Assembly: GCA_002839355.1 (NCBI GenBank) | Contig: PGXW01000019.1 | Span: forward strand, 1 to 64,000 | From: Spirochaetae bacterium HGW-Spirochaetae-2 | GTDB taxonomy: Bacteria; Spirochaetota; Spirochaetia; Sphaerochaetales; Sphaerochaetaceae | Reading direction: 5' to 3' | DNA length: 64,000 bases | Part shown: positions 1 to 64,000 of the stretch, in pieces | Position numbering within the stretch: the stretch's first letter is position 1 | Layout: every line of letters starts with the position of its first letter | Translations under genes and position numbers: made by a program | Notes under the pieces: model-generated | The model's input: the letters and a program-made list of their open reading frames with translations, nothing else | The model's database searches: none | What the model was told of the DNA's origin: nothing

Positions 1-30
1 CTCGATTCCGAACCGTGTTGTCTTTTCCAT
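1..30 (-). CDS. Start of a phage gene running off the window (partial)
   Basis: An ATG on the minus strand at 30 opens a frame beginning MEKTTRFGIE that continues beyond base 1. An AGAGAGG ribosome site lies about 8 bases upstream. In this phage module the gene after DUF4314 is often the large terminase or portal protein, but ten residues are too few to identify it. Confidence 0.4.
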   Translation of the reverse strand, partial: MEKTTRFGIE

Positions 31-123
31 GCCGTCTACCTCTCTTTGGTGTGTTTTTCTTCGTACTGTAGTAATCACTCAAAGAGGGATATATAGCAAG
101 TGTATATATGCAAATAAGATACA

Positions 124-363
124 CTATTTTGCAGGTATTTCTTCGTCCAGGCGTCTCACCATATCGACCCCCGGTACCACTCCCAAAGTCGAGCCGGTTT
201 CCCATGCAATGTGGATGGTTCCAATGTCGTCCACATGGGCCACTGTCCCCTTGGTGCCCGCCGGCGGTGCGTACTCATCATCCATGCTCACCAGCTCGAC
301 GGTACACCCGCTTGGGTATTGCTTTTTGAGGACCTCGACTCTCTTACGGTTCATCTCATCCAT
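124..363 (-). CDS. DUF4314 family phage protein
   Basis: A 79-residue protein with the DUF4314 pattern: a basic N-terminal helix (NRKRVEVLKKQYPSG), then a small beta-rich domain containing MDDEYAPPAGTKGTV, HVDDIGTIHIAWETGS and PGVD. Function is unknown. The family is common in prophages beside DNA methylase, SAM synthetase and terminase genes, which is its setting here. The start at 363 has a GGGAGG site 7 bases upstream; a second possible start (MNRKR) lies three codons later. It is last but one in a minus-strand late operon. Confidence 0.75.
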   Translation of the reverse strand: MDEMNRKRVEVLKKQYPSGCTVELVSMDDEYAPPAGTKGTVAHVDDIGTIHIAWETGSTLGVVPGVDMVRRLDEEIPAK

Positions 364-426
364 ATGTATCCTCCCTGTCAGTGTGCATTGATCGCTCAGC
401 TTTGCATGAATAGCAAGTACAATGAT

Positions 427-789
427 TCAGGGTTTCGCCAACGCATCCAAAATGAGGCGCATCTGGCGCACGTACTGACCATAGCGGTGGGCAAACAGCG
501 GAAGTTCGTTCTCCCCGTAGTCCAGAAGCGCATCCGCATCCGCCTCTTCTATGCAGTACAAACTGTTCTCGTATGACCAACTCAGGGTAGGAAAAACCGG
601 GATCGGTGGAGCTTCGGGAGCCATCGAGACCAAGATCTGGCGATACGGGTCATTCTCCTCCACCGTTGGCACGCTTGTGCAGCCGATTAAGACGATCAAG
701 ACGACCAGCAGTATCACCGCTTGCAGGAGGTTCGATCGTTTCAGGAGGTTTTTCTTGGGCGATGGTGGTGATCTTCTGCTGTACTTCAT
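427..789 (-). CDS. Rz1-like outer-membrane spanin lipoprotein
   Basis: A 120-residue lipoprotein. A basic N-terminus is followed by a hydrophobic stretch ending in the lipobox LIGC (Cys near residue 37), then a proline-rich segment (APEAPPIPVFPTL). A short, proline-rich lipoprotein whose start lies inside the upstream Rz-like gene in another frame is the hallmark of Rz1 o-spanins. The overlap with the i-spanin gene is 650-789. GGAG lies 8 bases before the ATG. Expected role: joining the inner-membrane spanin across the periplasm to fuse the two membranes in the last step of lysis. The call rests on architecture, not sequence similarity. Confidence 0.65.
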   Translation of the reverse strand: MKYSRRSPPSPKKNLLKRSNLLQAVILLVVLIVLIGCTSVPTVEENDPYRQILVSMAPEAPPIPVFPTLSWSYENSLYCIEEADADALLDYGENELPLFAHRYGQYVRQMRLILDALAKP

Positions 790-940
790 CGATCTTCTCC
801 AATTGCTGTTCTCGTTTCTTTACCGTTTCCCGCTCTTGTTGGATATCCTTTTTCAGGTCCTTGGTCTTGTGTGCTTGATAGCGGGTGATCCCCAACAACC
901 CCAGGATGATGAGGATGAGCATCTGCATGATTTCATTCAT
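650..940 (-). CDS. Rz-like inner-membrane spanin
   Basis: A 96-residue protein with one N-terminal membrane segment (MLILIILGLLGI) followed by a highly charged coiled coil (KDLKKDIQQERETVKKREQQ and onwards) and a proline-rich tail. This is the layout of Rz i-spanins: a membrane anchor plus a periplasmic coiled coil. It begins inside the end of the holin-like gene (933-940) and its 3' part encodes the lipobox protein in another frame. GGAGAG lies about 9 bases before the ATG. No endolysin is visible here; it may lie beyond the left edge. Confidence 0.65.
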   Translation of the reverse strand: MNEIMQMLILIILGLLGITRYQAHKTKDLKKDIQQERETVKKREQQLEKIDEVQQKITTIAQEKPPETIEPPASGDTAGRLDRLNRLHKRANGGGE

Positions 941-1244
941 CGACTTTACTCTCCATGAATTTTTTGACCAGTGGTTTCCAGAACGCCATGCACGTAGGAA
1001 GCTGCAGCAGGTAGATCGCTATCGTGTACAGGACCACCAGATAGGGTGTACTGTTCAGCTCCCCAGTCGGTGTAGCTGCCGGTACTACTTGGTAGGTCAC
1101 GTACGCGAGAGCTGCCGAGCAGGCGAGGGCGACCAGCTTGATCTCGTTCTCGCTTGCCCTGTCACGACGAACGCTCTTCTTGTACAGTTCCATCACCAGC
1201 CCTAGGAACGCGGCGAAGGTAAGTAATATGGCACCGAGGGTCAT
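933..1244 (-). CDS. Putative phage holin (multi-pass membrane protein)
   Basis: A 103-residue protein with about three hydrophobic segments: the N-terminus (GAILLTFAAFLGLVMEL), residues around 38-55 (LVALACSAALAYVTYQVV) and residues around 68-85 (YLVVLYTIAIYLLQL), with a basic C-terminal tail (KKFMESKVDE). Size, topology and position directly before an Rz/Rz1-like pair suggest a holin that perforates the inner membrane. I do not recognise a specific holin family. It overlaps the upstream gene by 4 bases and Rz by 8, so translation is probably coupled. Confidence 0.5.
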   Translation of the reverse strand: MTLGAILLTFAAFLGLVMELYKKSVRRDRASENEIKLVALACSAALAYVTYQVVPAATPTGELNSTPYLVVLYTIAIYLLQLPTCMAFWKPLVKKFMESKVDE

Positions 1245-1546
1245 GGGTGCTCCCCCTTGCTGCCAAGCAGTGACAGAAAGTAATCGTCCATCTTCTTCTC
1301 CTGCTCCTCGCTCTCCCCGTTGATCTCGTGGGTCCTCAGCGACTTGAAGATGACCTTGTCGTTCTCCAGTGCCATGACTAAGCCCATCTGGATCCTGGTG
1401 ATGGTGGTCTTGATCTCCTTGAGGTCCTTCGCATAGAGGTGGCGATCATCACTTCGCTTTGCCAGTCGGTTCAGCAGCCACAATACGATACCTCCCGAAC
1501 CGAACAGGCATACCGCGAGCGTAGTGATCAGGGTCAGCTCATCCAT
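1241..1546 (-). CDS. Small membrane protein of the lysis cassette (XhlA-like layout)
   Basis: A 101-residue protein with one N-terminal membrane segment (LITTLAVCLFGSGGIVLWLL) followed by a charged helical region (KDLKEIKTTITRIQMGLVMA, then an acidic tail). The start at 1546 is chosen because GGAGG lies 7 bases upstream; the longer open frame overlaps the methylase gene. It overlaps the methylase stop by 8 bases and the holin-like start by 4. It could be a holin partner or an accessory like XhlA/hemolysin proteins. No family is recognised with confidence. Confidence 0.55.
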   Translation of the reverse strand: MDELTLITTLAVCLFGSGGIVLWLLNRLAKRSDDRHLYAKDLKEIKTTITRIQMGLVMALENDKVIFKSLRTHEINGESEEQEKKMDDYFLSLLGSKGEHP

Positions 1547-2786
1547 CAGTTGCCTCCAGGGAGGAGACTTCCTCGTAGGAGTAATCCAATCCGTCGCGCT
1601 GCACGGTGACATCAGCTGAGGAACCGGTGAGTTCGATATAGCGTTTGACGATGACGTCGCAATACTTCTCATCCAGCTCGATGGTGGCACAGCTCCGTTC
1701 GGTCTGCTCGCAGGCGACTAGCGTACTGCCGCTGCCACCGAACGGATCGAGCACCAGCGTGTTGCTCATCGAGGAGTTCATGATCGGGTAGGCAAGGAGG
1801 GCCACCGGTTTCATCGTAGGATGCTCGCCATTTTTCTTTGGCTTGTCGAACTCCCAGATGGTCGATTCCTTGCGTCCGGTGTACCACAAGTGCTTGCCTT
1901 TCTTCTTCCATCCGAAGAGCACCGGCTCATGCTGCCACTGATACGGTGAGCGTCCAAGCACCAGCGACTGTTTCTTCCAGATGCAGGTGCCCGACAGGTA
2001 GAAGCCTGCCTCGCTGAAAGCCTTACGGAAGTTCAGCCCCTCGGTATCAGCATGGAAGACGTAGATGGAGGCATCGTCGGCCATGTGGGAGGCAGTGTTG
2101 GTGAAGGCATCGAGCAGGAACTGGGCGAAGGCATCGTTACCCATGTTATCGTTCTTGATCTTGCCCGCTGTGCCCTCGTAGTTGACGTTGTAGGGGGGAT
2201 CGGTGACCACCAGGTTCGCTTTGGATCCTGCCATGAGCAGCTCAAATGTCTCGGCTTTGGTGCTATCTCCGCATACCAAGCGGTGTCTTCCCAGTTTCCA
2301 CAGGTCCCCAGTTTTGGTGATCGCAGGCTTCTCGAGCTCGGCGGCCACATCAAAATCATCGTCATGCACCCCGTCGGCAAGAGCATCCTTGAACAGGTCG
2401 TCAATCTCAGCCGGATCGAAACCGGTGAGCGAGATGTCGAAATCCTCGCCCTGCAACTCAGTGATGAGCAAGGCCAGTTTGTCCTTGTCCCACTCGCCGC
2501 TGATCTTGTTCATGGCGATGTTGAGGGCTTTCTCTTTGTCGGTATCTAGTTCGACTAAAATGCAGTCCTCTTCGGCTACTCCCATGTCCTTGAGGACATT
2601 TAGCCGCTGGTGGCCGGATATGACGGTATTGTCGTTGGCGATGTTGACTACGATGAGTTCGACGTAGCCGAACTGCTCGAGCGATCGTTTGAGCTTCTCA
2701 TACTCGGGATCCCCACTCTTGAGCGCTTTGCGTGGGTTATATGTTGCCGGATTCAGATCCGACAGGTTCATTTTCTGGATTCTCAT
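1539..2786 (-). CDS. ParB-like domain / DNA methyltransferase fusion
   Basis: A 415-residue protein. Residues 1-90 are ParB/Srx-like (TYNPRK, then SGHQR at 57-61). Residues from about 165 form a beta-class amino-methyltransferase with the catalytic DPPYN at 196-200 and the SAM-binding DPFGGSGST near residue 345. DPPY-type enzymes methylate adenine N6 or cytosine N4; the target base cannot be read from this. Such ParB-methylases are common in phages, probably to protect the genome from restriction or mark it for packaging. It lies directly downstream of a phage SAM synthetase gene, which supplies its cofactor. Confidence 0.88.
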   Translation of the reverse strand: MRIQKMNLSDLNPATYNPRKALKSGDPEYEKLKRSLEQFGYVELIVVNIANDNTVISGHQRLNVLKDMGVAEEDCILVELDTDKEKALNIAMNKISGEWDKDKLALLITELQGEDFDISLTGFDPAEIDDLFKDALADGVHDDDFDVAAELEKPAITKTGDLWKLGRHRLVCGDSTKAETFELLMAGSKANLVVTDPPYNVNYEGTAGKIKNDNMGNDAFAQFLLDAFTNTASHMADDASIYVFHADTEGLNFRKAFSEAGFYLSGTCIWKKQSLVLGRSPYQWQHEPVLFGWKKKGKHLWYTGRKESTIWEFDKPKKNGEHPTMKPVALLAYPIMNSSMSNTLVLDPFGGSGSTLVACEQTERSCATIELDEKYCDVIVKRYIELTGSSADVTVQRDGLDYSYEEVSSLEATDG

Positions 2787-2799
2787 GGTGTGTTTCCTT

Positions 2800-3963
2800 T
2801 CAGTTGTGGATTTTCAGTTCGTTCCTGAGCGCCTCTCTATACCGCTCGCTCACCTGCTCCCATGCGAACAGCGCATTACCGAAATGGCCATAGCAGGAGG
2901 TGAGGTTGTATACAGGACTACGTAGTCCCAGCTGATCGATGATGTCTCGTGGCTTGAGGCTGAACACCCGGCGAACAGCCTCGGTGAGCTGCTCATCACC
3001 CACCTTGCCGGTAGCGAAGGTGTGTACATTTAGTGCAACCGGTTCGGCCTTACCGATGGCATAGGAGATGGCGACTTCACATCTACTGGCCAACTCTGCT
3101 GCCACGATGTTCTTGGCAATCATGCGTGCCATGTAGGCTCCGCTGCGATCCACTTTCGTCGCATCCTTGCCGCTAAAAGCGCCTCCGCCATGCAGGGCAA
3201 GACCTCCGTAAGTGTCGACCATGATCTTGCGGCCTGTCAGGCCGGTATCGGCAGCAGGTCCACCCTCGACGAAACGACCCGAAGGGTTGATGAGGATGCG
3301 TGTATGGGAATCGAATGGGAATCCGCCGAAGGCAGGGTAGATCACCTTTCTGAGGATCTCGCCTTTGAGCCATTCCACATTCTTGTCACGATCATGCTGG
3401 ACCGAGACAATGATTGCAGCCACGCGTGTAGGCTTACCATCCTCGTACTCGACCGATACCTGTGCTTTGCCATCGCTATGGATGCCCAGTATGGTTCCGT
3501 CCTTGCGACAGCTGTCCAGACCGATGCAGATGCGATGCGCTAATTCGAGTGGCAGCGGGAGGAATGTGGGTGTCTCGTCAGTTGCATACCCATACACCGT
3601 GCCCTGATCTCCAGCTCCCAATTCATCCCGGTCTCCCTCGGCATCCCTGATCTCAAGGGCGGTATCAACACCACCGGCGATATCGCCACTCTGGTTGTGC
3701 AAGAATACGCTGATGGTGAAATCCTTGGGATTGTAGCCACGCTCGGCAAGGGCGGTCCGTACGGTTTGGCGTATGTTGACCTTGGTGCGGCTGGTGATCT
3801 CACCAGCGACAATGATCCTGCCCTTGGTAGCCATGACCTCGCAGGCAACGCGCGAGTACTCGTCGATGGAAAGGCAGGCATCAAGAATCGAGTCGGCGAT
3901 GTAGTCGCATAGCTTATCTGGATGTCCGCAGCAGACACTCTCGGATGTGAGGTAGTTCTTCAT
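2800..3963 (-). CDS. metK: S-adenosylmethionine synthetase (phage-borne)
   Basis: A 387-residue MetK, full length for the family. It starts with the expected TSESVCCGHPDKLCD. GAGDQGTVYGYATDE and GRFVEGGPAADTGLTGRK are diagnostic of the ATP/methionine site, and GGGAFSGKDATKVDRSGAYM is the phosphate-binding loop. It makes SAM from ATP and methionine. AAAGGA precedes the ATG. It sits between small terminase and DNA methylase genes, so it is a phage copy likely feeding the neighbouring methyltransferase; a chromosomal metK probably exists elsewhere. Confidence 0.93.
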   Translation of the reverse strand: MKNYLTSESVCCGHPDKLCDYIADSILDACLSIDEYSRVACEVMATKGRIIVAGEITSRTKVNIRQTVRTALAERGYNPKDFTISVFLHNQSGDIAGGVDTALEIRDAEGDRDELGAGDQGTVYGYATDETPTFLPLPLELAHRICIGLDSCRKDGTILGIHSDGKAQVSVEYEDGKPTRVAAIIVSVQHDRDKNVEWLKGEILRKVIYPAFGGFPFDSHTRILINPSGRFVEGGPAADTGLTGRKIMVDTYGGLALHGGGAFSGKDATKVDRSGAYMARMIAKNIVAAELASRCEVAISYAIGKAEPVALNVHTFATGKVGDEQLTEAVRRVFSLKPRDIIDQLGLRSPVYNLTSCYGHFGNALFAWEQVSERYREALRNELKIHN

Positions 3964-3991
3964 GTTTGAATTCCTTTGATTGTTTGATTTC

Positions 3992-4531
3992 CTAGCGGCT
4001 ACGCCTGGAAGTGAGCAGCCGTTCCATCAGGTCATCCTGAGGGTTCGCTCCTTGGTATGAAGTGGCATTGTTCTCCTTCACGATCTGGAAGATCTGATAC
4101 CAGATCTGGTTGGTTTGCTTCATGTATTCACGGCTCATCGCCACATACGGAGAAGCGATTGCAGCACCGGTGGTTGGGTGCTTTGCAAGAAAGCCATACT
4201 CGCTGACGGCCATCTCGCACTGGATCCAGCGCGCCACTGCCATCGCATATTGGTGGATGATCTGGCTGCTGACTAATTTTTCACAGCGCATGGTCTTGAG
4301 CCAATCCCATGTCTCCTGGAAGACCTCTTCAGCATCGAGTTCAATGCCACTCTTCTGAGTGACTGTCATGTAATACTTTACCGGTGGCATATCAGCGCCT
4401 TCGAGCTCGGCAGCCTCAGGCTGTTGCACCACGCTGGCAGCTCTGCCTTCGTGGATTTTCTCTGAGAGAGCCTTGGGTTTGCGCCCTGCACCGACGCGGG
4501 CACCACCACGGTTGGTACCGTCTTTTGCCAT
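3992..4531 (-). CDS. Phage terminase small subunit (P27 family-like)
   Basis: A 179-residue protein. The basic, glycine-rich N-terminus (RGGARVGAGRKPKAL) and the helical body (FQETWDWLKTMRCEKLVSSQ, AMAVARWIQCE, YMKQTNQIWYQIFQIVKEN) are typical of P27-like small terminases, which recognise phage DNA for packaging. The start at 4531 is preceded by AAGGCGG. The open frame extends far upstream, but that extension overlaps the HNH gene and lacks the family pattern. Its neighbours (HNH nuclease upstream, SAM synthetase downstream) match the usual cos-phage packaging block. Confidence 0.8.
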   Translation of the reverse strand: MAKDGTNRGGARVGAGRKPKALSEKIHEGRAASVVQQPEAAELEGADMPPVKYYMTVTQKSGIELDAEEVFQETWDWLKTMRCEKLVSSQIIHQYAMAVARWIQCEMAVSEYGFLAKHPTTGAAIASPYVAMSREYMKQTNQIWYQIFQIVKENNATSYQGANPQDDLMERLLTSRRSR

Positions 4532-4673
4532 GTTGCACCGCCTTCGTATGATGAGGGGGTCAATCCCCCGTTTGAATTCCAATTTTTCCGCGTGATTGCC
4601 CCTGCCCGTTGTACACCACATATGGTGTAGAGATTGATAATCCCCTAGGGGGTACACCACCAGTAGTAACCTT

Positions 4674-5030
4674 TTAACCTTTCCATCGGTCCTTTTGACG
4701 CCCGTGGAGGGCCGAGTGGCACTTGTTGCATAGTGCCATGAGGTTCTCATCGTCATCAGTACCACCATATCTAGTGGCAGTGATGTGGTGGGCAACCGTC
4801 GCTCGTGTAAGTCTTCCCTGCCTGCGACACAGCTCGCAGAATGGATGCTCGGCGAGGAACTTACTGCGAGCCTTCCTCCAAGCCGATCCATATCGCCTGC
4901 CGGTCCCCGGGTTACGTTGATACCGCTCATAGGTTCTCGCAGCCTCTTTCGCATGCTCCTCACAATACCGTCCATCGGTGAGATTAGGACAACCCGGATG
5001 GCTGCACGGTCGCTTGGGCTTGTAGGGCAT
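4674..5030 (-). CDS. HNH endonuclease next to terminase
   Basis: A 118-residue HNH nuclease. Zinc-binding cysteine pairs are visible (CSHPGC, CELC, CNKC) together with the catalytic AHHI and the closing CNKCHSALHGRQ. HNH proteins encoded beside small terminase genes are required for genome cleavage and packaging in several cos-type siphophages, so this is probably a packaging nuclease rather than a homing enzyme. The start at 5030 is chosen because AAGGAG lies 7 bases upstream; the open frame extends 29 codons further without a ribosome site. Confidence 0.85.
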   Translation of the reverse strand: MPYKPKRPCSHPGCPNLTDGRYCEEHAKEAARTYERYQRNPGTGRRYGSAWRKARSKFLAEHPFCELCRRQGRLTRATVAHHITATRYGGTDDDENLMALCNKCHSALHGRQKDRWKG

Positions 5031-5240
5031 GAGTGGTACTCCTTCGGGCAAAAAGAAAGCCCGGGAGGATTTCCCGAGCTCTCGATTGGACTTGTCTGAG
5101 TGTACAGTAGCGTACAAGGCGAACTGAGCACAACTGTTATTTTCTGATAATTTAACGATTGGGTTTCAGGTGTGCACCCTTTAATTCTTCATTTGGTTGA
5201 TAACGAAAAGTTTCTTTTTAATAACTTTGACCTGACTTCG

Positions 5241-5270
5241 TTGACAATGCAAGATTGGTACGCATAGGCT
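5241..5270 (+). promoter_or_regulatory. Weak candidate promoter for the two surface-protein genes
   Basis: A perfect TTGACA (5241-5246) is followed after 18 bases by TAGGCT, a poor -10 box. The 292-base gap 5031-5322 holds no other recognisable feature. It separates a minus-strand operon from the plus-strand gene at 5323. Confidence 0.3.
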
Positions 5271-5322
5271 TATCGTAATTGATTGGGATTTTGTTGCCAC
5301 ACTCTCTTGGAGAAACTAACAC

Positions 5323-5928
5323 ATGAGAAAGTATTTGTTGTTTTGCTTCCTACTATTGAGCGGTGCGTTATTATTCGCAGCTTCCTCGCAGGATAACGAT
5401 CAAACTGAAATCAAGCTCAGTGTTACGGAGTTTGGCTATCCCTTCATACCGAGTACCTCCCAAGTGGTTATCGAAGTTCCGATACAGATGCATCGCGAGG
5501 TTGGAAAAATAACCGAGATCAAAATCGATGCGTGGTACCGTGCTTTATCTCCCTATTTCCTTCCGACTACTTTTTTTGAAGTAGGGGTTGTCCCTTCAAT
5601 TAATTTGTTGAGAGAGGGAAAGTTCAAACTCTACTTGGGTCTTGGAACTGCCTACTCACAAACAAGCGAAGCTGTCTCGATTCCTCTGATTGTTCCCTTG
5701 GTGTTTCGCTATGCTCCGCTTGATGTACTGGAGTTGAAAGTATCAATACAGAATATGATCTATGGAGAGGGAGTGATTTCAGAGTTGATCCTTTCATCTA
5801 TTATTGGTCCCTTATTTGAGAATTTCTTCATTGAGTTGGGCGGTTCTGCGAATATAGCCTATAGCTGGGAAGAACAATATTTCCAGTACTCGTACGGATT
5901 GTTATTTGGATTGGGGTGCCGATTCTGA
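5323..5928 (+). CDS. Secreted, outer-membrane-barrel-like protein
   Basis: A 201-residue protein with a clear signal peptide (MRKYLLFCFLLLSGALLFAA, cleavage near residue 20). The rest has alternating hydrophobic and aromatic stretches (YLGLGTAYSQ, FFIELGGSANIAYSW) and ends in GLLFGLGCRF; a C-terminal Phe is typical of outer-membrane beta-barrels. No family is recognised. It lies on the strand opposite to the surrounding phage operon and its base composition is more A/T-rich. It overlaps the longest frame of the following lipoprotein gene, suggesting one transcript of two envelope proteins carried as phage cargo. Confidence 0.65.
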   Translation: MRKYLLFCFLLLSGALLFAASSQDNDQTEIKLSVTEFGYPFIPSTSQVVIEVPIQMHREVGKITEIKIDAWYRALSPYFLPTTFFEVGVVPSINLLREGKFKLYLGLGTAYSQTSEAVSIPLIVPLVFRYAPLDVLELKVSIQNMIYGEGVISELILSSIIGPLFENFFIELGGSANIAYSWEEQYFQYSYGLLFGLGCRF

Positions 5929-5941
5929 TAGGAAACTTATT

Positions 5942-7207
5942 ATGGTAAAGGTTTTAACATATCTGAATCTGATAATTCTCTTACTCATGCTCGTTTCGTG
6001 TGGGCCGGTACCCATGGAGCGATTAGGTATGGCCAACCTCTCGGTTTCCGCTGAACAAAGAAGTGCCAGATCATCCTCATTCTATGAACGCTCTATTCGG
6101 GCTACCGAGATAACTGATGATCAATTTTATAAGAATGATCGAAAACAAGCGAGTCGTGGAACTCTTCTTCATCAGTTGACTCCCCAATCTTTCATCCTGG
6201 ATATCGATGATGTTGTCGTATATAACAGATTGGGGCCAGATGCGTATTTAAGTCATACTGTCCTTCAGCGCGTCAACGGACCTGCTGGGATTGTTCCGAA
6301 ACATTACGATCTGGTTCACGCCAATGGTATCATTCGGGATGCGTGGGTTCAGAATGCAGAATATGATGGGATATCCATGCAATTTTTACCAGGTGAAATA
6401 TTTGTTTCGTCTAGAAATTCCACCACGAATGATGGGTTTTACGTCCTATCGATCACAGGAGTAGAGCTGCCGGAAGAGTATGATGGTATTCAATTAGCTG
6501 GAGAAATTATTGATGATGAAAAATTTACATCTGGATTGCGATATTTCAGCTTCAATCATTTACAACCCATTGAAGTGAATGAGGGGTTTTTCAGCTATCT
6601 AACTATTGGTTCTGATGTTGGAGGCAATTGGGTTCAAAATCCTCAGGGAGAAATAGGTACTTGGGTCAACCCTGTGACAATAACAAATGGGAATGCCATC
6701 GCTCTCTATCTTGCATCTGATACGAAAATTGATATTAGTTCGTTTGAGGATCCAGAACTGTTGCTCCAATGGGACATGCAAGATCTTGTTGAGATATGGG
6801 ATAACGGAACCTCTGATAACCTGAGTGATGATATCGTGACCTATAATCTGAGCAATCCATTCCCTGTCAGTCTGGCTATTCAAGAAAATTATTCAAGAAC
6901 GGGGTCTTCGTCGGATACCACGGCCTCTTCGGATGTTACTATCGCTGCAATTTCTGGACAGAATTCGGTAAATACCCTGCAGTGGCTCAATCCACAGGAT
7001 GAGGACTTCAATGAAGTGAGCATCATCAGGAAAGCCGACTCCGCTCCATCCGATCGATCTGACGGTGAGGAAGTCTACCGCAGTCACATTCCCAATTTTA
7101 TCGATACGACCGGTACCTCAGGAGTTCACTATTATTATCTGATTCAAACAGTCGATTACAGCGGAAACTATTCAACCGGTATCGTGCTCGACCAGGTACA
7201 GCCATAA
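5942..7207 (+). CDS. Lipoprotein with C-terminal fibronectin III-like domain
   Basis: A 421-residue protein. The start at 5942 is preferred because AGGAA lies upstream and it yields a lipoprotein signal (LILLLMLVSC, Cys near residue 20). The central region has beta-rich repeats without a recognised family. The last 85 residues (NTLQWLNPQDEDFNEVSII through YYYLIQTVDYSGNYS) look like a fibronectin type III-like domain. It starts 13 bases after the barrel-like gene and is A/T-richer than the phage genes on either side. It is probably anchored in the outer membrane. The two genes look like a lysogenic-conversion pair altering the host surface; that is an inference. Confidence 0.6.
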   Translation: MVKVLTYLNLIILLLMLVSCGPVPMERLGMANLSVSAEQRSARSSSFYERSIRATEITDDQFYKNDRKQASRGTLLHQLTPQSFILDIDDVVVYNRLGPDAYLSHTVLQRVNGPAGIVPKHYDLVHANGIIRDAWVQNAEYDGISMQFLPGEIFVSSRNSTTNDGFYVLSITGVELPEEYDGIQLAGEIIDDEKFTSGLRYFSFNHLQPIEVNEGFFSYLTIGSDVGGNWVQNPQGEIGTWVNPVTITNGNAIALYLASDTKIDISSFEDPELLLQWDMQDLVEIWDNGTSDNLSDDIVTYNLSNPFPVSLAIQENYSRTGSSSDTTASSDVTIAAISGQNSVNTLQWLNPQDEDFNEVSIIRKADSAPSDRSDGEEVYRSHIPNFIDTTGTSGVHYYYLIQTVDYSGNYSTGIVLDQVQP

Positions 7208-7283
7208 CATGTGAAGGGATGTTGGGATAATCGTCCATGATAGTAACCATATAGGAGATTGTTGAAACTCGTGGGAAAATCCA

Positions 7284-7694
7284 TCAGGACTCAGGAACAC
7301 TCACCAACCCCAATGCTTTTCGGTGCAGATGGTAGATATAGTCCTGGCTGTAGTTCAACTGGGCTGCCACCTGGTCCCAACTTAGAAAGGTAAGGTAGCG
7401 CATCTCCAGCAGCGTCTCGCACTCCATGCTGTTCACACTCCGGATCGCTCCGGCAATCTCAGTCTTGAGCAGCATCAACTGGGCGATGCTGTCATTGATC
7501 TCCCTCTCCAACTCGGTGATTCGTATCACTGCCTCCTCCACAGGGGAACGTCGGATCGACGGAGCCTTGGGGACCTCGGTTAGTTTGGGGGAGACGTAGA
7601 CGGCATGGCTTCTGAGCCAATCGAGCTGGCGTTCCTTGGTCTTGATGCGTTTGTCCAGATACCACGCCTGCGACAGATATTCTTTTGCTTTCAT
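7284..7694 (-). CDS. DUF1492/ArpU-like phage transcription regulator
   Basis: A 136-residue protein: an N-terminal helical region (KEYLSQAWYLDKRIKTKERQ), a central coiled coil and a C-terminal sigma-70 region 4-like helix-turn-helix (SWDQVAAQLNYSQDYIYHLH). DUF1492 proteins sit at this place in Firmicutes-type prophages, upstream of terminase genes, and are thought to switch on late genes. The start at 7694 follows AGGAGG and overlaps the preceding gene by ATGA. It may drive the packaging and lysis genes to its left. Confidence 0.75.
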   Translation of the reverse strand: MKAKEYLSQAWYLDKRIKTKERQLDWLRSHAVYVSPKLTEVPKAPSIRRSPVEEAVIRITELEREINDSIAQLMLLKTEIAGAIRSVNSMECETLLEMRYLTFLSWDQVAAQLNYSQDYIYHLHRKALGLVSVPES

Positions 7695-7912
7695 GCTCTT
7701 GCCTCCTGTAGGTGAATCTTGGTGAAGTCGGGGCTGATCTCGCACAGGAGCTCGAACCACTCGCTTTCGAAGAACCGCTCGATCTCGTCCTTGTCTGCCC
7801 ATGCGTACTCGTAATCGGGGTTGTCCTCCAACTGCGATACCGCCTTGTTCCAATCACTGACAGCTCGATCCACGATCGCAGCCGCCAGATGTTTCATGCT
7901 TGTCTCGGTCAT
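7691..7912 (-). CDS. Small phage protein of unknown function
   Basis: A 73-residue acidic, helical protein (EDNPDYEYAWADKDEIERFF, WFELLCEISPDFTKIHLQEA). It overlaps the helicase gene upstream and the DUF1492 gene downstream by four bases each, so it is almost certainly translated as part of this operon. Similar small proteins occur at this position in related prophages, with no known role. Confidence 0.65.
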   Translation of the reverse strand: MTETSMKHLAAAIVDRAVSDWNKAVSQLEDNPDYEYAWADKDEIERFFESEWFELLCEISPDFTKIHLQEARA

Positions 7913-9282
7913 CGCAGCCCTCCATCAAGCTCGGCCTTCACCGCTTCGATGAGGGCCTCCTGGGTTAGTGCCTTACCCGAGAGGACCCTCATGATGCGTT
8001 CGTCGATGGTCTGCTCGGTGATCAGATGCTGGACCACCACCGTCTCGGACTGCTGCCCCTGGCGCCACAGGCGCGCCACCGTCTGCTGGTAGAGCTCAAG
8101 GCTCCAGGTGAGACCGAACCAGATCAGGCAGTTGCCGCCGCCCTGCAGGTTCAGCCCATGCCCGGCCGATGCGGGGTGGATCAGGCCGACCGGCAGGTTC
8201 CCTTCGTTCCACACCCGGATGCTTTCACTTGAATCAAGGGGTGAAAACAACACCCCCAGTTTCTCCAATCTCGCTGTGATCCTCGACAGATCATGCTTGA
8301 ACCAATAGGCCACCAAGACACTCTGACCGTTGGCAGCTTCGATGAGGTCCTCCAACGCATCGAGCTTGCGATCATGGAGAACGATCGTAGTGCCTTCGTC
8401 GGTGTACACCGCACCGTTTGCCAACTGCAGCAGTTTGCCCGACAGGCTTGCTGCATTGGCTGCTGTCACTTGTCCGCCCGAGGAATCCAGGACCAGATCT
8501 TTCCTTAGTCTCTCATAGACCATCCGCTCCTCATCGCTGAGTGTGACGCGGTACTCGGTACTCACCAGCTCGGGCATCCTGATGTGATCCTGTGCCTTCA
8601 TCGAGATCGTGATGTCCTCGATCGCCCGGTAGATCCGTTCCTCGGCACCAGGGGCGACCTTGTAGCTGAACACGATCTGCCCATTGCGTTTGTCGGGGGA
8701 AAAGTACGCATCACGGTAGGCTCCGATGAACCTTCCGAGTCTCACCCCCTTGTCCAACAGCTTGAACTGTGCCCAGAGGTCGATTAGGCCGTTGCTGGCC
8801 GGGGTGCCAGTTAGGCCCACAATACGGCTGACCCTGGGCCGTCGTTTCATCAAGGCCCTGAAGCGCTTGGAGCGGTGGTTCTTGAAGGACGAGAGCTCAT
8901 CGACGACGACCATGTCGAAGTCGAAGGGGAGGGCACTTTCCTCGATGAGCCACTGCACGTTCTCGCGGTTGATGATGTACAGGTCTGCCTTGCGCTTAAA
9001 AGCAGAGATCCTATCGGTAGTGTTACCCACCGCCACCGAGGCCCTCAGTAGCTGAAGGTGATCCCACTTGTCGATTTCGATCGGCCACGTGTCCCTCGCT
9101 ACCCTCAGTGGCGCGATGACCAGGACCTTGCGCACTTCGAAGGAATCGAAGAGCAGGTTGTGCACCGCCGTCAGAGTGATGATCGTCTTGCCAAGTCCCA
9201 TTTGCAGGAGTACCGCCGCCACGGGGTGCTCCTCTATAAAGTCGCTCGCATACTGTTGGTAGTCATGCGGTGTATATGTCAT
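7909..9282 (-). CDS. SNF2-family DEAD-like helicase
   Basis: A 457-residue SF2 helicase of the SNF2 group. Walker A is QMGLGKT (residues 27-33), motif II is DELS (128-131) in place of DEAH, motif III is GLTGTPASNGL, and motif VI lies in QTVARLWRQGQQSETVVVQH. This compact helicase is standard in this phage module next to a VRR-NUC protein and probably acts in replication or recombination. It overlaps the VRR-NUC gene by 20 bases and the next gene by 4. Confidence 0.9.
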   Translation of the reverse strand: MTYTPHDYQQYASDFIEEHPVAAVLLQMGLGKTIITLTAVHNLLFDSFEVRKVLVIAPLRVARDTWPIEIDKWDHLQLLRASVAVGNTTDRISAFKRKADLYIINRENVQWLIEESALPFDFDMVVVDELSSFKNHRSKRFRALMKRRPRVSRIVGLTGTPASNGLIDLWAQFKLLDKGVRLGRFIGAYRDAYFSPDKRNGQIVFSYKVAPGAEERIYRAIEDITISMKAQDHIRMPELVSTEYRVTLSDEERMVYERLRKDLVLDSSGGQVTAANAASLSGKLLQLANGAVYTDEGTTIVLHDRKLDALEDLIEAANGQSVLVAYWFKHDLSRITARLEKLGVLFSPLDSSESIRVWNEGNLPVGLIHPASAGHGLNLQGGGNCLIWFGLTWSLELYQQTVARLWRQGQQSETVVVQHLITEQTIDERIMRVLSGKALTQEALIEAVKAELDGGLR

Positions 9283-9544
9283 TGATGATCTCCTCTATCT
9301 GCCCTATTGCATCCAGCACGTATACTTTGAAGCCCCATGCCTTCAGCATTTCATGCCTTACTAGTTGGAGTGCTCTCGGCTTCTTGCCAGGAGCCTTCAC
9401 TTCCACAAAGCCGCATTTGCCACCAGGTAGCAGCACCAAGCGGTCAGGCATTCCATCAAAACCCGGACTCATGAATTTCACCGCCCTGCCTCCCATCTTT
9501 TTCACAGCCCTCACCAGCTGCAGTTCGATCTCTTTCTCACGCAT
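9263..9544 (-). CDS. VRR-NUC domain nuclease
   Basis: A 93-residue stand-alone VRR-NUC protein of the PD-(D/E)XK superfamily. The catalytic signature is visible: an N-terminal Glu (EIELQLV), then GMPDRLVLLPGGKCGFVEVK with Asp, Glu and Lys in the expected spacing, followed by KPRALQLVRHEML. Such phage proteins cut branched or flapped DNA. It is encoded upstream of, and overlaps, the SNF2 helicase gene, its usual partner. Confidence 0.9.
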   Translation of the reverse strand: MREKEIELQLVRAVKKMGGRAVKFMSPGFDGMPDRLVLLPGGKCGFVEVKAPGKKPRALQLVRHEMLKAWGFKVYVLDAIGQIEEIINDIYTA

Positions 9545-9568
9545 TCTCGTTCTCCATCAGGATCATGG

Positions 9569-9672
9569 GTGACGGTCGATGATGGTCTATTCTAAAAACC
9601 CCCTATAGGCTACTTTTTACTCAAAAAATTGCCTAATGCGAAGTCTTGGATAAGACCGTCATCGACCGTCAC
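9569..9672. repeat. Inverted GACGGTC iteron-like repeats
   Basis: Two 20-base arms, 9569-9588 and 9653-9672, are reverse complements with one mismatch. Each arm is itself two tandem copies of TGACGGTC or TGATGGTC, giving four head-to-tail and face-to-face copies around a 64-base, A/T-rich centre. They fill the only gap between the primase and VRR-NUC genes. They may be a replication origin or a binding site for a replication or regulatory protein. Confidence 0.6.
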
Positions 9673-9692
9673 CACTGGGCGAATTTGACTGT

Positions 9693-11951
9693 CTATTGCA
9701 GGAAATCCTTCTGTTCTAGGGCGAGTCCGTGGATGAATGAGCCGTTCTTGTTCTTCCTACGTTGGAATCCCGCAGACTCCAAAGCCGCGTAAAAGTCAGC
9801 CGTACCCCGTATGAACTCTCCGTTGCTTGAACAATAATTGCGGTACCCTTGGTATAAGATTCCGGAGGGTTGTTCGAGGGTCGGTCCAAATTTACAGCAC
9901 TCATCCAAAAAACTTCCCATCCAGTCGTTGTTTTCCCGGTACTTGTCGATCGCATGTTGTACGCATGGTGGAACCTTCAGGTGATAGTCCCTCGCTATGA
10001 CCTCTCTCGCCCCCTCTATGATCCATGCCATGATGGCCTCGCCTGCATGCTCGACTAGATGATCGGCATAGTTCTTTACATCCCCGCTGCCACTGATGTG
10101 TGCGTTGAAGGGAATTACGATTAGCCTTCTCCAGGTTCCGGCATCACAGGCACCAACCTTTGGTAGATGATTCGTATAGAGCACCACCGTATGGGTGGGA
10201 CGGAACTTGAAGGGATCTTTGTACTTCTTTTCCGCTTCGATCTCGTCGGTGCTGCTGAGGATCTTAGCGGTTGAGGTGTTTAGCCTGGTACCTTCCTCCA
10301 GCTCAGAGGCGATCACCAGACGCTTGCCCTTGAGCTCGGCGATCTCGGGCTTGATGTTGCGCTTGCACCCCGCTGTCAACGTATCGGCCGATATGGCACC
10401 GCTGTAACTTCCCATCACCCGGGAGATAGAATTCCAGAAGGTGGACTTGCCGTTGCTTCCTCCGCCATAGGCGATGATGAGCGCCTCGAGGCACACCTTT
10501 CCGATTGCGGCGATACCAACGATCTGCTGCACATATTCGATCAGTTCCTTGTCATTGCAAAAGAACAGATCCAGAGCTTTGTTCCATGCATCCTTTCCCT
10601 TCTCACCGGGTGCACAGGTTGTTTGCTTGGTGATCAGATCCTCGGCACAAGGTTGTCGTTTGCTGGAAAGCCCCTGTTGGAGGTCGTAGGTAGAGCCGGG
10701 TGTGTTGAGTAAAAATGGGTCGCGATCCAGATCCTGGACTTCGATGAGTACCATGGGCTTGGCTGCCTGCAGGGCTCCCATCACATACTTCATGTCACGC
10801 CGCTTCATGACGAAGGCCTTGTAGGCCATCGCTGCCAGATAGCGCTTGTAGGCTATAAGAGCATCTCCGGAAAGACCCGCCTCGAATTTCTTCCCTCCTA
10901 AGATGATCTCACCTTCATCGTAACCAAGACCCGCCAGATCCTTCAGCGAGGTGCTCACCGCATCGATGGCATCCTCGAGTTGCAGGTCCAAAAACTCCTC
11001 GGCCGCTCCCAGCGCCATTTGGCGCGACTCGACCCAGTACTCGCCGTTGTACCTGATGTAATCGGTACCGTCCGAGTATTTGAGCTCACCACCATATTCG
11101 CGCACGAGCACCTTGGCTTGGCCGATGTCGGAGTAGTCCGAGGGCTTAAGCGACTCCCTGGAGAATTCCGCATTGTAGGTATCCGGATCGACATACCCGT
11201 CCTGCATGTGCACCCGCTGTGCGAATTTCACCGCACTGTACCAGATCGTATCCAGCTCATCCTCTTGTAGTGGAGGATCACATTTGGCTGCTTCCTGCAC
11301 GAAGATCCCATGCGCACGATCCGACACGCCATAGCGCTTGAGCACCTTGCCCGCAAAACGCGAGAGCGTGTTGTTGCGCATCCCCTCTGGAATCACTTCC
11401 CGGTTCGTCTCTGTCGTAGTCTCTTGGGGAACCACAATCGCCTCGTCGATGTGCATCCACCCTTCATTCCAGATGACGTCGCCTTGGTTTGCACCAAAGA
11501 TGAATCGGGCTGCATCCAGAGCGTTCGCATCGAAGAACGGATAATGAGCATGTATCGATCGCTTGAGGTTCGCATACACGTTCGCTTCGGTGATCTCACG
11601 TATCGGGAAGTAGACATGGAAGCGTGGCCTTGCGCCTTTACTTTCCTTGGGCAGATTGTGGTTCCGGCTTGTAGCAAGGGCAAAGGATACCTCCGACAGT
11701 TCTTCGGCGAGTTGTTCGGGGGAGATCCAATCATCCGGGTTGTCCGAGTGGTCGTTGTCGCAATCCATCACCACGACGGTGGAGGACACGAAGTTTCCGA
11801 CACTACGGTAGCCGTCCTTGTATTCGGCGCATACGTGGTCGAACCGTATCGCTTCTTCAAATGCTTCTTTCGTGGACGCATCGATATGGTTGCGATAATG
11901 GCAGTTCTTCGCGTTTCCCGTGCAATCGGCACTATAGAGGTTGATCCTCAT
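9693..11951 (-). CDS. Phage D5-like primase-helicase
   Basis: A 752-residue replication protein. The N-terminal half resembles the primase region of D5/VirE-type proteins (VMDCDNDHSDNPDDW is a likely metal-binding site; RPRFHVYFPI follows). The C-terminal half is an SF3-type helicase with Walker A GGGSNGKST (Lys at about 502), an acidic stretch in IASELEEGTRL and the sensor VVLYTNHLPKV, matching the phage/P4 primase C-terminal family. The start at 11951 is chosen because GGGAGG lies 8 bases upstream. It probably starts and unwinds the phage replication fork with the polymerase encoded divergently. Confidence 0.9.
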   Translation of the reverse strand: MRINLYSADCTGNAKNCHYRNHIDASTKEAFEEAIRFDHVCAEYKDGYRSVGNFVSSTVVVMDCDNDHSDNPDDWISPEQLAEELSEVSFALATSRNHNLPKESKGARPRFHVYFPIREITEANVYANLKRSIHAHYPFFDANALDAARFIFGANQGDVIWNEGWMHIDEAIVVPQETTTETNREVIPEGMRNNTLSRFAGKVLKRYGVSDRAHGIFVQEAAKCDPPLQEDELDTIWYSAVKFAQRVHMQDGYVDPDTYNAEFSRESLKPSDYSDIGQAKVLVREYGGELKYSDGTDYIRYNGEYWVESRQMALGAAEEFLDLQLEDAIDAVSTSLKDLAGLGYDEGEIILGGKKFEAGLSGDALIAYKRYLAAMAYKAFVMKRRDMKYVMGALQAAKPMVLIEVQDLDRDPFLLNTPGSTYDLQQGLSSKRQPCAEDLITKQTTCAPGEKGKDAWNKALDLFFCNDKELIEYVQQIVGIAAIGKVCLEALIIAYGGGSNGKSTFWNSISRVMGSYSGAISADTLTAGCKRNIKPEIAELKGKRLVIASELEEGTRLNTSTAKILSSTDEIEAEKKYKDPFKFRPTHTVVLYTNHLPKVGACDAGTWRRLIVIPFNAHISGSGDVKNYADHLVEHAGEAIMAWIIEGAREVIARDYHLKVPPCVQHAIDKYRENNDWMGSFLDECCKFGPTLEQPSGILYQGYRNYCSSNGEFIRGTADFYAALESAGFQRRKNKNGSFIHGLALEQKDFLQ

Positions 11952-12379
11952 CCCTGTACCTCCCGGCAATCCGAATCGAAGTACCGCAGGCGATACCCCT
12001 TGCGACGGGCATAGGCGATCTCGCCCGCCATTCCGTTCGATACCCCGTGTCCTGCGAACACCCACACCTCGGCGCACTTGCCCATGAGGATGTTGCCGAA
12101 GCGCAACGCGAGCTCACGCTCGGCGGGATCGTCGTCGTACATGAACTGCGGGTACAGCAGGTGCACCGTCAGGGGGATGCAGCCCGAGTCCACCGCGAAT
12201 CGGCTGTACAGCCGTGCCCGCTCGACATTTGTCCCGATGTCGCCCGCGTATGGCGAGCAGATGTATACGATGGGACGGAAGGATCGGATTGCCTTTCGCT
12301 CCTCTTGTTCCATCGCCTTGAATGCCTCATAGGGCGTCGGATCCGGATACCCCTGTGCATTCAGTCGTTCTCGATTCAT
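11948..12379 (-). CDS. DUF4406/DUF7768-like nucleoside-deoxyribosyltransferase fold protein
   Basis: A 143-residue protein with the pattern VYICSPYAGDIGTNVERARL near the N-terminus and CAEVWVFAGHGVSNGMAGEI, as in DUF4406/DUF7768 proteins, which share the nucleoside 2-deoxyribosyltransferase fold. Its activity is not known. The start at 12379 is preceded by an ideal AAGGAGG. It is the first gene of the minus-strand operon and overlaps the primase gene by 4 bases. Confidence 0.75.
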   Translation of the reverse strand: MNRERLNAQGYPDPTPYEAFKAMEQEERKAIRSFRPIVYICSPYAGDIGTNVERARLYSRFAVDSGCIPLTVHLLYPQFMYDDDPAERELALRFGNILMGKCAEVWVFAGHGVSNGMAGEIAYARRKGYRLRYFDSDCREVQG

Positions 12380-12446
12380 AAGAATCCTCCTTGCATCTGG
12401 TTGCAGGTCTTTCCCCCTACACACCCTTCCTGACGCAACCGGCGGT

Positions 12447-12518
12447 TTGACCGACAAATTCTTCAGGAATTTTTCCAGGTTCGGATTCTCGAAAAAACTC
12501 CCACTTCCTGTCGGTCAA
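12447..12518. promoter_or_regulatory. Face-to-face promoter-like motifs between divergent phage operons
   Basis: The 10-mer TTGACCGACA occurs on the plus strand at 12447-12456 and on the minus strand at 12518-12509. In each orientation it is followed after 13 bases by TTTTTC, i.e. TTGACC, 17 bases, TTTTTC. The -35-like part is good and the -10 part poor, so an activator or a special sigma factor would be needed. Alternatively the inverted repeat is an operator. It lies in the 209-base gap separating the two phage operons. Confidence 0.5.
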
Positions 12519-12588
12519 GTTCCCCGTTGCATACGGAAGGTGGTGAGGGACGAACAAGAGAACGGTCTCTCGAAGGAGATGGATCCAA

Positions 12589-12807
12589 ATGGATGAACGA
12601 AAGACCAGACGTCGGAGCGAGCATGAGACCGACGAGGAGATCGCCGAGGTGCTGATGACCATCAGCGCGGTGGCGAGAAGGTTGGCCAAGCGCCTCATGG
12701 TAGCTTCGGCCAAGGATCGGATGGGTACACGACAGGAGGAAGCACATGAGAGAAGAGACGAGGGCCTGCATCGCAGAGGCCATGACTATCCTGAATACCG
12801 CTTCTAG
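12589..12807 (+). CDS. Small charged phage protein
   Basis: A 72-residue, strongly charged protein (MDERKTRRRSEHETDEEIAE, VARRLAKRLM). AAGGAG lies about 10 bases before the ATG. It opens the rightward early operon and overlaps the next gene by 62 bases. Small proteins with the same MDERKTRRR-like start precede DUF2800 genes in related prophages. Function unknown. Confidence 0.6.
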   Translation: MDERKTRRRSEHETDEEIAEVLMTISAVARRLAKRLMVASAKDRMGTRQEEAHERRDEGLHRRGHDYPEYRF

Positions 12808-13210
12808 ATCGCTGGAAGCATTGCTGGGTCGTCTGGATGGGAAGGAGTTCGGGAAGGCCGAGCCCAAACCGGAGGCAAAACCACTGACGCTGGTGGAAGT
12901 TCGTGCGGTCCTGGCCGGCAAGTCCCGTGATGGGCATACCGAGAACATCAGGGCGTTGTTGGAAAAATATGGGGCGTCCAAGCTCTCGGAGATCGACCCT
13001 TCGCGGTACCAGGACCTTATGGACGAGGCGCTGTGCCTGGGTGCGACCAGGGGGGATATCGAACAAGCCCTTTCGGAGAAGGAGAAGGAAGGCGATGGTG
13101 ATTCTTTCAGGGCGATCTTCGAACACCACGGCTCGACGTGCCTCGAGGACCTGAGGGTGGAATACTACCCGTCGTTCCTGCGCGACATCAGGAGGCTTGG
13201 TAATGGCTAA
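12746..13210 (+). CDS. Phage protein of the type labelled rRNA biogenesis protein rrp5
   Basis: A 154-residue protein with a helical N-terminus (TRACIAEAMTILNTASRSLE) and the conserved block VRAVLAGKSRDGHTENIRAL followed by KYGASKLSEIDPSRYQDLMD. Proteins with this block occur in Firmicutes-type phages directly before DUF2800 genes, often under the misleading name rrp5. They may bind DNA or act in recombination; this is unproven. AGGAGGA precedes the ATG. Confidence 0.7.
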   Translation: MREETRACIAEAMTILNTASRSLEALLGRLDGKEFGKAEPKPEAKPLTLVEVRAVLAGKSRDGHTENIRALLEKYGASKLSEIDPSRYQDLMDEALCLGATRGDIEQALSEKEKEGDGDSFRAIFEHHGSTCLEDLRVEYYPSFLRDIRRLGNG

Positions 13211-14327
13211 GCATGCCCTGCTCTCGCCATCGTCGGCCGCCCGATGGACCGCTTGCCCGCCGTCCGCACGACTGTGCGAACACATCGAAGAGGGGCCGAG
13301 CCTCTTCGCCGAGGAGGGTACCGAGGCTCATTCGCTCTGCGAATACAAGGTCAAGCTCGCACTCGGCCTCGAGGCGGAAGACCCGAGGCCCACCCTGGGC
13401 TTTTACAACGAGCAGATGGAAGACTGCGCGGAAGAGTACACGGCTTTTGTGCTGGATGCGTTGCAACAGGAAAAGGATGCCAGAAGGGATCCGCTCGTCC
13501 TACTCGAGCAGAAGGTGGATATAAGTTCGTATGTGCCCCAGTGCTCGGGGACCGCCGACTGCATCATCGTGTCCGATGCCCACCTGCACGTCATCGACTT
13601 CAAGTACGGACAAGGGGTGCCGGTCTCGGCCGAGCGCAACACGCAGATGATGCTCTATGCGCTGGGGGCGATCGGGATGTTCGCCCCGCTGTATGAGGTC
13701 CAGAAGGTCAGCATGACCGTGTTCCAGCCGCGCCTGGCGAACGTGGGCACCTTCACGATGGGCTCCGATGAGCTGCTCGAATGGGCCGGGTCTTATGTGA
13801 AACCCCGAGCCGAGCTCGCATTCCAAGGCGAGGGGGAGTTCTGCTCGGGGCCCCACTGCCGGTTCTGCAAGGTGAGGGCCACCTGCCGCAAGCGTGCCGA
13901 GGCGAACCTGGATCTTGACCGATACGAGTTCGCCAAACCCGTGCTTCTGGGAGACGACGAGGTCGCCGCGATCCTGACCCAAGCCGACGAGCTAGCCGCC
14001 TGGGTGGGGGACATCAAGTCATATGCCCTATCGGTATTGGCAAGGGGCGGAACGATCGAAGGCTTCAAGCTGGTGGAGGGTCGGTCCATTCGACGGTACA
14101 CCGACGAGGCCTCTGCAGCCGATGCGGTACGCGACGCAGGCTTCGACCCGTATGAGCACAAGGTGTTGGGTATCACGGCAATGACCGAATTGTTGGGAAG
14201 GACACGTTTCAACGAGATCTTGGGTTCGCATGTATGCAAGCCCAAAGGCAAACCGACGCTCGTGCCACAAGGCGACAAACGGCCGGCGATCACGATCAAC
14301 GATTTCAATGACATGGAGGAGAAGTAG
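13203..14327 (+). CDS. DUF2800 PD-(D/E)XK nuclease, Cas4/AddB-like
   Basis: A 374-residue protein starting MAKHALLSPSSAARWTACPP as in DUF2800. The nuclease core is seen in YVPQCSGTADCIIV and HLHVIDFKYGQGVPV (Asp, then Asp-x-Lys), with the motif IV region NTQMMLYALGA. Four cysteines in CSGPHCRFCKVRATC (from residue 214) probably hold an iron-sulfur cluster, as in Cas4 and AddB. It likely acts in phage recombination with the DUF2815 protein. The ATG at 13203 has GGAGG 7 bases upstream; the TTG at 13197 is too close to it. Confidence 0.88.
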   Translation: MAKHALLSPSSAARWTACPPSARLCEHIEEGPSLFAEEGTEAHSLCEYKVKLALGLEAEDPRPTLGFYNEQMEDCAEEYTAFVLDALQQEKDARRDPLVLLEQKVDISSYVPQCSGTADCIIVSDAHLHVIDFKYGQGVPVSAERNTQMMLYALGAIGMFAPLYEVQKVSMTVFQPRLANVGTFTMGSDELLEWAGSYVKPRAELAFQGEGEFCSGPHCRFCKVRATCRKRAEANLDLDRYEFAKPVLLGDDEVAAILTQADELAAWVGDIKSYALSVLARGGTIEGFKLVEGRSIRRYTDEASAADAVRDAGFDPYEHKVLGITAMTELLGRTRFNEILGSHVCKPKGKPTLVPQGDKRPAITINDFNDMEEK

Positions 14328-14888
14328 ATGTCAACACAAGCAAGCACGAAAGTCATCACCGGCAAGGACACCAGATGGTCGTACCTCGCGCTCTGGGAAC
14401 CCAAGTCCATCAACGGCAGCACGCCCAAGTACTCGGTATCGCTGATCATCCCCAAGGGCGACAAGGCCACGGTGCAGAAGATCCGTTCTGCCATCGAGGC
14501 AGCCTACACAGAGGGCGAGGCGAAGCTGAAGGGCAACGGCAAGAGCGTCCCGCCGCTTGCATCGCTGAAGAATCCCCTGCGCGACGGGGATATCGACCGC
14601 CCCGACGATGCGGCATACGCGAACGCGTTCTTCGTCAACGCCAACAGCGCCACCGCGCCCGGCATCGTCGATGCCGATTGCAACCCGGTGATCAACCGAA
14701 CGGAGGTGTACTCGGGTGTCTACGGACGCGCCTCGATCTCCTTCTATGCGTTCAACTCCAACGGCAACCGCGGCATCGCGTGTGGTTTGAACAATCTGCA
14801 GGTGCTCCGTGACGGGGACCCTCTGGGTGGAAGGGCGAGTGCGGAGAGCGATTTCGCTACTGATGATGAGGATGATTTCCTTGCCTGA
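14328..14888 (+). CDS. DUF2815 single-strand DNA-binding-like protein
   Basis: A 186-residue protein that begins immediately after the DUF2800 stop. TRWSYLALWEPKSINGSTPK and KYSVSLIIPKGDKATVQKIR are DUF2815 signatures, as is GVYGRASISFYAFNSNGNRG. The C-terminus is acidic (DFATDDEDDFLA), as in many SSB-type proteins where it recruits partners. The family lies between DUF2800 and family A polymerase genes in prophages and is thought to bind ssDNA during recombination. Confidence 0.85.
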   Translation: MSTQASTKVITGKDTRWSYLALWEPKSINGSTPKYSVSLIIPKGDKATVQKIRSAIEAAYTEGEAKLKGNGKSVPPLASLKNPLRDGDIDRPDDAAYANAFFVNANSATAPGIVDADCNPVINRTEVYSGVYGRASISFYAFNSNGNRGIACGLNNLQVLRDGDPLGGRASAESDFATDDEDDFLA

Positions 14889-14988
14889 TTGAAGATGGGG
14901 AGGGCGGTGGTTGCCACTGCCGTCCTTCCATTACACCAAGGATTTTTTCAAGACACCGAGATTGGAAACTGACCAGAAGGATTTGCCC

Positions 14989-17900
14989 ATGCCCAATATA
15001 CACACTCTCTCTTGCGATATAGAGACGTACTCGTCCGTCAACCTTGCCAAGAGTGGGGTTTTTCGGTATTGCGAGGCCGAAGATTTCGAGATCCTCCTGT
15101 TTGGCTATAGCGTCAACGGTGGACCGGTGCAGGTCGTCGATCTCGCCCGGGGAGAACAGATATCCAAGGACATTCTCGAAGCATTCACCGATGCCAGCGT
15201 GGTCAAGTGGGCGTTCAACGCTGCCTTCGAGCGAATCTGCCTCTCACGCTATCTGGGACTGCCAGCAGGCACATACCTGGATCCATCATCCTGGCGATGT
15301 ACGATGATCTGGTCGGCGTATCTGGGGCTGCCGTTGTCGCTGATGGGCGTGGGAGCGGTGCTGGGCCTCGGGAAGCAGAAGCTCTCCGAGGGCAAGGACC
15401 TTATCCGCTACTTCTGCATTCCGTGTGCCCCCACGATCACCAATGGAGGCCGTACGAGGAACAAATCTGGTGACGCTGTGGACAAATGGGATCAATTCAT
15501 CGAGTACAACAAGCGTGATGTCGAGGTCGAACTCGCCATCCACCGGCGCTTGGGGCGGTTTTCGGTTCCCGATGCCATCTGGGATGAGTACCATCTCGAC
15601 CAACGCATCAACGACCGGGGCGTGTTGATCGACCGGGAACTGGTGAGAAGAGCCATCGAAATGGATAGTCTTTCTCGGCAAGAGCTGGTGTCCAGGATGA
15701 AGGAGCTCACCGACCTGGAGAATCCCAATTCGGTACCCCAAGTAAAGACCTGGCTAGCCGACAATGGACTCGAGATAGACTCCCTTGGCAAGAAGGATGT
15801 GATCTCCGCTTTGGATGGTGCTCCGCGTGAGATCAGGGAAGTGCTCGAGCTCAGGCTGCAGCTTGCCAAGTCGTCGGTGAGGAAGTACCAGGCGATGGAG
15901 CATGCTGCCTGCTATGATGATCGTGCTCGGGGGATGTTCCAGTTCTATGGAGCGAATCGTACCGGAAGATGGTCAGGGAGGCTGATTCAAGCCCAAAATC
16001 TCAAGCGCAACAGCATCGAGGACCTCGCCGTCGCCAGGGAACTAGTCAAAGGTGGTGATTACGAAGCGGTGAAGATGCTCTTTGGCGATGTGCCCGATAC
16101 GCTCTCCCAGTTGGTCCGCACCGCATTCATCCCCCGAAAAGGCCATCGGTTCATCGTATCGGACTTCTCGGCGATAGAAGCAAGGGTGCTCTCTTGGCTC
16201 GCTGGGGAGACGTGGCGCATGGATATCTTCGCCGAGGATGGGGACATCTACTGTGCCACAGCCTCCCGCATGTTCCACTGCGTGGTCACCAAGCATGGGG
16301 AGAACGGACACCTCAGGCAAAAGGGCAAGCAGGCCGAGCTCGCCTGCATCGCAGAAGGCCAGCTGGTGCTCACCGATCAAGGTCTTGTGCCGATCGAGGG
16401 CGTGACGACCGATCATTTGCTGTGGGATGGAGAGGATTGGGTATCGCATGGGGGTGTTGTCTGTAATGGGATCCGGAGGGTAATTACCTACGGAGGACTT
16501 ACCGCGACAGCCGACCATCTCGTCTGGGTCGAGGGGATGGGTAAGCCGGTACGGCTCGGGCTTGCGGCTAAGTGCACAGCGCAATTGGTGCAGACTGGCG
16601 ATGGGGAAAAGGCGATAGCCATTGGTGGACATAAGGGAGAGCGAAGGCTTTCTATGGTCCGCGACGTCCTGAAAACGACAGGAACATGCAAGGTATACGA
16701 CATCCTCAATGCCGGAACACATCATCGTTTTACCGTATCGGGGGTCCTCGTGCACAACTGCGGCTATGGAGGATCGGTGGGAGCGCTCAAGGCCATGGGA
16801 GCGCTCGAATCCGGCATGACGGAGAACGAGCTCAAACCCTTGGTGGATGCCTGGCGCCAGTCCAATCCGAACATTGTCCGGCTCTGGTGGGATGTTGACA
16901 AGGCAGCGAAGGAAGCGGTGAAGGAAAAAACCACCACCGATACGCATGGAATCAGATTCTCCTATGAGAGTGGCTTTCTTTTCATCACCTTGCCCTCTGG
17001 CAGAAGTCTCGCGTATGTGAAGCCTCGCATCGGTACCAACGAATTCGGTAGCGATTGCGTAACCTACGAGGGGGTGGGAGGAACGAAGAAATGGGAACGC
17101 ATTGATACCTACGGACCCAAGCTAGTCGAGAACTGTCTTGCTGGGGGTACATTGGTTCTTGCCGAACGGGGGTTCGTTCCCATCCAGGAGATTCAAAGGC
17201 AAGACAGGGTCTGGGACGGAACGGAATGGGTTTCCCACGAAGGACTTATCGACAAAGGCATCCAGGAGACGGTCCGCATCGGGCAAGCCCTTGAGATGAC
17301 TGCGAATCATAAGATTTTGACGACAGAAGGATGGAGGGAGTGTGGCACGACTGAAGGACTTGAGTGGGCGGACGTTCAACTACCTGACGGTTATCAGCAG
17401 GGCGGAGAATACGGCCCAGGGAAAAGCGCAATGGCTGTGCCGGTGCTGGTGCGGGAATCTGAAGGTAATCGCCTCCGCAGACCTGCAGAAAAAAAAGTAT
17501 CCGGTGAAATCGTGCGGATGCATGACCAAGATTTTGATAGCGAGGAATCATACCCGGCATGGAATGAGCCATCATCCGGCATTCGGAGTGTGGCACTCGA
17601 TGAAGCAGCGTTGTACGGATCCGAAACACCGTGCGTGGAAGAACTACGGGGGAAGGGGAATACGGGTGTGCGATGCCTGGCTGCACAGTTTCGAGCAGTT
17701 CTGGGAAGACATGGGGCCAACCTACCAGCGAGGATTGGATTTGGACAGAAAGGACAACAATCAAGGCTACGATGCACAGAACTGTCGTTGGGTGGAACGA
17801 AAGGTCAACTGCAGAAACAGGAGGTCGAATCGTGTGATAGAGACTCCATTCGGAGATATGACGGTTTCTGCCCTTTCGGAATTGACCGGAATCGGTGTGA

Positions 17901-18282
17901 CAACAATTCATTATCGCATGAACAACAATTGGCCGATAGAATTGCTGTGCACTCCACCGGATGCAAGAAACAGGTGTACGACCTTGCGAATTGCGGACCG
18001 AGACACCGTTTCGCCGTCTGGGATATCCGAGCAGGAAAAGCCCGCATAGTGAGCAACTGCACTCAGGCGATCAGCCGCGACCTGCTGTGCCATGCCATGC
18101 GGCATCTCGAGCCGCTCGGCTGCCGCATCGTGATGCACATCCATGACGAGGTGGTCATTGAAGCACCGAACGACATTGAGGTCGACGAAGTCGGTAGGCT
18201 CATGAGCATCGTTCCGTCATGGGCTGATGGCTTGATGCTGAGTGCGGCGGGGTATGAGGCGGAGTTTTATATGAAGGATTGA
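14989..18282 (+). CDS. Phage family A DNA polymerase with two inteins
   Basis: A 1097-residue precursor. Removing two inteins (138 and 308 residues) leaves 651, normal for this polymerase family. The 3'-5' exonuclease domain opens with LSCDIETYSS. Polymerase motif A is in FIVSDFSAIEARVLSWLAGE, motif B in RQKGKQAELA/CGYGG and motif C in VMHIHDEVVIEAP. Intein 1 splits motif B; intein 2 splits VEN/CTQAISRDLL. The start at 14989 is chosen because AAGGAT lies upstream and the exonuclease motif begins seven codons later. It ends the rightward phage operon and should copy the genome with the D5 primase-helicase. Splicing is needed for activity since both inserts interrupt the catalytic core. Confidence 0.93.
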   Translation: MPNIHTLSCDIETYSSVNLAKSGVFRYCEAEDFEILLFGYSVNGGPVQVVDLARGEQISKDILEAFTDASVVKWAFNAAFERICLSRYLGLPAGTYLDPSSWRCTMIWSAYLGLPLSLMGVGAVLGLGKQKLSEGKDLIRYFCIPCAPTITNGGRTRNKSGDAVDKWDQFIEYNKRDVEVELAIHRRLGRFSVPDAIWDEYHLDQRINDRGVLIDRELVRRAIEMDSLSRQELVSRMKELTDLENPNSVPQVKTWLADNGLEIDSLGKKDVISALDGAPREIREVLELRLQLAKSSVRKYQAMEHAACYDDRARGMFQFYGANRTGRWSGRLIQAQNLKRNSIEDLAVARELVKGGDYEAVKMLFGDVPDTLSQLVRTAFIPRKGHRFIVSDFSAIEARVLSWLAGETWRMDIFAEDGDIYCATASRMFHCVVTKHGENGHLRQKGKQAELACIAEGQLVLTDQGLVPIEGVTTDHLLWDGEDWVSHGGVVCNGIRRVITYGGLTATADHLVWVEGMGKPVRLGLAAKCTAQLVQTGDGEKAIAIGGHKGERRLSMVRDVLKTTGTCKVYDILNAGTHHRFTVSGVLVHNCGYGGSVGALKAMGALESGMTENELKPLVDAWRQSNPNIVRLWWDVDKAAKEAVKEKTTTDTHGIRFSYESGFLFITLPSGRSLAYVKPRIGTNEFGSDCVTYEGVGGTKKWERIDTYGPKLVENCLAGGTLVLAERGFVPIQEIQRQDRVWDGTEWVSHEGLIDKGIQETVRIGQALEMTANHKILTTEGWRECGTTEGLEWADVQLPDGYQQGGEYGPGKSAMAVPVLVRESEGNRLRRPAEKKVSGEIVRMHDQDFDSEESYPAWNEPSSGIRSVALDEAALYGSETPCVEELRGKGNTGVRCLAAQFRAVLGRHGANLPARIGFGQKGQQSRLRCTELSLGGTKGQLQKQEVESCDRDSIRRYDGFCPFGIDRNRCDNNSLSHEQQLADRIAVHSTGCKKQVYDLANCGPRHRFAVWDIRAGKARIVSNCTQAISRDLLCHAMRHLEPLGCRIVMHIHDEVVIEAPNDIEVDEVGRLMSIVPSWADGLMLSAAGYEAEFYMKD
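16345..16758 (+). other. Intein 1: minimal intein in polymerase motif B
   Basis: A 138-residue in-frame intein. It begins with Cys (CIAEGQLVLTDQGLVPIEGV, block A), has block B GLTATADHLVW with the TxxH pattern, block F CKVYDILNAGTHHRF and ends VLVHN before a Cys, the standard His-Asn/Cys junction. The segment between blocks B and F is about 60 residues and contains no endonuclease, so this is a mini-intein that cannot home by itself. All key splicing residues are present. Confidence 0.92.
17134..18057 (+). other. Intein 2: large intein with an embedded out-of-frame gene
   Basis: A 308-residue in-frame intein. Block A is CLAGGTLVLAERGFVPIQEI, block B is EMTANHKILTTEGW, block F is KKQVYDLANCGPRHRF, and the end is ARIVSN before Cys. 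Ser replaces the usual penultimate His. Between blocks B and F about 210 codons read as low-pattern sequence in this frame because they also encode an HNH endonuclease in another frame (17342-18049). The intein frame has no stop throughout, as the polymerase requires. Blocks A and B resemble intein 1 (shared WDG, WVSH). Confidence 0.9.
17342..18049 (+). CDS. HNH homing endonuclease nested out of frame inside intein 2
   Basis: A 235-residue protein with a GTG start, one base shifted from the polymerase frame. It has the full layout of phage HNH homing enzymes: N-terminal MARLKDLSGRTFNYLTVI, a zinc-binding region (CRCWCGN, KSCGC), the block HGMSHHPAFGVWHSMKQRC, NYGGRGIRVCDAWL, and the HNH core LDLDRKDNNQGYDAQNCRWV. 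The C-terminal NUMOD-like helix-turn-helix is MTVSALSELTGIGVTTIHY. The recognisable domains end near residue 210, where intein block F begins; the last 25 residues are the intein tail in the wrong frame. AAGGA and GGAGG lie 10 and 4 bases before the GTG. It probably cuts intein-less polymerase genes to spread intein 2. Confidence 0.88.
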   Translation: MARLKDLSGRTFNYLTVISRAENTAQGKAQWLCRCWCGNLKVIASADLQKKKYPVKSCGCMTKILIARNHTRHGMSHHPAFGVWHSMKQRCTDPKHRAWKNYGGRGIRVCDAWLHSFEQFWEDMGPTYQRGLDLDRKDNNQGYDAQNCRWVERKVNCRNRRSNRVIETPFGDMTVSALSELTGIGVTTIHYRMNNNWPIELLCTPPDARNRCTTLRIADRDTVSPSGISEQEKPA

Positions 18283-18339
18283 TTATGAAAATACGCAATA
18301 ATGAAGGATATATGGATAGAACACCTTATGAGGCCATCT

Positions 18340-18609
18340 TTACTTTCTTGCTTGAAGGTCTCTTGCCAATTCATAATAACGGACTATATGCTCCAATGCT
18401 TTGCTTGCATTCCTATCACTTTCGAAGTATGCCAACAGCAATTCGAAGGATATCTGCCTTTCCTGACATAGTAAATCCATGATCCCGTCATAGAGCCTGT
18501 TAGCCATCTCATCGTCGAAATCCCCGATATCAATTCTCTGGGTGATGTATTCGGCGAATGGCCGGTCGGTGATGATCCTGTGAAGCAATTCTCTTTCGAT
18601 AGGATTCAT
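18340..18609 (-). CDS. Small protein resembling the DnaG helicase-binding domain
   Basis: An 89-residue, mostly helical protein. ERELLHRIITDRPFAEYI, IDIGDFDDEMANRLYDGI and ISFELLLAYFESDRN follow the pattern of the C-terminal domain of bacterial primase DnaG, which binds DnaB helicase. No primase core is present, so it could be a stand-alone decoy or loader that captures host helicase, or a dnaG fragment. It lies convergent to the polymerase gene. No strong ribosome site is visible before the ATG, so the start is uncertain. The 286 bases to its right (18610-18895) are A/T-rich without a gene. Confidence 0.5.
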   Translation of the reverse strand: MNPIERELLHRIITDRPFAEYITQRIDIGDFDDEMANRLYDGIMDLLCQERQISFELLLAYFESDRNASKALEHIVRYYELARDLQARK

Positions 18610-18895
18610 AAGAATACAATAGAGAATATTTTAGTTCCAAACAATCCTCTGGGATTGATTTATATCTGTTTGGGTAGAACGGGGAAGAATCGGAGTTTTA
18701 TATCTAGGGTTGAGTTATGAAACAGATACCTATTAATGAACTATAGTAATAAAACTAGATGAGTGAAGAATTATATAGTTCGTGTACATAATTGAACTTG
18801 ACCTATAATATTTGTTGCACTAGCATAAATCTATCACTGAGATTTTATCATTGTATTACGTTTCCCAACATTATGAACGTTATGGAGTCCGCAGT

Positions 18896-20908
18896 ATGAG
18901 TAACGTAAACATCAAGAGAGCAATTGAGAATATTCGAGAGAGCACTTCTGTTTATACTCCAATTATTGAGATTGTTATCAATGCAATTCAGGCAATTGAA
19001 GAAACGAGAAGAGTAGATGGGGTTATTTGGATCAGAGTAATAAGAAGCAAACAAGAAGAGCTTGATGGATCTGAACAAAGCATAACCGGCTTCATCATAG
19101 AGGATAATGGCATTGGTTTTACCCAGACTCATCGCGATTCGTTTGACACACTTTTTTCTGACCTCAAGGCTGAATCAGGTGGAAAGGGTTTTGGAAGGTT
19201 TATCTGCTTAAAGTATTTCAGTCACCTGCATATAGGGAGTTATTTCGAGGAGAGTGGTAAAATCAAGTATAGATCTTTTTCTATGGGGATGGATCAAGAC
19301 ATTATTGTTAATGAAAAAGTTGTTTCGATAGAAGAAGATAAGCCGTTGTCAACGACAATTAAGTTGCTGGATCTCAAAAAAGGCAATTATGAGAAACGAC
19401 TCTCTACATTCTCTTGGAATATCATCGAGAGAATTCTCCCGTATTTTATAACTGATGATTATCAATGCCCACAAATATTTCTTGCCGAGGAAGATCGGAG
19501 TAATGCGATTTGTTTAAATCGGTATCTTGAAAATTTTGATACACCGGAAAGGATACAGGAAATTTCAAGTCAGAATACCATCATCACTGTTAAGGGGGGT
19601 GGTCAAAGTTTTGACTTCCAGATAAGGCTTTTCAAGTTTTATTCACCAAAAAACCAAAAGAGTCGAGTGAGCCTTGTGGCGAATAAAAGAGAAGTCACTG
19701 TCACTCCCTTACACAAGTATATCCCTGAATTCGAAGAAGAGTTCTTTGAGATCTCTGAAGATGATATAGGTAGACACGAAAGAAATTATATTGTGAAAGC
19801 TTATGTCCTTGGTAATTATCTTGATGAGAATGTATCTCTTGAACGGGGTGGCTTTGAGTTTAATCAGATGTATGCGAGTCTGAGCCATCCGGTGTCTCAA
19901 TCGGACATCGAGAGCGAGGCTGCGGAGATGGCAAAAGGAATAATGGGAGACGAGATATGTACGCGACAAGAAAAAAAGCGAAACCTCGTAAGAACCTATG
20001 TTGATTTGAAGGCACCATGGCACAAAGATCTGGTCAGCAATGTCAACTTAACTAATCTTCCATGTAATCCTTCCGATCAAGAAATTGAGATCAAACTTCA
20101 AACTGAAAAGTTTTCTCGAGAACTAGAAATTAAAAAGGATGTTGCAAATGTTCTGAATAAGGCCACATTAGATGGCGTCCAAGAGAAGGTCTTGGAGATC
20201 ATTAGCAAGGTGTCTGGGAATAGTAAAAATGATCTAATACACTATGTTGCGTTGAGAAAAATTGTCCTCGAATTACTTCAGAAAAGCCTTGAGAGAGATG
20301 ATGAAGGTAAATATTCTTCCGAAGGTTTGGTTCATGATATCATTTTTCCGAGAAGGGGGGATACAGAGACTACCTCCTTCGCTGATCATAATTTATGGTT
20401 GTTGGATGAGCGGCTGAATTTTTCATGGTTTGTGTCCTCAGATAAAACCCTTAATGGGGAATTGAGTGATCGACCAGATTTATTGATTTATAATAATCGT
20501 GTTGCCTTCCGCGGGGAGAATGAGTCAAGTAACCCAATCACAATCTTTGAGTTTAAAAGACCTTTCCGAGACGACTTCGCCAATCCCAGCTCAAAAGATG
20601 ATCCTGTCCAACAAATAGTTCGGTATGTGAACGCAATTCGTGATGGCAAGTGTCAAACTCCAGAAGGTAGAAAAATCAATGTCAATTCAAATACTCCTTT
20701 CTATGGTTACGTCATATGTGATCTAACAACAAAGGTTGAGAAATGGCTTGAGAGAGAGAAAGACTTCAAGCCGATGCCCGATAGACTCGGGTGGTTTCAT
20801 TGGATGGATAACATTAATCTATATCTTGAGGTAATCAGTTGGGAAAAGGTTGTAAAGGATGCAGACATGAGAAATCGAATATTTTTTAATAAACTTGGTC
20901 TGGCATAG
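18896..20908 (+). CDS. GHKL ATPase with C-terminal PD-(D/E)XK-like nuclease domain
   Basis: A 670-residue protein. The N-terminus is a GHKL (Hsp90/MutL/histidine kinase-type) ATP site: EIVINA (25-30), EDNGIGF (69-75) and GGKGFGR (95-101). A long helical middle follows. The C-terminus has a nuclease-like signature: RPDLLI (526-531) and TIFEFKRP (Glu552-x-Lys554), then QQIVRYV. The combination suggests an ATP-gated DNA-cutting enzyme, a layout seen among phage-defence proteins; I cannot name the system. The ATG at 18896 has GGAG 8 bases upstream. It is transcribed alone and is A/T-richer than the phage genes. Confidence 0.7.
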   Translation: MSNVNIKRAIENIRESTSVYTPIIEIVINAIQAIEETRRVDGVIWIRVIRSKQEELDGSEQSITGFIIEDNGIGFTQTHRDSFDTLFSDLKAESGGKGFGRFICLKYFSHLHIGSYFEESGKIKYRSFSMGMDQDIIVNEKVVSIEEDKPLSTTIKLLDLKKGNYEKRLSTFSWNIIERILPYFITDDYQCPQIFLAEEDRSNAICLNRYLENFDTPERIQEISSQNTIITVKGGGQSFDFQIRLFKFYSPKNQKSRVSLVANKREVTVTPLHKYIPEFEEEFFEISEDDIGRHERNYIVKAYVLGNYLDENVSLERGGFEFNQMYASLSHPVSQSDIESEAAEMAKGIMGDEICTRQEKKRNLVRTYVDLKAPWHKDLVSNVNLTNLPCNPSDQEIEIKLQTEKFSRELEIKKDVANVLNKATLDGVQEKVLEIISKVSGNSKNDLIHYVALRKIVLELLQKSLERDDEGKYSSEGLVHDIIFPRRGDTETTSFADHNLWLLDERLNFSWFVSSDKTLNGELSDRPDLLIYNNRVAFRGENESSNPITIFEFKRPFRDDFANPSSKDDPVQQIVRYVNAIRDGKCQTPEGRKINVNSNTPFYGYVICDLTTKVEKWLEREKDFKPMPDRLGWFHWMDNINLYLEVISWEKVVKDADMRNRIFFNKLGLA

Positions 20909-20958
20909 GGTTTATGGTCATCTGAACTGAGTTATTTTTATTGGAGTGCAAATCAAAA

Positions 20959-20987
20959 TTGGATGGAAAGAAAATTTTTCCATCCAA
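20959..20987 (-). terminator. Hairpin terminator between convergent genes
   Basis: An 11-base perfect inverted repeat, TTGGATGGAAA (20959-20969) and its complement (20977-20987), with a 7-base loop. On the minus strand it is followed by TTTTGATTT, so it mainly ends transcription from the sigma-like gene at 21501; it may also stop the GHKL gene. Confidence 0.65.
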
Positions 20988-21009
20988 CAATTAGAATATT
21001 AATTCCCTC

Positions 21010-21501
21010 TCATCCCTCATAGAACAACCGGAAATCCTCTTTGATCTTCTTGAGCCTCCGATGGACGGTATCCTGGGATTTGCCGATGATCGATGCGATC
21101 TCGTCCTGGGACTTTCCCTCATCATACAGCTCGTAGATCCTTCTCAGCTCTCCGGTGAGCGCCTCCAGGAAAGCTTCAGCCTTCTGCCTGAATTCCTTCC
21201 TCTGCAGAACAACCTCAGGATCGTACGACTGATGGCGTTCGCTGGCCATTACCTCAAGATCGTAATGCAGCTGGGCGAGGTCCTCCTGCTCAGGATCCCG
21301 TGACCAATCGCAGATGCCACAGTCCCCTCCGCATCGCCACCAGTGGTGGCAGGCGCATTGGTGATGCCGCTTGGCGAACGCATAGATGCGGTTGATGGGA
21401 CGATAATACTCTCGGAATTGTTCTTCGGAGACCGGTATCCTCTCTTCTGTGATCGGATCGAAAATGTAGAAGTCCCTGCTTTGATTCTCTGTATTTGCCA
21501 T
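21010..21501 (-). CDS. Sigma-70 region 4-like phage regulator
   Basis: A 163-residue protein. The N-terminal half has a possible zinc site rich in His and Cys (HHQCACHHWWRCGGDCGIC). The C-terminal half carries a sigma region 4-type helix-turn-helix (YDEGKSQDEIASIIGKSQDT, then VHRRLKKIKEDF). Such proteins occur in Firmicutes-type prophages and conjugative elements and probably recruit RNA polymerase or bind DNA. GAGGAGG lies before the ATG. It is flanked by terminators on both sides, so it is its own unit. Confidence 0.72.
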   Translation of the reverse strand: MANTENQSRDFYIFDPITEERIPVSEEQFREYYRPINRIYAFAKRHHQCACHHWWRCGGDCGICDWSRDPEQEDLAQLHYDLEVMASERHQSYDPEVVLQRKEFRQKAEAFLEALTGELRRIYELYDEGKSQDEIASIIGKSQDTVHRRLKKIKEDFRLFYEG

Positions 21502-21905
21502 GTTCCCCTCCTCGGGGTTTGGGCAAAACGGAGACAGGCATTCGGGTATGCAGCGGCTAAGGCTTGCTGGCCGAAATCAAAACGCATCTCCGTTTTGACC
21601 TTCGACCGGCGCATTCCCTACAGCCGGTGCTCAGTGATTGATGTGGTGCATCCTGGTGGGGAAATCCTGGCCTGGCACCAAGGATGCTGACGTCCGGATC
21701 CAACGGATCCAGGAAGTGGTGACCATCACGCTTCTGCCAATGGGGAGCGATCGGTCTTGATGGGTACAAAAAAAGCCGGATGATCACAAAACGGGTGTTT
21801 TATGGATCATCCGGCTATTCGGTGGCTCGCGGTGCGGCCCCATTGCTCGGTATGTACCGGGATATCAAGGTATCTAAATACCAGAGGAGGTTGGTCCCCC
21901 TTATG
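21502..21905. other. Intergenic region without a convincing gene
   Basis: These 404 bases hold a strong minus-strand terminator (21767-21816) and the upstream region of the sigma-like gene. A 76-codon minus-strand frame (21557-21787) crosses the terminator and has no recognisable pattern, so it is not called. Confidence 0.6.
21767..21816 (-). terminator. Rho-independent terminator after the zinc-ribbon gene
   Basis: A 12-base perfect inverted repeat, AGCCGGATGATC (21774-21785) with its complement at 21805-21816. On the minus strand it is followed directly by a run of seven T. It ends the transcript coming from the zinc-ribbon gene at 22100. Confidence 0.85.
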
Positions 21906-22100
21906 TTACTTTTTCATGATGTGAACGCGATTGCCTCCTTTCCTGTCGGGCATGCTCCTGCCCTGTACGATCGGAACTCTCACCACTCGGTTGCACTGCG
22001 GGCATTTGAGCGAGATCTCAACCGGGTGTGTCGTGTTGTGGAATCCTGTCGTGTCGAACGCCCGTCTTCCACAATTGGGGCATCTCATGGGAATATCCAT
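21906..22100 (-). CDS. Small zinc-ribbon protein
   Basis: A 64-residue protein with two CxxC pairs, CPNC (near residue 7) and CPQC (near residue 33), the mark of a one-zinc ribbon, followed by a basic C-terminus (KGGNRVHIMKK). Similar small zinc ribbons occur near the repressor region of prophages. GAGGAG precedes the ATG. A 20-base palindrome lies 23 bases upstream and may be an operator. Role unknown; nucleic-acid binding is likely. Confidence 0.7.
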   Translation of the reverse strand: MDIPMRCPNCGRRAFDTTGFHNTTHPVEISLKCPQCNRVVRVPIVQGRSMPDRKGGNRVHIMKK

Positions 22101-22122
22101 CGCATCTCCTCGTGTTGTATGT

Positions 22123-22142
22123 TGTTAGCTTAAGAGCTAACA
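22123..22142. promoter_or_regulatory. Palindromic candidate operator
   Basis: TGTTAGCT, TAAG, AGCTAACA: an 8-base perfect dyad with a 4-base centre. It lies just upstream of the zinc-ribbon gene and close to the XRE/ImmA genes, a fitting place for the XRE repressor to bind. Confidence 0.45.
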
Positions 22143-22248
22143 TAGAAGCGAAAAAGAAACCCGCTGCGAAGAGGCAGTCAGGTGTCTTTGTTTCAGTCAG
22201 TCCATCGGCAATCATGTGGATTGCCATACGGACATCGGTGGTTGTTTG

Positions 22249-22968
22249 TCAGGTGGGTAGATGGTTCAGTGAGACCAGGCGCACCCTTGCGGCTTCCTCG
22301 GAGACATTGAACACCTCGACCATGGTCTGGATCAGCTCATAATGCCAGAATCGGCTTCCCTTGGGCTCGATCAGGTTTCGCAGCCGCTTGACCGCAATCC
22401 TTGGCATCAGAAGGACCGATGACAGGTAATTGGCCTGCCACTCGAGCCAGGCTTCACCTTGCAGGCGCTTGCCATTCACATCCACACCGCTGAGATCTGG
22501 GAAGGTAGGTTTTGAGTAGATACCACCAAAGTTGTCATGTAGGCTGGCGATCTGGGCCTTGCGCTGATAATACTCGGGATGGACCAGTCCGTGCGATGCC
22601 TCATGTCCTACGGTGAAACGCTCGCGGTGGATGAGATTGGGATTGTCGGCAAGTGTTCCCTCGATGATGATGGTGTTCTTCTTCACCGAGAGGAACTCGG
22701 CCCGATTTAACTCAGGGATATATACGGGTAGGGTATCGGTATCCTCGAACACCGTGATACCCAGATACACCTGGTTATTGGAAAGATACTGGTATTCGAA
22801 ATTGAATCCCATGTATCCGGTGACGAGCCTGTCGATATCGGTGGGTTGTGGTTCCAGCAGGATGGTCGGGGAAAAATCGCGCAGTACTCGTTCTCCATAG
22901 GTTTCCAGTTGACTTTTGCTGAGATGTGGTATGCCATTGGCGTCGAGTCTACTTGCGCATTTCATCAT
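22249..22968 (-). CDS. ImmA/IrrE-family metallopeptidase
   Basis: A 239-residue protein with a zinc-peptidase motif in FTVGHEASHGLVHPEYY (HExxH) and a downstream WLEWQANYLSSVLLMPR block that supplies the third ligand and is typical of ImmA/IrrE. These proteases cut a partner XRE repressor after DNA damage or another signal and so induce the mobile element. The gene follows the XRE gene by 6 bases, the usual ImmR-ImmA order. It probably controls induction of this prophage or island. Confidence 0.88.
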   Translation of the reverse strand: MMKCASRLDANGIPHLSKSQLETYGERVLRDFSPTILLEPQPTDIDRLVTGYMGFNFEYQYLSNNQVYLGITVFEDTDTLPVYIPELNRAEFLSVKKNTIIIEGTLADNPNLIHRERFTVGHEASHGLVHPEYYQRKAQIASLHDNFGGIYSKPTFPDLSGVDVNGKRLQGEAWLEWQANYLSSVLLMPRIAVKRLRNLIEPKGSRFWHYELIQTMVEVFNVSEEAARVRLVSLNHLPT

Positions 22969-22974
22969 GGTGTA

Positions 22975-23358
22975 TCAGTTATCCCCATTTTTCCTTTTGA
23001 TCAGATCATCGACAAATCGTTGCCAATCCTCTTCGTTCGCTTCTAGATTCCTTGCGGTCCTGAGTGCGGCGTTCACATACGGCCTGTCGGTCACATACGG
23101 ATTCAGATCCGGTGCGAGCAGGCCCTTTTGCTTACCGACGATATCATACATCTCGGCTTTCTCTTTCTCATTCAGATTCAGCACCTTGGCCAAATCCGCC
23201 AGTCGTTCCTCAGTCAGCGGTCCACGGCGATTGTTCTCCACATCGCTGAGAAACGGCGCCGACACTCCCAAAGTACGAGCCACCTCACGCAAGCTAATCT
23301 GCTTCTCATCGCGTTTGTGCTTCAGGTACTCTCCAAAAGTCACGGTAGTTTTCTTCAT
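22975..23358 (-). CDS. XRE-family repressor (ImmR-like)
   Basis: A 127-residue protein with an N-terminal helix-turn-helix of the Cro/C1 type (FGEYLKHKRDEKQISLREVA, LGVSAPFLSDVENNRRGPL) and a C-terminal helical region. It is encoded directly before the ImmA peptidase, its likely antagonist. Two ATG codons four codons apart (23370 and 23358) share overlapping AAGG sites; the inner one is used because MKKTTVTFGEYL matches the usual family start. Likely targets are operators nearby, such as the palindrome at 22123. Confidence 0.85.
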   Translation of the reverse strand: MKKTTVTFGEYLKHKRDEKQISLREVARTLGVSAPFLSDVENNRRGPLTEERLADLAKVLNLNEKEKAEMYDIVGKQKGLLAPDLNPYVTDRPYVNAALRTARNLEANEEDWQRFVDDLIKRKNGDN

Positions 23359-23792
23359 AATCCTTGTCATCCTTGTAAGCCTGTTAGTCGTCAGACTTGC
23401 TGGATGGAGGATAGTACGGAATGGGGTTGTGGGTCAATAGGATATTGTAAACAAATGTTAAGCAGTATGTGGGTAGGCTTGAGGGTAATGGATAAGAGGG
23501 GAGGTGTCAATGGGGATATCATTCCTTAACTTGTACCTCACAAGTAATGGTTTCGTTTGAATCAGATAGTATGTGGGTTATAGTAATAGTTACGGTTGGC
23601 ATGCACCCAATACACAGTATTTGTGTTGCACTCAAAGATCTACAGGACAATCATGCAAATTTGTTGCTGCCTGTATATTTACTGATAATAGAGGGTTCAT
23701 CTGTAATGGGAAGCCTTGCATTATGTCATTTTCCAGGGACTTTACTTGGTTACCAAATCGGACACTAATGCGGTGCTTGAAAGAGGGTCAAA
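23359..23792. other. Intergenic region between repressor and ankyrin genes
   Basis: These 434 bases contain the control region of the XRE repressor (minus) and of the ankyrin gene (plus). Two copies of AGTATGTGGGT lie about 105 bases apart (near 23464 and 23570). No open frame in it shows a protein pattern or ribosome site, and no clear terminator is seen. Confidence 0.5.
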
Positions 23793-24872
23793 ATGGATTT
23801 GGACCTATATAGAAAGGATGGAACATTGAAAAAGCTTTCTCTAAGTAAGCTTTTCAAGTATTTAGAATCATCCTCTGTTTCAGTCGAAAACTTTGATAAG
23901 CTACTGAAAATATATGTAAGTCAGCGGTCAAACACAATGGATGATTTGAATAGTCTTCTTCAGTTTTCAATTGTTCATGGTAATGTAAAGATTTGCGAAT
24001 TCTTAATTAGAAAAGGAGCAGATCTTAATACAAAAACCGAATATGGGGGCATGACAACTTTTCTGTATGCTTCAAGGGATTGCAATAATCTTGACACCCT
24101 AAAAATTCTTGTAAAATATGGAGCAGACATCAATATGGTAAGCAAATACAACACAAATGCCATACAATTTGCTTCCATGAAAAACCCAAATCCCGATATC
24201 CTACGATATCTGATACAACTCGGGTTTAGGACCGATGTGAGGGATGATGGAAAGTCATTGTTAATGCTAGCTGCAAGAACAAATAGCAATCCTGCAATAC
24301 TTAAAATGCTGATTGAATATGGATGCAACATTTTTGAATACAATCGAGATTGGGATTGCTTATTTTACGCTCTCGAGTCAGGCCAGAATATCGAAGTAGT
24401 CAAATTTATTTTGGACCAAGCATATTCGCAAAGATTCTTTCGATTCCGCTCATTGGATATAAACCATCCGGATCATAGAAGACGAACAGCTTTGATGTAT
24501 GCTTTGGAATACTGTCAGGATGACTCAGTAGCCAAGCTAATCATGAAGAAAGGGGCAGATCCAAGATTGGCGGATCAAAACGGCTGGACAAGTCTACATT
24601 TTGCAATGATATATAAAAGTAATGAAATTATTGGTTTGATTCTGGAAAAGTATGATTTCAAGGATAGCGTGGAAAGTCTCTATTATTTATCAGTTTTTGA
24701 ATTTGCCTGTAAAAAGGCTCAAGATCCAACCATCCTTCCAATATTATTTCATCATGGTCTAAAACCCGTTCATTTCGAAAAATGCTTGAGCTTGGCCTAT
24801 GAGTCTCGTTATGGGAGTGAGGAAAAAGTTGAATATGTGAATTCTTTACGAAACTCCGGATGTAGTAATTGA
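23793..24872 (+). CDS. Ankyrin-repeat protein
   Basis: A 359-residue protein with about seven ankyrin-type repeats, for example NVKICEFLIRKGADLNTKTE, LDTLKILVKYGADINMVSKY, PDILRYLIQLGFRTDVRDDG and SVAKLIMKKGADPRLADQNG. There is no signal peptide or membrane segment, so it is probably a cytoplasmic scaffold binding another protein. The coding sequence is A/T-rich. It sits alone between a phage-type repressor and a type I restriction operon; whether it belongs to either, or is an effector, cannot be told. Confidence 0.78.
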   Translation: MDLDLYRKDGTLKKLSLSKLFKYLESSSVSVENFDKLLKIYVSQRSNTMDDLNSLLQFSIVHGNVKICEFLIRKGADLNTKTEYGGMTTFLYASRDCNNLDTLKILVKYGADINMVSKYNTNAIQFASMKNPNPDILRYLIQLGFRTDVRDDGKSLLMLAARTNSNPAILKMLIEYGCNIFEYNRDWDCLFYALESGQNIEVVKFILDQAYSQRFFRFRSLDINHPDHRRRTALMYALEYCQDDSVAKLIMKKGADPRLADQNGWTSLHFAMIYKSNEIIGLILEKYDFKDSVESLYYLSVFEFACKKAQDPTILPILFHHGLKPVHFEKCLSLAYESRYGSEEKVEYVNSLRNSGCSN

Positions 24873-25096
24873 GATGGTTGTGGAAATTATTGGATAATTT
24901 TTACGCTTGTGTTGTTTGATCGCAATGTGTACTTGGGCTATTTTTCTTGCAATTATCCCGAGCTAAGGGGTATCCTACATACAAAATATGCACACAGAAA
25001 CCTTTTCGCGAGGACGTCTATTTGGTCATTGAGTTGGTAAGTTCCAGCTTATCGACAACAGCCTTGAATAAGGTGGATTTTCACTGGAGGATTGGG

Positions 25097-27667
25097 ATGA
25101 ACAAGCAACAGTTGGCTTCAAGAATTTGGGAAGCCGCAAATCGGATGCGCTCAAAGATCGAAGCCCATGAGTATAAGGATTATATCCTCGGTTTAATTTT
25201 TTACAAATTCTTATCTGATAAAGAAATGAAGTTTTTTTTATACAATCATTTTAAAAAAGAAGACATACAGGCACTTTCAGAAGCTGAGATTGATGATGTG
25301 AAATTCATCAAGGAAAATGTAGGCTACTTCATCTCTTACGACCATCTCTTCTCAACCTGGATAGAGATGGGCTCGGACTTCGATGTCTCCAATGTCAGGG
25401 ATGCGCTTTCTGCGTTCAACCGAAATATCAACCCATCACACAAGAAAGTGTTCGAGAAGATCTTTGATACGCTGCAGACCGGCTTGAGCAAACTTGGTGA
25501 CAGCTCTAGCTCTCAGACCAAGGCGATACGGGATCTTATCCAATTGATCAAGGTTATCCCAATGGACGGTAGACAGAGCTATGATGTGTTGGGATTCATC
25601 TACGAATACCTGATCAGCAAGTTTGCGGCAAATGCCGGCAAGAAGGCGGGCGAATTCTATACCCCCCACGAGGTGTCGTTCTTGATGTCAGAGATTGTGG
25701 CCGATCATCTGAAGGGCGAGAAGGAGATCAAGATCTATGATCCCACCAGCGGATCGGGATCATTGCTCATCAATATTGGGCGTTCGGTTTCCAAACATAT
25801 CGATAATGAGAACAGCATCAAGTATTACGCCCAGGAGCTTAAAGAAAATACGTACAACCTCACCCGCATGAACATGGTCATGCGCGGGATTCTTCCCGAC
25901 AATATCGTCACGCGCAATGGTGATACGCTCGAGGATGACTGGCCGTATTTTGAGGACAACGATCCGGTTAATACCTACGATCCACTCTATGTGGATGCGG
26001 TGGTCTCCAATCCTCCCTATTCCCAGGCGTGGGATCCTTCCAATAAGGAATCGGACCCCCGGTACGCCCGCTTCGGTCTTGCCCCCAAGAGTAAGGCCGA
26101 CTATGCCTTTCTTCTGCATGACCTCTACCATCTGAAACCTGATGGGATTATGACTATTGTCCTCCCCCATGGAGTGCTGTTCCGTGGTGGAGAGGAGGAG
26201 AGGATCAGGAAGAATCTGATTGAGTACAACCATATTGATGCGGTCATAGGACTTCCCGCCAACATTTTCTTTGGGACTGGAATACCCACTATCATCATGG
26301 TATTGAAGATGAATAGGAAAACGGATGATGTGCTGATCGTCGATGCATCCAAAGGTTTCACCAAGGTTGGAAAGAACAATATGCTCAGAGCTTCCGATAT
26401 CAAGAAAATTGTTGATGTTGTCACGGAGCGGAAAAGTCTGCCCAAGTTTGCTAGGTTGGTTAACAAAGATGAGATACGCCTGAATGAATACAATCTGAAC
26501 ATTCCAAGATATGTTGACTCTTCCGAGGCATCTGAGAAATGGGACATCTACTCATTGATGCTTGGGGGCATTCCTGAAAATGAGATTGAAGACCTGCATG
26601 AATATTGGAAAGCTTTTCCTGGTCTTGAGGATAAATTGTTTATCAAAGGTGAGGGTTCATACAGAACTTTGGCTGTGGATGATATACGGGAGGCTGTGAA
26701 TGCTCATCCTAGCGTTATTAAATTTGTCGAGAGTTTTAAAAGCTCCTTTGAAAGCTTTGGAGATAGGCTCAGGAATGATCTGATTGATGGGTTTGAGAGT
26801 TTAAAAATCACAAACGAAGAGTTGCTTCTCAGTGATGACATCTTTGTACGTCTTGAAGGTCTTCCACTGGTCGATAAATATGATGTCTATCAATTGTTGG
26901 ATGATGAATGGACAAACATAGCGATAGATCTGGAGATATTGCAGACGGAAGGGTTTGATGCATCCAAGAAGGTGGAACCAAGGATGGTCTCCAAGAAAGA
27001 TGAAGAGGTTCAAGAGGGATGGCGGGGGCGGGTGATACCGTTTGATCTGGTTGAGAATACTCTGCTCAAAGATGAGCATGACCACCTTCTTGCGATTGAG
27101 GATAGGGTATCTGAGATCAATGCAACCCATGCAGAGATATTGGATGGTTTGTCTGAGGAAGAAAAAGAATCAGATGGGCTCAATGAAACGAAAGATTCTT
27201 TCATTTCATCCTGGGTTGTCAAGGAAGTAAAAAAATTGATGGCTGATAAAAAGAAGGGAATTTTAATACCTGAAGATTCATTTGAAGAAAAGATCATGCT
27301 TGTCGATGAGTTGATGGCAGAAGAGAAACAATTGAAATCAAAGCTAAAGAAGGAGACTGTAGCGCTTCATAACAAAACCAAGAAAGTAATCGAGGGTTTG
27401 TCTTATGAGGATGCAAGATCATTGCTTGAGGCCAAATGGATCGAACCACTCCTGCTTAGCCTCTATTCAATTCCCAAGACGATCATTGAAGTGTTGATCA
27501 CGAAGGTTGTTGCCCTAGCAGAAAAGTACAAGACGACCTTCTCGGAAATTGAGACTGAATTGCATGAAACTGAAATCGCCATTGGATCCATGATTCAAGA
27601 GCTTACGGGTAACTCTCATGATTTAAAAGGGCTCGAAGAATTCATGTCGTTGTTGGGAGCGGAGTAA
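25097..27667 (+). CDS. hsdM: Type I restriction-modification methyltransferase subunit
   Basis: An 856-residue HsdM. The N-terminal helical domain begins MNKQQLASRIWEAANRMRSK; the catalytic domain has the SAM-binding DPTSGSGSL (215-223) and adenine-N6 motif NPPY (305-308), followed by the family block LPHGVLFRGGEEERIRKNLI. It is longer than the usual 500-530 residues because of a C-terminal helical extension of about 300 residues (KKLMADKKKGILIPEDSFEE and similar). The ATG at 25097 has TGGAGG 6 bases upstream; the open frame extends 50 codons further without support. First gene of hsdM-hsdS-hsdR. Confidence 0.92.
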   Translation: MNKQQLASRIWEAANRMRSKIEAHEYKDYILGLIFYKFLSDKEMKFFLYNHFKKEDIQALSEAEIDDVKFIKENVGYFISYDHLFSTWIEMGSDFDVSNVRDALSAFNRNINPSHKKVFEKIFDTLQTGLSKLGDSSSSQTKAIRDLIQLIKVIPMDGRQSYDVLGFIYEYLISKFAANAGKKAGEFYTPHEVSFLMSEIVADHLKGEKEIKIYDPTSGSGSLLINIGRSVSKHIDNENSIKYYAQELKENTYNLTRMNMVMRGILPDNIVTRNGDTLEDDWPYFEDNDPVNTYDPLYVDAVVSNPPYSQAWDPSNKESDPRYARFGLAPKSKADYAFLLHDLYHLKPDGIMTIVLPHGVLFRGGEEERIRKNLIEYNHIDAVIGLPANIFFGTGIPTIIMVLKMNRKTDDVLIVDASKGFTKVGKNNMLRASDIKKIVDVVTERKSLPKFARLVNKDEIRLNEYNLNIPRYVDSSEASEKWDIYSLMLGGIPENEIEDLHEYWKAFPGLEDKLFIKGEGSYRTLAVDDIREAVNAHPSVIKFVESFKSSFESFGDRLRNDLIDGFESLKITNEELLLSDDIFVRLEGLPLVDKYDVYQLLDDEWTNIAIDLEILQTEGFDASKKVEPRMVSKKDEEVQEGWRGRVIPFDLVENTLLKDEHDHLLAIEDRVSEINATHAEILDGLSEEEKESDGLNETKDSFISSWVVKEVKKLMADKKKGILIPEDSFEEKIMLVDELMAEEKQLKSKLKKETVALHNKTKKVIEGLSYEDARSLLEAKWIEPLLLSLYSIPKTIIEVLITKVVALAEKYKTTFSEIETELHETEIAIGSMIQELTGNSHDLKGLEEFMSLLGAE

Positions 27668-27668
27668 T

Positions 27669-28871
27669 ATGCCAGAGGATAAAAAAAAGCCCGCAATTCG
27701 GTTTGTCAGATTTGATGATGCTTGGGAACAGCGTAAGATTGATAAATTATTAACTGAAGTTATACGGCCTGTTAAAATGATGGATGATAAAGAATATGAA
27801 CTTGTTACTGTTAAGCGAAGAAATGAGGGGGTCACATCTCGTGGGAAGCTAAAAGGTATAGACATTCTTGTTAAAACTTACTTTGAAGTCAAAGCGGGAG
27901 ACTACCTAATATCTAAGCGACAAGTTGTGCATGGCGCTAATGGAATTGTCCCAAAAAACCTTGACGGGGCAGTAGTCTCAAACGAATACCTAGTTCTTAC
28001 TGACAACGATGGAATGTCTGTTGAATTTCTTGCAATATTATCAAAGCACCCAGAGATGTATAAAAAGTTCTTTTTAAGTTCGTACGGAATTGATATTGAG
28101 AAACTTGTTTTTGATGTTGATGATTGGAAAAAGAGAACAATAAATATTCCGACAATAGCTGAGCAAAAGAAAATCTGTTTGTTTTTTAAAACTATAGAAA
28201 CCTTAATCACCCTTCATCAGCATAAGTATGACAAACTGGTTTCTGTTAAGAGATCCATGCTCGATAAAATGTTTCCGAAAAATGGTTCGAACATTCCAGA
28301 GATTAGGTTTGCTGGATTTACTGACCCTTGGGAACAGCGTAAGTTGAGCGATGTCGCAGAATTCAATCCAAAAGGAACGCTCCCAGACGAATTTGAATAT
28401 GTTGATCTAGAGTCAGTTGTAGGAACAGAACTCATCAGCCATAGACGTGAAACTATTCATACGGCACCCTCAAGGGCGCAAAGAGTCGCAAAGTATGGCG
28501 ATATCTTCTATCAAACAGTTCGACCTTATCAAAAGAATAATTATTTATTTAACAGTAAAGAAAATGACTATGTTTTCTCTACTGGGTATGCACAGCTGAG
28601 ACCCCAAATCAAAGGTTCTTTATTATTCTGCATACTGCAAGAAGATGGTTTTGTGAAGGATGTTCTTGATAGATGTACTGGCACTAGTTATCCTGCTATT
28701 ACTTCCACGAGTCTCGAAGATATCGCAATTAAGATACCAGTCAATCCGGTCGAACAAGAGAAAATCGGGAGCTTTTTCAAACACATGGACAACCTTATCA
28801 CCCTTCATCAGCGTAAGCTTGAAAAGCTCAAGAATGTAAAAAAAGCAATGCTCGATAAAATGTTTTTGTAA
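27669..28871 (+). CDS. hsdS: Type I restriction-modification specificity subunit
   Basis: A 400-residue HsdS built of two halves. Each half opens with a similar phrase (FDDAWEQRKIDKLL and FTDPWEQRKLSDVAEF), carries a different target-recognition domain, and closes with a conserved helix (LITLHQHKYDKLVSVKRSML and LITLHQRKLEKLKNVKKAML). The two recognition domains read the two halves of a split DNA site and the repeats set the spacing. It starts one base after hsdM and ends 14 bases before hsdR. Both domains look intact. Confidence 0.92.
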   Translation: MPEDKKKPAIRFVRFDDAWEQRKIDKLLTEVIRPVKMMDDKEYELVTVKRRNEGVTSRGKLKGIDILVKTYFEVKAGDYLISKRQVVHGANGIVPKNLDGAVVSNEYLVLTDNDGMSVEFLAILSKHPEMYKKFFLSSYGIDIEKLVFDVDDWKKRTINIPTIAEQKKICLFFKTIETLITLHQHKYDKLVSVKRSMLDKMFPKNGSNIPEIRFAGFTDPWEQRKLSDVAEFNPKGTLPDEFEYVDLESVVGTELISHRRETIHTAPSRAQRVAKYGDIFYQTVRPYQKNNYLFNSKENDYVFSTGYAQLRPQIKGSLLFCILQEDGFVKDVLDRCTGTSYPAITSTSLEDIAIKIPVNPVEQEKIGSFFKHMDNLITLHQRKLEKLKNVKKAMLDKMFL

Positions 28872-28885
28872 AGGCGGTTATAGAT

Positions 28886-31800
28886 ATGCCTCAAGCTACT
28901 ACAGTATTCACCAAGGAATCCGAGTTTGAAGAGGCTCTCATTGAAATCCTTTCTAGGAAAGGATGGGAGCAACAAGTAATCAAGCATCCAACTGAGAAAG
29001 ATCTGGTTGAGAACTGGCGACGTATTCTTAATAACAACAATATGATTCGTGATAGGCTTAATGGCTACCCGCTGACCGATAGTGAGATGCAGCAGATACT
29101 GGAACAAATCGTGGCTTTGAGAACACCTCTTAAGCTGAATGGTTTCATCAACGGCAAGACCGTCTCCATCAAGCGCGACAACCCGGATGATATTGAGCAC
29201 CTTGGAAAGGAAATTAGCCTCAAGATATATGACAGGAACGAGATTGCAGCTGGGCAAAGCAGGTATCAAATAGCACTACAACCAGACCTTCCCTCACGTG
29301 AAGCAATCGCTAATGATCGCAGGGGTGATTTGATGCTCTTGATAAATGGGATGCCTGTGATCCATATCGAATTGAAGAAAAGCGGTATCTCAGTCAGTCA
29401 AGCGTACAACCAGATTGAGAAATATGCATATGAGGGAGTTTTCTCAGGTCTCTTTTCGCTCATACAGGTCTTTGTAGCGATGGAGCCGAATGAAACGGTT
29501 TACTTCGCAAATCCGGGCCCTGAGGGGAAATTTGTCAAAGACTATTACTTTCACTGGGCGGATTTCAATAATGAGCCGATCAATGGATGGCAAGATATTG
29601 CATCATCGTTCCTCTCAATACCGATGGCACATCAGCTGATTGGCTTCTATACTGTTGCCGATGGCTCCGACGGCATTCTCAAGGTAATGCGTAGCTACCA
29701 GTATTATGCAGCTAGTGCGATCTCGGATCGCGTCTCGAAAGCCCTCTGGGATGGAAGAGAGATGCGGGGCGGATATATCTGGCATACAACAGGATCCGGA
29801 AAGACCATGACAAGCTTCAAGTCTGCTCAGCTGATAGCCAACTCCAAGGATGCCGATAAGGTAGTGTTCCTCATGGACAGAATTGAACTTGGAACCCAAT
29901 CACTTAAGGAATATCGAGCATTCGCAAATGAAACTGAGGATGTCCAAGCAACAGAGGATACCTATGTGCTCATATCGAGATTGAAAAGTACTGATCCCGC
30001 TGACACGCTCATAGTCACATCGATACAGAAGATGAGTAGGATCAATGATGATGGAATCGGTGCTCGGGACTTGTGCAAGATCAACTCCAAGAGGATGGTG
30101 ATCATCGTGGACGAAGCGCATCGTTCCACTTTTGGGGAGATGCTCCTGACTATAAAGGAAACCTTTCCCAGGGCAATGTTCTTCGGGTTTACAGGCACTC
30201 CGATTCTCGAAGATAACCAAAAAAAGAAAAGCACTACGTCTACAGTATTTGGGGATGAACTTCACAGATATAGTATTGCAGACGGGATACGCGACAGGAA
30301 TGTCCTTGGGTTTGATCCATACAAGGTCCTTACGTTCAGGGATAAGGACCTGAGGAAATCCGTTGCATTGGATAAAGCAAAAGCAGCAACGGAAGCTGAT
30401 GCGGTGATGAATCCAAAGAAAAGCAGGATCTATTACCATTACATGAACGATGTTCCCATGGTGGGCTATTCAACTGCGGACGGAAGACGTATCAAGGGGA
30501 TCGAGGACTACATTCCCCATTCGCAATACCTTTTCAGCGAACATCAGAAAGCAGTAGTCACAGATATTCTTGAAAATTGGCTAACCTTAAGTCATGGGTA
30601 TAAGTTTCATGCGATCTTTGCGACCAGTAGTATAAACGAGGCAATCACCTACTACAAGCTGTTGAAGCCGGCGGAATCATATGTGAAAGTGACCTGTCTT
30701 TTCGATCCTGGGATAGATAATAACGGGGGGGCTGAATTCAAGGAGGAGGGTCTTATTGAAATCATAAAGGACTACAATGCTCGATACGGCCAAGACTTTA
30801 CCCTTTCCAATTATGGTAAGTTCAAAAAGGATATCGCAAACAGGCTAGCCCACAAGGATCCTTATCGGTTGATAGAACGAACCCCTGAGAAGCAGATTGA
30901 CATCTTGATTGTTGTGGATCAGATGCTTACGGGGTTTGATTCCAAATGGTTGAACACCTTGTACCTTGACAAGGAGTTGAGGTACGAGAATATCATCCAA
31001 GCATTTTCTCGGACTAACCGGATATTCGGTCAAGACAAGCCTTTTGGGACAATTAGGTACTACAGGAAACCCCACACGATGGAAAAGAATATCGAGAAGG
31101 CAGTGAAACTGTATTCTGGTGATAGGCCTTTCGATCTTTTCGTCGAGAAGCTGGATAAAAACTTGGATAAGCTGAATTCTATTTATACAGAGATTTTCGA
31201 TCTTTTCATCAATGCCGGGATTCCAGATCGTGAAAAGCTCCCTGACAGGAATTCTGAGAAGGCGAAGTTTGCATCTCTTTTCAAGAAATTGAATGATTAC
31301 CTTGAAGCTGCAAGGGTACAGGGGTTTGCGTGGGAAAAATCCATGTATACCTTCGGCGAGAGTGATGATAAGAGAACTATCAAGGTGGCGTTCGATGAGA
31401 ATGAATATCTCATACTCGCACAACGATACAAAGAACTTTTCAATGGTGATGGTGGAGGGGGGGCAAACCCTGATGACATTCCCTATCTGATAGACGGAAA
31501 CCTTACAGAGATTGATACCGGAAGAATTGATAGGGAATATATGGATTCACGTTTCGAGAAGTATCTGAAAGCACTCAACCTGGGCGATGAGAAAGAAAAA
31601 CAGAAAACTTTGGAGGACCTTCACAAATCATTTGCCGCACTTACACAGGAAGAACAAAAGTATGCCGCCCTGTTTCTCCATGACATTCAAAGGGGAAGTG
31701 TGGCCATTGAGGCTGGAAAATCATTCAGGGATTATGTAGTCGAATATCAGGCGAGAATCAAGAACGATCAAATACACAAGTTAGCTCTGGTGTTTGGATT

Positions 31801-32020
31801 GGATGAAGAAAAGTTAAGAAGACTCATGAAATTCCGCACAACAGCAATAAATATTAATGAGTACGGGCGATTCGAAGATTTGATAAGTACCGTAGATAGG
31901 AAGAAAGCAAGGGAATATTTCGAGAGTGTGGAAAAAGCGAAGATTAAGGAATACAAAGTCAATGCGAAAATTGACAAGCTCATGAGGGAGTTTATCATTA
32001 AAGGTGGGTTTGAGGTTTAG
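28886..32020 (+). CDS. hsdR: Type I restriction endonuclease/translocase subunit
   Basis: A 1044-residue HsdR, full length. The N-terminal nuclease domain has Asp148 (RRGDLMLLINGMPV) and Glu162-Leu-Lys164 (HIELKKSG) of the PD-(D/E)XK fold. The motor has Walker A TTGSGKT (Lys306) and DEAH at 409-412, with GFTGTPI as motif III and FSRTNRIFG as motif VI. It pulls DNA toward the bound complex and cuts at a distance. With hsdM and hsdS it makes a complete and apparently working type I system. Confidence 0.94.
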   Translation: MPQATTVFTKESEFEEALIEILSRKGWEQQVIKHPTEKDLVENWRRILNNNNMIRDRLNGYPLTDSEMQQILEQIVALRTPLKLNGFINGKTVSIKRDNPDDIEHLGKEISLKIYDRNEIAAGQSRYQIALQPDLPSREAIANDRRGDLMLLINGMPVIHIELKKSGISVSQAYNQIEKYAYEGVFSGLFSLIQVFVAMEPNETVYFANPGPEGKFVKDYYFHWADFNNEPINGWQDIASSFLSIPMAHQLIGFYTVADGSDGILKVMRSYQYYAASAISDRVSKALWDGREMRGGYIWHTTGSGKTMTSFKSAQLIANSKDADKVVFLMDRIELGTQSLKEYRAFANETEDVQATEDTYVLISRLKSTDPADTLIVTSIQKMSRINDDGIGARDLCKINSKRMVIIVDEAHRSTFGEMLLTIKETFPRAMFFGFTGTPILEDNQKKKSTTSTVFGDELHRYSIADGIRDRNVLGFDPYKVLTFRDKDLRKSVALDKAKAATEADAVMNPKKSRIYYHYMNDVPMVGYSTADGRRIKGIEDYIPHSQYLFSEHQKAVVTDILENWLTLSHGYKFHAIFATSSINEAITYYKLLKPAESYVKVTCLFDPGIDNNGGAEFKEEGLIEIIKDYNARYGQDFTLSNYGKFKKDIANRLAHKDPYRLIERTPEKQIDILIVVDQMLTGFDSKWLNTLYLDKELRYENIIQAFSRTNRIFGQDKPFGTIRYYRKPHTMEKNIEKAVKLYSGDRPFDLFVEKLDKNLDKLNSIYTEIFDLFINAGIPDREKLPDRNSEKAKFASLFKKLNDYLEAARVQGFAWEKSMYTFGESDDKRTIKVAFDENEYLILAQRYKELFNGDGGGGANPDDIPYLIDGNLTEIDTGRIDREYMDSRFEKYLKALNLGDEKEKQKTLEDLHKSFAALTQEEQKYAALFLHDIQRGSVAIEAGKSFRDYVVEYQARIKNDQIHKLALVFGLDEEKLRRLMKFRTTAININEYGRFEDLISTVDRKKAREYFESVEKAKIKEYKVNAKIDKLMREFIIKGGFEV

Positions 32021-32091
32021 CTATCCCGCCTAAAGTGAGAATAATCGAGTAGCAGATGATTTACTATTATATCCAATAAAAGGACGAGTTT

Positions 32092-34059
32092 ATGAAAAGC
32101 AATATGGTTAAGGTATACGTGGCTTTCCGCTCTGGGTGCTTAGGAAATAATATTCTTGAAGCATACTATCCGTTTTTAGCAAATATTATTTGGAAAGAGA
32201 ATATCACTGTTATTGATGAATTACAAATTCGAGCAGAGTTTGAGCGAAAATATAAAATCCCAGTACCGATTTCATTTATTCGAGAAGTGTTAGGTGTTGG
32301 GATTCGAAATGAGTCAATTATTGATAATCGTGGGAGATACGTAGTTCAGAAAGAAAAGATTTCACAGTATAAGTTTGATTCTATTCCCTTCGAGAATAAA
32401 TGGGCTCAAATGAATGAATCATTTAAACATTTCTGTAAGAAGAATGATTATTCAGTCTCTGAATATAATATTGATGAGAGGATTCTTGATAGTATCAATC
32501 AACAAGATGAGGATATCATATTAAACGAGGATCTCGAGGTGCCTCAAGAATCTGATTCATTTGATTTCGCTTGGCATGAGTTTTTAACGACTGCCGCAAA
32601 GGATTCCCCTGAAATTTTTGATTTCATTGTGGCAATAAGTGCAAGCAATATTATGAAACAAGCTGTATTTTTCACAGGGGATGGACGTGAGACCTTTCGT
32701 GGACTTAATGTCTACTTGGATTCTCCTTACGTATTTGCGCTATTAGGAATGGATTCTCTAGAAAGAAAGGAGTCTTGTAAATATTTATTTGATAGAATGT
32801 TAGAAGCAGGTTGCAATGTCCAGATATTTGACCATAATCTTAACGAAATCAATGGAATTTTATCACGGGCAGGATCCTGGGCAACAAGTCCACATTATAG
32901 TTTGGATAAAGCAAACAATGCGGCAAGGTATTTCCATGATTTGCAGATGGATGAACAATTAATTGCGGAGTATTGCGAATCTGTTGAAGACAAGTTAAGC
33001 AAACTTGGGATGACGATAAAAAAAACCGACTATGATACATACGAAGACAAGTTTCAAGAAAATGAGAAGCAAATTTTTAAGATGATTGAAGAGAAATATC
33101 AAAAATACGGTAAATTGATTAATGAAGATATTAGAAACAGCATCTTGGTAGATGTTAGATCAATAATAATGGTATATCGAGAAAGGCGGGGTCAGACCTC
33201 AACTCGAATCCAATCATCTAGAGATATCTTGATAACCCTAAATAATGTAGTTGCAGACGTTAGCAAGAAGTATGAGAGCAATCAAAGCAATGACGCTGGA
33301 CATATTCCTGCAGGTATTTCATCTGATGTTTTTGGAGCTGTACTGTGGTTGTTCAGTCCTGCTGATCTGATGCAATACCAAAAGAAGCAACTTTTAGCGG
33401 ATTGTTACATAGCGCTTCGTCCTAACAGAACAATGTTGAAAAAGTATGTTGAATCACTTGAAAGAGCTCGTAGTGCAGGAGAAATTGATGATAAGAAGTA
33501 TCTTTTCCTGCGTTCTCACTCAGTTGTCAATGATGCTTTAATGAATGTGACCAAAGGAAATTATGCACGTTTTAATGATCGTACATATCTTGAGGTTTAT
33601 GACGAAATACAGGCAATATCAGAAAAAAAATATTATGATGAACTAGTTTCTCACAAACTGACCCAAGAAGAATTATATAAACTCCAACAGGAAAAGGATG
33701 AGCAAAATAGAAAGGCTGAAACAGAAAGATTAGAAAAGGAGAAGAAAATCGACGAATTGGCGAACGAAGTAGGCAATTTAAAATCAAGCATGGAACAAAA
33801 AGAAAAAATTGAATTTGAAAAAAAAGTAAATCAATTAGGCTGGCTTTGGACAGGGAGTTTAATTGGTCTCCCTTATTTGATTCTAATGGCAATACTACAG
33901 ATATCAATTAGCGTTTATACTGATTTTAGTCTATTCTCGATATTAAACGTCTTCGCCTTAGTTCTGTTAACATTAATCTTTGGATATCTTGAGAAAAAAG
34001 GGAAAGCTTGTTGTTTTAAGTGGGCAGAGAAGCATTTAAGAAAAAAATTGAATAAATAA
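32092..34059 (+). CDS. PIN-like domain protein with coiled coil and two membrane segments
   Basis: A 655-residue protein I cannot assign to a family. Residues 205-380 look PIN-like: Asp210 in VYLDSPYVFALLGM, Glu252 in DHNLNEINGIL and Asp378 in SSRDILITLNN could form the acidic metal site of an RNase. Residues about 540-580 form a charged coiled coil (KAETERLEKEKKIDELANEV). Residues about 583-635 contain two membrane helices (GSLIGLPYLILMAILQ; ILNVFALVLLTLIFGYL). It lies 71 bases after hsdR, is equally A/T-rich, and may be a defence accessory or abortive-infection effector tethered to the membrane. Confidence 0.55.
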   Translation: MKSNMVKVYVAFRSGCLGNNILEAYYPFLANIIWKENITVIDELQIRAEFERKYKIPVPISFIREVLGVGIRNESIIDNRGRYVVQKEKISQYKFDSIPFENKWAQMNESFKHFCKKNDYSVSEYNIDERILDSINQQDEDIILNEDLEVPQESDSFDFAWHEFLTTAAKDSPEIFDFIVAISASNIMKQAVFFTGDGRETFRGLNVYLDSPYVFALLGMDSLERKESCKYLFDRMLEAGCNVQIFDHNLNEINGILSRAGSWATSPHYSLDKANNAARYFHDLQMDEQLIAEYCESVEDKLSKLGMTIKKTDYDTYEDKFQENEKQIFKMIEEKYQKYGKLINEDIRNSILVDVRSIIMVYRERRGQTSTRIQSSRDILITLNNVVADVSKKYESNQSNDAGHIPAGISSDVFGAVLWLFSPADLMQYQKKQLLADCYIALRPNRTMLKKYVESLERARSAGEIDDKKYLFLRSHSVVNDALMNVTKGNYARFNDRTYLEVYDEIQAISEKKYYDELVSHKLTQEELYKLQQEKDEQNRKAETERLEKEKKIDELANEVGNLKSSMEQKEKIEFEKKVNQLGWLWTGSLIGLPYLILMAILQISISVYTDFSLFSILNVFALVLLTLIFGYLEKKGKACCFKWAEKHLRKKLNK

Positions 34060-34276
34060 TGACCTTTCTCATCATTAATTAATCATTGGATACACAAAAA
34101 GTCTTTCCCTAAGTGTTCTAGCCGATAGTTTCAAAATACACGAAGTTACATTTAGATGAGTCCTGCTTCGCTGCAAAGTACTCTCCCAAAATCCCCAAGA
34201 TGGCATGAAAACCTCAAAATGATGCATTTCAGAGGGGTTTCTCGCCTTTCGTACCCCTAAATCATTGTATCAAAAC
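34060..34276. other. Probable island end next to truncated radC
   Basis: This 217-base stretch lies between the last A/T-rich island gene and the cut end of radC. No gene is seen. The junction must lie at or just left of 34277, where the radC frame runs into a TAG. The other attachment site would lie beyond the left edge of the window. Confidence 0.5.
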
Positions 34277-34777
34277 CTACGCAAAGACCTCTCGCGGATG
34301 TACGAGCGTATGGTTCACCAGTCCGATCGACACCACGTCTACTCCCATGATCTCGTGGGCTCCATTAAGCGAGACACACAGGAAATACTCCTGTGGCCGG
34401 TTTCCATAATGCCGGATGAGCGGGTATACGTCGGATGGGAAAATCACCTGTTTGCGCTTTGCGGGTAACCGTCGTCGACCCAATTCCAATGCGGCGCACA
34501 CAAGGGTAGCCTTGGCCATTCCCATCCCATCGATCTTGATCAGGTCCTCGATCAATATTTCGCTATCGCCACGTGTCCGATCCAAGAGGGCCAGGATATC
34601 CTTGGCAAGGATCGGAACAGGTTTCCTGCTCGTCCCCGATCCAAGAAGGATCGAAAGCAATTCATTGTCAGACAATGCTGTGGAGCCATTGATTTGCAGC
34701 TTTTCGCGGGGACGCTGCTCTATAGGCAACTCTTTGATTCCGTTTTCAAACACCGGTGGTTCATTGTATTTTCTCAT
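34277..34777 (-). pseudogene. radC: radC (RadC/JAB domain) truncated at the island junction
   Basis: A 166-residue remnant of the RadC family, normally about 220 residues. The N-terminal HhH-containing part is intact (IKELPIEQRPREKL, ALSDNELLSILLGSGT, IDGMGMAKATLV), and the JAB domain begins (YFLCVSLNGAHEIMGVDVVS, VHPREVFA), but the frame stops there. The missing part would hold the catalytic JAMM motif (HNHPSG and downstream Asp). The break coincides with the shift from chromosomal to A/T-rich island sequence. The missing end may lie on the far side of the island. The start at 34777 is the first ATG in the expected place. Confidence 0.75.
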
Positions 34778-34969
34778 ATAGGATATACGCACGGGATTTT
34801 GGTATTGCTTCGTAAATTTTTGAAAAAACTCAGTGGGATGGAGGGGTGTATCTGATGATTGTTTTTTTCACAGGTGATATACTCGGAATAGATGTGAGCG
34901 CTTGGGCGAAAAACGTGGAAAGCGAAGCTGGAAACGAGAATCGTTTGACAAGAGCGTAAGGAGCTAACC

Positions 34970-36211
34970 GTGGAGCAAGTCTCTGCGCAACGGATTTCGT
35001 CACTTGATGACGAACCTCCGCTTAAACAACCGGGTGTTGGAGTTACCTTTCCTTCGCCTAGTCCCAAACGGCCTGGAAATCCCAGGTCCTCCCTGTTCAG
35101 AAAACACTATTTTCCGAACACGAATTCGACCCAATGGAACGATTGGCATTGGCAACTTTTCCATAGGATCACGACGCTCGAGCAACTCTACCGATACGTA
35201 ACTCCCACAGAGGAGGAACGCCAGGCTTTGGAACGAAAGGATTGGCAGTTTCCGTTCTCTGTAACCCCTTATTATTTGAGTCTCATCGATCTCTCGGATC
35301 CTGACGACCCGCTCAGGAAGACAGTCATTCCCCAAATCGCCGAAAGCCATATCTCGGCCGGAGAAGCTGCCGATCCGCTAGGCGAGGACCACACCAGTCC
35401 GGTTCCGGGCATCGTGCACCGCTATCCTGACAGGGCTTTGTTCCTTGCCACCAGCTTCTGTTCGGTCTATTGTCGGTATTGTACCCGTTCACGCCTTGTG
35501 GGAGGGCACACCGAGACGTTGGAAGTGCAGTGGGACAGGGCTTTCGAATACCTTGCGCAACACACGGAAATCCGGGATGTCGTAATCTCAGGTGGCGATC
35601 CGCTGACATTGTCGGATGAGCGTTTAGGCCTGCTGTTGGGCAGACTGAAGCAGATCAAACATATCGAGATGGTTCGTATCGGGACCAAGGTGCCGTTCGT
35701 CATGCCACAGCGTATTACCCCGGCACTCGTCAAGGTTCTCAAGACCTTCCGACCCCTGTTCATCAATATCCATGCCACGCATCCGAATGAATTGACCGAG
35801 GAATCGCGGCAGGCCTGCAACCGGTTGGCGGATGTCGGTATTGTCCTGGGTAGCCAGACCGTACTGCTCAAGGGAGTCAACGATTCGATAGCGACGATGA
35901 CCGAACTGTTCCACAAGTTGCTCACCGTACGTGTGAAACCCTACTACCTGTTCCAATGTGATCCGATAGTCGGGTCTGAGCATTTCAGGACTTCGATCGC
36001 CAAGGGAAAGGAGATCATGGACGGATTGCGGGGGCATACCAGCGGGTTTGCCGTTCCGTACTATGTGGTCGATACTCCCGGAGGTGGTGGAAAAGTCCCC
36101 ATATTGCCCGATTATGAAGTCTCGCATGACGAAAAGGGACTTTGCCTGCGCAACTACGAGGGAAAGGAATTCATGTATCCCGATGTGGTTGCAACCCAAG
36201 GACCACTCTGA
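34970..36211 (+). CDS. KamA-type radical SAM lysine 2,3-aminomutase
   Basis: A 413-residue radical SAM/PLP aminomutase. The iron-sulfur motif is CSVYCRYC (Cys164, 168, 171). The PLP lysine is in GGGGK (Lys375). Asp331 (FQCD) and Asp368 (VVDTPGG) match in spacing the two aspartates (293 and 330) that hold the side-chain amino group in clostridial lysine 2,3-aminomutase, so L-lysine to beta-lysine is the likely reaction rather than glutamate. GTG start after TAAGGAGC. First gene of an operon with two ATP-grasp ligases and a GNAT acetyltransferase, which suggests beta-lysine is built into a further product. Confidence 0.85.
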   Translation: MEQVSAQRISSLDDEPPLKQPGVGVTFPSPSPKRPGNPRSSLFRKHYFPNTNSTQWNDWHWQLFHRITTLEQLYRYVTPTEEERQALERKDWQFPFSVTPYYLSLIDLSDPDDPLRKTVIPQIAESHISAGEAADPLGEDHTSPVPGIVHRYPDRALFLATSFCSVYCRYCTRSRLVGGHTETLEVQWDRAFEYLAQHTEIRDVVISGGDPLTLSDERLGLLLGRLKQIKHIEMVRIGTKVPFVMPQRITPALVKVLKTFRPLFINIHATHPNELTEESRQACNRLADVGIVLGSQTVLLKGVNDSIATMTELFHKLLTVRVKPYYLFQCDPIVGSEHFRTSIAKGKEIMDGLRGHTSGFAVPYYVVDTPGGGGKVPILPDYEVSHDEKGLCLRNYEGKEFMYPDVVATQGPL

Positions 36212-36212
36212 G

Positions 36213-37199
36213 ATGCGTATAGGTCTGACCTTCGATCTCAAGGAAAGGTACTTGGCGGATGGGTATAGGATCGAGGAAGTGGCGGAGTTGGACAGTATCG
36301 AGACAATCGATGCCATCGATGCATCCCTGCGTTCCTTGGGATACATGACTGAACGGATCGGCAATGTGAAGGATCTGGTTTTCGCTTTAGCACACGGCAA
36401 GCGTTGGGACCTTGTCTTCAACATAGCCGAGGGATTGCATGGACTTTGCCGTGAGGCACAGATTCCCGCACTGCTCGACGCATACCGGATACCCTACGTC
36501 TTCTCCGACTCGCTCACTCTAGCGGTGACCTTGCACAAGGGATTGGCCAAGGCCGTGGTGCATGAACATGGCGTGCCGACCGCGGCATACCGGGTTGTGC
36601 GCAATCCCGGGGATTTGGACAATGTGGACCTACCGTATCCCTTGTTCATAAAACCGGTCGGCGGTGGTACCGGAATGGGTATCGACGGAAACTCGATCGT
36701 GCGGAATCCCAAACAACTGGAAAAGGGTGTGGGGCATTTGCTTGCCGCGCATGGCCAGCCGGTGTTGGTGGAGACCTATCTCAGCGGACGGGAGTTCACC
36801 GTTGGCATTACCGGAACTGCCGGACAGGCCTCGGTTGTCGGGATCATGGAAATCTTTGTGGACGCGGCAAGTGACCAGGGAGTCTACTCCTATGCCTCCA
36901 AGCAACATTACAAGGAATGCGCGGACTATCGGACAGTGGATGGCCCGGTAGCAGCCCAGTGTGCCGAAGTCGCACTCGGTGCCTGGAAGGCTTTGGATTG
37001 TAGGGATGGCGGCAGGGTCGATTTGCGTATGGATGACTGTCAGGTCGTGAACTTTCTTGAAGTCAATCCGCTTGCGGGCCTGCATCCAGTAGATTCCGAT
37101 CTTCCAATCCTCGCAGGCATGGCGGGAATCGGGTATACCCAGTTGATTGGACGGATCATGGACTCGGCTTGTCTTCGGCTGGAGAAGGCGCATGGCTAG
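36213..37199 (+). CDS. ATP-grasp ligase, D-Ala-D-Ala ligase-like (first of two)
   Basis: A 328-residue ATP-grasp protein. The N-terminal domain has the ligase pattern LVFNIAEGLHG. The ATP-binding lid is PLFIKPVGGGTGMGIDGNSI, and the metal-binding end is VNFLEVNPLAGLHPVDSDLP. It begins 1 base after the KamA stop with no clear ribosome site, so it is translationally coupled. D-Ala-D-Ala ligase-like enzymes form amide bonds through an acyl-phosphate. In this operon it probably joins an amino acid to beta-lysine or a derivative; the substrate is not known. Confidence 0.8.
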   Translation: MRIGLTFDLKERYLADGYRIEEVAELDSIETIDAIDASLRSLGYMTERIGNVKDLVFALAHGKRWDLVFNIAEGLHGLCREAQIPALLDAYRIPYVFSDSLTLAVTLHKGLAKAVVHEHGVPTAAYRVVRNPGDLDNVDLPYPLFIKPVGGGTGMGIDGNSIVRNPKQLEKGVGHLLAAHGQPVLVETYLSGREFTVGITGTAGQASVVGIMEIFVDAASDQGVYSYASKQHYKECADYRTVDGPVAAQCAEVALGAWKALDCRDGGRVDLRMDDCQVVNFLEVNPLAGLHPVDSDLPILAGMAGIGYTQLIGRIMDSACLRLEKAHG

Positions 37200-38172
37200 G
37201 AACGTATTGCTTTTGCATGACACGGTCTCTGCCCACGCACCGCCCGACGAGCTGGACACATTGGACCAGTTGGTTGCGGTGGAGTCTGCGTTGCGCGCGC
37301 TGGGGTACGGTACCACAAGAAAGCCGTTCGACGGGGACTTGCTTGCACTTGAGCGCTATTTGCAGACCAATCGGTTCGATGTGGTGTTCAACCTCGTTGA
37401 AACCTACCACGGTTCACGGTTCCTCCACCTCATACCGCTCCTCTGTGAACAGCTGGGAATGCCGGTTACCGGGGGGAATTCGGAATCGTTATTCCTCACC
37501 AGCGACAAGTTGCTGGCAAAACGGCTGCTGGTCCTGGCAGGTATTCCCACTCCCCAGTGGGTTACTCGGGACAACCGCGACCAATGGGGTTTGTTCCTGG
37601 GCCATCGGCTGCTTTGCAAGCCGCGGGGTGAGGAAGCTTCTGTCGGTATCGACGATGCCTCGGTCCTTGTCTGCGACACCTTGTATGACTTGGAGAGCCT
37701 GGTCGAACGTGCCGACACCGAGAGCCTCATGATAGAACGCTTCATTGATGGACGCGAATACAACATTTCCATTCTCCCAAGCGATGGGAAGCCGCAAGTA
37801 TTGCCGATTGCCGAAATGGTGTTTTCCGACTATCCTCCCGACAAACCGAAAATTGTCGGTTATGAGGCAAAATGGCTCGAAGATTCGTTTGCCTACACCC
37901 ATACAATACGCACTTTTAGGATCGAAGCAAGCGATACGGTCTTGGCCGAGAGGTTGCATGCGGTTGCCGAGGATACATGGCGCCTGTTCGGCGGCAACGG
38001 GTACGCCCGGGTCGACCTGCGGCTCGACGAGCGGGGCAACGCGTTTGTCCTGGAGTTGAACGCGAACCCGTGCATTGCCCATGACAGCGGTTTCTTCGCG
38101 GCTGCTCATGAGGCTGGATATACCTACAACCAGATGATCGAAGCTATCGTACAGGAGGCTCTCCGTGGGTGA
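37192..38172 (+). CDS. ATP-grasp ligase, D-Ala-D-Ala ligase-like (second of two)
   Basis: A 326-residue ATP-grasp protein with the same fold as its neighbour: DVVFNLVETYHGSRFLHLIP at the N-terminus, LCKPRGEEASVGIDDASVL in the ATP lid, and FVLELNANPCIAHDSGFFAA at the metal site. Similarity to the preceding enzyme is limited to the motifs, so the two probably add different substrates in sequence. It overlaps the upstream gene by 8 bases and the GNAT gene by 8. Confidence 0.8.
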   Translation: MARNVLLLHDTVSAHAPPDELDTLDQLVAVESALRALGYGTTRKPFDGDLLALERYLQTNRFDVVFNLVETYHGSRFLHLIPLLCEQLGMPVTGGNSESLFLTSDKLLAKRLLVLAGIPTPQWVTRDNRDQWGLFLGHRLLCKPRGEEASVGIDDASVLVCDTLYDLESLVERADTESLMIERFIDGREYNISILPSDGKPQVLPIAEMVFSDYPPDKPKIVGYEAKWLEDSFAYTHTIRTFRIEASDTVLAERLHAVAEDTWRLFGGNGYARVDLRLDERGNAFVLELNANPCIAHDSGFFAAAHEAGYTYNQMIEAIVQEALRG

Positions 38173-38650
38173 ATTGTGGTTTCGGGACGAGCCCGACTAT
38201 GCCGATGTAGCCAAGGTCGGATCGTTGCTCAAGAGGACCGCCTTCTTTTCTCCAGATGAAGAGGAGATCGGGGTTTCATTGGTTGAGGAACGGTTGGAGA
38301 AGGGCCCTGCCTGCGGATACCTGTTCGTTTTTGCCGAGCTGGATGGCAATCTGGTCGGATACTCGTGTTATGGGCCGATTCCGGGAACCTTGGACGGCCA
38401 CGACCTGTATTGGATAGCTGTCGATCCCGACAGGCAGGGTAAAAGATACGGCAGCGCGATCCTGGATGAGACCGAGAATCGTGTGCTTGCCGCGGGAGGC
38501 AGGCGGTTGTATGCCGAAACCTCTTCCACGGACCTGTATGCCCCGACACGGGCCTTCTATGAACGGAATGGATTTTTCTTGGAAGGTCGTCTGGCCGACT
38601 ATTATGCACCGGGAGACGACAAGATGCTGTATATGAAGCGTCTTGTCTAA
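38165..38650 (+). CDS. GNAT family N-acetyltransferase
   Basis: A 161-residue GNAT protein. The acetyl-CoA loop is DPDRQGKRYGSAILDETENR (Q/RxxGxG/A type), preceded by the strand LYWIAVDP and followed by TRAFYERNGFFLEGRL. GTG start with AGGAGG upstream, overlapping the second ligase gene. In archaea and some bacteria an acetyltransferase partners lysine 2,3-aminomutase to make N-acetyl-beta-lysine, an osmolyte; here it may acetylate beta-lysine or the ligated product. Confidence 0.85.
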   Translation: MGELWFRDEPDYADVAKVGSLLKRTAFFSPDEEEIGVSLVEERLEKGPACGYLFVFAELDGNLVGYSCYGPIPGTLDGHDLYWIAVDPDRQGKRYGSAILDETENRVLAAGGRRLYAETSSTDLYAPTRAFYERNGFFLEGRLADYYAPGDDKMLYMKRLV

Positions 38651-38674
38651 ACCAGTTGACAGATTACTGGATTT

Positions 38675-40036
38675 CTAGATCACTGTCTTGGATTTCCAAG
38701 AGCCCTTGACGAACCGTGTGACGAAGCAGGTGGCGCGGAACAGCCAGTCGAAATACATGGCAAACCAAATGCCATGCAATCCGAGGCCAAGATATTTTCC
38801 CAACACATAGCTCAGGCCGACCCTGAACACCCACATGCTTGCGATTGAGACGGTCATGGTGTATTTCACATCGCCTGAGGCTCTCAACACCTGGGGAAGG
38901 GTGAACGAAACCGGCCAGATCACCGCATTCACGACAAACAGGATCTTCAGGATCTCTATTGCCATGGTCGATGATGCCGGACTCAAGTTGAATAGGCCCA
39001 CCATGGACTCCGTGGCGATGAACAGGACAGCTGCAAGGCCTGCCAACGTCACATACGTTATCTTCAACAGCTTTCGGGCGTAGTAGGCCGCCTGTTCCGT
39101 CTCGCCCGCACCCATACATTGTCCAACCACCGTAATGGTTGCCAATCCGATTGCTCCTCCAGGAATGTTTGTCATGGATGCGAGGGTGTTCGCGATCGCG
39201 TTGGCTGCCAACGCGGTTGTTCCGAATGTAGCGGTGAGACTTTGCACCAGGATCTTGCCGATATGGAAGATGCCGCTTTCCAATCCGTTGGGGATGCCTA
39301 TGCGGAGAATACGGCGGATCATGGACCAATCGAGCTTGATATGCAGCAACCGATCGATCCGTATCCGATCACCCTTCTTGACCAATAAGGTCAGCATGAT
39401 GGCTGCCGATAGGATTCTTGCTGCCAAGGTCGCGATTCCTGCTCCCAACACCCCCAAACCGGCTATGTAGATGAGGATCGCGTTTCCCAGGATATTGCTG
39501 ATCGTCATGACCACCGATACCTGCATGGAGATACGGCTGTTGCCCATCGCCCTGAAGAGGGCTGCGCCAGAATTGTACAAACCGAGAAACGGGTAGGAGA
39601 GTGCTGTCAATGCGAAATAGGTCTGTGCTTGACGCATCACATCGACATCCAGGTTCCCGTACAGGGTTCCCAGGATAAAGTTGTTGAACAGCAGGAAGGT
39701 TGCCATGAACAACAGTGCCACGAACGTGGTCGTGTAGATGAGTTGCTTTGCGGCATCCCCCGCTTTTTGGGAGTTCCGTTGGCCTATGTACTGTGCGACG
39801 ACAACGGCACCTCCTGCGGCAAGGGCCGAGAATAGGAACAGGAAGAGGTTGTTGATGGAGTCGACAAGCGCGATGCTTGAGACGGCGGCTTCTCCGACGG
39901 AGGAGATCATGATGGTGTCGGCAAATCCCACCGAAACATCCAACATCCTTTCTATCACCAAAGGGAGGATAAGGGAACCGAGTTGTCTGTTTGAAAAAAG
40001 CCTAGGTTGCAACGGAGAAGGTTCTGCAGAGAACAA
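38675..40036 (-). CDS. MATE-family multidrug/metabolite efflux transporter
   Basis: About 453 residues with some 12 membrane helices in two related halves, as in MATE exporters (PLVIERMLDVSVGFADTIMI in the first half, IGIPNGLESGIFHIGKILVQ in the second). It exports cationic or amphipathic compounds using a sodium or proton gradient. The frame is open up to a GTG at 40105 that lacks a ribosome site. The TTG at 40036 is preferred because AAGGA lies 9 bases upstream and the protein then starts in the usual place before helix 1. It is convergent to the KamA operon. Confidence 0.85.
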   Translation of the reverse strand: MFSAEPSPLQPRLFSNRQLGSLILPLVIERMLDVSVGFADTIMISSVGEAAVSSIALVDSINNLFLFLFSALAAGGAVVVAQYIGQRNSQKAGDAAKQLIYTTTFVALLFMATFLLFNNFILGTLYGNLDVDVMRQAQTYFALTALSYPFLGLYNSGAALFRAMGNSRISMQVSVVMTISNILGNAILIYIAGLGVLGAGIATLAARILSAAIMLTLLVKKGDRIRIDRLLHIKLDWSMIRRILRIGIPNGLESGIFHIGKILVQSLTATFGTTALAANAIANTLASMTNIPGGAIGLATITVVGQCMGAGETEQAAYYARKLLKITYVTLAGLAAVLFIATESMVGLFNLSPASSTMAIEILKILFVVNAVIWPVSFTLPQVLRASGDVKYTMTVSIASMWVFRVGLSYVLGKYLGLGLHGIWFAMYFDWLFRATCFVTRFVKGSWKSKTVI

Positions 40037-40151
40037 TGGATTTTTTCCTTGACCCGGGTCATCGCATAGCACGATGGCGTGATATCCCAGTGTGCTCCTT
40101 TTCACCGACTAAGACAAGATGGGTCGAAGGAGATATCGTGGATATCGGATG

Positions 40152-40179
40152 TTGCTTTGTTGCGTAAATGTACTATAAT
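40152..40179 (+). promoter_or_regulatory. Promoter of the small secreted protein gene
   Basis: TTGCTT (40152-40157), 16 bases, then a perfect TATAAT (40174-40179), 32 bases before the GTG start. Confidence 0.65.
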
Positions 40180-40211
40180 TGTACTATATTATTGAGAGGG
40201 AGGCACATAAC

Positions 40212-40688
40212 GTGAAGAAGATAATCATTTGCACGGTATGCTTGCTGGTTGTGTTGACAGGCGCTTTCGGTAGCAGTCCGGATTACACGTGGGCTCTTGG
40301 CCTCTCGGGAATAGCTCCGGGCTTGCCTGTCGCCGTAAAAGGTGTTTGGCAGTCCCATGGGTGGGGAGTGCAGGTCGAGGCGAATTATTTCTATGCACTC
40401 GGCATGGTCAGAATCGACGGTCGGCGCATGATCACCACCAAGGGACCGTGGAGTGCCTATGGCTTTGTCGGAGTCACCGCCAACCACTTCAACGATGGCA
40501 CGGATATCAACAATACCCTCTGGGCAGATGTCGGGGCAGCGGGGACGGTCAAGTTTGGAAAGAACCGTCGGTTTGAGATTGGTATGGAAGGCGGTCTGCT
40601 CATTCCGTTCTACAGCAATATGGGGTTGGAGCAATATGAGGATACCGGTTTCATGGTCGCCAACCTGTTCGCACTTTGGTGGTGGTGA
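40212..40688 (+). CDS. Small secreted barrel-like envelope protein
   Basis: A 158-residue protein with a signal peptide (KKIIICTVCLLVVLTGAFGS). The mature part has short amphipathic strands rich in Gly and aromatics (WGVQVEANYFYALGM, FEIGMEGGLLIPFYS) and ends ALWWW, as in small outer-membrane barrels. GTG start with GGGAGG about 8 bases upstream. Family not recognised; probable outer-membrane or periplasmic location. Confidence 0.6.
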   Translation: MKKIIICTVCLLVVLTGAFGSSPDYTWALGLSGIAPGLPVAVKGVWQSHGWGVQVEANYFYALGMVRIDGRRMITTKGPWSAYGFVGVTANHFNDGTDINNTLWADVGAAGTVKFGKNRRFEIGMEGGLLIPFYSNMGLEQYEDTGFMVANLFALWWW

Positions 40689-40692
40689 GAAT

Positions 40693-41142
40693 CTATTCAT
40701 ACAAGGCCTTTGCCCGCCGGTATATGGCGAGGAATTCATCGACAGGGATTTGTGAGAGCATGTCTCCGATCATTTCCAATGGAATATCTTGAAGTGATGT
40801 GAAGCGGACACAGGACTTTCCGAGGTTTGGCCGTTTCCCGATTTCATCGAAAGCCTTTTCGAGCTGCTGTCTACGCGCAGGATCTCCATAGATAGCGGAC
40901 AGGTACAACGAGCAATAGTTCTTCTGTGCTGCCAATGCCGCGAACATGAGCGGTTGCCCGTTATATGTCGGACCGGACATCTGCAGCGGGACTTCATAGG
41001 AAATCATTCCCCACCGCAGGGATTCGTCATAACCGGAGGGTATGGAGGTCAACAACCGGTTGCGGGCTTCCATGATGAGAGGTTTCCACCGCTGGGGAAT
41101 CTGTTGGAGATATTCGGCGATGGTAGTGGCATTGGTTCTCAT
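40693..41142 (-). CDS. DUF1801 (YdhG-like) protein
   Basis: A 149-residue protein of the DUF1801 fold: TIAEYLQQIPQRWKPLIMEA, then ESLRWGMISYEVP, then KNYCSLYLSAIYG, with RFTSLQDIPLEMIGDML at the end. The family includes Bacillus YdhG/FraH, proposed to handle iron, but its role is unclear. The ATG at 41142 fits the family start; upstream codons and their ribosome sites are weak. It is convergent with the secreted protein gene, with only 4 bases between stops. Confidence 0.75.
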   Translation of the reverse strand: MRTNATTIAEYLQQIPQRWKPLIMEARNRLLTSIPSGYDESLRWGMISYEVPLQMSGPTYNGQPLMFAALAAQKNYCSLYLSAIYGDPARRQQLEKAFDEIGKRPNLGKSCVRFTSLQDIPLEMIGDMLSQIPVDEFLAIYRRAKALYE

Positions 41143-41190
41143 GTTGGGAAGATAGCCACACACGTGCGGAAGGTCTAATGAAAAGTATAG

Positions 41191-41264
<74 letters not shown>

Positions 41265-41473
41265 AAGCTTTTGTATGCTATGGATACCGGATGCCCTTGT
41301 CAAGACATGCCAAGTCATAAAAATGAAATGGTTTTTCAAAGAAAAATGTGGAGGAGATCGAAATCTGTTATGATTGTGACATAAGTTTGGTCATACTAGA
41401 AATATTTAAAATGATAACATAAAAAGAAATATAAAAATTGATATATTTGTTACTTTTGATTACAATCTATCTC

Positions 41474-41502
41474 TTGACACCACTTCTCCTTTTTATTACC
41501 AT
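41474..41502 (+). promoter_or_regulatory. Candidate promoter for the secreted protein at 41541
   Basis: A perfect TTGACA (41474-41479), 17 bases, then TACCAT (41497-41502, 4 of 6). It lies in an A/T-rich stretch after the tRNA gene. Confidence 0.45.
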
Positions 41503-41540
41503 TGGAATGTATTGGAAATCAGTCATCGGGAGGATGTTGG

Positions 41541-42101
41541 ATGCGTCGATTGGTACTATCTTGCATAGTAATTGGAATCTTGATCGTACCAACGCTCTCT
41601 GCCCAACGGAATCTGTTCAGCGAGACCATCCCATTACAGGGACATATCGAACTGCAGGAAAGATTCTCCCTTGAAGTGAAGCCGCGGGTATTTTTCGTAC
41701 TGAACCAGGATATGGCCGGTACCACCCATGAAATCGCTACCTATCAGTTCTTTTCCAACAGCCCCGAGGTCGCCTACCAGATGAAACTCTCCCCCAGCTA
41801 TGTGACGCAACTTGGAGAAGGGGTATTCGCTTTTCGTAACATCGGCACAACGGGCGGTGATTCCGGAGGGCAGCCTATACCCTTCAAACTGAGCGTGGTC
41901 AGCCAAGTGCACGATTCATCTTCCACAAACGATGCCTTTCGGGCAGTCCAGAAAGCTATCGGTCTCCGTGATGGATCCCGTTCGGAAGAGAAGGGGACAA
42001 TATTCGTCACGTTCCCGTCCCAAAGCGACGGATTCAACCTCCAAAGCTTCACCTTTGGAACATATGAAGCCTCGATAGCGGTAGAAGTCTCAGCCGATTG
42101 A
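41541..42101 (+). CDS. Secreted protein of unknown function
   Basis: A 186-residue protein with a signal peptide (MRRLVLSCIVIGILIVPTLS). The mature part is beta-rich (ELQERFSLEVKPRVFFVLNQ; SIAVEVSAD at the end) without a recognised family; its composition resembles periplasmic adhesin or fimbrial subunits. GGGAGG lies 7 bases before the ATG. It stands 66 bases before the nucleotidyltransferase gene. Confidence 0.6.
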   Translation: MRRLVLSCIVIGILIVPTLSAQRNLFSETIPLQGHIELQERFSLEVKPRVFFVLNQDMAGTTHEIATYQFFSNSPEVAYQMKLSPSYVTQLGEGVFAFRNIGTTGGDSGGQPIPFKLSVVSQVHDSSSTNDAFRAVQKAIGLRDGSRSEEKGTIFVTFPSQSDGFNLQSFTFGTYEASIAVEVSAD

Positions 42102-42166
42102 CACTCCCTGTAGTGGTTTTTTCAGCATCATGCTATACTGGTTCCACTACATTCGAGGAGGTCCCG

Positions 42167-43075
42167 ATGAAGCCGATTCTACTGGTGATGGCTGCAGGAA
42201 TGGGAAGCCGATACGGCGGAATAAAGCAAATTGACGGCGTTGGAATGCACAATGAGGCATTGCTCGACTATTCGACATACGATGCCCTGAAAAGTGGCTT
42301 CGGAAAAATCGTATTCATAATCCGCAAAGACATAGAGAAGGATTTCAGGGAGCGGATATTCGATCGTATCGCCGCGAACTGCGACGCTACCTATGTTTTC
42401 CAGGAGCTCGATACCCTGCTTACCCCCGCACAGGTAAAAGCCTCGTGTGGACGCAAGAAACCTTGGGGTACCGTGCACGCGGTCCTGAGTGCCAAACAAA
42501 CGATCAATGCTCCTTTTTGTGTCATCAACAGCGACGATTATTATGGACGCGAAGCATACCAGATAATGGGTGGGCATCTCGCATCGATCGATAACGATTC
42601 GATTGAACAAGCAATGGTGGGATATGTATTGAAGAACACCACCAGCCGCAGCGGATCCGTTTCCCGTGCCGTCTGTACCGTCAAGGACGGGTACCTCGTC
42701 TCCATGCGCGAGAACAAGAAGATATACCATGAGGGAGATCGGATCATCAGCTCGATCGATGGCGAACAGCGGGTGCTCACCGGAGAAGAGTGGGTCTCCA
42801 TGAATTATTTCGGTTTTTCGCCAGCTGCGATACCTTTTTTCCAGGACTATTTCGACAGGTTCCTAATCGACGCCATCTCGACCGAAAAGGAAGAGTGCTA
42901 TCTGCCAGAAGGTGCCAGTCTCCTGGTCAGCCAGGGTATCGGCAAGATGCGCTTCTATACCACCAATGAACGTTGGTTCGGCATGACGTATCAAGAAGAC
43001 CGCCAAATTGTCAAGGATGAGATTGCCAAGAAGATAGCCCAACATGTGTATCCCGAGAAATTGTGGAAGAATTGA
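42167..43075 (+). CDS. Nucleotidyltransferase (sugar-phosphate NTP transferase-like)
   Basis: A 302-residue protein of the NTP-transferase fold. The nucleotide-binding start LLVMAAGMGSRYGGIKQID replaces the usual GxGTRxxPxTxxxPK but follows its logic; INSDDYYGREAY supplies the metal-binding Asp, and WGTVHAVLSAKQTI lies between them. It should transfer a nucleotide to a sugar phosphate or similar, but the substrate cannot be told. GAGGAGG lies before the ATG. Confidence 0.78.
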   Translation: MKPILLVMAAGMGSRYGGIKQIDGVGMHNEALLDYSTYDALKSGFGKIVFIIRKDIEKDFRERIFDRIAANCDATYVFQELDTLLTPAQVKASCGRKKPWGTVHAVLSAKQTINAPFCVINSDDYYGREAYQIMGGHLASIDNDSIEQAMVGYVLKNTTSRSGSVSRAVCTVKDGYLVSMRENKKIYHEGDRIISSIDGEQRVLTGEEWVSMNYFGFSPAAIPFFQDYFDRFLIDAISTEKEECYLPEGASLLVSQGIGKMRFYTTNERWFGMTYQEDRQIVKDEIAKKIAQHVYPEKLWKN

Positions 43076-43106
43076 CCCGATTGCAAACACCATGCATTGT
43101 GGATGG

Positions 43107-43130
43107 AAAACCGGGAGAATTCCCGGTTTT
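43107..43130. terminator. Bidirectional terminator
   Basis: AAAACCGGGA, GAAT, TCCCGGTTTT: a perfect 10-base inverted repeat with A and T runs on both sides. It sits between the convergent nucleotidyltransferase and YitT genes and should work in both directions. Confidence 0.85.
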
Positions 43131-43144
43131 CCTCTAGTAGGATA

Positions 43145-44020
43145 TTACCGCTTGTCCATCGGGGAGAATCCTTCTCCCACAACCTCATAGGCTTCTTCTA
43201 TGATCATAAAGGCTTCCGGGTCGGATTCCTTTACGATTGTGTTCAATCGGGATATCTTCTGGTTCGGTATGACAGTCATCAGCACGGACTTGTCTTTCTT
43301 CGAGTATATTCCCGTCCCCTTCAACAGTGTGCCCCCGTGGCCCAGTTCCTCGACTATACGCTTGGCAATCGCATCGTGGTGGTCGCTTACGATCAGCGCT
43401 GTCTTGGCATAGCGCGTTCCCATGTTCAACAATACGAAGTTGATGGAGACGCTGGTCACGTACAAGGTGATGGTGGCGAACAGGGCGCTTTCGAGACCAA
43501 AGGCGAATCCTCCGGCCATAATGACCAGACCGTCCACAATGAACAACGAGGTTCCGACCGACAACGGCGTGAACTTGCTGACAATTTGCGCGGCGATATC
43601 GGTGCCACCGGTATTGGCTCCGCCTTTGAGCACCAGGCCTGTGCCGAAGCCGGCTAGAAATCCTCCGAACAGTGCAGACAACAGTGTATCTACAGAATCG
43701 GTGTATTCCAGGAATCCCTCGAACCCGAACAGTACGCCGAAGAGGGTGGTGAACAGCGAAAGCAGTATTGTCCCCAATAGGGAGATGAATCCATACCGGG
43801 TACCGAATATCCGCAAGCCTGCGATGAAGAGGGGAAGGCTGAGCAGGAATATGCTGATGCCGACCTCGAAGTTGAACATATGGTACAGAATGACTGCGAT
43901 ACCGCTGACACCGCCACCAGCGAGCTTGGCCGGCGTTATGAACCCGGCGATTCCAACCGCGGTGACAATGGAGCCTCCGACAATGAGCGCATAGTCGCGG
44001 ATCCGATACTTGGTTTTCAT
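43145..44020 (-). CDS. YitT family membrane protein (DUF161 + DUF2179)
   Basis: A 291-residue protein with about five to six N-terminal membrane helices carrying the YitT pattern (TPAKLAGGGVSGIAVILYHM, GANTGGTDIAAQIVSKFTPL) and a soluble C-terminal DUF2179 domain (HDAIAKRIVEELGHGGTLLK, LMTVIPNQKISRLNTIVKES). The family is widespread and poorly characterised; transport or sensing at the membrane is proposed. Confidence 0.88.
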   Translation of the reverse strand: MKTKYRIRDYALIVGGSIVTAVGIAGFITPAKLAGGGVSGIAVILYHMFNFEVGISIFLLSLPLFIAGLRIFGTRYGFISLLGTILLSLFTTLFGVLFGFEGFLEYTDSVDTLLSALFGGFLAGFGTGLVLKGGANTGGTDIAAQIVSKFTPLSVGTSLFIVDGLVIMAGGFAFGLESALFATITLYVTSVSINFVLLNMGTRYAKTALIVSDHHDAIAKRIVEELGHGGTLLKGTGIYSKKDKSVLMTVIPNQKISRLNTIVKESDPEAFMIIEEAYEVVGEGFSPMDKR

Positions 44021-44106
44021 AACCGGATTATATCGTATCGCAGAAAAAACTAGTAGAACCCCATTTCATGCAGAAGCGAAAATATTCAAACTAAAATGGT
44101 TTTCCA

Positions 44107-44709
44107 TTACGGATGCTCGATTTTCAGGGGAAGGTCCAAATCGACCGAACACAGTTTTTCCAACAGATCGTCCGGATCGGCGCTTACCACCAAGGCATCG
44201 AACAGGATCTTGCGCAGGAACCCCTGGTCGACCATATGGTGCAGGAGATCGATCAACGAGTCGTAGAACCCTTCGGTATTCAACAACCCGATCGGTTTGC
44301 AATGATATCCCAGTTGCAACCAGGTCAAAGCCTCCATCACCTCTTCCAGGGTTCCAATTCCCCCGGGGAGAGCTACAAAAGCATCGGAACGTTCATACAT
44401 GGTCGCCTTGCGTGCATGCATATCCGCAACAACAATGAGTTCGTCCTCGACATGTTCGATATGTTTCACCATGTCATAGAGCCGAGTTGGGATTATTCCG
44501 GTTACGGTCCCATTCGCCTTTTTCAGTGTGGCTGCGACCTTGCCCATCAGTCCCCGACCGCCACCGCCGTAGACCAGGTCGATATCCCTTTTGGCCATGG
44601 CAAGGGCGAGGGCAGCCGCCCCTTCAAGATATGCCGGAGCCTTCCCGTCCGAGGAGCCGCAGAAGACACAGAGTGTACCGATTGTCCTGGCAGATGTTCT
44701 TGTTTCCAT
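44107..44709 (-). CDS. LOG family nucleotide-processing protein
   Basis: A 200-residue protein of the TIGR00730/LOG family. CVFCGSSDGKAPAYLEGAA opens the Rossmann-like fold; VYGGGGRGLMGKVAATL and the hallmark LPGGIGTLEEVMEALTW form the active site. LOG enzymes release free cytokinin bases from nucleoside monophosphates in plants; bacterial members are nucleotide 5'-monophosphate phosphoribohydrolases. The ATG at 44709 gives the usual family start, though no strong ribosome site is visible. Confidence 0.88.
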   Translation of the reverse strand: METRTSARTIGTLCVFCGSSDGKAPAYLEGAAALALAMAKRDIDLVYGGGGRGLMGKVAATLKKANGTVTGIIPTRLYDMVKHIEHVEDELIVVADMHARKATMYERSDAFVALPGGIGTLEEVMEALTWLQLGYHCKPIGLLNTEGFYDSLIDLLHHMVDQGFLRKILFDALVVSADPDDLLEKLCSVDLDLPLKIEHP

Positions 44710-44882
44710 ACGTAGAGGATACACGACGGCAGTCTTGGGTGTCGATACCTTTCCTTTTCTGTTAACCTACGGGGCAAGTCGCGGTGAGAACATTGTATCT
44801 GTTTTTCTAACTGTATGTGATCAAAGTATCTATTTGACATCGACCTGGTACTGGGATATCTTCTGTACAAGGAGGTTGTGTC

Positions 44883-45368
44883 ATGAAGGTTTTGATTGTG
44901 TATGATTCGATTTTCGGAAATACCGAAAAGGTCGCTTTCGCTCTCAGGGATGCGGTTGGCGCACCGCATGAAGCCTCGGCCGTACAGGTCGCCCAATTTT
45001 CTCCCAAGATGCTCGCCGGTGTCGACCTGCTGGTGGTGGGTTCGCCAACCCGGGCCTTTCGCCCGACTCCCGCGACAACGTCCCTGTTGAAATCGCTTGC
45101 TTCCGACGCGTTGGCAGGCGGCATTGGGACAGCCGCTTTCGATACTCGGGTTTCACTTGAGGATGTGAATTCCAAATTCCTCAATTTCATGGTCTCGTTG
45201 TTCGGATACGCCGCGAAGCCGATAGACAAGGCCTTGGCCAAGCATGGAGGAACATCCGTTTGCCAACCGGCATGGTTTATCGTCAAGGACAAGGAAGGGC
45301 CGTTGAAGGAAGGAGAACTGGACCACGCGGCGAATTGGATGGGTGAATTGCTGGCAAGTGCGACATGA
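44883..45368 (+). CDS. Flavodoxin-like protein
   Basis: A 161-residue flavodoxin fold. The FMN phosphate loop is DSIFGNTEKVA (residues 8-18) and VVGSPTRAFRPTPATTS covers the ring-binding region. AAGGAGG lies before the ATG. It may serve as an electron carrier or a flavin-dependent reductase subunit. It is divergent from the LOG gene. Confidence 0.85.
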   Translation: MKVLIVYDSIFGNTEKVAFALRDAVGAPHEASAVQVAQFSPKMLAGVDLLVVGSPTRAFRPTPATTSLLKSLASDALAGGIGTAAFDTRVSLEDVNSKFLNFMVSLFGYAAKPIDKALAKHGGTSVCQPAWFIVKDKEGPLKEGELDHAANWMGELLASAT

Positions 45369-45457
45369 CAGATTCTGATGGTACAGAGACTCCTGGCCTC
45401 GGATCAAAGGATAGCGATGGTTTGCCTGCAACAGTCCACAAGGTACGATCTTTCCAC

Positions 45458-45487
45458 TTGACCTAACCATGTATCCATGTCTACGCT
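45458..45487 (+). promoter_or_regulatory. Candidate promoter of the VEP-repeat barrel protein gene
   Basis: TTGACC (45458-45463), 18 bases, then TACGCT (45482-45487), 40 bases before the ATG at 45527. Confidence 0.4.
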
Positions 45488-45526
45488 AGGGATACGTCTC
45501 CTTCGGGAGATTGGAGGTGGTTTCAT

Positions 45527-46570
45527 ATGAAGAAAACGACACGGATGGGTCTGGTGCTCACCTTGATCATGGTGTTGTGCACCCTGGGCCCGTTATTCGC
45601 TGGTGAAATCTCCATTATTTGGGAATGGGAAAAAACCGACGAAGATGTCGTAGCCTTCAGGTATCAAATGGATGCCCAGGAGGCCGACGGCTGGACAGTG
45701 GTGGAATCATCGGTCACCAGCTATTCAGTCGGACCTGTCGACGACACAGTCCCGTATTCACTCTACCTTCAACAATCCTATGATGGCGAGACATGGAGCG
45801 AGAGCGGCAAGCTCACCTACGATCCCGTCGAATTTGGGGCTGTGGCCCCTGCTGTCGAACCTGTGGCGGAGCCTGTTGCGGTTGCCGAGGAACCTGTTGC
45901 ACCTGAAGTTGTGGACGAGCCTGTCGAATCGACGGATACCATAGCGTTCGAGTCCACGCTAGCTGGGTTCGAACCGGAAATCATGGCGGAAGAGCCTGCC
46001 GTTGGGGAGCCGTTGGTTCAACCCGTGCCTTTGCCCGAGGTGAAGAAGACCGGCCCACGTGTGGAAATCTCTTTTGGAGCAGGCGGGAAAGCCGATAACT
46101 ATCTTGGTGGATTCGATGCCAGTGGAGATTTCGTCGCCCTCCGTACACGGGTCCTGCCATCCATTACGGCCGATCTTGTCTACCCGAACATGAGAAAGAT
46201 CGGTTCCTCGATCGACTTGGGTATACGCGCTGGTCTCGGGTACCAGGGCTACCAGAATGGAGTGGGAGATGCGATAGCGGGATTCGATATCCATGGATTG
46301 GCGATGTTCGAATATTCGATCAACCGGAAGTTCTCGGTCGATGCCTCTATGGGTTTCGCGTTCATGTTCACCGGCAACGATATCCACACGGGAGGCGGGA
46401 GTGTCCCTGGAGTCTTCTTCGGCCCCTTGGCGCAGGTGAACGCCCGGTACAAAATCAACGATACCTGGTCTGTAGGTGTGCAAACCGAGGTCCGTTTGCT
46501 GTTTGGCAATACGTTCGAACCATACGAGTTGACTGGAATAGTCAGGCTGGGTGTGGGATATAGTTTCTAA
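45527..46570 (+). CDS. Outer-membrane barrel protein with Pro-Val-Glu-rich linker
   Basis: A 347-residue protein with a signal peptide (KKTTRMGLVLTLIMVLCTLG, ending near PLFAG). Residues about 27-105 form a beta domain (ISIIWEWEKTDEDVVAFRYQ), residues about 105-145 a repetitive VEPVAEPVAVAEEPVAPEVV linker that could span the periplasm, and the last 170 residues a beta-barrel (RVEISFGAGGKADNYLGGFD onward) ending in GVGYSF with the C-terminal Phe. The family is not recognised; the layout suggests a barrel tethered to the cell wall or to periplasmic partners. Confidence 0.68.
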   Translation: MKKTTRMGLVLTLIMVLCTLGPLFAGEISIIWEWEKTDEDVVAFRYQMDAQEADGWTVVESSVTSYSVGPVDDTVPYSLYLQQSYDGETWSESGKLTYDPVEFGAVAPAVEPVAEPVAVAEEPVAPEVVDEPVESTDTIAFESTLAGFEPEIMAEEPAVGEPLVQPVPLPEVKKTGPRVEISFGAGGKADNYLGGFDASGDFVALRTRVLPSITADLVYPNMRKIGSSIDLGIRAGLGYQGYQNGVGDAIAGFDIHGLAMFEYSINRKFSVDASMGFAFMFTGNDIHTGGGSVPGVFFGPLAQVNARYKINDTWSVGVQTEVRLLFGNTFEPYELTGIVRLGVGYSF

Positions 46571-46586
46571 TTACAATGGAGGGTGC

Positions 46587-47345
46587 ATGAAAGAAAGTCA
46601 CTTGCGAAGGCATCTGGACTTTATCTGTTTCATTCAGGAGACCGAAGGGTATCGCATGACCGCCAAGGCGGAAGAGTTGGCTCGTGATGTGCTCGATGGT
46701 GAAATGTCGGGAGACGAGGCTGTTTCCGCGATAATCGATTCCTATGGATTCGCGTCCGAGTCGGACAACAGCGAATCCGTCGACGGGTGCTATCCCGATT
46801 CGGATGTGTACATCAACTTCTTTGGAATCCGTGACCAGGATGTATTGGATGCTATCGAAACCGAGATCGTTTCGGTCAGGATGGCGGAGATACTATCGGG
46901 CCCACAGGAGTGGAAATTTGATTTCGACCATTTGAAGACCCTGCATGGGCGCTTGTTCGATGATATCTATCCTTTTGCCGGAGAAATCCGTTATATCCCC
47001 ATTACCCGCAGGACTGTCTTCTGCCTTCCCCAATACATAGACACCATGGCCGAGGAGATATTCGCCAAGTTGCGTGAAGAACTCTATTTGCGCAACCAGG
47101 ATCTGGATGAGTTTGTGGACAACCTAGCCTACTTCATGGCCGAAGTGCATGCACTGCATCCGTTTTTGGATGGAAATACACGGACCTTGCGGTTGTTCTT
47201 CCAGCAACTGAGCCATGCCGCCGGGTGGCGCATCAATCCGTCGGAAACCACCGATAGCCGCTTGCTCGAGGCCGATATAGCAGCGCTGGAGGGGGATTAC
47301 CAACCATTGATCGGCTTGCTGCACGAAGCAGTTGAGCCGCTCTAG
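46587..47345 (+). CDS. Fic domain protein with N-terminal antitoxin-like segment
   Basis: A 252-residue Fic/Doc protein. The active-site loop is HPFLDGNTRTLRLF near residue 191; the catalytic His is present, but Thr replaces the second Gly of the classical HPFx(D/E)GNGR. FAGEIRYIPITRRTVFC forms the beta-hairpin flap. The first 50 residues (TAKAEELARDVLDGEMSGDE, AVSAII) resemble the small VbhA antitoxin helix bundle, which would make it self-inhibited. Fic proteins attach AMP or another phosphate group to target proteins. TGGAGGG precedes the ATG; it lies 16 bases after the barrel gene. Confidence 0.8.
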   Translation: MKESHLRRHLDFICFIQETEGYRMTAKAEELARDVLDGEMSGDEAVSAIIDSYGFASESDNSESVDGCYPDSDVYINFFGIRDQDVLDAIETEIVSVRMAEILSGPQEWKFDFDHLKTLHGRLFDDIYPFAGEIRYIPITRRTVFCLPQYIDTMAEEIFAKLREELYLRNQDLDEFVDNLAYFMAEVHALHPFLDGNTRTLRLFFQQLSHAAGWRINPSETTDSRLLEADIAALEGDYQPLIGLLHEAVEPL

Positions 47346-47374
47346 AACGATAATATCCTTAACGAGGTGCATGC

Positions 47375-48448
47375 ATGATCACAGCGATATTGTTCGATAT
47401 GGATGGAGTTCTCATCGACTCCGAGGAATACATCTCGCAAGCGGCGATCGATTATTTCGATTCGATCGGAGTAGAGACGCAACCCGAGGATTTCGTTCCG
47501 TTCGTCGGAGCCGGAGAGAACCGCTATATTGGAGGAGTCGCCGAGAAGTATGGGGTCAAACTTGAGATCGAACAAGCCAAGCTCGATACCTACGACATCT
47601 ACGAACGCTTGATAACCGGCAAGGAGAGCGCACTTCCAGGCGTAGTGCGGTTCTTGACCAATGCCCACAAGGCTGGATTACGCATGGCTGTGGCCACCAG
47701 CGCCGACAAGCGTAAGATGGAGATCAACCTCGCGGTCATGGGATTGGACCTCTCCTGGTTCAAGGTGCTCATAAACGGCAAGGATATCGAACGGAAGAAA
47801 CCCTTTCCCGACATCTATCAGAAGGCTGCCGACGAACTTGGTGTCGAGAATAGCCAATGCATCGTATTCGAGGATGCCACCAATGGAGTGCGTGCGGCCA
47901 AAGCTGCAGGATCGTTGTGTGGAGGAATCACCACCAGCTTCTCCGATGTCCAATTGCGTGCGGAAGGTGCCGATTTCATTATCGATGGATTGGATGACTT
48001 CGAGGATTTCTCCACAATCGAGGAATTCAATCGCCTGCTGTTGCGCTTCAAGGCACGCGAGACAGCCTCCCAGGTTCGTCTCAACGCATATGCCCCCTAC
48101 TCGAAATTCCAGGTCGGAGCGGCTGTCGTCAGTGCTTCCAGCGGAACGATCTACCACGGTTGCAATGTGGAGAACAGCAGCTATGGAGCTACTATTTGTG
48201 CAGAACGGGGAGCACTGATGGAAGCTGTCGCACAGGAAGGTGACTTCCGTATCGACATGGTGGTCGTGGTTTCCGACGACAACCCCCCGGCTCCTCCGTG
48301 CGCGCTATGCCTCCAAGTCTTGGCCGAGTTCACGACCGACGATACGGTGGTGCACCTGTACGATACGAGAGGGAACTCGGAGACGTACCGTTTCGACGAA
48401 CTGTTGCCGCACCCCTTTATTTTTCCCACCCAACGCGATCGTCGCTGA
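47375..48448 (+). CDS. HAD hydrolase fused to cytidine deaminase
   Basis: A 357-residue two-domain enzyme. Residues 1-225 are a beta-phosphoglucomutase-like HAD phosphatase (FDMDGVLIDS with Asp8 and Asp10, VATSADKRK, KKPFPDIYQKAADELG, FEDATNGVRAAKAAG). Residues from about 235 are a homotetrameric-type cytidine deaminase (AYAPYSKFQVGAAV, CNVENSSYGATICAERGA with Cys275 and Glu277, PCALC with Cys309 and Cys312). Together they could dephosphorylate a (deoxy)nucleotide and deaminate cytidine in pyrimidine salvage; the HAD substrate is inferred. Both active sites are intact. Confidence 0.88.
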   Translation: MITAILFDMDGVLIDSEEYISQAAIDYFDSIGVETQPEDFVPFVGAGENRYIGGVAEKYGVKLEIEQAKLDTYDIYERLITGKESALPGVVRFLTNAHKAGLRMAVATSADKRKMEINLAVMGLDLSWFKVLINGKDIERKKPFPDIYQKAADELGVENSQCIVFEDATNGVRAAKAAGSLCGGITTSFSDVQLRAEGADFIIDGLDDFEDFSTIEEFNRLLLRFKARETASQVRLNAYAPYSKFQVGAAVVSASSGTIYHGCNVENSSYGATICAERGALMEAVAQEGDFRIDMVVVVSDDNPPAPPCALCLQVLAEFTTDDTVVHLYDTRGNSETYRFDELLPHPFIFPTQRDRR

Positions 48449-48455
48449 GTCGTGT

Positions 48456-48865
48456 TCAGCAAGTCCCACCTTCGAGGGCCATGATCTTATTGACCCGGGT
48501 CGCATGACGACCTCCCTCGAAGGGACTGTCGATATAGGCGTCGAGCATCTCCAATACAGGTTCCTGATATTCGATTCGTCCACCGAATGCAATAAAATTG
48601 GCATTGTTGTGGCTTTTGGCCATGCTGGCTGCGAACATGTTCTGTGGCAATGCACAACGGATTCCATCAAACATACGACGCCGAATTCGTACCCACCGGC
48701 TAGGTATTCACCGCAGGCTTGCGCCGCCATGTCGGGATAATCCACCGAATCTGCGGCATGGACGCCCAGATGATTGACTGTATACCCGCGGGCGATAAGA
48801 TGCTCCACAATAGTCTTCGACAGTTCCACTGCCCCGTGATCGTTTGCCACCACTACTTTCTTCAT
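48456..48865 (-). pseudogene. rpiB: Ribose 5-phosphate isomerase B with internal deletion
   Basis: The first 66 codons read as RpiB (MKKVVVANDHGAVELSKTIV, VDYPDMAAQACGEYLAGGYE, FGVV). Then the frame shifts, and the rest of the protein continues in another frame (FDGIRCALPQNMFAASMAKS, HNNANFIAFGGR, SPFEGGRHATRVNKI). Compared with the family about 12-13 residues are missing at the join, exactly the CGTGIGISIAANK loop that carries the catalytic Cys. A deletion of roughly 37 bases explains both the loss and the frameshift. Neither fragment could be active. Confidence 0.8.
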
Positions 48866-48928
48866 TGCGTTCCACTCCTTGACAAGTGCCCTATTGTTGT
48901 GGGAATTGGAGGAATGGTCAAGTATACT

Positions 48929-49621
48929 TTACCCCTGTCTTGAAGTCTTGGTCGTATGGAGGCGCCACCAGGGGATGCGGGGATGCTCGTGATGCTCCCA
49001 ATGATATCCGAAGAACCAACAGCTGAGCATTGCCCACACGTGGTTCCGTTTCAATGTCCTGGAATTATGTGGAGCCATATCAGTGGAATGCGGGTATTTG
49101 TGGGGTCGGTAGGTACCGAAATAGAACAGTTGGAACGTTCCGAGAAATGCAGGAACAACCCAGAATGCCATGAGGTTTACCACTGGAATGTGGACGATTT
49201 GGGTACCGATGGTAAACAAGAGGGCCATGGTCACCAATTGTGTGGCTGTCACATAGGTGAAGAAGAACTTGCCGAACCAACGGATGGGGTGCTGGTGTTC
49301 AACCGAGAAGTCGGGGTCCTCCATTGTGCCTGGATTCCTATGGTGGCGCATGTGGTTGGTGAACATGGGGCGATAGCGGAATGCCGCGAACAACCAGAGG
49401 GCCACTTGCCCGAACGCATCGTTGGTTTTTCGGTTGGCTGCCACGGTTCCATGCATACAGTCGTGTGCGGTGATGAACAGTCCTGTGTAGAGATACGCCT
49501 GGAGAACGATATGGAGATATGTGCCGAATGAGGTGAATTCCACCGTCGGCAATGACAACACCCACACCAAGTGCCCAGCCCACAACAGGATGACAGCACT
49601 TGCGATTGCGATACCCATCAT
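48929..49621 (-). CDS. crtW: Beta-carotene ketolase, CrtW type
   Basis: A 230-residue membrane protein of the fatty acid desaturase superfamily with the diiron histidine boxes of CrtW: HDCMHG, NHMRHHRNPG and WEHHEHPRIPWWRL, plus FGTYRPHK. It adds a keto group at C4 of beta-rings using oxygen. The ATG at 49621 has AAGGGA upstream and overlaps the cyclase gene by 4 bases. It is transcribed with the lycopene cyclase, divergent from crtI-crtB. Confidence 0.88.
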   Translation of the reverse strand: MMGIAIASAVILLWAGHLVWVLSLPTVEFTSFGTYLHIVLQAYLYTGLFITAHDCMHGTVAANRKTNDAFGQVALWLFAAFRYRPMFTNHMRHHRNPGTMEDPDFSVEHQHPIRWFGKFFFTYVTATQLVTMALLFTIGTQIVHIPVVNLMAFWVVPAFLGTFQLFYFGTYRPHKYPHSTDMAPHNSRTLKRNHVWAMLSCWFFGYHWEHHEHPRIPWWRLHTTKTSRQG

Positions 49622-50313
49622 CTTGTTCCCTTGCGATGCAACAGGTTCCCTACAGTTTCGTAACTGAGCAGATACAAACCGAGCATGGAGATGTTGTAGA
49701 AGAGATCCTCGAGCGGGATGCTGGCAATGCGCACTCCCCAAATAGCCTCGGGATTGTATAGTACTATCGGAAGTCCGGTGAGTATTCCGTTGACCACTAG
49801 GAAAGCGATTATGGAAAGGAGGAAGAACCAGAGGTTATGGGAATCTCCCAACAACCCGGGTTGTGCAATGAGCGTCAGAGTCAGCCAAACAGAAGTGGCG
49901 AGTAGGGCGAGGAGGGTATACGATTGGCCGCGAAACAGATAACCTGTTACGAGGAGCAACACCACGCACACTATGGCATAGGTACGGACCCGACCGCTAT
50001 CGGAGTACGTTCTATTGGGGAAATATGCCCGGACCACCTCCAGGATGAATATGCAGGCATAGGGTACGACAAGAAAGAACAACCATTCGCCCAATGGGAG
50101 TCCGAACAGTTTCCATGAACCTGCATAGGCGGGATTGAATGACCAATGGCCCTGTTCGGTGACCAGGACGTCCCATAGCAGATAGGCGGCGCTTACGGGA
50201 ACCATAGAAATACCCAATTGCAACCAATGCCGATGGAAACCGACCCTCTTATCGAAGGACAGCAGGAAAGGTCCCGCGATTATCGCCAGTGTGATCACCA
50301 CATATGTGTTCAT
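49618..50313 (-). CDS. Lycopene cyclase, CarR/CrtYcd type
   Basis: A 231-residue integral membrane protein with about seven helices, made of two homologous lycopene cyclase domains. The conserved acidic motifs are PLGEWLFFLVVPY in the first half and IPLEDLFYN in the second. This type turns lycopene ends into beta-rings. In some bacteria the fused form makes gamma-carotene with one ring. GGGAGC lies upstream of the ATG. It is the first gene of a two-gene unit with crtW. Confidence 0.85.
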   Translation of the reverse strand: MNTYVVITLAIIAGPFLLSFDKRVGFHRHWLQLGISMVPVSAAYLLWDVLVTEQGHWSFNPAYAGSWKLFGLPLGEWLFFLVVPYACIFILEVVRAYFPNRTYSDSGRVRTYAIVCVVLLLVTGYLFRGQSYTLLALLATSVWLTLTLIAQPGLLGDSHNLWFFLLSIIAFLVVNGILTGLPIVLYNPEAIWGVRIASIPLEDLFYNISMLGLYLLSYETVGNLLHRKGTR

Positions 50314-50390
50314 CGAAATACGTTGCTCCCTGAACTCGGCACATCCGATTGTCTTCTCATGAATCTTGTCACTACGGTAGCATAATTTAA

Positions 50391-50419
50391 TTGAAATGTG
50401 TTCAAGATTCTAGTATCTT
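50391..50419 (+). promoter_or_regulatory. Candidate crtI promoter
   Basis: TTGAAA (50391-50396), 17 bases, TATCTT (50414-50419). The expected transcription start falls at or next to the crtI ATG (50426), and no good ribosome site is present, so the message could be leaderless. Confidence 0.45.
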
Positions 50420-50425
50420 CGGAAT

Positions 50426-51901
50426 ATGAAAAAACATGCGGTGGTGATTGGCGGAGGCTATGGTGGTCTCAGCAGTGCAGCCTTGCTGGCGCGGGATGGT
50501 TGGGACGTCACGCTCATCGAGAAGCTGGACGATCTTGGCGGTCGTGCGCGGACATGGAAGACCGAGGGGTTTACGTTCGATCTGGGACCGTCATGGTATC
50601 TCATGCCCGAAGTGTTCGAACGGTTCTTCTCGCTTTTCGACAGGGAGCGGAGCGACTACTTCAAGCTGCTGCCACTCGATCCCTACTACAAGGTTTTTTT
50701 TGGCGAGGGAGAAACTGCCGTACTCAGTCCACGGCAGGAGGAAAACATCGAACTGTTCGAGTCCTTCGAGCCGGGAGGGGGTGATGCCTTGGTGCGGTAT
50801 ATGGACCAGGCCACCTACAAGTACGAAGTCGCCATGAAGGAGTTCCTGTACAGAGGCTATAAGCATCTGGGAGAGTTTTTCAACCGAAGGCTCATGACCG
50901 AGGGCTTACGGCTCGGTATATTCAAGAAACTCGACAAGCTTGTCGGTTCCTATGTGCAGGATCGTCGCGCACGCCAGATCCTGGAATACGCCATGGTGTT
51001 TCTCGGAACCAACCCGGTGGAGGCACCCGCCATCTATTCGATCATGAGCCATGTGGATCTGAAGTTGGGAGTATTCTTTCCCGAAGGCGGTATGGCCACA
51101 GCGGCACAGGGCTTCGTGCGTCTCTGCGAGGAACAGGGTGTCAAGCTGGTCACCGGAGAGGAAGTGGTGAAGATCGTGACCCGAAATGGGAAAGCGGTTG
51201 CTGTGGAGACGACGAAACAGACGTATCGTGCCGACGTCGTGGTATCGGGTGCCGATTACCACCATATCGACACTGAAGTCTTGGAAGCCAAGGACAGGCG
51301 GTACAGTCCACGCTATTGGAGAAAACGGGTGGTCGCCCCCTCGATGTTCATCGCCTATTTGGGCATCAACCGGAAGTTGCCGAACCTAGAACACCACAAT
51401 CTGTATTTCGCTGAAAATTGGCATGGGCATTTCGACACGATCTTCAAGCATCCCGCATGGCCCGAGAAGCCGTGCTTCTATCTGAGCTGCATTTCGAAAA
51501 CGGATGCGGATTCTGCCCCCGATGGAGCGGAAAATGTGTTTCTGCTGGTACCGGTTGCCCCCGGCTTGGCCGATACCGACCAGCAGCGGGAAGCATACCT
51601 TGCCCATGTGCTGGAACATGTGCGCGAGGTGACCGGTGAGGATCTTACCCGGGATGTTGCGGTGCAACGCATCTATTCCCATCGGGATTTCATCGAGGAT
51701 TACCATGCCTACAAGGGAACAGCCCTGGGACTTTCCCACACGCTCATGCAAACGGCGATCTTCCGGCCTTCCACCCGGAGCACGAAGGTTGAAAACCTCT
51801 TCTATACTGGACAGTATACCCATCCGGGTGTAGGCGTTCCCATGGTATTGATAGCCTCAGAGATAGTCACAGATGAAATTCGGAACACCTATGGTGCATG
51901 A
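50426..51901 (+). CDS. crtI: Phytoene desaturase
   Basis: A 491-residue FAD-dependent desaturase. The dinucleotide-binding start is VVIGGGYGGLSSAALLARDG, followed by LIEKLDDLGGRARTWKTEGF. The C-terminal family motif is FYTGQYTHPGVGVPMVLIAS. It converts phytoene to lycopene (or fewer desaturations) at the membrane. It is first in crtI-crtB-cruF-like and divergent from the cyclase gene across a 112-base gap. Its stop overlaps the crtB start. Confidence 0.93.
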   Translation: MKKHAVVIGGGYGGLSSAALLARDGWDVTLIEKLDDLGGRARTWKTEGFTFDLGPSWYLMPEVFERFFSLFDRERSDYFKLLPLDPYYKVFFGEGETAVLSPRQEENIELFESFEPGGGDALVRYMDQATYKYEVAMKEFLYRGYKHLGEFFNRRLMTEGLRLGIFKKLDKLVGSYVQDRRARQILEYAMVFLGTNPVEAPAIYSIMSHVDLKLGVFFPEGGMATAAQGFVRLCEEQGVKLVTGEEVVKIVTRNGKAVAVETTKQTYRADVVVSGADYHHIDTEVLEAKDRRYSPRYWRKRVVAPSMFIAYLGINRKLPNLEHHNLYFAENWHGHFDTIFKHPAWPEKPCFYLSCISKTDADSAPDGAENVFLLVPVAPGLADTDQQREAYLAHVLEHVREVTGEDLTRDVAVQRIYSHRDFIEDYHAYKGTALGLSHTLMQTAIFRPSTRSTKVENLFYTGQYTHPGVGVPMVLIASEIVTDEIRNTYGA

Positions 51902-52721
51902 ACAACACGAAAAGATCTTTCGCTCGGGAAGCAAGACCTACTATTTCAGCTCACGTTTTTTCCCCCCAGCGGTACGTGACGATGTGTACGCACTGTATGG
52001 ATTCGTGCGGGTTGCCGACAACCTGGTCGACGATTTGCCCGTGGATCCGGCCCGGTTCCATGCGTTCAGGCAAACATACACGCAAGCCTTCCAAAGTGGC
52101 GAACCGAGTGGGGATCCCATCATCGATGCTTTTCTGGAACTCCAGGAGCGGAAACGGTTCGATCCGACGTGGACCGAATCCTTCCTCGATTCCATGCAGC
52201 ACGACTTGGTGAAATCGACGTGTGATACGTTGGATGAGACCTTGGTGTATATCTATGGATCGGCAGAGGTGATAGGATTGTTCATGGCCCGGATCATGGA
52301 CTTGCCCGAAGAGAGCTATCCTGCCGCCGCCATGTTGGGGCGAGCCATGCAATACATCAATTTTATCCGGGATATCGCGGAAGATACGAAATTGGGAAGA
52401 CGGTATCTTCCCCTTGTCGACACCTCTCTCCAATCATTGGATGAAGAGGCGGCACGGGTCGACAGGGGAGAGTTCTCCCGCTTCATCCGCCAGGAGATCG
52501 GACGGTACCGACAATGGCAAAAGAAGGCGGCATTGGGATACCACCATATTCCCCGCCGATACCGGATTCCTATCATGACCGCGGCCGACATGTACTGTTG
52601 GACAGCCCGTCAGATTGCACGCGATCCCATGGTGGTCTTCGAGCGGCGGGTGAAACCGGCCAAAACCCGCATACTGCGCAAAGGTCTCGCCCATACGATA
52701 GGAGTTGCTTTCGGATGTTGA
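51891..52721 (+). CDS. crtB: Phytoene synthase
   Basis: A 276-residue squalene/phytoene synthase. The two magnesium-binding motifs are DNLVDD in FVRVADNLVDDLPVD and IRDIAEDTKLGRRYLP. It condenses two geranylgeranyl diphosphates to phytoene. The ATG at 51891 overlaps the crtI end; an earlier ATG at 51873 is also possible, and neither has a good ribosome site, so translation is probably coupled to crtI. No GGPP synthase gene is in the window. Confidence 0.92.
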   Translation: MVHEQHEKIFRSGSKTYYFSSRFFPPAVRDDVYALYGFVRVADNLVDDLPVDPARFHAFRQTYTQAFQSGEPSGDPIIDAFLELQERKRFDPTWTESFLDSMQHDLVKSTCDTLDETLVYIYGSAEVIGLFMARIMDLPEESYPAAAMLGRAMQYINFIRDIAEDTKLGRRYLPLVDTSLQSLDEEAARVDRGEFSRFIRQEIGRYRQWQKKAALGYHHIPRRYRIPIMTAADMYCWTARQIARDPMVVFERRVKPAKTRILRKGLAHTIGVAFGC

Positions 52722-53359
52722 GGTTACAACGGTTCCAACGGTGGATTGTCCTGCTCCTTCCCGCATTTTACTTGATGGGCTTTCTCTTCCACCTGTGGGA
52801 TGCGACGTTTCCCCTAATGCTCGCCATGACCCCCTATACGATCCTCGGAACGGCTATTCTCGGGTTCCTTCCCGATGTGGTGACAAGGAACCGCAAACTC
52901 CTCCTTTGGGCAGCGGGCACCTTCGCAATCACCTTGTTCCTGGAGATACTGGGCGTCGCAACCGGCGCTGTGTTCGGCAGCTATACCTACGGTCCGACAT
53001 TGGGGTTTCCTGTTATGGATGTTCCCCTGCTTATTGGTATCAACTGGACGTTGATCATCATGGGAGCCGCGATGCTGGTCGAACGCCTTACGAACAACCC
53101 ATGGCAGGTGGCGTTGGGTACCGCAGCAATCACAGTCGTGTTCGACTGGATCATGGAACCGGTCGCTATCGCACTCGACTACTGGAGTTGGAGTTCATCG
53201 ACCATACCCTTGCAAAATTATATCGCCTGGTTTGTGATCGCGTTCGTGTTCGCCACGATATTCAGCCGGATGAAACTGAAGACCGCCAGTCCGATCCCCT
53301 CGCTTATCGTGGTTGTTCAGGCGCTATTCTTTTCTTTGTTGCGCCTCTTGGTCATATAA
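52715..53359 (+). CDS. Carotenoid biosynthesis membrane protein (DUF422, CruF-like)
   Basis: A 214-residue protein with about six to seven membrane helices and the DUF422 signatures LEILGVATGAVFGSYTYG, VPLLIGINWTLIIMGAAM and VVFDWIMEPVAIALDYW. CruF and its relatives hydrate the C1',2' double bond of a psi end of carotenoids. Overlap with crtB (7 bases) and AGGAG upstream place it in the same operon. With a CarR-type cyclase and CrtW it suggests a carotenoid with one keto-ring and one hydroxylated linear end. Confidence 0.82.
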   Translation: MLRLQRFQRWIVLLLPAFYLMGFLFHLWDATFPLMLAMTPYTILGTAILGFLPDVVTRNRKLLLWAAGTFAITLFLEILGVATGAVFGSYTYGPTLGFPVMDVPLLIGINWTLIIMGAAMLVERLTNNPWQVALGTAAITVVFDWIMEPVAIALDYWSWSSSTIPLQNYIAWFVIAFVFATIFSRMKLKTASPIPSLIVVVQALFFSLLRLLVI

Positions 53360-53371
53360 CTCACTTTTCTG

Positions 53372-53400
53372 TTGCACCTTTACAGTAGTTTGGCTACGAT
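53372..53400 (+). promoter_or_regulatory. Candidate promoter of the pyrophosphatase gene
   Basis: TTGCAC (53372-53377), 17 bases, TACGAT (53395-53400), 21 bases before the ATG at 53422. Both boxes are imperfect. Confidence 0.35.
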
Positions 53401-53421
53401 TGCCGAAGGGGGCGTCTTGGC

Positions 53422-55059
53422 ATGCGAGAGATATATGTGACAGGTCATAGGAATCCGGACCTCGATTCGGTAAGTGCCGCTTGGTGCTATGCACGGTTGA
53501 AGAATATTGTCGATTCGGACAATTCCTATGTTCCCATCAGAATCGGGCATATGAACGACACCACCAAGGACCAGTTCCAGAAAGCTGGGGCCGAACCACC
53601 CCGACTCATCAGGGATGTGCGTGCCAAGGTTGGCGATGTCGTCATGACCGAATACTGGTCGCTCCACCCCGACGACCCGGTGTACAGCCTGGTGACCATG
53701 ATCAGCGATCGCCACTCGTCGGTCGTTCCACTGCTGGACGGAGAGAAGTTTACCGGCCTGCTGAGTCTCGATGAGATCACCGCCTTCTTTCTGAGGGAGA
53801 ACGCAGGTGAACGTCCCCACTACCGTTTTCAGCCGGAGAATTTCAGCAAGGTCATACGGGGAGAATTCATCAAGCGGAATAATCGGAAATGGTTCGATGC
53901 CTATATCATGACCGGGGCCATGGAGTTCGATGTCTATTGCAAACGCTTGAATGCACTGTTACCAGATTTGCCAGTGTTGGTGGTAGGAAATAGAAAGCAT
54001 CATCTAGAATATGCGGTGAGAAGTCAGTTTCCAGCTATCATATTGACCGGTTTGGAACCTGGGGAACCGATAGATGCCGATTTTTCCGCCTACACGGGAA
54101 TCGTCTACAAGTCGTACGAGGATACGGCGGAGACCATACGTCTGTTGCGCATGAGCCTTCCGGTACGCCATCTGCTGGTTTCCGAACCGCCACGTGTCCA
54201 GGTCGATGATTTGTTCGACGATGCGAAACGGATCCTTATGGAAACCGAGTATCGTGGATTGCCGGTGTTCGACGACCAGCGGTTCGTAGGCTTCGTGACC
54301 CGGCGCTGTTTTTTGGAACGGCCCCGGCGCAAGGTCGTCATGGTAGACCACAATGAACTCAACCAGAGTGTCGAGGGCTTGGCCGAAGCCGATATCGTGG
54401 AGATCATCGACCACCACCGATTGGATGCCGAGAAGACCCAAAGGCCGATTTTCATCGCTGCGGAACCGGTGGGCAGTACGTGTACCATCGTCTACCACCA
54501 GTTCCTCCGCTGGAGTGTCCCTGTCGACCCGCTTACCGCGCGGATGTTGTTGGCAGGCATAGTCAGCGACACGGTGATGCTGAAAAGCCCCACCACAACC
54601 AACCAGGATGTCACAGCGGTGAATGCCCTGTGCAAGATCGCCTCCATTCCGAATGTGAAACTGTTCGGTGAGCAGCTGTTCAGCGCCGCCTCGGTGTTGA
54701 CCAAGGCCGACCCCAAGAAGGTGGTCGAGGGAGACTTCAAAGCCTACGCCGAGAATTCGGTCCGCTTCGGTATCGGACAGGTCGAAGTCACCACGTTGTC
54801 CCAAGTCGACGAGGTGAAGGAGAAATACCTGGAGCAACTGGAGATTTCCAAACGGGACCATGGCCTCGACTGGGCCATGCTGCTGGTTACCGATGTGATA
54901 AAGGAGGAGAGCATTCTTCTTTCCACTCCGTATCCACGTCGTGAGAAGGCCTTGATCTATCCCGTGGAATCCCCGGGGAAGTATCTGCTCAAGGGAGTGC
55001 TTTCACGTAAGAAGCAATTGCTGCCGGAGATCCTTAGGGTTCTGGAAGAGGGACGATAG
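53422..55059 (+). CDS. CBS/DRTGG-containing manganese-dependent inorganic pyrophosphatase
   Basis: A 545-residue family II pyrophosphatase. The DHH domain begins YVTGHRNPDLDSVSAAWCYA and continues after an insert with VMVDHNELNQS and the DHH motif IIDHHRLDAE. The insert (about residues 70-300) holds two CBS halves (SLVTMISDRHSSVVPLLDG; AKRILMETEYRGLPVFDDQR) around a DRTGG-like domain. The C-terminal DHHA2 domain has the substrate-binding SRKKQL. It splits pyrophosphate in the cytoplasm; the CBS pair is known to bind AMP, ADP or Ap4A-type nucleotides and adjust activity. Confidence 0.92.
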   Translation: MREIYVTGHRNPDLDSVSAAWCYARLKNIVDSDNSYVPIRIGHMNDTTKDQFQKAGAEPPRLIRDVRAKVGDVVMTEYWSLHPDDPVYSLVTMISDRHSSVVPLLDGEKFTGLLSLDEITAFFLRENAGERPHYRFQPENFSKVIRGEFIKRNNRKWFDAYIMTGAMEFDVYCKRLNALLPDLPVLVVGNRKHHLEYAVRSQFPAIILTGLEPGEPIDADFSAYTGIVYKSYEDTAETIRLLRMSLPVRHLLVSEPPRVQVDDLFDDAKRILMETEYRGLPVFDDQRFVGFVTRRCFLERPRRKVVMVDHNELNQSVEGLAEADIVEIIDHHRLDAEKTQRPIFIAAEPVGSTCTIVYHQFLRWSVPVDPLTARMLLAGIVSDTVMLKSPTTTNQDVTAVNALCKIASIPNVKLFGEQLFSAASVLTKADPKKVVEGDFKAYAENSVRFGIGQVEVTTLSQVDEVKEKYLEQLEISKRDHGLDWAMLLVTDVIKEESILLSTPYPRREKALIYPVESPGKYLLKGVLSRKKQLLPEILRVLEEGR

Positions 55060-55078
55060 GTCGTATACGGAAGGGATT

Positions 55079-57097
55079 CTACAGTGAGCTGATGGAGACG
55101 ATGGAAGGGATGGCCTTGATGCTCTTGACCACCTTCTTGAAGTCCTCCTCGTTGGCGACTTCCATGGTGAAACTGCCAATGAGACGATCCTGCTCACCAT
55201 CGTCCAACCTGCCTTCGATCAGGTGCCCCCGATACTTCCTGATCGCCCCTTCGATTTCGGCGAACAGGTCCATCGTGATCCTGCTTACGACACGGAAGCG
55301 GCGGGTGAGCCTGGGAGTTGCCGTCTCCCATTCGACCTCGATACTGCGTTCCTCGATCTCGGTCATATTTTTCAGGTTGTGGCAGTTCTTGCGGTGTACA
55401 ATGATTCCCCGTCCTCGTGAGACATAGCCGATGATATCGTCGCCGCGACGCGGATTGCAGCATTGTGCGAGCGAGATCATCATGTTCTTCTCTTCGCCGA
55501 CCCTGAATGTCAAGCGGCTTTGGTCGAGGACCGAACGGACAATCTCACCTTCGGCTACCGGGACAACCGGTTCCGCCGCCTCCTGACTTGCCGGCTCCAT
55601 CTTCTTCTTTGCGATGATGTTCTTGTCGATGATCAAGCTATCGTCGTTCTTGTTGAGCCAGGAACGTATCTTCTTTCGGGCATTGGTGGTCTGTGCCAGA
55701 CGGAGCCAGTTGATGGTCGGATGCGCATTCGGACTGGTGAGGATTTCGATTACCTGGGTGTTCTTCAACGGTTGGCTCAACGGAATAATCGACCCGTCCG
55801 CTTTCGCACCGGTTGTCCGGTTCCCCACTTCGGTATGGATATGGTAGGCGAAATCGAGGGCGGTGGCGTTGGCCGGCAATTCGACGATATGGCCTTGGGG
55901 TGTGAACACATAGATGGTGTCCTTCAACAACTCCCCCTTGATATCCTCGAGGAAGCTCTCCGATTGCTCTATCTCGTTGCTCCAGCTTTTCAACTTGTGA
56001 AGGATACGGGTGAACTGCGCGCTGTCCTGCTGCATCCACGTACCCTCGCCTATGCCGGTTTCCGACTTGTAGACCCAATGGGCTGCCACACCGTATTCGG
56101 CGGTCGCATGCATTTCCCTGGTGCGGATCTGCACTTCGAGCAACCGTCCGTCCAGTGCCATGACAGTGGTGTGCAGGCTCTGGTAGTTGTTGGCCTTGGG
56201 CATGGCGATATAATCCTTGAACCGACCTTCGATCGGTGGCCACAACTTGTGTACGAGTCCCAGGAGGGTATAGCACTCGTTGACCGTGTCGCAAATGATC
56301 CGTACACCCAGGATATCCCCGATCTCCTCCAATTCCTTCTTGCGCTTCTTCATCTTCATGTAGACGCCGTAGGTATGTTTGGTTCGGGAGTTGACTTCGA
56401 CATTCGCCATTCCCTGCTCCCCACATGCCCGGTAGAGGATCTTTTCGATCCTTCCCAGATATGCGGTCCGTTCGCTTTTCTTGGAGAGCAGGTACTCTTC
56501 GATGTATTGGAACGTCTCGGGTTTGAGGATCTTCAACGACTGGTCCTCGAGTTCTCCCTTCAGCCAGGACATGCCGAGACGGTCGGCGAGGGGAGCGAAG
56601 ATATCGAGGCACTCGTTCGCGATTTCCCTGGCCCGCATGGGCGACAGGTGTTTGAGCGTACGCATATTGTGGAGCTTGTCGGCAAGTTTGATGATGATTA
56701 CACGGACATCCTCACTCATGGCAAAGAACATCTTGCGGATTGTCTCCGCTTCCTGTTGGCTCTTGTTCTTGGCCTTCAGTGCGCTGATCTTGGTTTCACC
56801 TTCGACAAGATCGGCGACTGTCTTTCCGAACTTCTCGACCAACGTCTCGTAGGTCGTCGAGGTATCTTCCAAGGTGTCGTGGAGGATTCCTGCGATCACC
56901 GTATCGACATCCATGCGGATCGAGATCAATATCTCGGCCACGGCATACGGATGGATGATATAGGGTTCACCGCTCTGGCGCTTTTGGCTGCCGTGTGCCT
57001 CGCACGCGAATTCGGCGGCTTCGCGGATGCGCTCCTGTTCGGCCTTGGTATAGCGGAAGGCTTTCTGCACAAACCTGTTGGTCAGTTCCTCATACAT
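55079..57097 (-). CDS. RelA/SpoT (p)ppGpp synthetase/hydrolase
   Basis: A 672-residue Rel protein. The hydrolase domain keeps the catalytic HD (73-74) and ED in GILHDTLEDTST. The synthetase domain has RTKHTYGVYMKMKKRKKE and YIAMPKANNYQSLHTTVMAL. TGS (IYVFTPQGHIVELPANATAL) and C-terminal ACT domains follow. Both halves look active, so it can make and remove the stringent-response signal. The ATG at 57097 overlaps the prmC stop by 8 bases; it is the last gene of prfA-prmC-rel. Confidence 0.92.
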   Translation of the reverse strand: MYEELTNRFVQKAFRYTKAEQERIREAAEFACEAHGSQKRQSGEPYIIHPYAVAEILISIRMDVDTVIAGILHDTLEDTSTTYETLVEKFGKTVADLVEGETKISALKAKNKSQQEAETIRKMFFAMSEDVRVIIIKLADKLHNMRTLKHLSPMRAREIANECLDIFAPLADRLGMSWLKGELEDQSLKILKPETFQYIEEYLLSKKSERTAYLGRIEKILYRACGEQGMANVEVNSRTKHTYGVYMKMKKRKKELEEIGDILGVRIICDTVNECYTLLGLVHKLWPPIEGRFKDYIAMPKANNYQSLHTTVMALDGRLLEVQIRTREMHATAEYGVAAHWVYKSETGIGEGTWMQQDSAQFTRILHKLKSWSNEIEQSESFLEDIKGELLKDTIYVFTPQGHIVELPANATALDFAYHIHTEVGNRTTGAKADGSIIPLSQPLKNTQVIEILTSPNAHPTINWLRLAQTTNARKKIRSWLNKNDDSLIIDKNIIAKKKMEPASQEAAEPVVPVAEGEIVRSVLDQSRLTFRVGEEKNMMISLAQCCNPRRGDDIIGYVSRGRGIIVHRKNCHNLKNMTEIEERSIEVEWETATPRLTRRFRVVSRITMDLFAEIEGAIRKYRGHLIEGRLDDGEQDRLIGSFTMEVANEEDFKKVVKSIKAIPSIVSISSL

Positions 57098-57941
57098 GGA
57101 AGGCCCCCCAGACGATCCGCCGCACCTGGGCAAGATCGTTGCGACTTTCGATATCCACGAAACCCCGTTGCTCCAGCAGTCGGGCCACCTGGCCGTTCTG
57201 CCGATAATCGCATTCGATGATCAGGATGCCCCGGTCCTCCAAATGGTCGGGAGCCTGCTGCACAATCTTGCGGATAATGTGCAGGCCGTCTTCGTCTCCC
57301 CCGAGCAAGGCGAGAGGCGGTTCCGCCTTCACCTGCGCCTCGGTATCCTCGTACCATGCTTGTGTCAGGTAGGGAGGATTGGTCATTATCATATGGAAGC
57401 GCCGGTCTTGCAAGGAGGAAAACACATCGGAGTGGACAATCTCCACATCCCTGCCCAACAAGGTGCGGCTATTCGTTCTTGCGATCTCGATGGCATCCAA
57501 TGATATGTCAGACAGGCAGACTTCGACCCCAGGGTATTCGGCGGCTATCGAAATTCCAATGCATCCGCTTCCTGTGCAGAGATCGAGCACCTTCGGATGT
57601 TCGTATCGATCGAGGAAGGCAAGCGATTGCTCCACCATGACCTCGGTATCGGGCCTGGGAACAAGTACGGCGGGACTCACGGTGAAAGTGCGACCATAGA
57701 AATCGCGCCTGCCGGTCAAATATGCGATGGGCTCGGCGGCACACCTGCGCTTCACCAGCGAGGTATACGTATCGACAGTCTGCTGGTCCAAGGGGATGTG
57801 GGACTTCGCATAGAGTTGCTCGCGGGTGAAGCCGGTCGATGAGCACAACAACAGGGAGGCATCGAGCAACGGAGTCTGAGAAACGCGCTGTGCATGGATT
57901 GCCCTGGTTCCGCTATCGAGTGCTTCACCGATCGTTATCAT
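57090..57941 (-). CDS. prmC: Release factor glutamine methyltransferase
   Basis: A 283-residue PrmC/HemK. The N-terminal helical domain is followed by [20 protein letters not shown], the SAM-binding [16 protein letters not shown] and the catalytic NPPYL ([14 protein letters not shown]). It methylates the glutamine of the GGQ motif in release factors. It overlaps prfA, its substrate gene, by 4 bases and the rel gene by 8. Confidence 0.94.
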
Positions 57942-59005
57942 TGCAGCTCCTTGAGAGCCTCTTCCCCCGCGGCCATCTTCAAGGCATCGACAACCTCTTC
58001 GAGTTGTCCTGCCATGACCAGCTCCAGTTTATACAAGGTGAGGTTGATCCGGTGGTCGGTCAAGCGGTTCTGTGGATAATTGTAGGTGCGGATCCGTTCC
58101 GAACGGTCTCCGGAACCGACCTGGCTCTTGCGGTTGTCGGCCCGTTCGCGAGCCTTCTTTTCCTCTTCCAGATCGTACAGGCGGGATCGGAGGACACGCA
58201 AGGCCTTCGCCTTGTTCTTGATCTGTGACTTCTCGTCCTGGCAGATAACGACCAGGCCGGTGGGCAGGTGCGTCATACGAACAGCACTATCGGTGGTATT
58301 GACCGACTGGCCTCCCGGACCGCCGGAACGCATGACATCGACCTTCAGGTCTTCCTGCTTGATCTCGATATCGGTTTCCTCGGCTTCCGGAAGCACCGCA
58401 ACGGTGACCGCCGATGTATGGATACGTCCACCCGACTCGGTCTCGGGAACTCGTTGGACCCTATGGACCCCGCTTTCCCACCGCAGGTTGCCGTACACGT
58501 CTTTACCTGAAATGGAGAATACGATCTCCTTGAATCCACCGATCCCAGTTTCGTTCATACTCATGATTTCAATCTTCCACCGTTTGCTTTCAGCAAAATG
58601 GGAATACATGCGGAAGAGGTTGGCGGCAAACAACGCAGCTTCCTCGCCACCGGTGCCGGCACGGATTTCCATGATGATGTTCTTGCCTTCCATGGGATCC
58701 GGTGGCACCAAAAGCATCTTGCTCTGTCGTTCAATGGTATCGCGTTGCTCCTTGAGGGCATCGATTTCTTCTTTTGCCATGGAGATCAACTCTTCGTCTT
58801 CCTCTTCGGCAATCATCTCCTCAGCATCCGATATCTGGGTCTCGAGTTCGCGCAACACATGCAATGCTTCAATGATAGGCTCGATATGGGAACGTTCCTG
58901 CATGAGCGTGCGGTAATTCGAAATATCTTTCATGATGTCGGGATCGGCCAGCCGCTTCTCCAAGTCTGCGTATTGTTTCTCGAACCTCTGCAGGATCTCT
59001 ATCAT
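57938..59005 (-). CDS. prfA: Peptide chain release factor 1
   Basis: A 355-residue RF1, full length. The GGQ motif is at 231-233 in [20 protein letters not shown]. The preceding [17 protein letters not shown] is typical of RF1 rather than RF2, as is the PxT-type codon-recognition loop region. It releases finished proteins at UAA and UAG. First gene of the operon; its promoter overlaps the end of the MFS gene. Confidence 0.95.
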
Positions 59006-59070
59006 CTTATGCTCCTATATGGTTGCGTCCAATCCACATGCGTGGAAAGGAAACTGTTCCGTGGGCACTA

Positions 59071-59100
59071 AGTATAGCGATTTCCCGTGTCAGATGTCCA
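59071..59100 (-). promoter_or_regulatory. Candidate prfA promoter
   Basis: On the minus strand: TGGACA (59100-59095), 18 bases, TATACT (59076-59071). It lies 66 bases before the prfA start, inside the last codons of the MFS gene. Confidence 0.5.
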
Positions 59101-60490
59101 GCGTAGCCAATTTACGTTTGTTTTGCGCGATTTTCTCCGGATCCAGGGTATTCATCTTGTAGAAGACCAATGCACCGGCTAGGAAGAATACTGCGGGGAC
59201 CGCGGCCATATGCAGGCTTATTCCCATTTTCGCCGCCGTCGAGGTTGGATCGGCATTGAAGTTGGTCAACCGGTGTATCAGCCAGAACACTATGGCTTGG
59301 CTGGCATACGAGAAGCGCATGAAGAAAGCACGTATTCCCATGAGCACGCCGTCGTCACGCCGTTTGTCGGTCACCACGATGGAATCGACGATATCGGCCA
59401 TAGCTGGTCCCATGAAGGTCCAGAAACCACCGAATCCGAGTCCCCAAAGGGCCATGAAGATGGTGAATCCGGTTTTTGTCTGTATGAATGTCATGGGAAA
59501 GGAGAATGCCGCCATGACTACCGAGGTGATCAGCAACATCCGCTGGTTGTTCATCAGTCGCTTGGATACGAACGTCCAACCAGGAATCGACAGCAATGTT
59601 CCCACGAGCATGCCCGCGAAGATGGTCGTGGTCCCGCTACTCGATACATTGAGGATATAGTCGCCCACATAGTGGACCGAACTGGTCATGCACATCGCCC
59701 CCGATTGGTAGAGGAACAGCAACAAAATGAAGGCAACCAGGTCACGATGTTTCAATGCCCGCTTCATGGAGGGGAAGAAATTGTGTTCGGTTTTCGGTTC
59801 CACGCGGAGTTGCTCCTGATGTTTGGAGAATCGACCGATCATTTCCCGTGTTTCGTGGATACCGGGAATGATAAGGAGTATCCCGGCGATGGTGAATGCT
59901 GCGACAGCCCATCCGCTGGTCAGGTAACTGCCCACATCGCCATATTCGAAGAACATGGGAGGGACGACGAATCCGGCCGCCACACCAAGGACTCCCACGG
60001 CGGTGCTGATCGCTGCGGCTTTCGTCCTGATTTCCTGCGATCGGAACTTGTCCGGATATACCGACTGGTAGTTGACCTCCCAGAGGGAGTAGCACCCGTC
60101 GAACAGGCAGATGGTGAACACCATCCACAGGAAGACCGGAAGGGGTCTGCTTGCGGCGGTTTCCCGCCATGCGGCTGGAACCGAAAAAATCAGGATGAAG
60201 AAGAACGCGCTGAGGAACAAGCCGATGACTATCCAAGGGAAGCGGCGACCAAGCTTCTTTGAAAATGGTGCATTCCGGTTCGTCACATACCCGATCACCG
60301 GATCGTTGATGGCATTCCAGAGGGAATAGAGAATTGTGGCCAAAGCTGCGAAACCGGCGGACAGGCCGATCTCCGTCTCATAGAACTTGAAGACGACCGC
60401 ACCGAATGCACCGGTGAGGAACTCGGCCAGGAATTTTCCGACGCCGTATGAAGCCATGATACCGACACCCGCTGTCCCCTTGTTTCCCAT
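59090..60490 (-). CDS. MFS transporter of the GPH (sugar:cation symporter) type
   Basis: A 466-residue membrane protein with about 12 helices. FGAVVFKFYETEIGLSAGFA, NAINDPVIGYVTNRN (the GPH family NDPxxG motif) and FSKKLGRRFPWIVIGL (loop 2-3) are characteristic. It should import a sugar, glycoside or uronide with a cation; the substrate is unknown. The ATG at 60490 has AGGAG upstream, better than the TTG at 60496. It lies 96 bases downstream of the XRE-cupin gene and may be controlled by it. Confidence 0.85.
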   Translation of the reverse strand: MGNKGTAGVGIMASYGVGKFLAEFLTGAFGAVVFKFYETEIGLSAGFAALATILYSLWNAINDPVIGYVTNRNAPFSKKLGRRFPWIVIGLFLSAFFFILIFSVPAAWRETAASRPLPVFLWMVFTICLFDGCYSLWEVNYQSVYPDKFRSQEIRTKAAAISTAVGVLGVAAGFVVPPMFFEYGDVGSYLTSGWAVAAFTIAGILLIIPGIHETREMIGRFSKHQEQLRVEPKTEHNFFPSMKRALKHRDLVAFILLLFLYQSGAMCMTSSVHYVGDYILNVSSSGTTTIFAGMLVGTLLSIPGWTFVSKRLMNNQRMLLITSVVMAAFSFPMTFIQTKTGFTIFMALWGLGFGGFWTFMGPAMADIVDSIVVTDKRRDDGVLMGIRAFFMRFSYASQAIVFWLIHRLTNFNADPTSTAAKMGISLHMAAVPAVFFLAGALVFYKMNTLDPEKIAQNKRKLATLDI

Positions 60491-60586
60491 ATGCAATCTC
60501 CTGATGAATTATGAAACCATGGAATTGCCTGCGGGACAAGAGCAAAACGGGAACAGGGGAATCAAATTATCTGCTATCCGGCCGAG

Positions 60587-61180
60587 TCACCCCTGGTTCG
60601 GCGCGTATCGGACCACCATGGAGACCACTGCCTGGGATGCACCTTCGTTGGCGATCGTGTGGGCAATGTCGGCATGGTAGGCCAGGAAATCGCCTTTGTG
60701 CAACTCGGTGCCGTTTTCTCCAGCGGTCACTCTCACCGAGCCCTTGATCACGGTGAGGAACTCTTCGGTACCCGGGAAATGCGGCTCGCTCTCCAATGTC
60801 GTCTTGGGATCGAAGGTCAGCATGTATATCTCGAGGTCTCCGGCCATTTCCAATGGAGAGAAGACCTTTATGGTGACCCCGTGTTCGTCGGTATCGAGTA
60901 TCTTGATGGCTTCGTTGCGATTGACCGCGAACTTCCGTTTGGGAATGGCATTCGAATCGAGCAGGTCGTGGAGATCGACGCTCAGTCCCCTGGCGATTTT
61001 CCACACCGTGGCCAAGGTGGGGTTCACCTTATCCGTTTCGATCTGGCTGAGCATGGCCTTCGAGACACCCGAACGCTCGGACAGCACATTCAACGTCAGG
61101 TTCCTTGCAGTTCTCAGCTTTTGGATATTCTTTCCGATCATGGGAGGTTTCTCCATGGCGCGCTCCATTTGGTTTGACAT
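60587..61180 (-). CDS. XRE-cupin transcription regulator
   Basis: A 197-residue regulator. The N-terminal helix-turn-helix is LNVLSERSGVSKAMLSQIET, followed by the family block VNPTLATVWKIARGLSVDLH. The C-terminal cupin (PHFPGTEEFLTVIKGSVRVT, LHKGDFLAYHADIAHTI) probably binds a small ligand. It is divergent from tdh-kbl and its start overlaps the -35 box of the tdh promoter, so it likely represses or activates that operon and perhaps itself in response to an amino acid. Confidence 0.9.
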   Translation of the reverse strand: MSNQMERAMEKPPMIGKNIQKLRTARNLTLNVLSERSGVSKAMLSQIETDKVNPTLATVWKIARGLSVDLHDLLDSNAIPKRKFAVNRNEAIKILDTDEHGVTIKVFSPLEMAGDLEIYMLTFDPKTTLESEPHFPGTEEFLTVIKGSVRVTAGENGTELHKGDFLAYHADIAHTIANEGASQAVVSMVVRYAPNQG

Positions 61181-61202
61181 CTCAAAACCTGTTTATTATA
61201 CT
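61174..61202 (+). promoter_or_regulatory. Promoter of the tdh-kbl operon
   Basis: TTGACA (61174-61179), 17 bases, TATACT (61197-61202): 11 of 12 consensus bases at ideal spacing. The -35 box covers the start codon region of the divergent regulator gene. Confidence 0.8.
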
Positions 61203-61212
61203 GAACAAGCCC

Positions 61213-61241
61213 ATTGTAGGATGTCCCAATCCGGTTGTCAA
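61213..61241 (-). promoter_or_regulatory. Promoter of the XRE-cupin regulator gene
   Basis: On the minus strand: TTGACA (61241-61236), 17 bases, TACAAT (61218-61213). It faces the tdh promoter with the two -10 boxes about 10 bases apart, so the polymerases compete and one bound regulator could control both. Confidence 0.75.
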
Positions 61242-61267
61242 GGAATGCCCCAAGGAGGAACGGTGCC

Positions 61268-62239
61268 ATGAAGAATATCCTGATCATAGGGTCCCTTGGA
61301 CAGCTGGGTTCCGAGATAGCCACCCGATTGCGCCAACTGTACGGGGATTCCCATGTGGTACTCACCGATATCCGCAACGATGTGAATACCGATTTGATTC
61401 AAGGTGGTCCGTTCCATGTCGTCGATTGCCGAGATGGAGTGAGGCTTTCTGAACTGGTATCCAGATACAAGACAGATACGATCTACCATTTGGCGGCAAT
61501 ACTGTCGGCCACGGCCGAGAAGAATCCGTTGAAGGCGTGGGATGTGAACATGAACGGTCTCATGACAGCCCTCGAAATCGCCAGGGAACACCATTGCGCC
61601 TTGTTCACCCCCTCGTCGATCGGGGCCTTCGGTCCTACCACCCCGAAGAAATTCACCCCGCAGGATACCGTGCAACGGCCGACGTCCATATACGGTGTCA
61701 CCAAGGTCGCAGGGGAACTGTTGTGCGACTATTACCACCACAAGTACGATGTCGATACCAGGGGAGTGCGGTACCCTGGTATCATCAGCAACATGACCCC
61801 TCCGGGGGGAGGCACGACCGACTATGCGGTCGAGATCTATTATGCGGCACTCGAATCGCACCATTACGAATGTTTTCTCCAGGGCGACACGTATCTCGAC
61901 ATGATGTATATGCCCGATGCCGTCAATGCTGCCATCCAGATCATGGAAGCCGACCCTCGGATGCTTCGCCATCGCAATGCATTCAATGTCGCCGCCATGA
62001 GTTTCTCACCCGAGGAACAGGCTGCCTATATCAGGACCCATATTCCCGATTTCACCATCAGCTATAGGATCGATCCCGTCAAACAGGCAATCGCCGATTC
62101 CTGGCCCGATTCGCTCGAAGATTATGCCGCGCGGGTGGAATGGGGCTGGAAACCATCGTATGATTTGGCAAGCATGACTGCCGATATGCTCGAGACCATC
62201 GGAAAACGGATGCAAAAGCAGGGAGGTTCCACTCGATGA
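61268..62239 (+). CDS. NAD-dependent epimerase-type L-threonine 3-dehydrogenase
   Basis: A 323-residue short-chain dehydrogenase/epimerase. NAD binds at [13 protein letters not shown]; the catalytic Tyr-x-x-x-Lys is in [40 protein letters not shown] is the signature of the epimerase-like threonine dehydrogenases. It oxidises threonine to 2-amino-3-ketobutyrate, the substrate of the next enzyme, Kbl. GGAGG lies 8 bases before the ATG. It overlaps kbl by 4 bases. Confidence 0.9.
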
Positions 62240-63420
62240 TGCACGAATCGATGCGTGAGGAATTCAAGGGCTTCTTGCAGGCCCTGCGTGACGACGGATT
62301 GTACAAGCATGAACGGATTCTCGAGAGCCCACAGGATGCTGTCATAAAGGTTGCAGGTAAGGAAGTACGCAACTTCTGTGCGAACAACTACCTGGGATTG
62401 TCCGACAATAGCGAGATCATGCGTGCGGCGACCGAGGCGATGCAGATGTGGGGGTACGGGCTCTCTTCCGTCCGCTTCATCTGTGGAACCCAAGAGTTGC
62501 ACAAGCGGTTGGAAAAGCGATTGGCCGAATTTCTCCACATGGACGACACCATCCTCTTCTCCAGTTGCTTCGATGCGAACGGCGCGGTGTTCGAACCGTT
62601 GTTGGACGAGCAGGATGCGATTCTCAGCGATGCGCTCAACCATGCCTCCATTATCGACGGTGTACGCCTGTGCAAGGCCAAGCGGTACCGCTATACCCAT
62701 AGCGACATGCAAGAGTTGGAAGAGCAATTGGCGGATGCCCAGAGTTGCCGACGTCGGTTGGTCTGTACGGATGGAGTGTTCTCCATGGACGGCGACATAG
62801 CCAAACTGCGGCAAATCTGCGATCTGGCCGAACGCTACAACGCCTTGGTCATGGTCGACGATTCCCATGCCACCGGCTATATCGGGAATACCGGACGGGG
62901 AACTGCACAGCTGTGTGGTGTCGAAGGTCGGGTGGATATCATTTCCACCACCTTCGGCAAGGCCTTGGGTGGAGCCAGTGGCGGATGCATCTGTGCCCGC
63001 TCCGAGATTGTGGATATCCTGCGCCAACGTGCACGTCCGTACCTGTTCAGCAATACCCTCGCCCCGGCGATTGCCGGAGGGACCTTGAAGGTGCTGGAGC
63101 TCTTGTCGGCGGGAAATCCCTACCGGGAAAAGACCATGGAGAATGCAAAGCGGTTCCGCACAGGCATGTCCCAAGCGGGATTCGATTTGGTTCCGGGAGA
63201 TACTGCGATTGTCCCGGTGATGCTCTACGATGAGCACAAGGCCGTCGCCATGGCCGATGCATTGCTGGATGAGGGCATCTATGTGATAGGGTTCTCGTTC
63301 CCTGTGGTACCGAAGGGAAAAGCACGTATCCGGGTCCAGCTCTCTGCAGCCCATAGACCCGAGGATGTCGATGCCGCCATAGAGGCATTCGTCAAGGTCC
63401 GCCGAAAGCTGAACCTATAG
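62236..63420 (+). CDS. kbl: 2-amino-3-ketobutyrate CoA ligase (glycine C-acetyltransferase)
   Basis: A 394-residue PLP enzyme of the alpha-oxoamine synthase family. [49 protein letters not shown] and the PLP lysine Lys242 in [14 protein letters not shown] are all present. It splits 2-amino-3-ketobutyrate with CoA to glycine and acetyl-CoA, completing threonine breakdown started by the overlapping upstream gene. The start ATG overlaps the tdh-like stop (ATGA). Confidence 0.94.
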
Positions 63421-63440
63421 CTGGAAATCGGGTGGTTTCA

Positions 63441-63602
63441 TAGTGATCTGTAACAGCATAAACTTGTGACTGAGCTTGGAGCGGATCGGACAGAAGGCAA
63501 GGACAAGGAAGCGAAGATATCGAGATATCTGAGCTGACACGAACGAAGCCCTCTGTTCGATAGGCCCAAGATAAGTAAAGATTAGGATGTTACAGATCAC
63601 TA
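63441..63602. mobile_element. TA-flanked inverted-repeat element (MITE-like)
   Basis: TAGTGATCTGTAACA at 63441-63455 and its perfect complement at 63588-63602 enclose 132 bases. Read as 13-base terminal repeats (GTGATCTGTAACA) with a TA duplication on each side, it fits a small non-coding element mobilised by an IS630/Tc1-mariner transposase. No transposase is inside. The right TA contributes to the stop codon of the sbcB-like gene. No other gene lies in the 179-base gap. Confidence 0.5.
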
Positions 63603-64000
63603 GCGCGGGTAGGAAAGTCCGACCCGTTCGCAGACCTGTTTGCCATACTCGGCCAGTTTTCCCAAGATCTCCTTGTCCTTCGGTTCGGTTTCCTTGGAGG
63701 CCATCCGCTCGGCAATCTTTCTGGCATAGAACTCCAATGTCACCGGAGTATCTCCGGGTGGCTGAATGAGCCGTTGTGCGCAGAAACTCTTCCACCGGCC
63801 CTGTTGTTCCGGGTCGAGGGTCTCCGGCCAGTTCCGGCATATGTATCGCCAAAGCATCTCATGGCAGCGCGAGTCGTCGAATGTGAACCGTTTGTTCCAC
63901 AATTGCGCGCCCTCGGTGGATCGGATCTCCGCAAACCGCTTGGCATCGGCCTCGCCGAAGAAGTCGCCCGAATACAAGGAGAAGTCGACATCGTCCACCG
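63600..64000 (-). CDS. Exonuclease I (SbcB)-like, C-terminal part (partial)
   Basis: The last 133 codons of a minus-strand gene that begins beyond the window. YSGDFFGEADAKRFAEIRST and EMLWRYICRNWPETLDPEQQ, then GRWKSFC, match the C-terminal exonuclease I domain (compare RxRNxPxTLxxxEQxxW). Exonuclease I degrades single-stranded DNA from the 3' end in repair. The catalytic DEDD part is outside the window. Its TAG stop lies in the right end of the inverted-repeat element. Confidence 0.72.
   Translation of the reverse strand, partial: VDDVDFSLYSGDFFGEADAKRFAEIRSTEGAQLWNKRFTFDDSRCHEMLWRYICRNWPETLDPEQQGRWKSFCAQRLIQPPGDTPVTLEFYARKIAERMASKETEPKDKEILGKLAEYGKQVCERVGLSYPR

Follow-up and report, generated by a model that had tools for sequence, protein, structure and literature searches.

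A predicted stand-alone protein of the DnaB N-terminal/DnaG helicase-binding superfamily encoded beside a phage DNA polymerase gene

The stretch of DNA analysed here (the window, 64,000 nucleotides (nt) long) carries on its minus strand, at 18340–18609, an open reading frame of 89 codons (ORF89) whose ATG lies at 18609, whose stop codon ends at 18340 and whose predicted product is a stand-alone protein resembling the DnaB N-terminal/DnaG helicase-binding superfamily. The preliminary description of this DNA had placed an 89-residue ORF at exactly these positions; its strand is minus. The frame is open over 96 codons, continuing for 7 more codons upstream of the ATG until a stop is reached. The gene for a phage family-A DNA polymerase (polA; 14911–18282, plus strand), which bears intein-like insertions, converges on ORF89, and a 685-codon gene for a GHKL-type (HATPase_c) ATPase (18851–20908, plus) diverges from it. 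Further to the right lie a sigma-70 region-4-like ORF (21010–21501, minus) and a Peptidase_M78 (IrrE-like) protein (22249–22968, minus), and on the far side of polA are DUF2800 (13197–14327) and a D5-type protein (9696–12077, minus; PF08706, E = 1e-17), in line with the earlier statement that the phage has its own D5 primase-helicase. ORF89 contains no primase, zinc or polymerase domain, in agreement with the earlier view of a domain standing without an attached primase, and a RecA-like ATPase domain is absent as well, ORF89 being only 89 amino acids (aa) long and its neighbours being polA and the GHKL ATPase gene.

Several features of the surroundings were recorded in passing. The polA ORF has two insertions, at about residues 479–617 and 742–1044, which in our own reading look like inteins; both are absent from the polA genes of the syntenic loci L065 and L074, and the first together with part of the second is found in that of L072. 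A 235-codon ORF (17342–18049, plus) overlaps the second insertion in another frame, so that both frames are open for approximately 700 nt; Pfam returned nothing significant for this ORF, which we take to have an HNH-like look. At 24947–32020, type I restriction-modification-like genes adjoin the phage genes; HsdM was identified by Pfam, and the 400-aa and 1044-aa ORFs beside it are presumably HsdS and HsdR. Judging by the neighbourhood of dnaG and rpoD, the host appears to be a spirochaete. By eye, no Shine–Dalgarno-like motif precedes the ATG of ORF89; such motifs are present at several neighbours (the sigma-like ORF, DUF2815 and an SNF2-like gene), and the hsdM-like and hsdR-like neighbours also have no obvious one. 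Promoter-like matches in the ORF89 region numbered four against 2.9 expected from shuffles, that is, about chance, and one terminator-like hairpin was found on the plus strand at 18642–18657 (0.3 expected).

We compared the region from polA to the sigma-like ORF with the syntenic loci L065 (from IMG/VR), L074 (genome G098) and L072 (genome G124), counting L065 and L074 as one region because their alignment figures were the same for nearly all window proteins tested. With L072, DNA similarity is lost at the polA stop codon (18282) and picks up again at 18791, and similarity to L065/L074 runs to 18337, through the start of a small post-polA gene (18279–18337, plus; MKIRNNEGYMDRTPYEAI...), and ends just before the 3′ end of ORF89. 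The breaks at 18337 and 18791 indicate that the approximately 450-bp segment bearing ORF89 (18338–18790), which has no DNA similarity to L065/L074 or L072, is not common to the syntenic regions; no ORF89 homologue was found in them (at E ≤ 0.01 for L072). By position, ORF89 is probably phage cargo. The interval between polA and the sigma-like ORF (18282–21010) is a variable cargo spot, occupied by the GHKL ATPase in the window and in L072, where the same gene (74% identity) sits in the same place, and by other genes, one with a weak PDDEXK_4 match, in L065, to which L074 appears identical. The small post-polA gene carries a GYMDRTPYEAI motif, and its frame ends soon after in L065/L074 too.

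Searches for relatives of ORF89 yielded three further copies. In the family (139 genomes, the same number as in the order), two genomes matched at E ≤ 0.01, namely the genome of the window itself and G001, of the same genus, which retains a broken fragment over about codons 5–38 that has lost its start codon and soon meets a stop. A search of genome contigs gave 23 pattern-matching stretches, which led to two copies. The first, L006, lies on a 3.1-kb metagenome contig labelled Clostridiaceae and is an intact ORF of 88 aa, 66% identical to ORF89, adjoining two ORFs that we read as transposase-like and as an L17-like ribosomal protein. The second, L007, lies on a contig labelled Methanomethylovorans, where a homologue (83%) of the sigma-like ORF of the window precedes it upstream; it is similar over approximately 40 codons and is frameshifted by a 1-base deletion. 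Two of the three other copies, L007 and G001, are thus broken, and L006 is the only other intact-looking one. Outside the ORF89 stretch, no window ORF matched the L006 contig, and the 16 kb surrounding the G001 fragment had no match at E ≤ 1e-6 to a window ORF of at least 60 codons. The core common to the copies (18424–18633, minus) begins approximately 24 nt before the ATG and in L006 reaches about codon 62, similarity ending at about codon 38–41 in L007 and G001; beyond it, the flanks of the four copies have no DNA similarity to each other. The 24 or so nt upstream of the ATG are conserved in all four copies and are similar in frame too.

Elsewhere the searches were negative. Neither ORF89 nor the two-sequence alignment found a homologue among IMG/VR proteins, and a degenerate DNA pattern gave no matches in IMG/VR; these scans need an identical short stretch of peptide or DNA as a seed and can therefore overlook distant relatives. 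No convincing homologue emerged from the phage search (11 records, all with E = 5) or the plasmid search (one match, E = 0.7), and the best of the PDB sequences reached E = 0.13, with unrelated names. In a DNA search of the 139 family genomes, with five candidates scored in most genomes, the matches listed besides those in the own genome and G001 spanned at most approximately 50 bases (best E = 6e-4) and were read as chance.

The substitution pattern between the copies revealed that the ORF89 protein has been under protein-level selection and that the ORF is more than a chance frame. Between the window and L006, substitutions at codon positions 1, 2 and 3 numbered 10, 3 and 23 over 62 codons (pN/pS = 0.14); in all six pairs among the four copies pN/pS was 0.14–0.25 and the third position took the largest share of substitutions, the weakest pair being that of the window and L007 (6, 3 and 8 over 30 codons). 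Because the ORFs of both the window and L006 are intact and differ with a strong third-position bias, selection on the protein lasted for some time after their split. We considered a gene on the opposite strand, of which ORF89 would be a shadow or a spurious ORF, since a plus-strand frame over the same DNA (18475–18717) also aligns to L006 and G001, and to G001 over a greater length (58 aa, E = 6e-12) than does the ORF89 frame (47 aa, E = 2e-8). In this plus-strand frame, however, which lies codon-on-codon opposite ORF89, the first position is the most substituted and pN/pS is 0.7–1.8 in all six pairs; the remaining two opposite frames gave 0.28–0.98 and 1.0–4.3, and both contain stops in the window copy. 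The substitution pattern thus weakens the opposite-strand explanation to the point that we regard it as very improbable.

To which domain family does the protein belong? According to a review, the folds of the DnaG helicase-binding domain (HBD) and the DnaB N-terminal domain (NTD) can be highly similar, and the two domains bind each other (PMC6163395); another paper describes the NTD of Helicobacter pylori DnaB and how it interacts with the C-terminal domain of DnaG (PMC2761005). The Pfam model DnaB_N (PF00772) matched ORF89 over residues 4–77 with E = 4e-4 and 20.7 bits, just below the cut-off of 23, and matched the L006 homologue over residues 3–82 with 23.5 bits, just above it. It was the sole Pfam match listed for ORF89, no DnaG model appearing at E up to 10, and NCBIfam and PHROGs gave weak pointers to DnaB helicases. 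A six-frame PF00772 search of the 3.6-Mb genome at E ≤ 10 found two places, the chromosomal DnaB (111.9 bits) and ORF89 (19.2 bits, E = 0.003).

We built DnaG-C profiles from 28 domains (DnaG was found in 28 of the 31 genomes searched, and the C-terminal ends from G001 and the own genome look identical) and a DnaB-N profile from 30 domains. ORF89 scored 17.6 bits on the DnaG-C1 profile and 12.5 bits on the DnaB-N profile, neither score being reached by any of 5,000 shuffles; on the longer DnaG-C profile its 16.0 bits were exceeded by one shuffle in 5,000. The L006 protein leans the other way, with 16.1 bits on DnaB-N against 13.4 on DnaG-C1 (0 of 5,000 shuffles for either). On the DnaG-C1 profile, ORF89 outscores each of the 30 true DnaB-N domains (best 16.4), and its DnaB-N score is exceeded by one of the 28 DnaG-C1 domains (19.4; next 8.4). 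Profile–profile alignment with hhalign gave a probability of 88% and P = 3e-6 for DnaG-C1 (24% identity over 58 columns), P = 1e-5 for the longer DnaG-C profile, and a probability of 47% and P = 2e-4 for DnaB-N.

In the reverse test, a search of 394 genomes of the class with the two-sequence profile (E ≤ 1) gave 81 rows, 79 of them besides the own genome and G001. We examined 49 of these, made up of the 18 loci that were returned and all 31 remaining rows whose open frame was at least 350 aa, the other 30 rows being shorter frames. Among the 49, four fell in DnaG genes (in the C1 region and in register), one fell in the N-terminal domain of a DnaB gene and 44 were in neither; the two lowest E-values of the 79 were 0.0045 (DnaG) and 0.012 (DnaB). 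PF00772 also matches the DnaG frame of a relative, G148 (E = 1e-7), so the ambiguity between DnaB-N and DnaG-C is inherent. Membership of ORF89 in the combined DnaB-NTD/DnaG-HBD superfamily is well supported by these sequence comparisons, which do not separate the two. The DnaG-C resemblance put forward in the preliminary description therefore holds beyond chance but is not specific to DnaG, the DnaB-N profile matching as well; as for identity with DnaG-C, the C1 profile leans towards it, whereas L006 passes the Pfam cut-off for DnaB_N.

Structure prediction had been suggested as a check in the preliminary description. Two AlphaFold runs on two-sequence alignments gave almost wholly helical models with a mean pLDDT of 62 and 55, too low for fold assignment. 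When the model with pLDDT 62 was compared with known structures by VIA-align (97 chains aligned), the best Z, 5.5, belonged to a kinetochore complex, and chains of DnaB or DnaG did not appear among the matches listed, a comparison for which the model is too uncertain. The first 62 or so residues of ORF89 are conserved and the last 27 poorly so; the tails of ORF89 and L006 resemble each other weakly above chance (34 of 5,000 shuffles reach the alignment score), and the part aligned to DnaG-C1 ends at residue 65–66 of 89. A DnaB 'IVR' helix in the tail was looked for against DnaB residues 75–190 and rejected, the score being reached by 58 of 500 shuffles for ORF89 and 381 of 500 for L006.

We tentatively prefer, with somewhat less than even confidence, to see in ORF89 a genuine sporadic accessory (cargo) gene for a lone DnaB-NTD/DnaG-HBD domain that, if made, would most likely occupy the contact surface of host DnaB and DnaG. 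The ORF could instead be a relic: either the 5′ remnant of a DnaB-like helicase gene or a piece of DnaG-C, scattered by insertion sequences and recombination, that is still open but has no present function. Such an origin would fit the unrelated flanks of the four copies, the onset of similarity just before the ATG and its end at codon 38–41 or 62, the lost ATG and early stop of G001, the deletion in L007, the transposase-like ORF (in our reading) beside L006, the location of the ORF89 3′ end where similarity in the small post-polA gene breaks off and the lack, by eye, of a Shine–Dalgarno-like motif. Against it stand the intact ORFs of the window and L006 (89 and 88 aa) with the strong third-position bias between them, and the fact that no full-length parent gene with the ORF89 N-terminus was seen in the family-genome, genome-contig, IMG/VR and 394-genome searches. 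Given that copies are broken, that a Shine–Dalgarno-like motif is missing, that the tail is poorly conserved and that ORF89 sits at a breakpoint, we consider a relic nearly as likely as an accessory gene, and ORF89 may already be decaying. The lack of a homologue in the syntenic regions examined, the two broken copies among three and the lack of matches to other window ORFs in the 16 kb around the G001 fragment and on the L006 contig argue against seeing ORF89 simply as a phage replication gene. If ORF89 is a relic, it is a reminder that an unbroken short frame that matches a domain and lies in a phage cargo spot may not be functional.

It is rather improbable that ORF89 encodes a real small protein of the same fold that has some other partner, such as a replication initiator of a phage or plasmid, or a part of the GHKL-ATPase cargo. 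The superfamily match does not fix the partner and ORF89 adjoins the GHKL-ATPase gene, but it is oriented away from that gene. The occurrence in L072 of the ATPase (74%) with no ORF89 homologue (E ≤ 0.01) indicates that the two are separable, and for this reason we disfavour a two-gene system of ORF89 and the ATPase.

If ORF89 is an accessory gene and its product is made, the protein would most simply act by occupying the site where the N-terminal collar of the host DnaB hexamer meets the C-terminal domain of host DnaG. It could mimic DnaG-C and dock on DnaB, or mimic DnaB-NTD and dock on DnaG or on adjacent DnaB subunits. Priming at the host fork would then be dampened or redirected while the phage replicates with its own D5 protein and PolA. 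The capture or blocking of host DnaB by the putative ORF89 product, as proposed in the preliminary description, is possible on this scheme. A broader proposal, which we consider unlikely, is that ORF89 represents a mobile free-standing replisome-contact domain, carried as prophage cargo, that jams or re-targets the host DnaB–DnaG interface, with the L073 protein described below as a second case. On that broader proposal, ORF89 would specify an inhibitor that works by domain mimicry and derives from the docking fold of the helicase or primase itself. The helicase–primase interface belongs to a machinery considered as an antibacterial target, and if the ORF89 protein binds DnaB or DnaG, it would offer a compact natural probe of this interface and a case in which a phage or mobile element has turned a docking domain of the host into a decoy. 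A narrow literature search found, under the terms used, no paper on stand-alone DnaB N-terminal domains in connection with phage or on DnaB-binding phage proteins, and none of the titles listed by broader searches names such a lone domain. In kind, ORF89 belongs to a known domain superfamily, of which it is a free-standing member.

Among known proteins, the DnaB N-terminal domain is a close counterpart, and for both intact copies Pfam lists no match besides PF00772; unlike DnaB, ORF89 has no RecA-like helicase domain or linker, and it departs from a canonical DnaB_N domain in falling below the curated cut-off that L006 barely exceeds and in the poor conservation of residues after about 62. In profile–profile alignment ORF89 matches best the C1 subdomain of the DnaG helicase-binding domain (P16/HBD), as represented by the host and its relatives, and the pattern D-x-x-D-E-x-A-x-x-L-Y is common to ORF89 and host DnaG, whereas ORF89 has only approximately 25 residues after the aligned part, in the place where a DnaG-HBD has its C2 hairpin. 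A free-standing DnaB_N protein of 116 aa is encoded at L073 (G124:C20, 8493–8843, minus; PF00772, E = 1e-11; PF08278 DnaG_DnaB_bind, E = 6e-4), which establishes that lone domains of the DnaB_N kind occur in the group. This protein, too, is a single free-standing domain that starts a few residues before an ...IER... motif, but it is longer than ORF89, nearer to canonical DnaB_N and differently located, and since it was absent from the ORF89 search results it is at most a distant cousin; it had no relative in IMG/VR and one record in the phage search (E = 8e-4). SPP1 G39P is a phage protein that acts on host helicase loading. Another phage protein is reported to hijack DnaI of Staphylococcus aureus (PMC4887207). 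With such proteins the ORF89 product would have in common the general approach of targeting the helicase pathway of the host; their targets and folds are others.

Follow-up and report, generated by a model that had tools for sequence, protein, structure and literature searches.

Within the window, meaning the whole 64,000-nucleotide stretch analysed here (on contig C68; the assembly totals 3.6 Mb, and its closest named relatives are spirochaete metagenome genomes), four genes follow one another closely on the plus strand. The first (34970–36211) has a GTG start preceded by AAGGAG and encodes a 413-aa KamA-like protein, a radical SAM/PLP lysine 2,3-aminomutase of family TIGR00238 (KamA). It is followed by two genes with ATG starts, both assigned to PF07478 and modelled with AlphaFold2 as ATP-grasp ligases of the D-alanine-D-alanine ligase (Ddl) fold, namely Lig1 (36213–37199; 328 aa) and Lig2 (37192–38172; 326 aa). 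The last gene (38165–38650; GTG start) encodes a GNAT N-acetyltransferase of 161 aa (PF00583) from the family of PDB 2r7h. A single nucleotide separates the kamA stop from lig1, and the lig1/lig2 and lig2/gnat junctions each overlap by 8 nt, a spacing that suggests translational coupling. The abutting and overlapping four-gene run described in the original prediction is therefore present in full and in order on the plus strand. The block was rejected as a defence system, having no match in PADLOC, and as plasmid-borne, having no plasmid match at E 1e-40.

The aminomutase and its substrate

The window KamA is a member of the KamA family by its score against TIGR00238 (343.2 bits; cut-off 199.2). 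Its best equivalog match is lys_2_3_AblA (TIGR03820), at 455.8 bits against a cut-off of 525.4, and this shortfall counts against the pathway reading developed below. The scores against the models for glutamate 2,3-aminomutase (416.6; cut-off 650), arginine 2,3-aminomutase (380.7; cut-off 600), and EpmB (271; cut-off 369.3) also fall below their equivalog cut-offs, by which all three assignments were ruled out. The protein carries an N-terminal extension of about 48 aa. In an alignment with lysine 2,3-aminomutase 2A5H, its D331 falls on D293 and its D368 on D330, the lysine side-chain ligands of that published enzyme, and its K375 falls on the PLP lysine, Lys337. This bears out the earlier observation that both lysine-binding Asp residues are kept. 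All 101 block-type KamA proteins compared have D293, D330, R134, K337, and the three CxxxCxxC cluster cysteines (2A5H numbering) without exception. They also share Pro at position 294 (2A5H numbering), giving a QCDP signature, whereas canonical enzymes mostly have Leu (QCDL). In the phylogenetic tree, QCDP KamA proteins form one clade (support 0.74) adjoining the canonical lysine 2,3-aminomutases, 2A5H included (0.954).

Given the invariant active-site residues and the position of the clade next to the canonical enzymes, lysine is the best guess for the KamA substrate, a well-supported inference from sequence. The original prediction had conceded that the aminomutase might act on another substrate; this is disfavoured by the invariant Asp pair and by the glutamate and arginine model scores, which lie far under their cut-offs. 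At one locus (L090), the KamA beside Lig1 passes the AblA equivalog cut-off (549.8 vs 525.4), which was counted in favour of lysine.

Ligases and acetyltransferase

The AlphaFold2 models of Lig1 and Lig2 have pLDDT values of 92.7 and 91.8, and the top PDB matches of both in Foldseek are all of Ddl type, at E about 1e-24. Against curated family models, both proteins lie far under every Ddl and Van cut-off; for NF002378 (D-alanine-D-alanine ligase), Lig1 scores 135 and Lig2 106.5 against a cut-off of 243. Residues were mapped for 21 Lig1 and 18 Lig2 against E. coli DdlB, in whose reference sequence the known active-site positions carried the residues expected there. Both ligases keep K97, K144, E180, E187, K215, R255, D257, E270, and N272 (DdlB numbering), a set that covers the ligands of ATP and Mg as well as Arg255, which binds the acceptor carboxylate. 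Lig1 and Lig2 are thus predicted, from their fold and their retained ATP and Mg ligands, to be ATP-grasp amide ligases of the Ddl fold.

Lig1 and Lig2 resemble Ddl/VanA-type ligases in fold, ATP/Mg residues, and Arg255 but differ from them in the D-Ala1 pocket, where E15, H63, S150, and Y216 are replaced by A/D, E, T/A, and gap/W, respectively. The position of DdlB H63 is occupied by an invariant Glu in both ligases (Lig1 Glu73, Lig2 Glu69). In Lig1, the position of DdlB Leu282 is an invariant Asp (Asp296), and both Glu73 and Asp296 sit at D-Ala subsite positions. In Lig2, the position of DdlB Gly276 is an invariant Cys; the invariant residues of this ligase include Glu69, Trp227, and Cys293 in the numbering of its 325-aa form. 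As read from the alignment, such an acidic pocket would fit a cationic substrate, for example lysine or beta-lysine. A canonical ddl is encoded elsewhere in the genome, on contig C85, adjoining a murE-like gene. Since the D-Ala pocket is lost and a normal Ddl is present elsewhere, an assignment of Lig1 and Lig2 as peptidoglycan Ddl was rejected, and a part in ordinary peptidoglycan synthesis, which the original prediction had weighed against its own reading, is unlikely.

In the pyrrolysine pathway, the radical SAM mutase PylB acts on lysine and is followed by the ATP-grasp ligase PylC. The block shares this logic of a lysine radical SAM mutase and a subsequent ATP-grasp ligase but differs in that PylB is not of the KamA type and in that the block contains two ligases and a GNAT and lacks PylD. 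The PylC model matched only a Lig2 paralogue, and weakly (20.5 bits). No NCBIfam model specific to the block ligases or to the block GNAT was found.

The window GNAT matches PDB 2r7h at E 1.9e-41, and the same structure, deposited as a putative D-alanine N-acetyltransferase, is also matched from a Deltaproteobacteria locus. The whole genome contains no match to AblB (TIGR03827), for which reason the GNAT was rejected as an AblB and the product as plain N-acetyl-beta-lysine. An extra gene of about 600 aa, absent from the window block, is found in 22 of 104 loci and joins an N-terminal GNAT domain to a deacetylase domain that is closest to acetylpolyamine amidohydrolases (E 2e-74 to 9gkz). Enzymes of that class strip acetyl groups off small alkylamines. 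The accessory gene shares the deacetylase domain with them but is distinguished by its fusion to the GNAT and by its place within the block. Owing to the type of its deacetylase, the fusion points to acetylation of a small alkylamine, which would fit a lysine-type side chain.

It could be proposed that the ligases attach beta-lysine to a macromolecule, whether a component of the cell wall or envelope or a protein, for example elongation factor P (EF-P), rather than building a free peptide. Ddl-like ligases work in cell-wall synthesis, EpmB and EpmA beta-lysylate EF-P, and the Lig2 paralogue of this genome lies on another contig near FemAB and MMPL genes. However, no murein, carrier, EF-P, or EpmA gene recurs beside the block, the separate canonical ddl is the one adjoining the murE-like gene, the KamA score is far under the EpmB cut-off, and the deacetylase fusion resembles enzymes acting on small polyamines. 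Attachment to a macromolecule is accordingly regarded as unlikely. EpmB/EpmA resembles the block in having a KamA-family enzyme that yields beta-lysine, but the block KamA falls under the EpmB cut-off and neither EpmA nor EF-P accompanies it.

Conservation and inheritance of the block

Loci were fetched by Lig1 alone, so that the neighbouring genes constitute independent evidence. KamA lies alongside in at least 87 of the 104 distinct loci, Lig2 in at least 82, and all four genes occur in at least 58, these counts being lower bounds because many loci end at contig ends or have short flanks. The gene order is nearly always KamA-Lig1-Lig2-(fusion)-GNAT. In an all-against-all clustering of 80 Lig1-fetched loci plus the window, Lig1 was found in 67, KamA in 65, Lig2 in 62, and GNAT in 48, and the next real family reached only 13 loci. 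The association of the four genes is not due to chance. Conservation of the block, left by the original prediction as something to be checked, is now established in that the block recurs as a module across phyla. The KamA, Lig1, Lig2, and GNAT gene trees correlate strongly (pairwise r 0.54–0.82, against maxima of 0.11 to 0.19 in 500 permutations), which indicates that the block has been inherited together. The interpretation of the block as one conserved functional unit is thus supported. Single-ORF fusions join Lig1 to Lig2 (L028, L033) and Lig2 to GNAT (L073), and one genome contains two complete copies of the block (L167, L168).

Partial blocks also exist. KamA-Lig1 occurs without Lig2 nearby (L062, L082, L106), and KamA-Lig2-GNAT occurs with Lig1 elsewhere or absent (L144, L145, L158). 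KamA is therefore common to two half-modules, and different lineages may make different products. In three Rhizobiales that carry Lig1, the whole genome lacks both Lig2 and a block-type KamA, so beta-lysine may not be the substrate of Lig1 in every case. Some anaerobes employ canonical lysine 2,3-aminomutases in the fermentation of lysine, and KamA and the ligases could be mere neighbours, with KamA feeding such a fermentation and the ligases making an unrelated dipeptide. The solitary Lig1 of the Rhizobiales would agree with this, but the frequency with which KamA stands beside Lig1, the correlated trees, and the separation of the block KamA as a clade of its own, apart from the canonical lysine aminomutases, make such an arrangement very unlikely.

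The genes that adjoin the block are less constant. A MATE family efflux transporter (38675–40105, minus strand; TIGR00797, above cut-off) is convergent with the block in the window and is found beside it in only five close relatives, the window included. It is probably not part of the block and was rejected as a conserved exporter. In the 80 named loci, no transporter, self-resistance, peptidase, or regulator family recurs beside the block, and the neighbours kept around it belong to unrelated families such as TatD, ThiF, M14, M19, CstA, and PHO4. Because no transporter, peptidase, or regulator recurs, an intracellular product is favoured. Beta-lysine is found in known antibiotics, and a secreted, antibiotic-like beta-lysine peptide comparable to the streptothricin type, exported by the adjacent MATE protein, would account for the position of that gene in the window and in close relatives. 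Such a product is nevertheless quite unlikely, given that the MATE gene has no conserved link to the block, that no self-resistance gene recurs, and that the wide spread and co-inheritance of the block are unlike those of a typical antibiotic cluster. With no conserved exporter, the product is probably retained in the cytoplasm, and a cytoplasmic compound is likelier than an antibiotic.

Candidate product and its distribution

Considered together, the block is judged, with moderate confidence, to be an autonomous biosynthetic operon whose product would be a beta-lysyl di- or tripeptide bearing an N-acetyl group. First, KamA would convert L-lysine to L-beta-lysine, as its invariant active site suggests. 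Lig1 and Lig2, as putative Ddl descendants with rebuilt, acid-lined substrate pockets, would then activate a carboxylate by ATP-dependent conversion to an acyl phosphate; the two amide bonds formed in this way would yield a di- or tripeptide with a beta-lysyl unit. Amide bond formation by the two ligases is suggested by their fold and intact ATP/Mg residues. The GNAT would place an acetyl group on an amine, either in the product or in an intermediate, and in the subset of bacteria with the GNAT-acetylpolyamine-amidohydrolase fusion, acetylation of a primary amine may be reversible. Most simply, the acetylated amine would be the one on the side chain of the (beta-)lysine unit. The acetylated beta-lysine peptide pathway set out in the original prediction consequently survives in part: the conserved unit, the two distinct non-Ddl ligases, and the GNAT are consistent with it, and export of the product by the MATE protein is not upheld, since that gene is convergent, on the opposite strand, and kept only in close relatives.

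The N-epsilon-acetyl-beta-lysine osmolyte pathway of AblA and AblB is found in methanogens, green sulfur bacteria, and Bacillus cereus (PMC1224877, PMC9337991). As in the block, it combines an enzyme of the lysine 2,3-aminomutase type with a GNAT acetyltransferase. The block differs from it in having two additional ATP-grasp ligases, a GNAT that is not AblB, and a KamA that scores under the AblA cut-off and belongs to a sister subfamily. By analogy, the product might serve as a compatible solute or as a bulk metabolite of a similar kind, a role put forward as a tentative first guess; the solute idea rests on the likeness to N-epsilon-acetyl-beta-lysine (PMC1224877, PMC9337991). On the opposing side, no osmolyte gene was found near the block in the named loci. 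Nor was a Na+, c-di-AMP, or lysine riboswitch found upstream, in the window region or in 33 related loci.

No description of this gene combination was found in the open-access literature searched, and the pathway is provisionally considered new to the literature, its component families being known. Whether N-acetylated beta-lysyl peptides, made without the ribosome or NRPS by QCDP KamA and a repurposed Ddl pair and reversibly acetylated in some organisms, represent an undescribed class and a common cytoplasmic metabolite of anaerobes in several phyla is evenly balanced. If so, a metabolite widespread in anaerobes would be without a name in family libraries and in the papers searched, a sizeable gap in bacterial metabolism, and Ddl, a drug target, would have been adapted to substrates that are basic or are beta-amino acids. 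The pathway is open to direct testing, as it involves four short proteins, a structure (2r7h) is available for the GNAT family, and label from lysine should appear in the product.

A scan of a species-level genome collection with the Lig1 alignment identified at least 565 loci encoding a relative. Named carriers among the matches listed include Spirochaetales, Bacteroidales, Syntrophaceae, other Deltaproteobacteria, and Acidobacteria, with Ignavibacteria, Neomarinimicrobiota, WOR-3, Clostridiaceae, Prolixibacter denitrificans, and Desulfocarbo indianensis as further examples among those matches. Carriers of the block are mostly anaerobic bacteria. In the phylum of the window, a Lig1 orthologue (E below 1e-85) is present in 36 of 393 sampled genomes (about 9%), and a wide gap separates these orthologues from the next homologues, near 1e-29. 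The phylum of the sulfate reducer Desulfonema limicola has Lig1 at 397 bits or more in 62 of 297 sampled genomes (about 21%), and 75 in the same sample pass E 1e-80. A weaker Lig1-like group scores near 320 bits, and among its members are tandem ligases that are fused and have no KamA (L160, L161).

Ligase homologues outside the block

In three Rhizobiales loci (L064, L092 and L107), Lig1 occurs alone, with 54-56% identity to the Lig1 of the window, and both block-type KamA and Lig2 are absent; the Lig1 substrate in these loci must come from another source or be a different compound. At two further loci (L160 and L161), two Lig1-like ATP-grasp ligases lie in tandem within a single ORF of 679 and 702 aa, respectively, and KamA was not detected in the fetched stretches around these ORFs. 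A Lig2 paralogue (256 bits) is encoded elsewhere in the window's own genome, on contig C83 (L150:5017-6084), flanked by an iron alcohol dehydrogenase gene on one side and by FemAB and MMPL genes on the other. In the relatives L039, L043 and L046, the opposite strand carries a Lig2 paralogue immediately 3′ of the block, which in L043 adjoins a CstA-type transporter gene.

A second KamA-ligase pair

At five loci (L140 and L163-L166), a KamA-like protein is followed directly by a Ddl-like ligase, forming a pair distinct from the block and kept in one other family within the window's phylum. These ligases score just 133-162 bits against the Lig1 model, and the KamA-like protein of L140 has Glu at position 293.

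Surroundings of the block in the window

On the 5′ side of the block, an incomplete RadC protein is encoded on the reverse strand (34277-34792), matching positions 1-146 of the 212-position profile and thus missing roughly its last third. It is adjoined by a 655-aa ORF without a Pfam match (32092-34059) and by genes whose translations look like those of a type I restriction system (27669-32020). This region perhaps represents an insertion in radC. The sole tRNA within the 64,000 nt is a tRNA-Arg (ccg) on the reverse strand (41190-41264).
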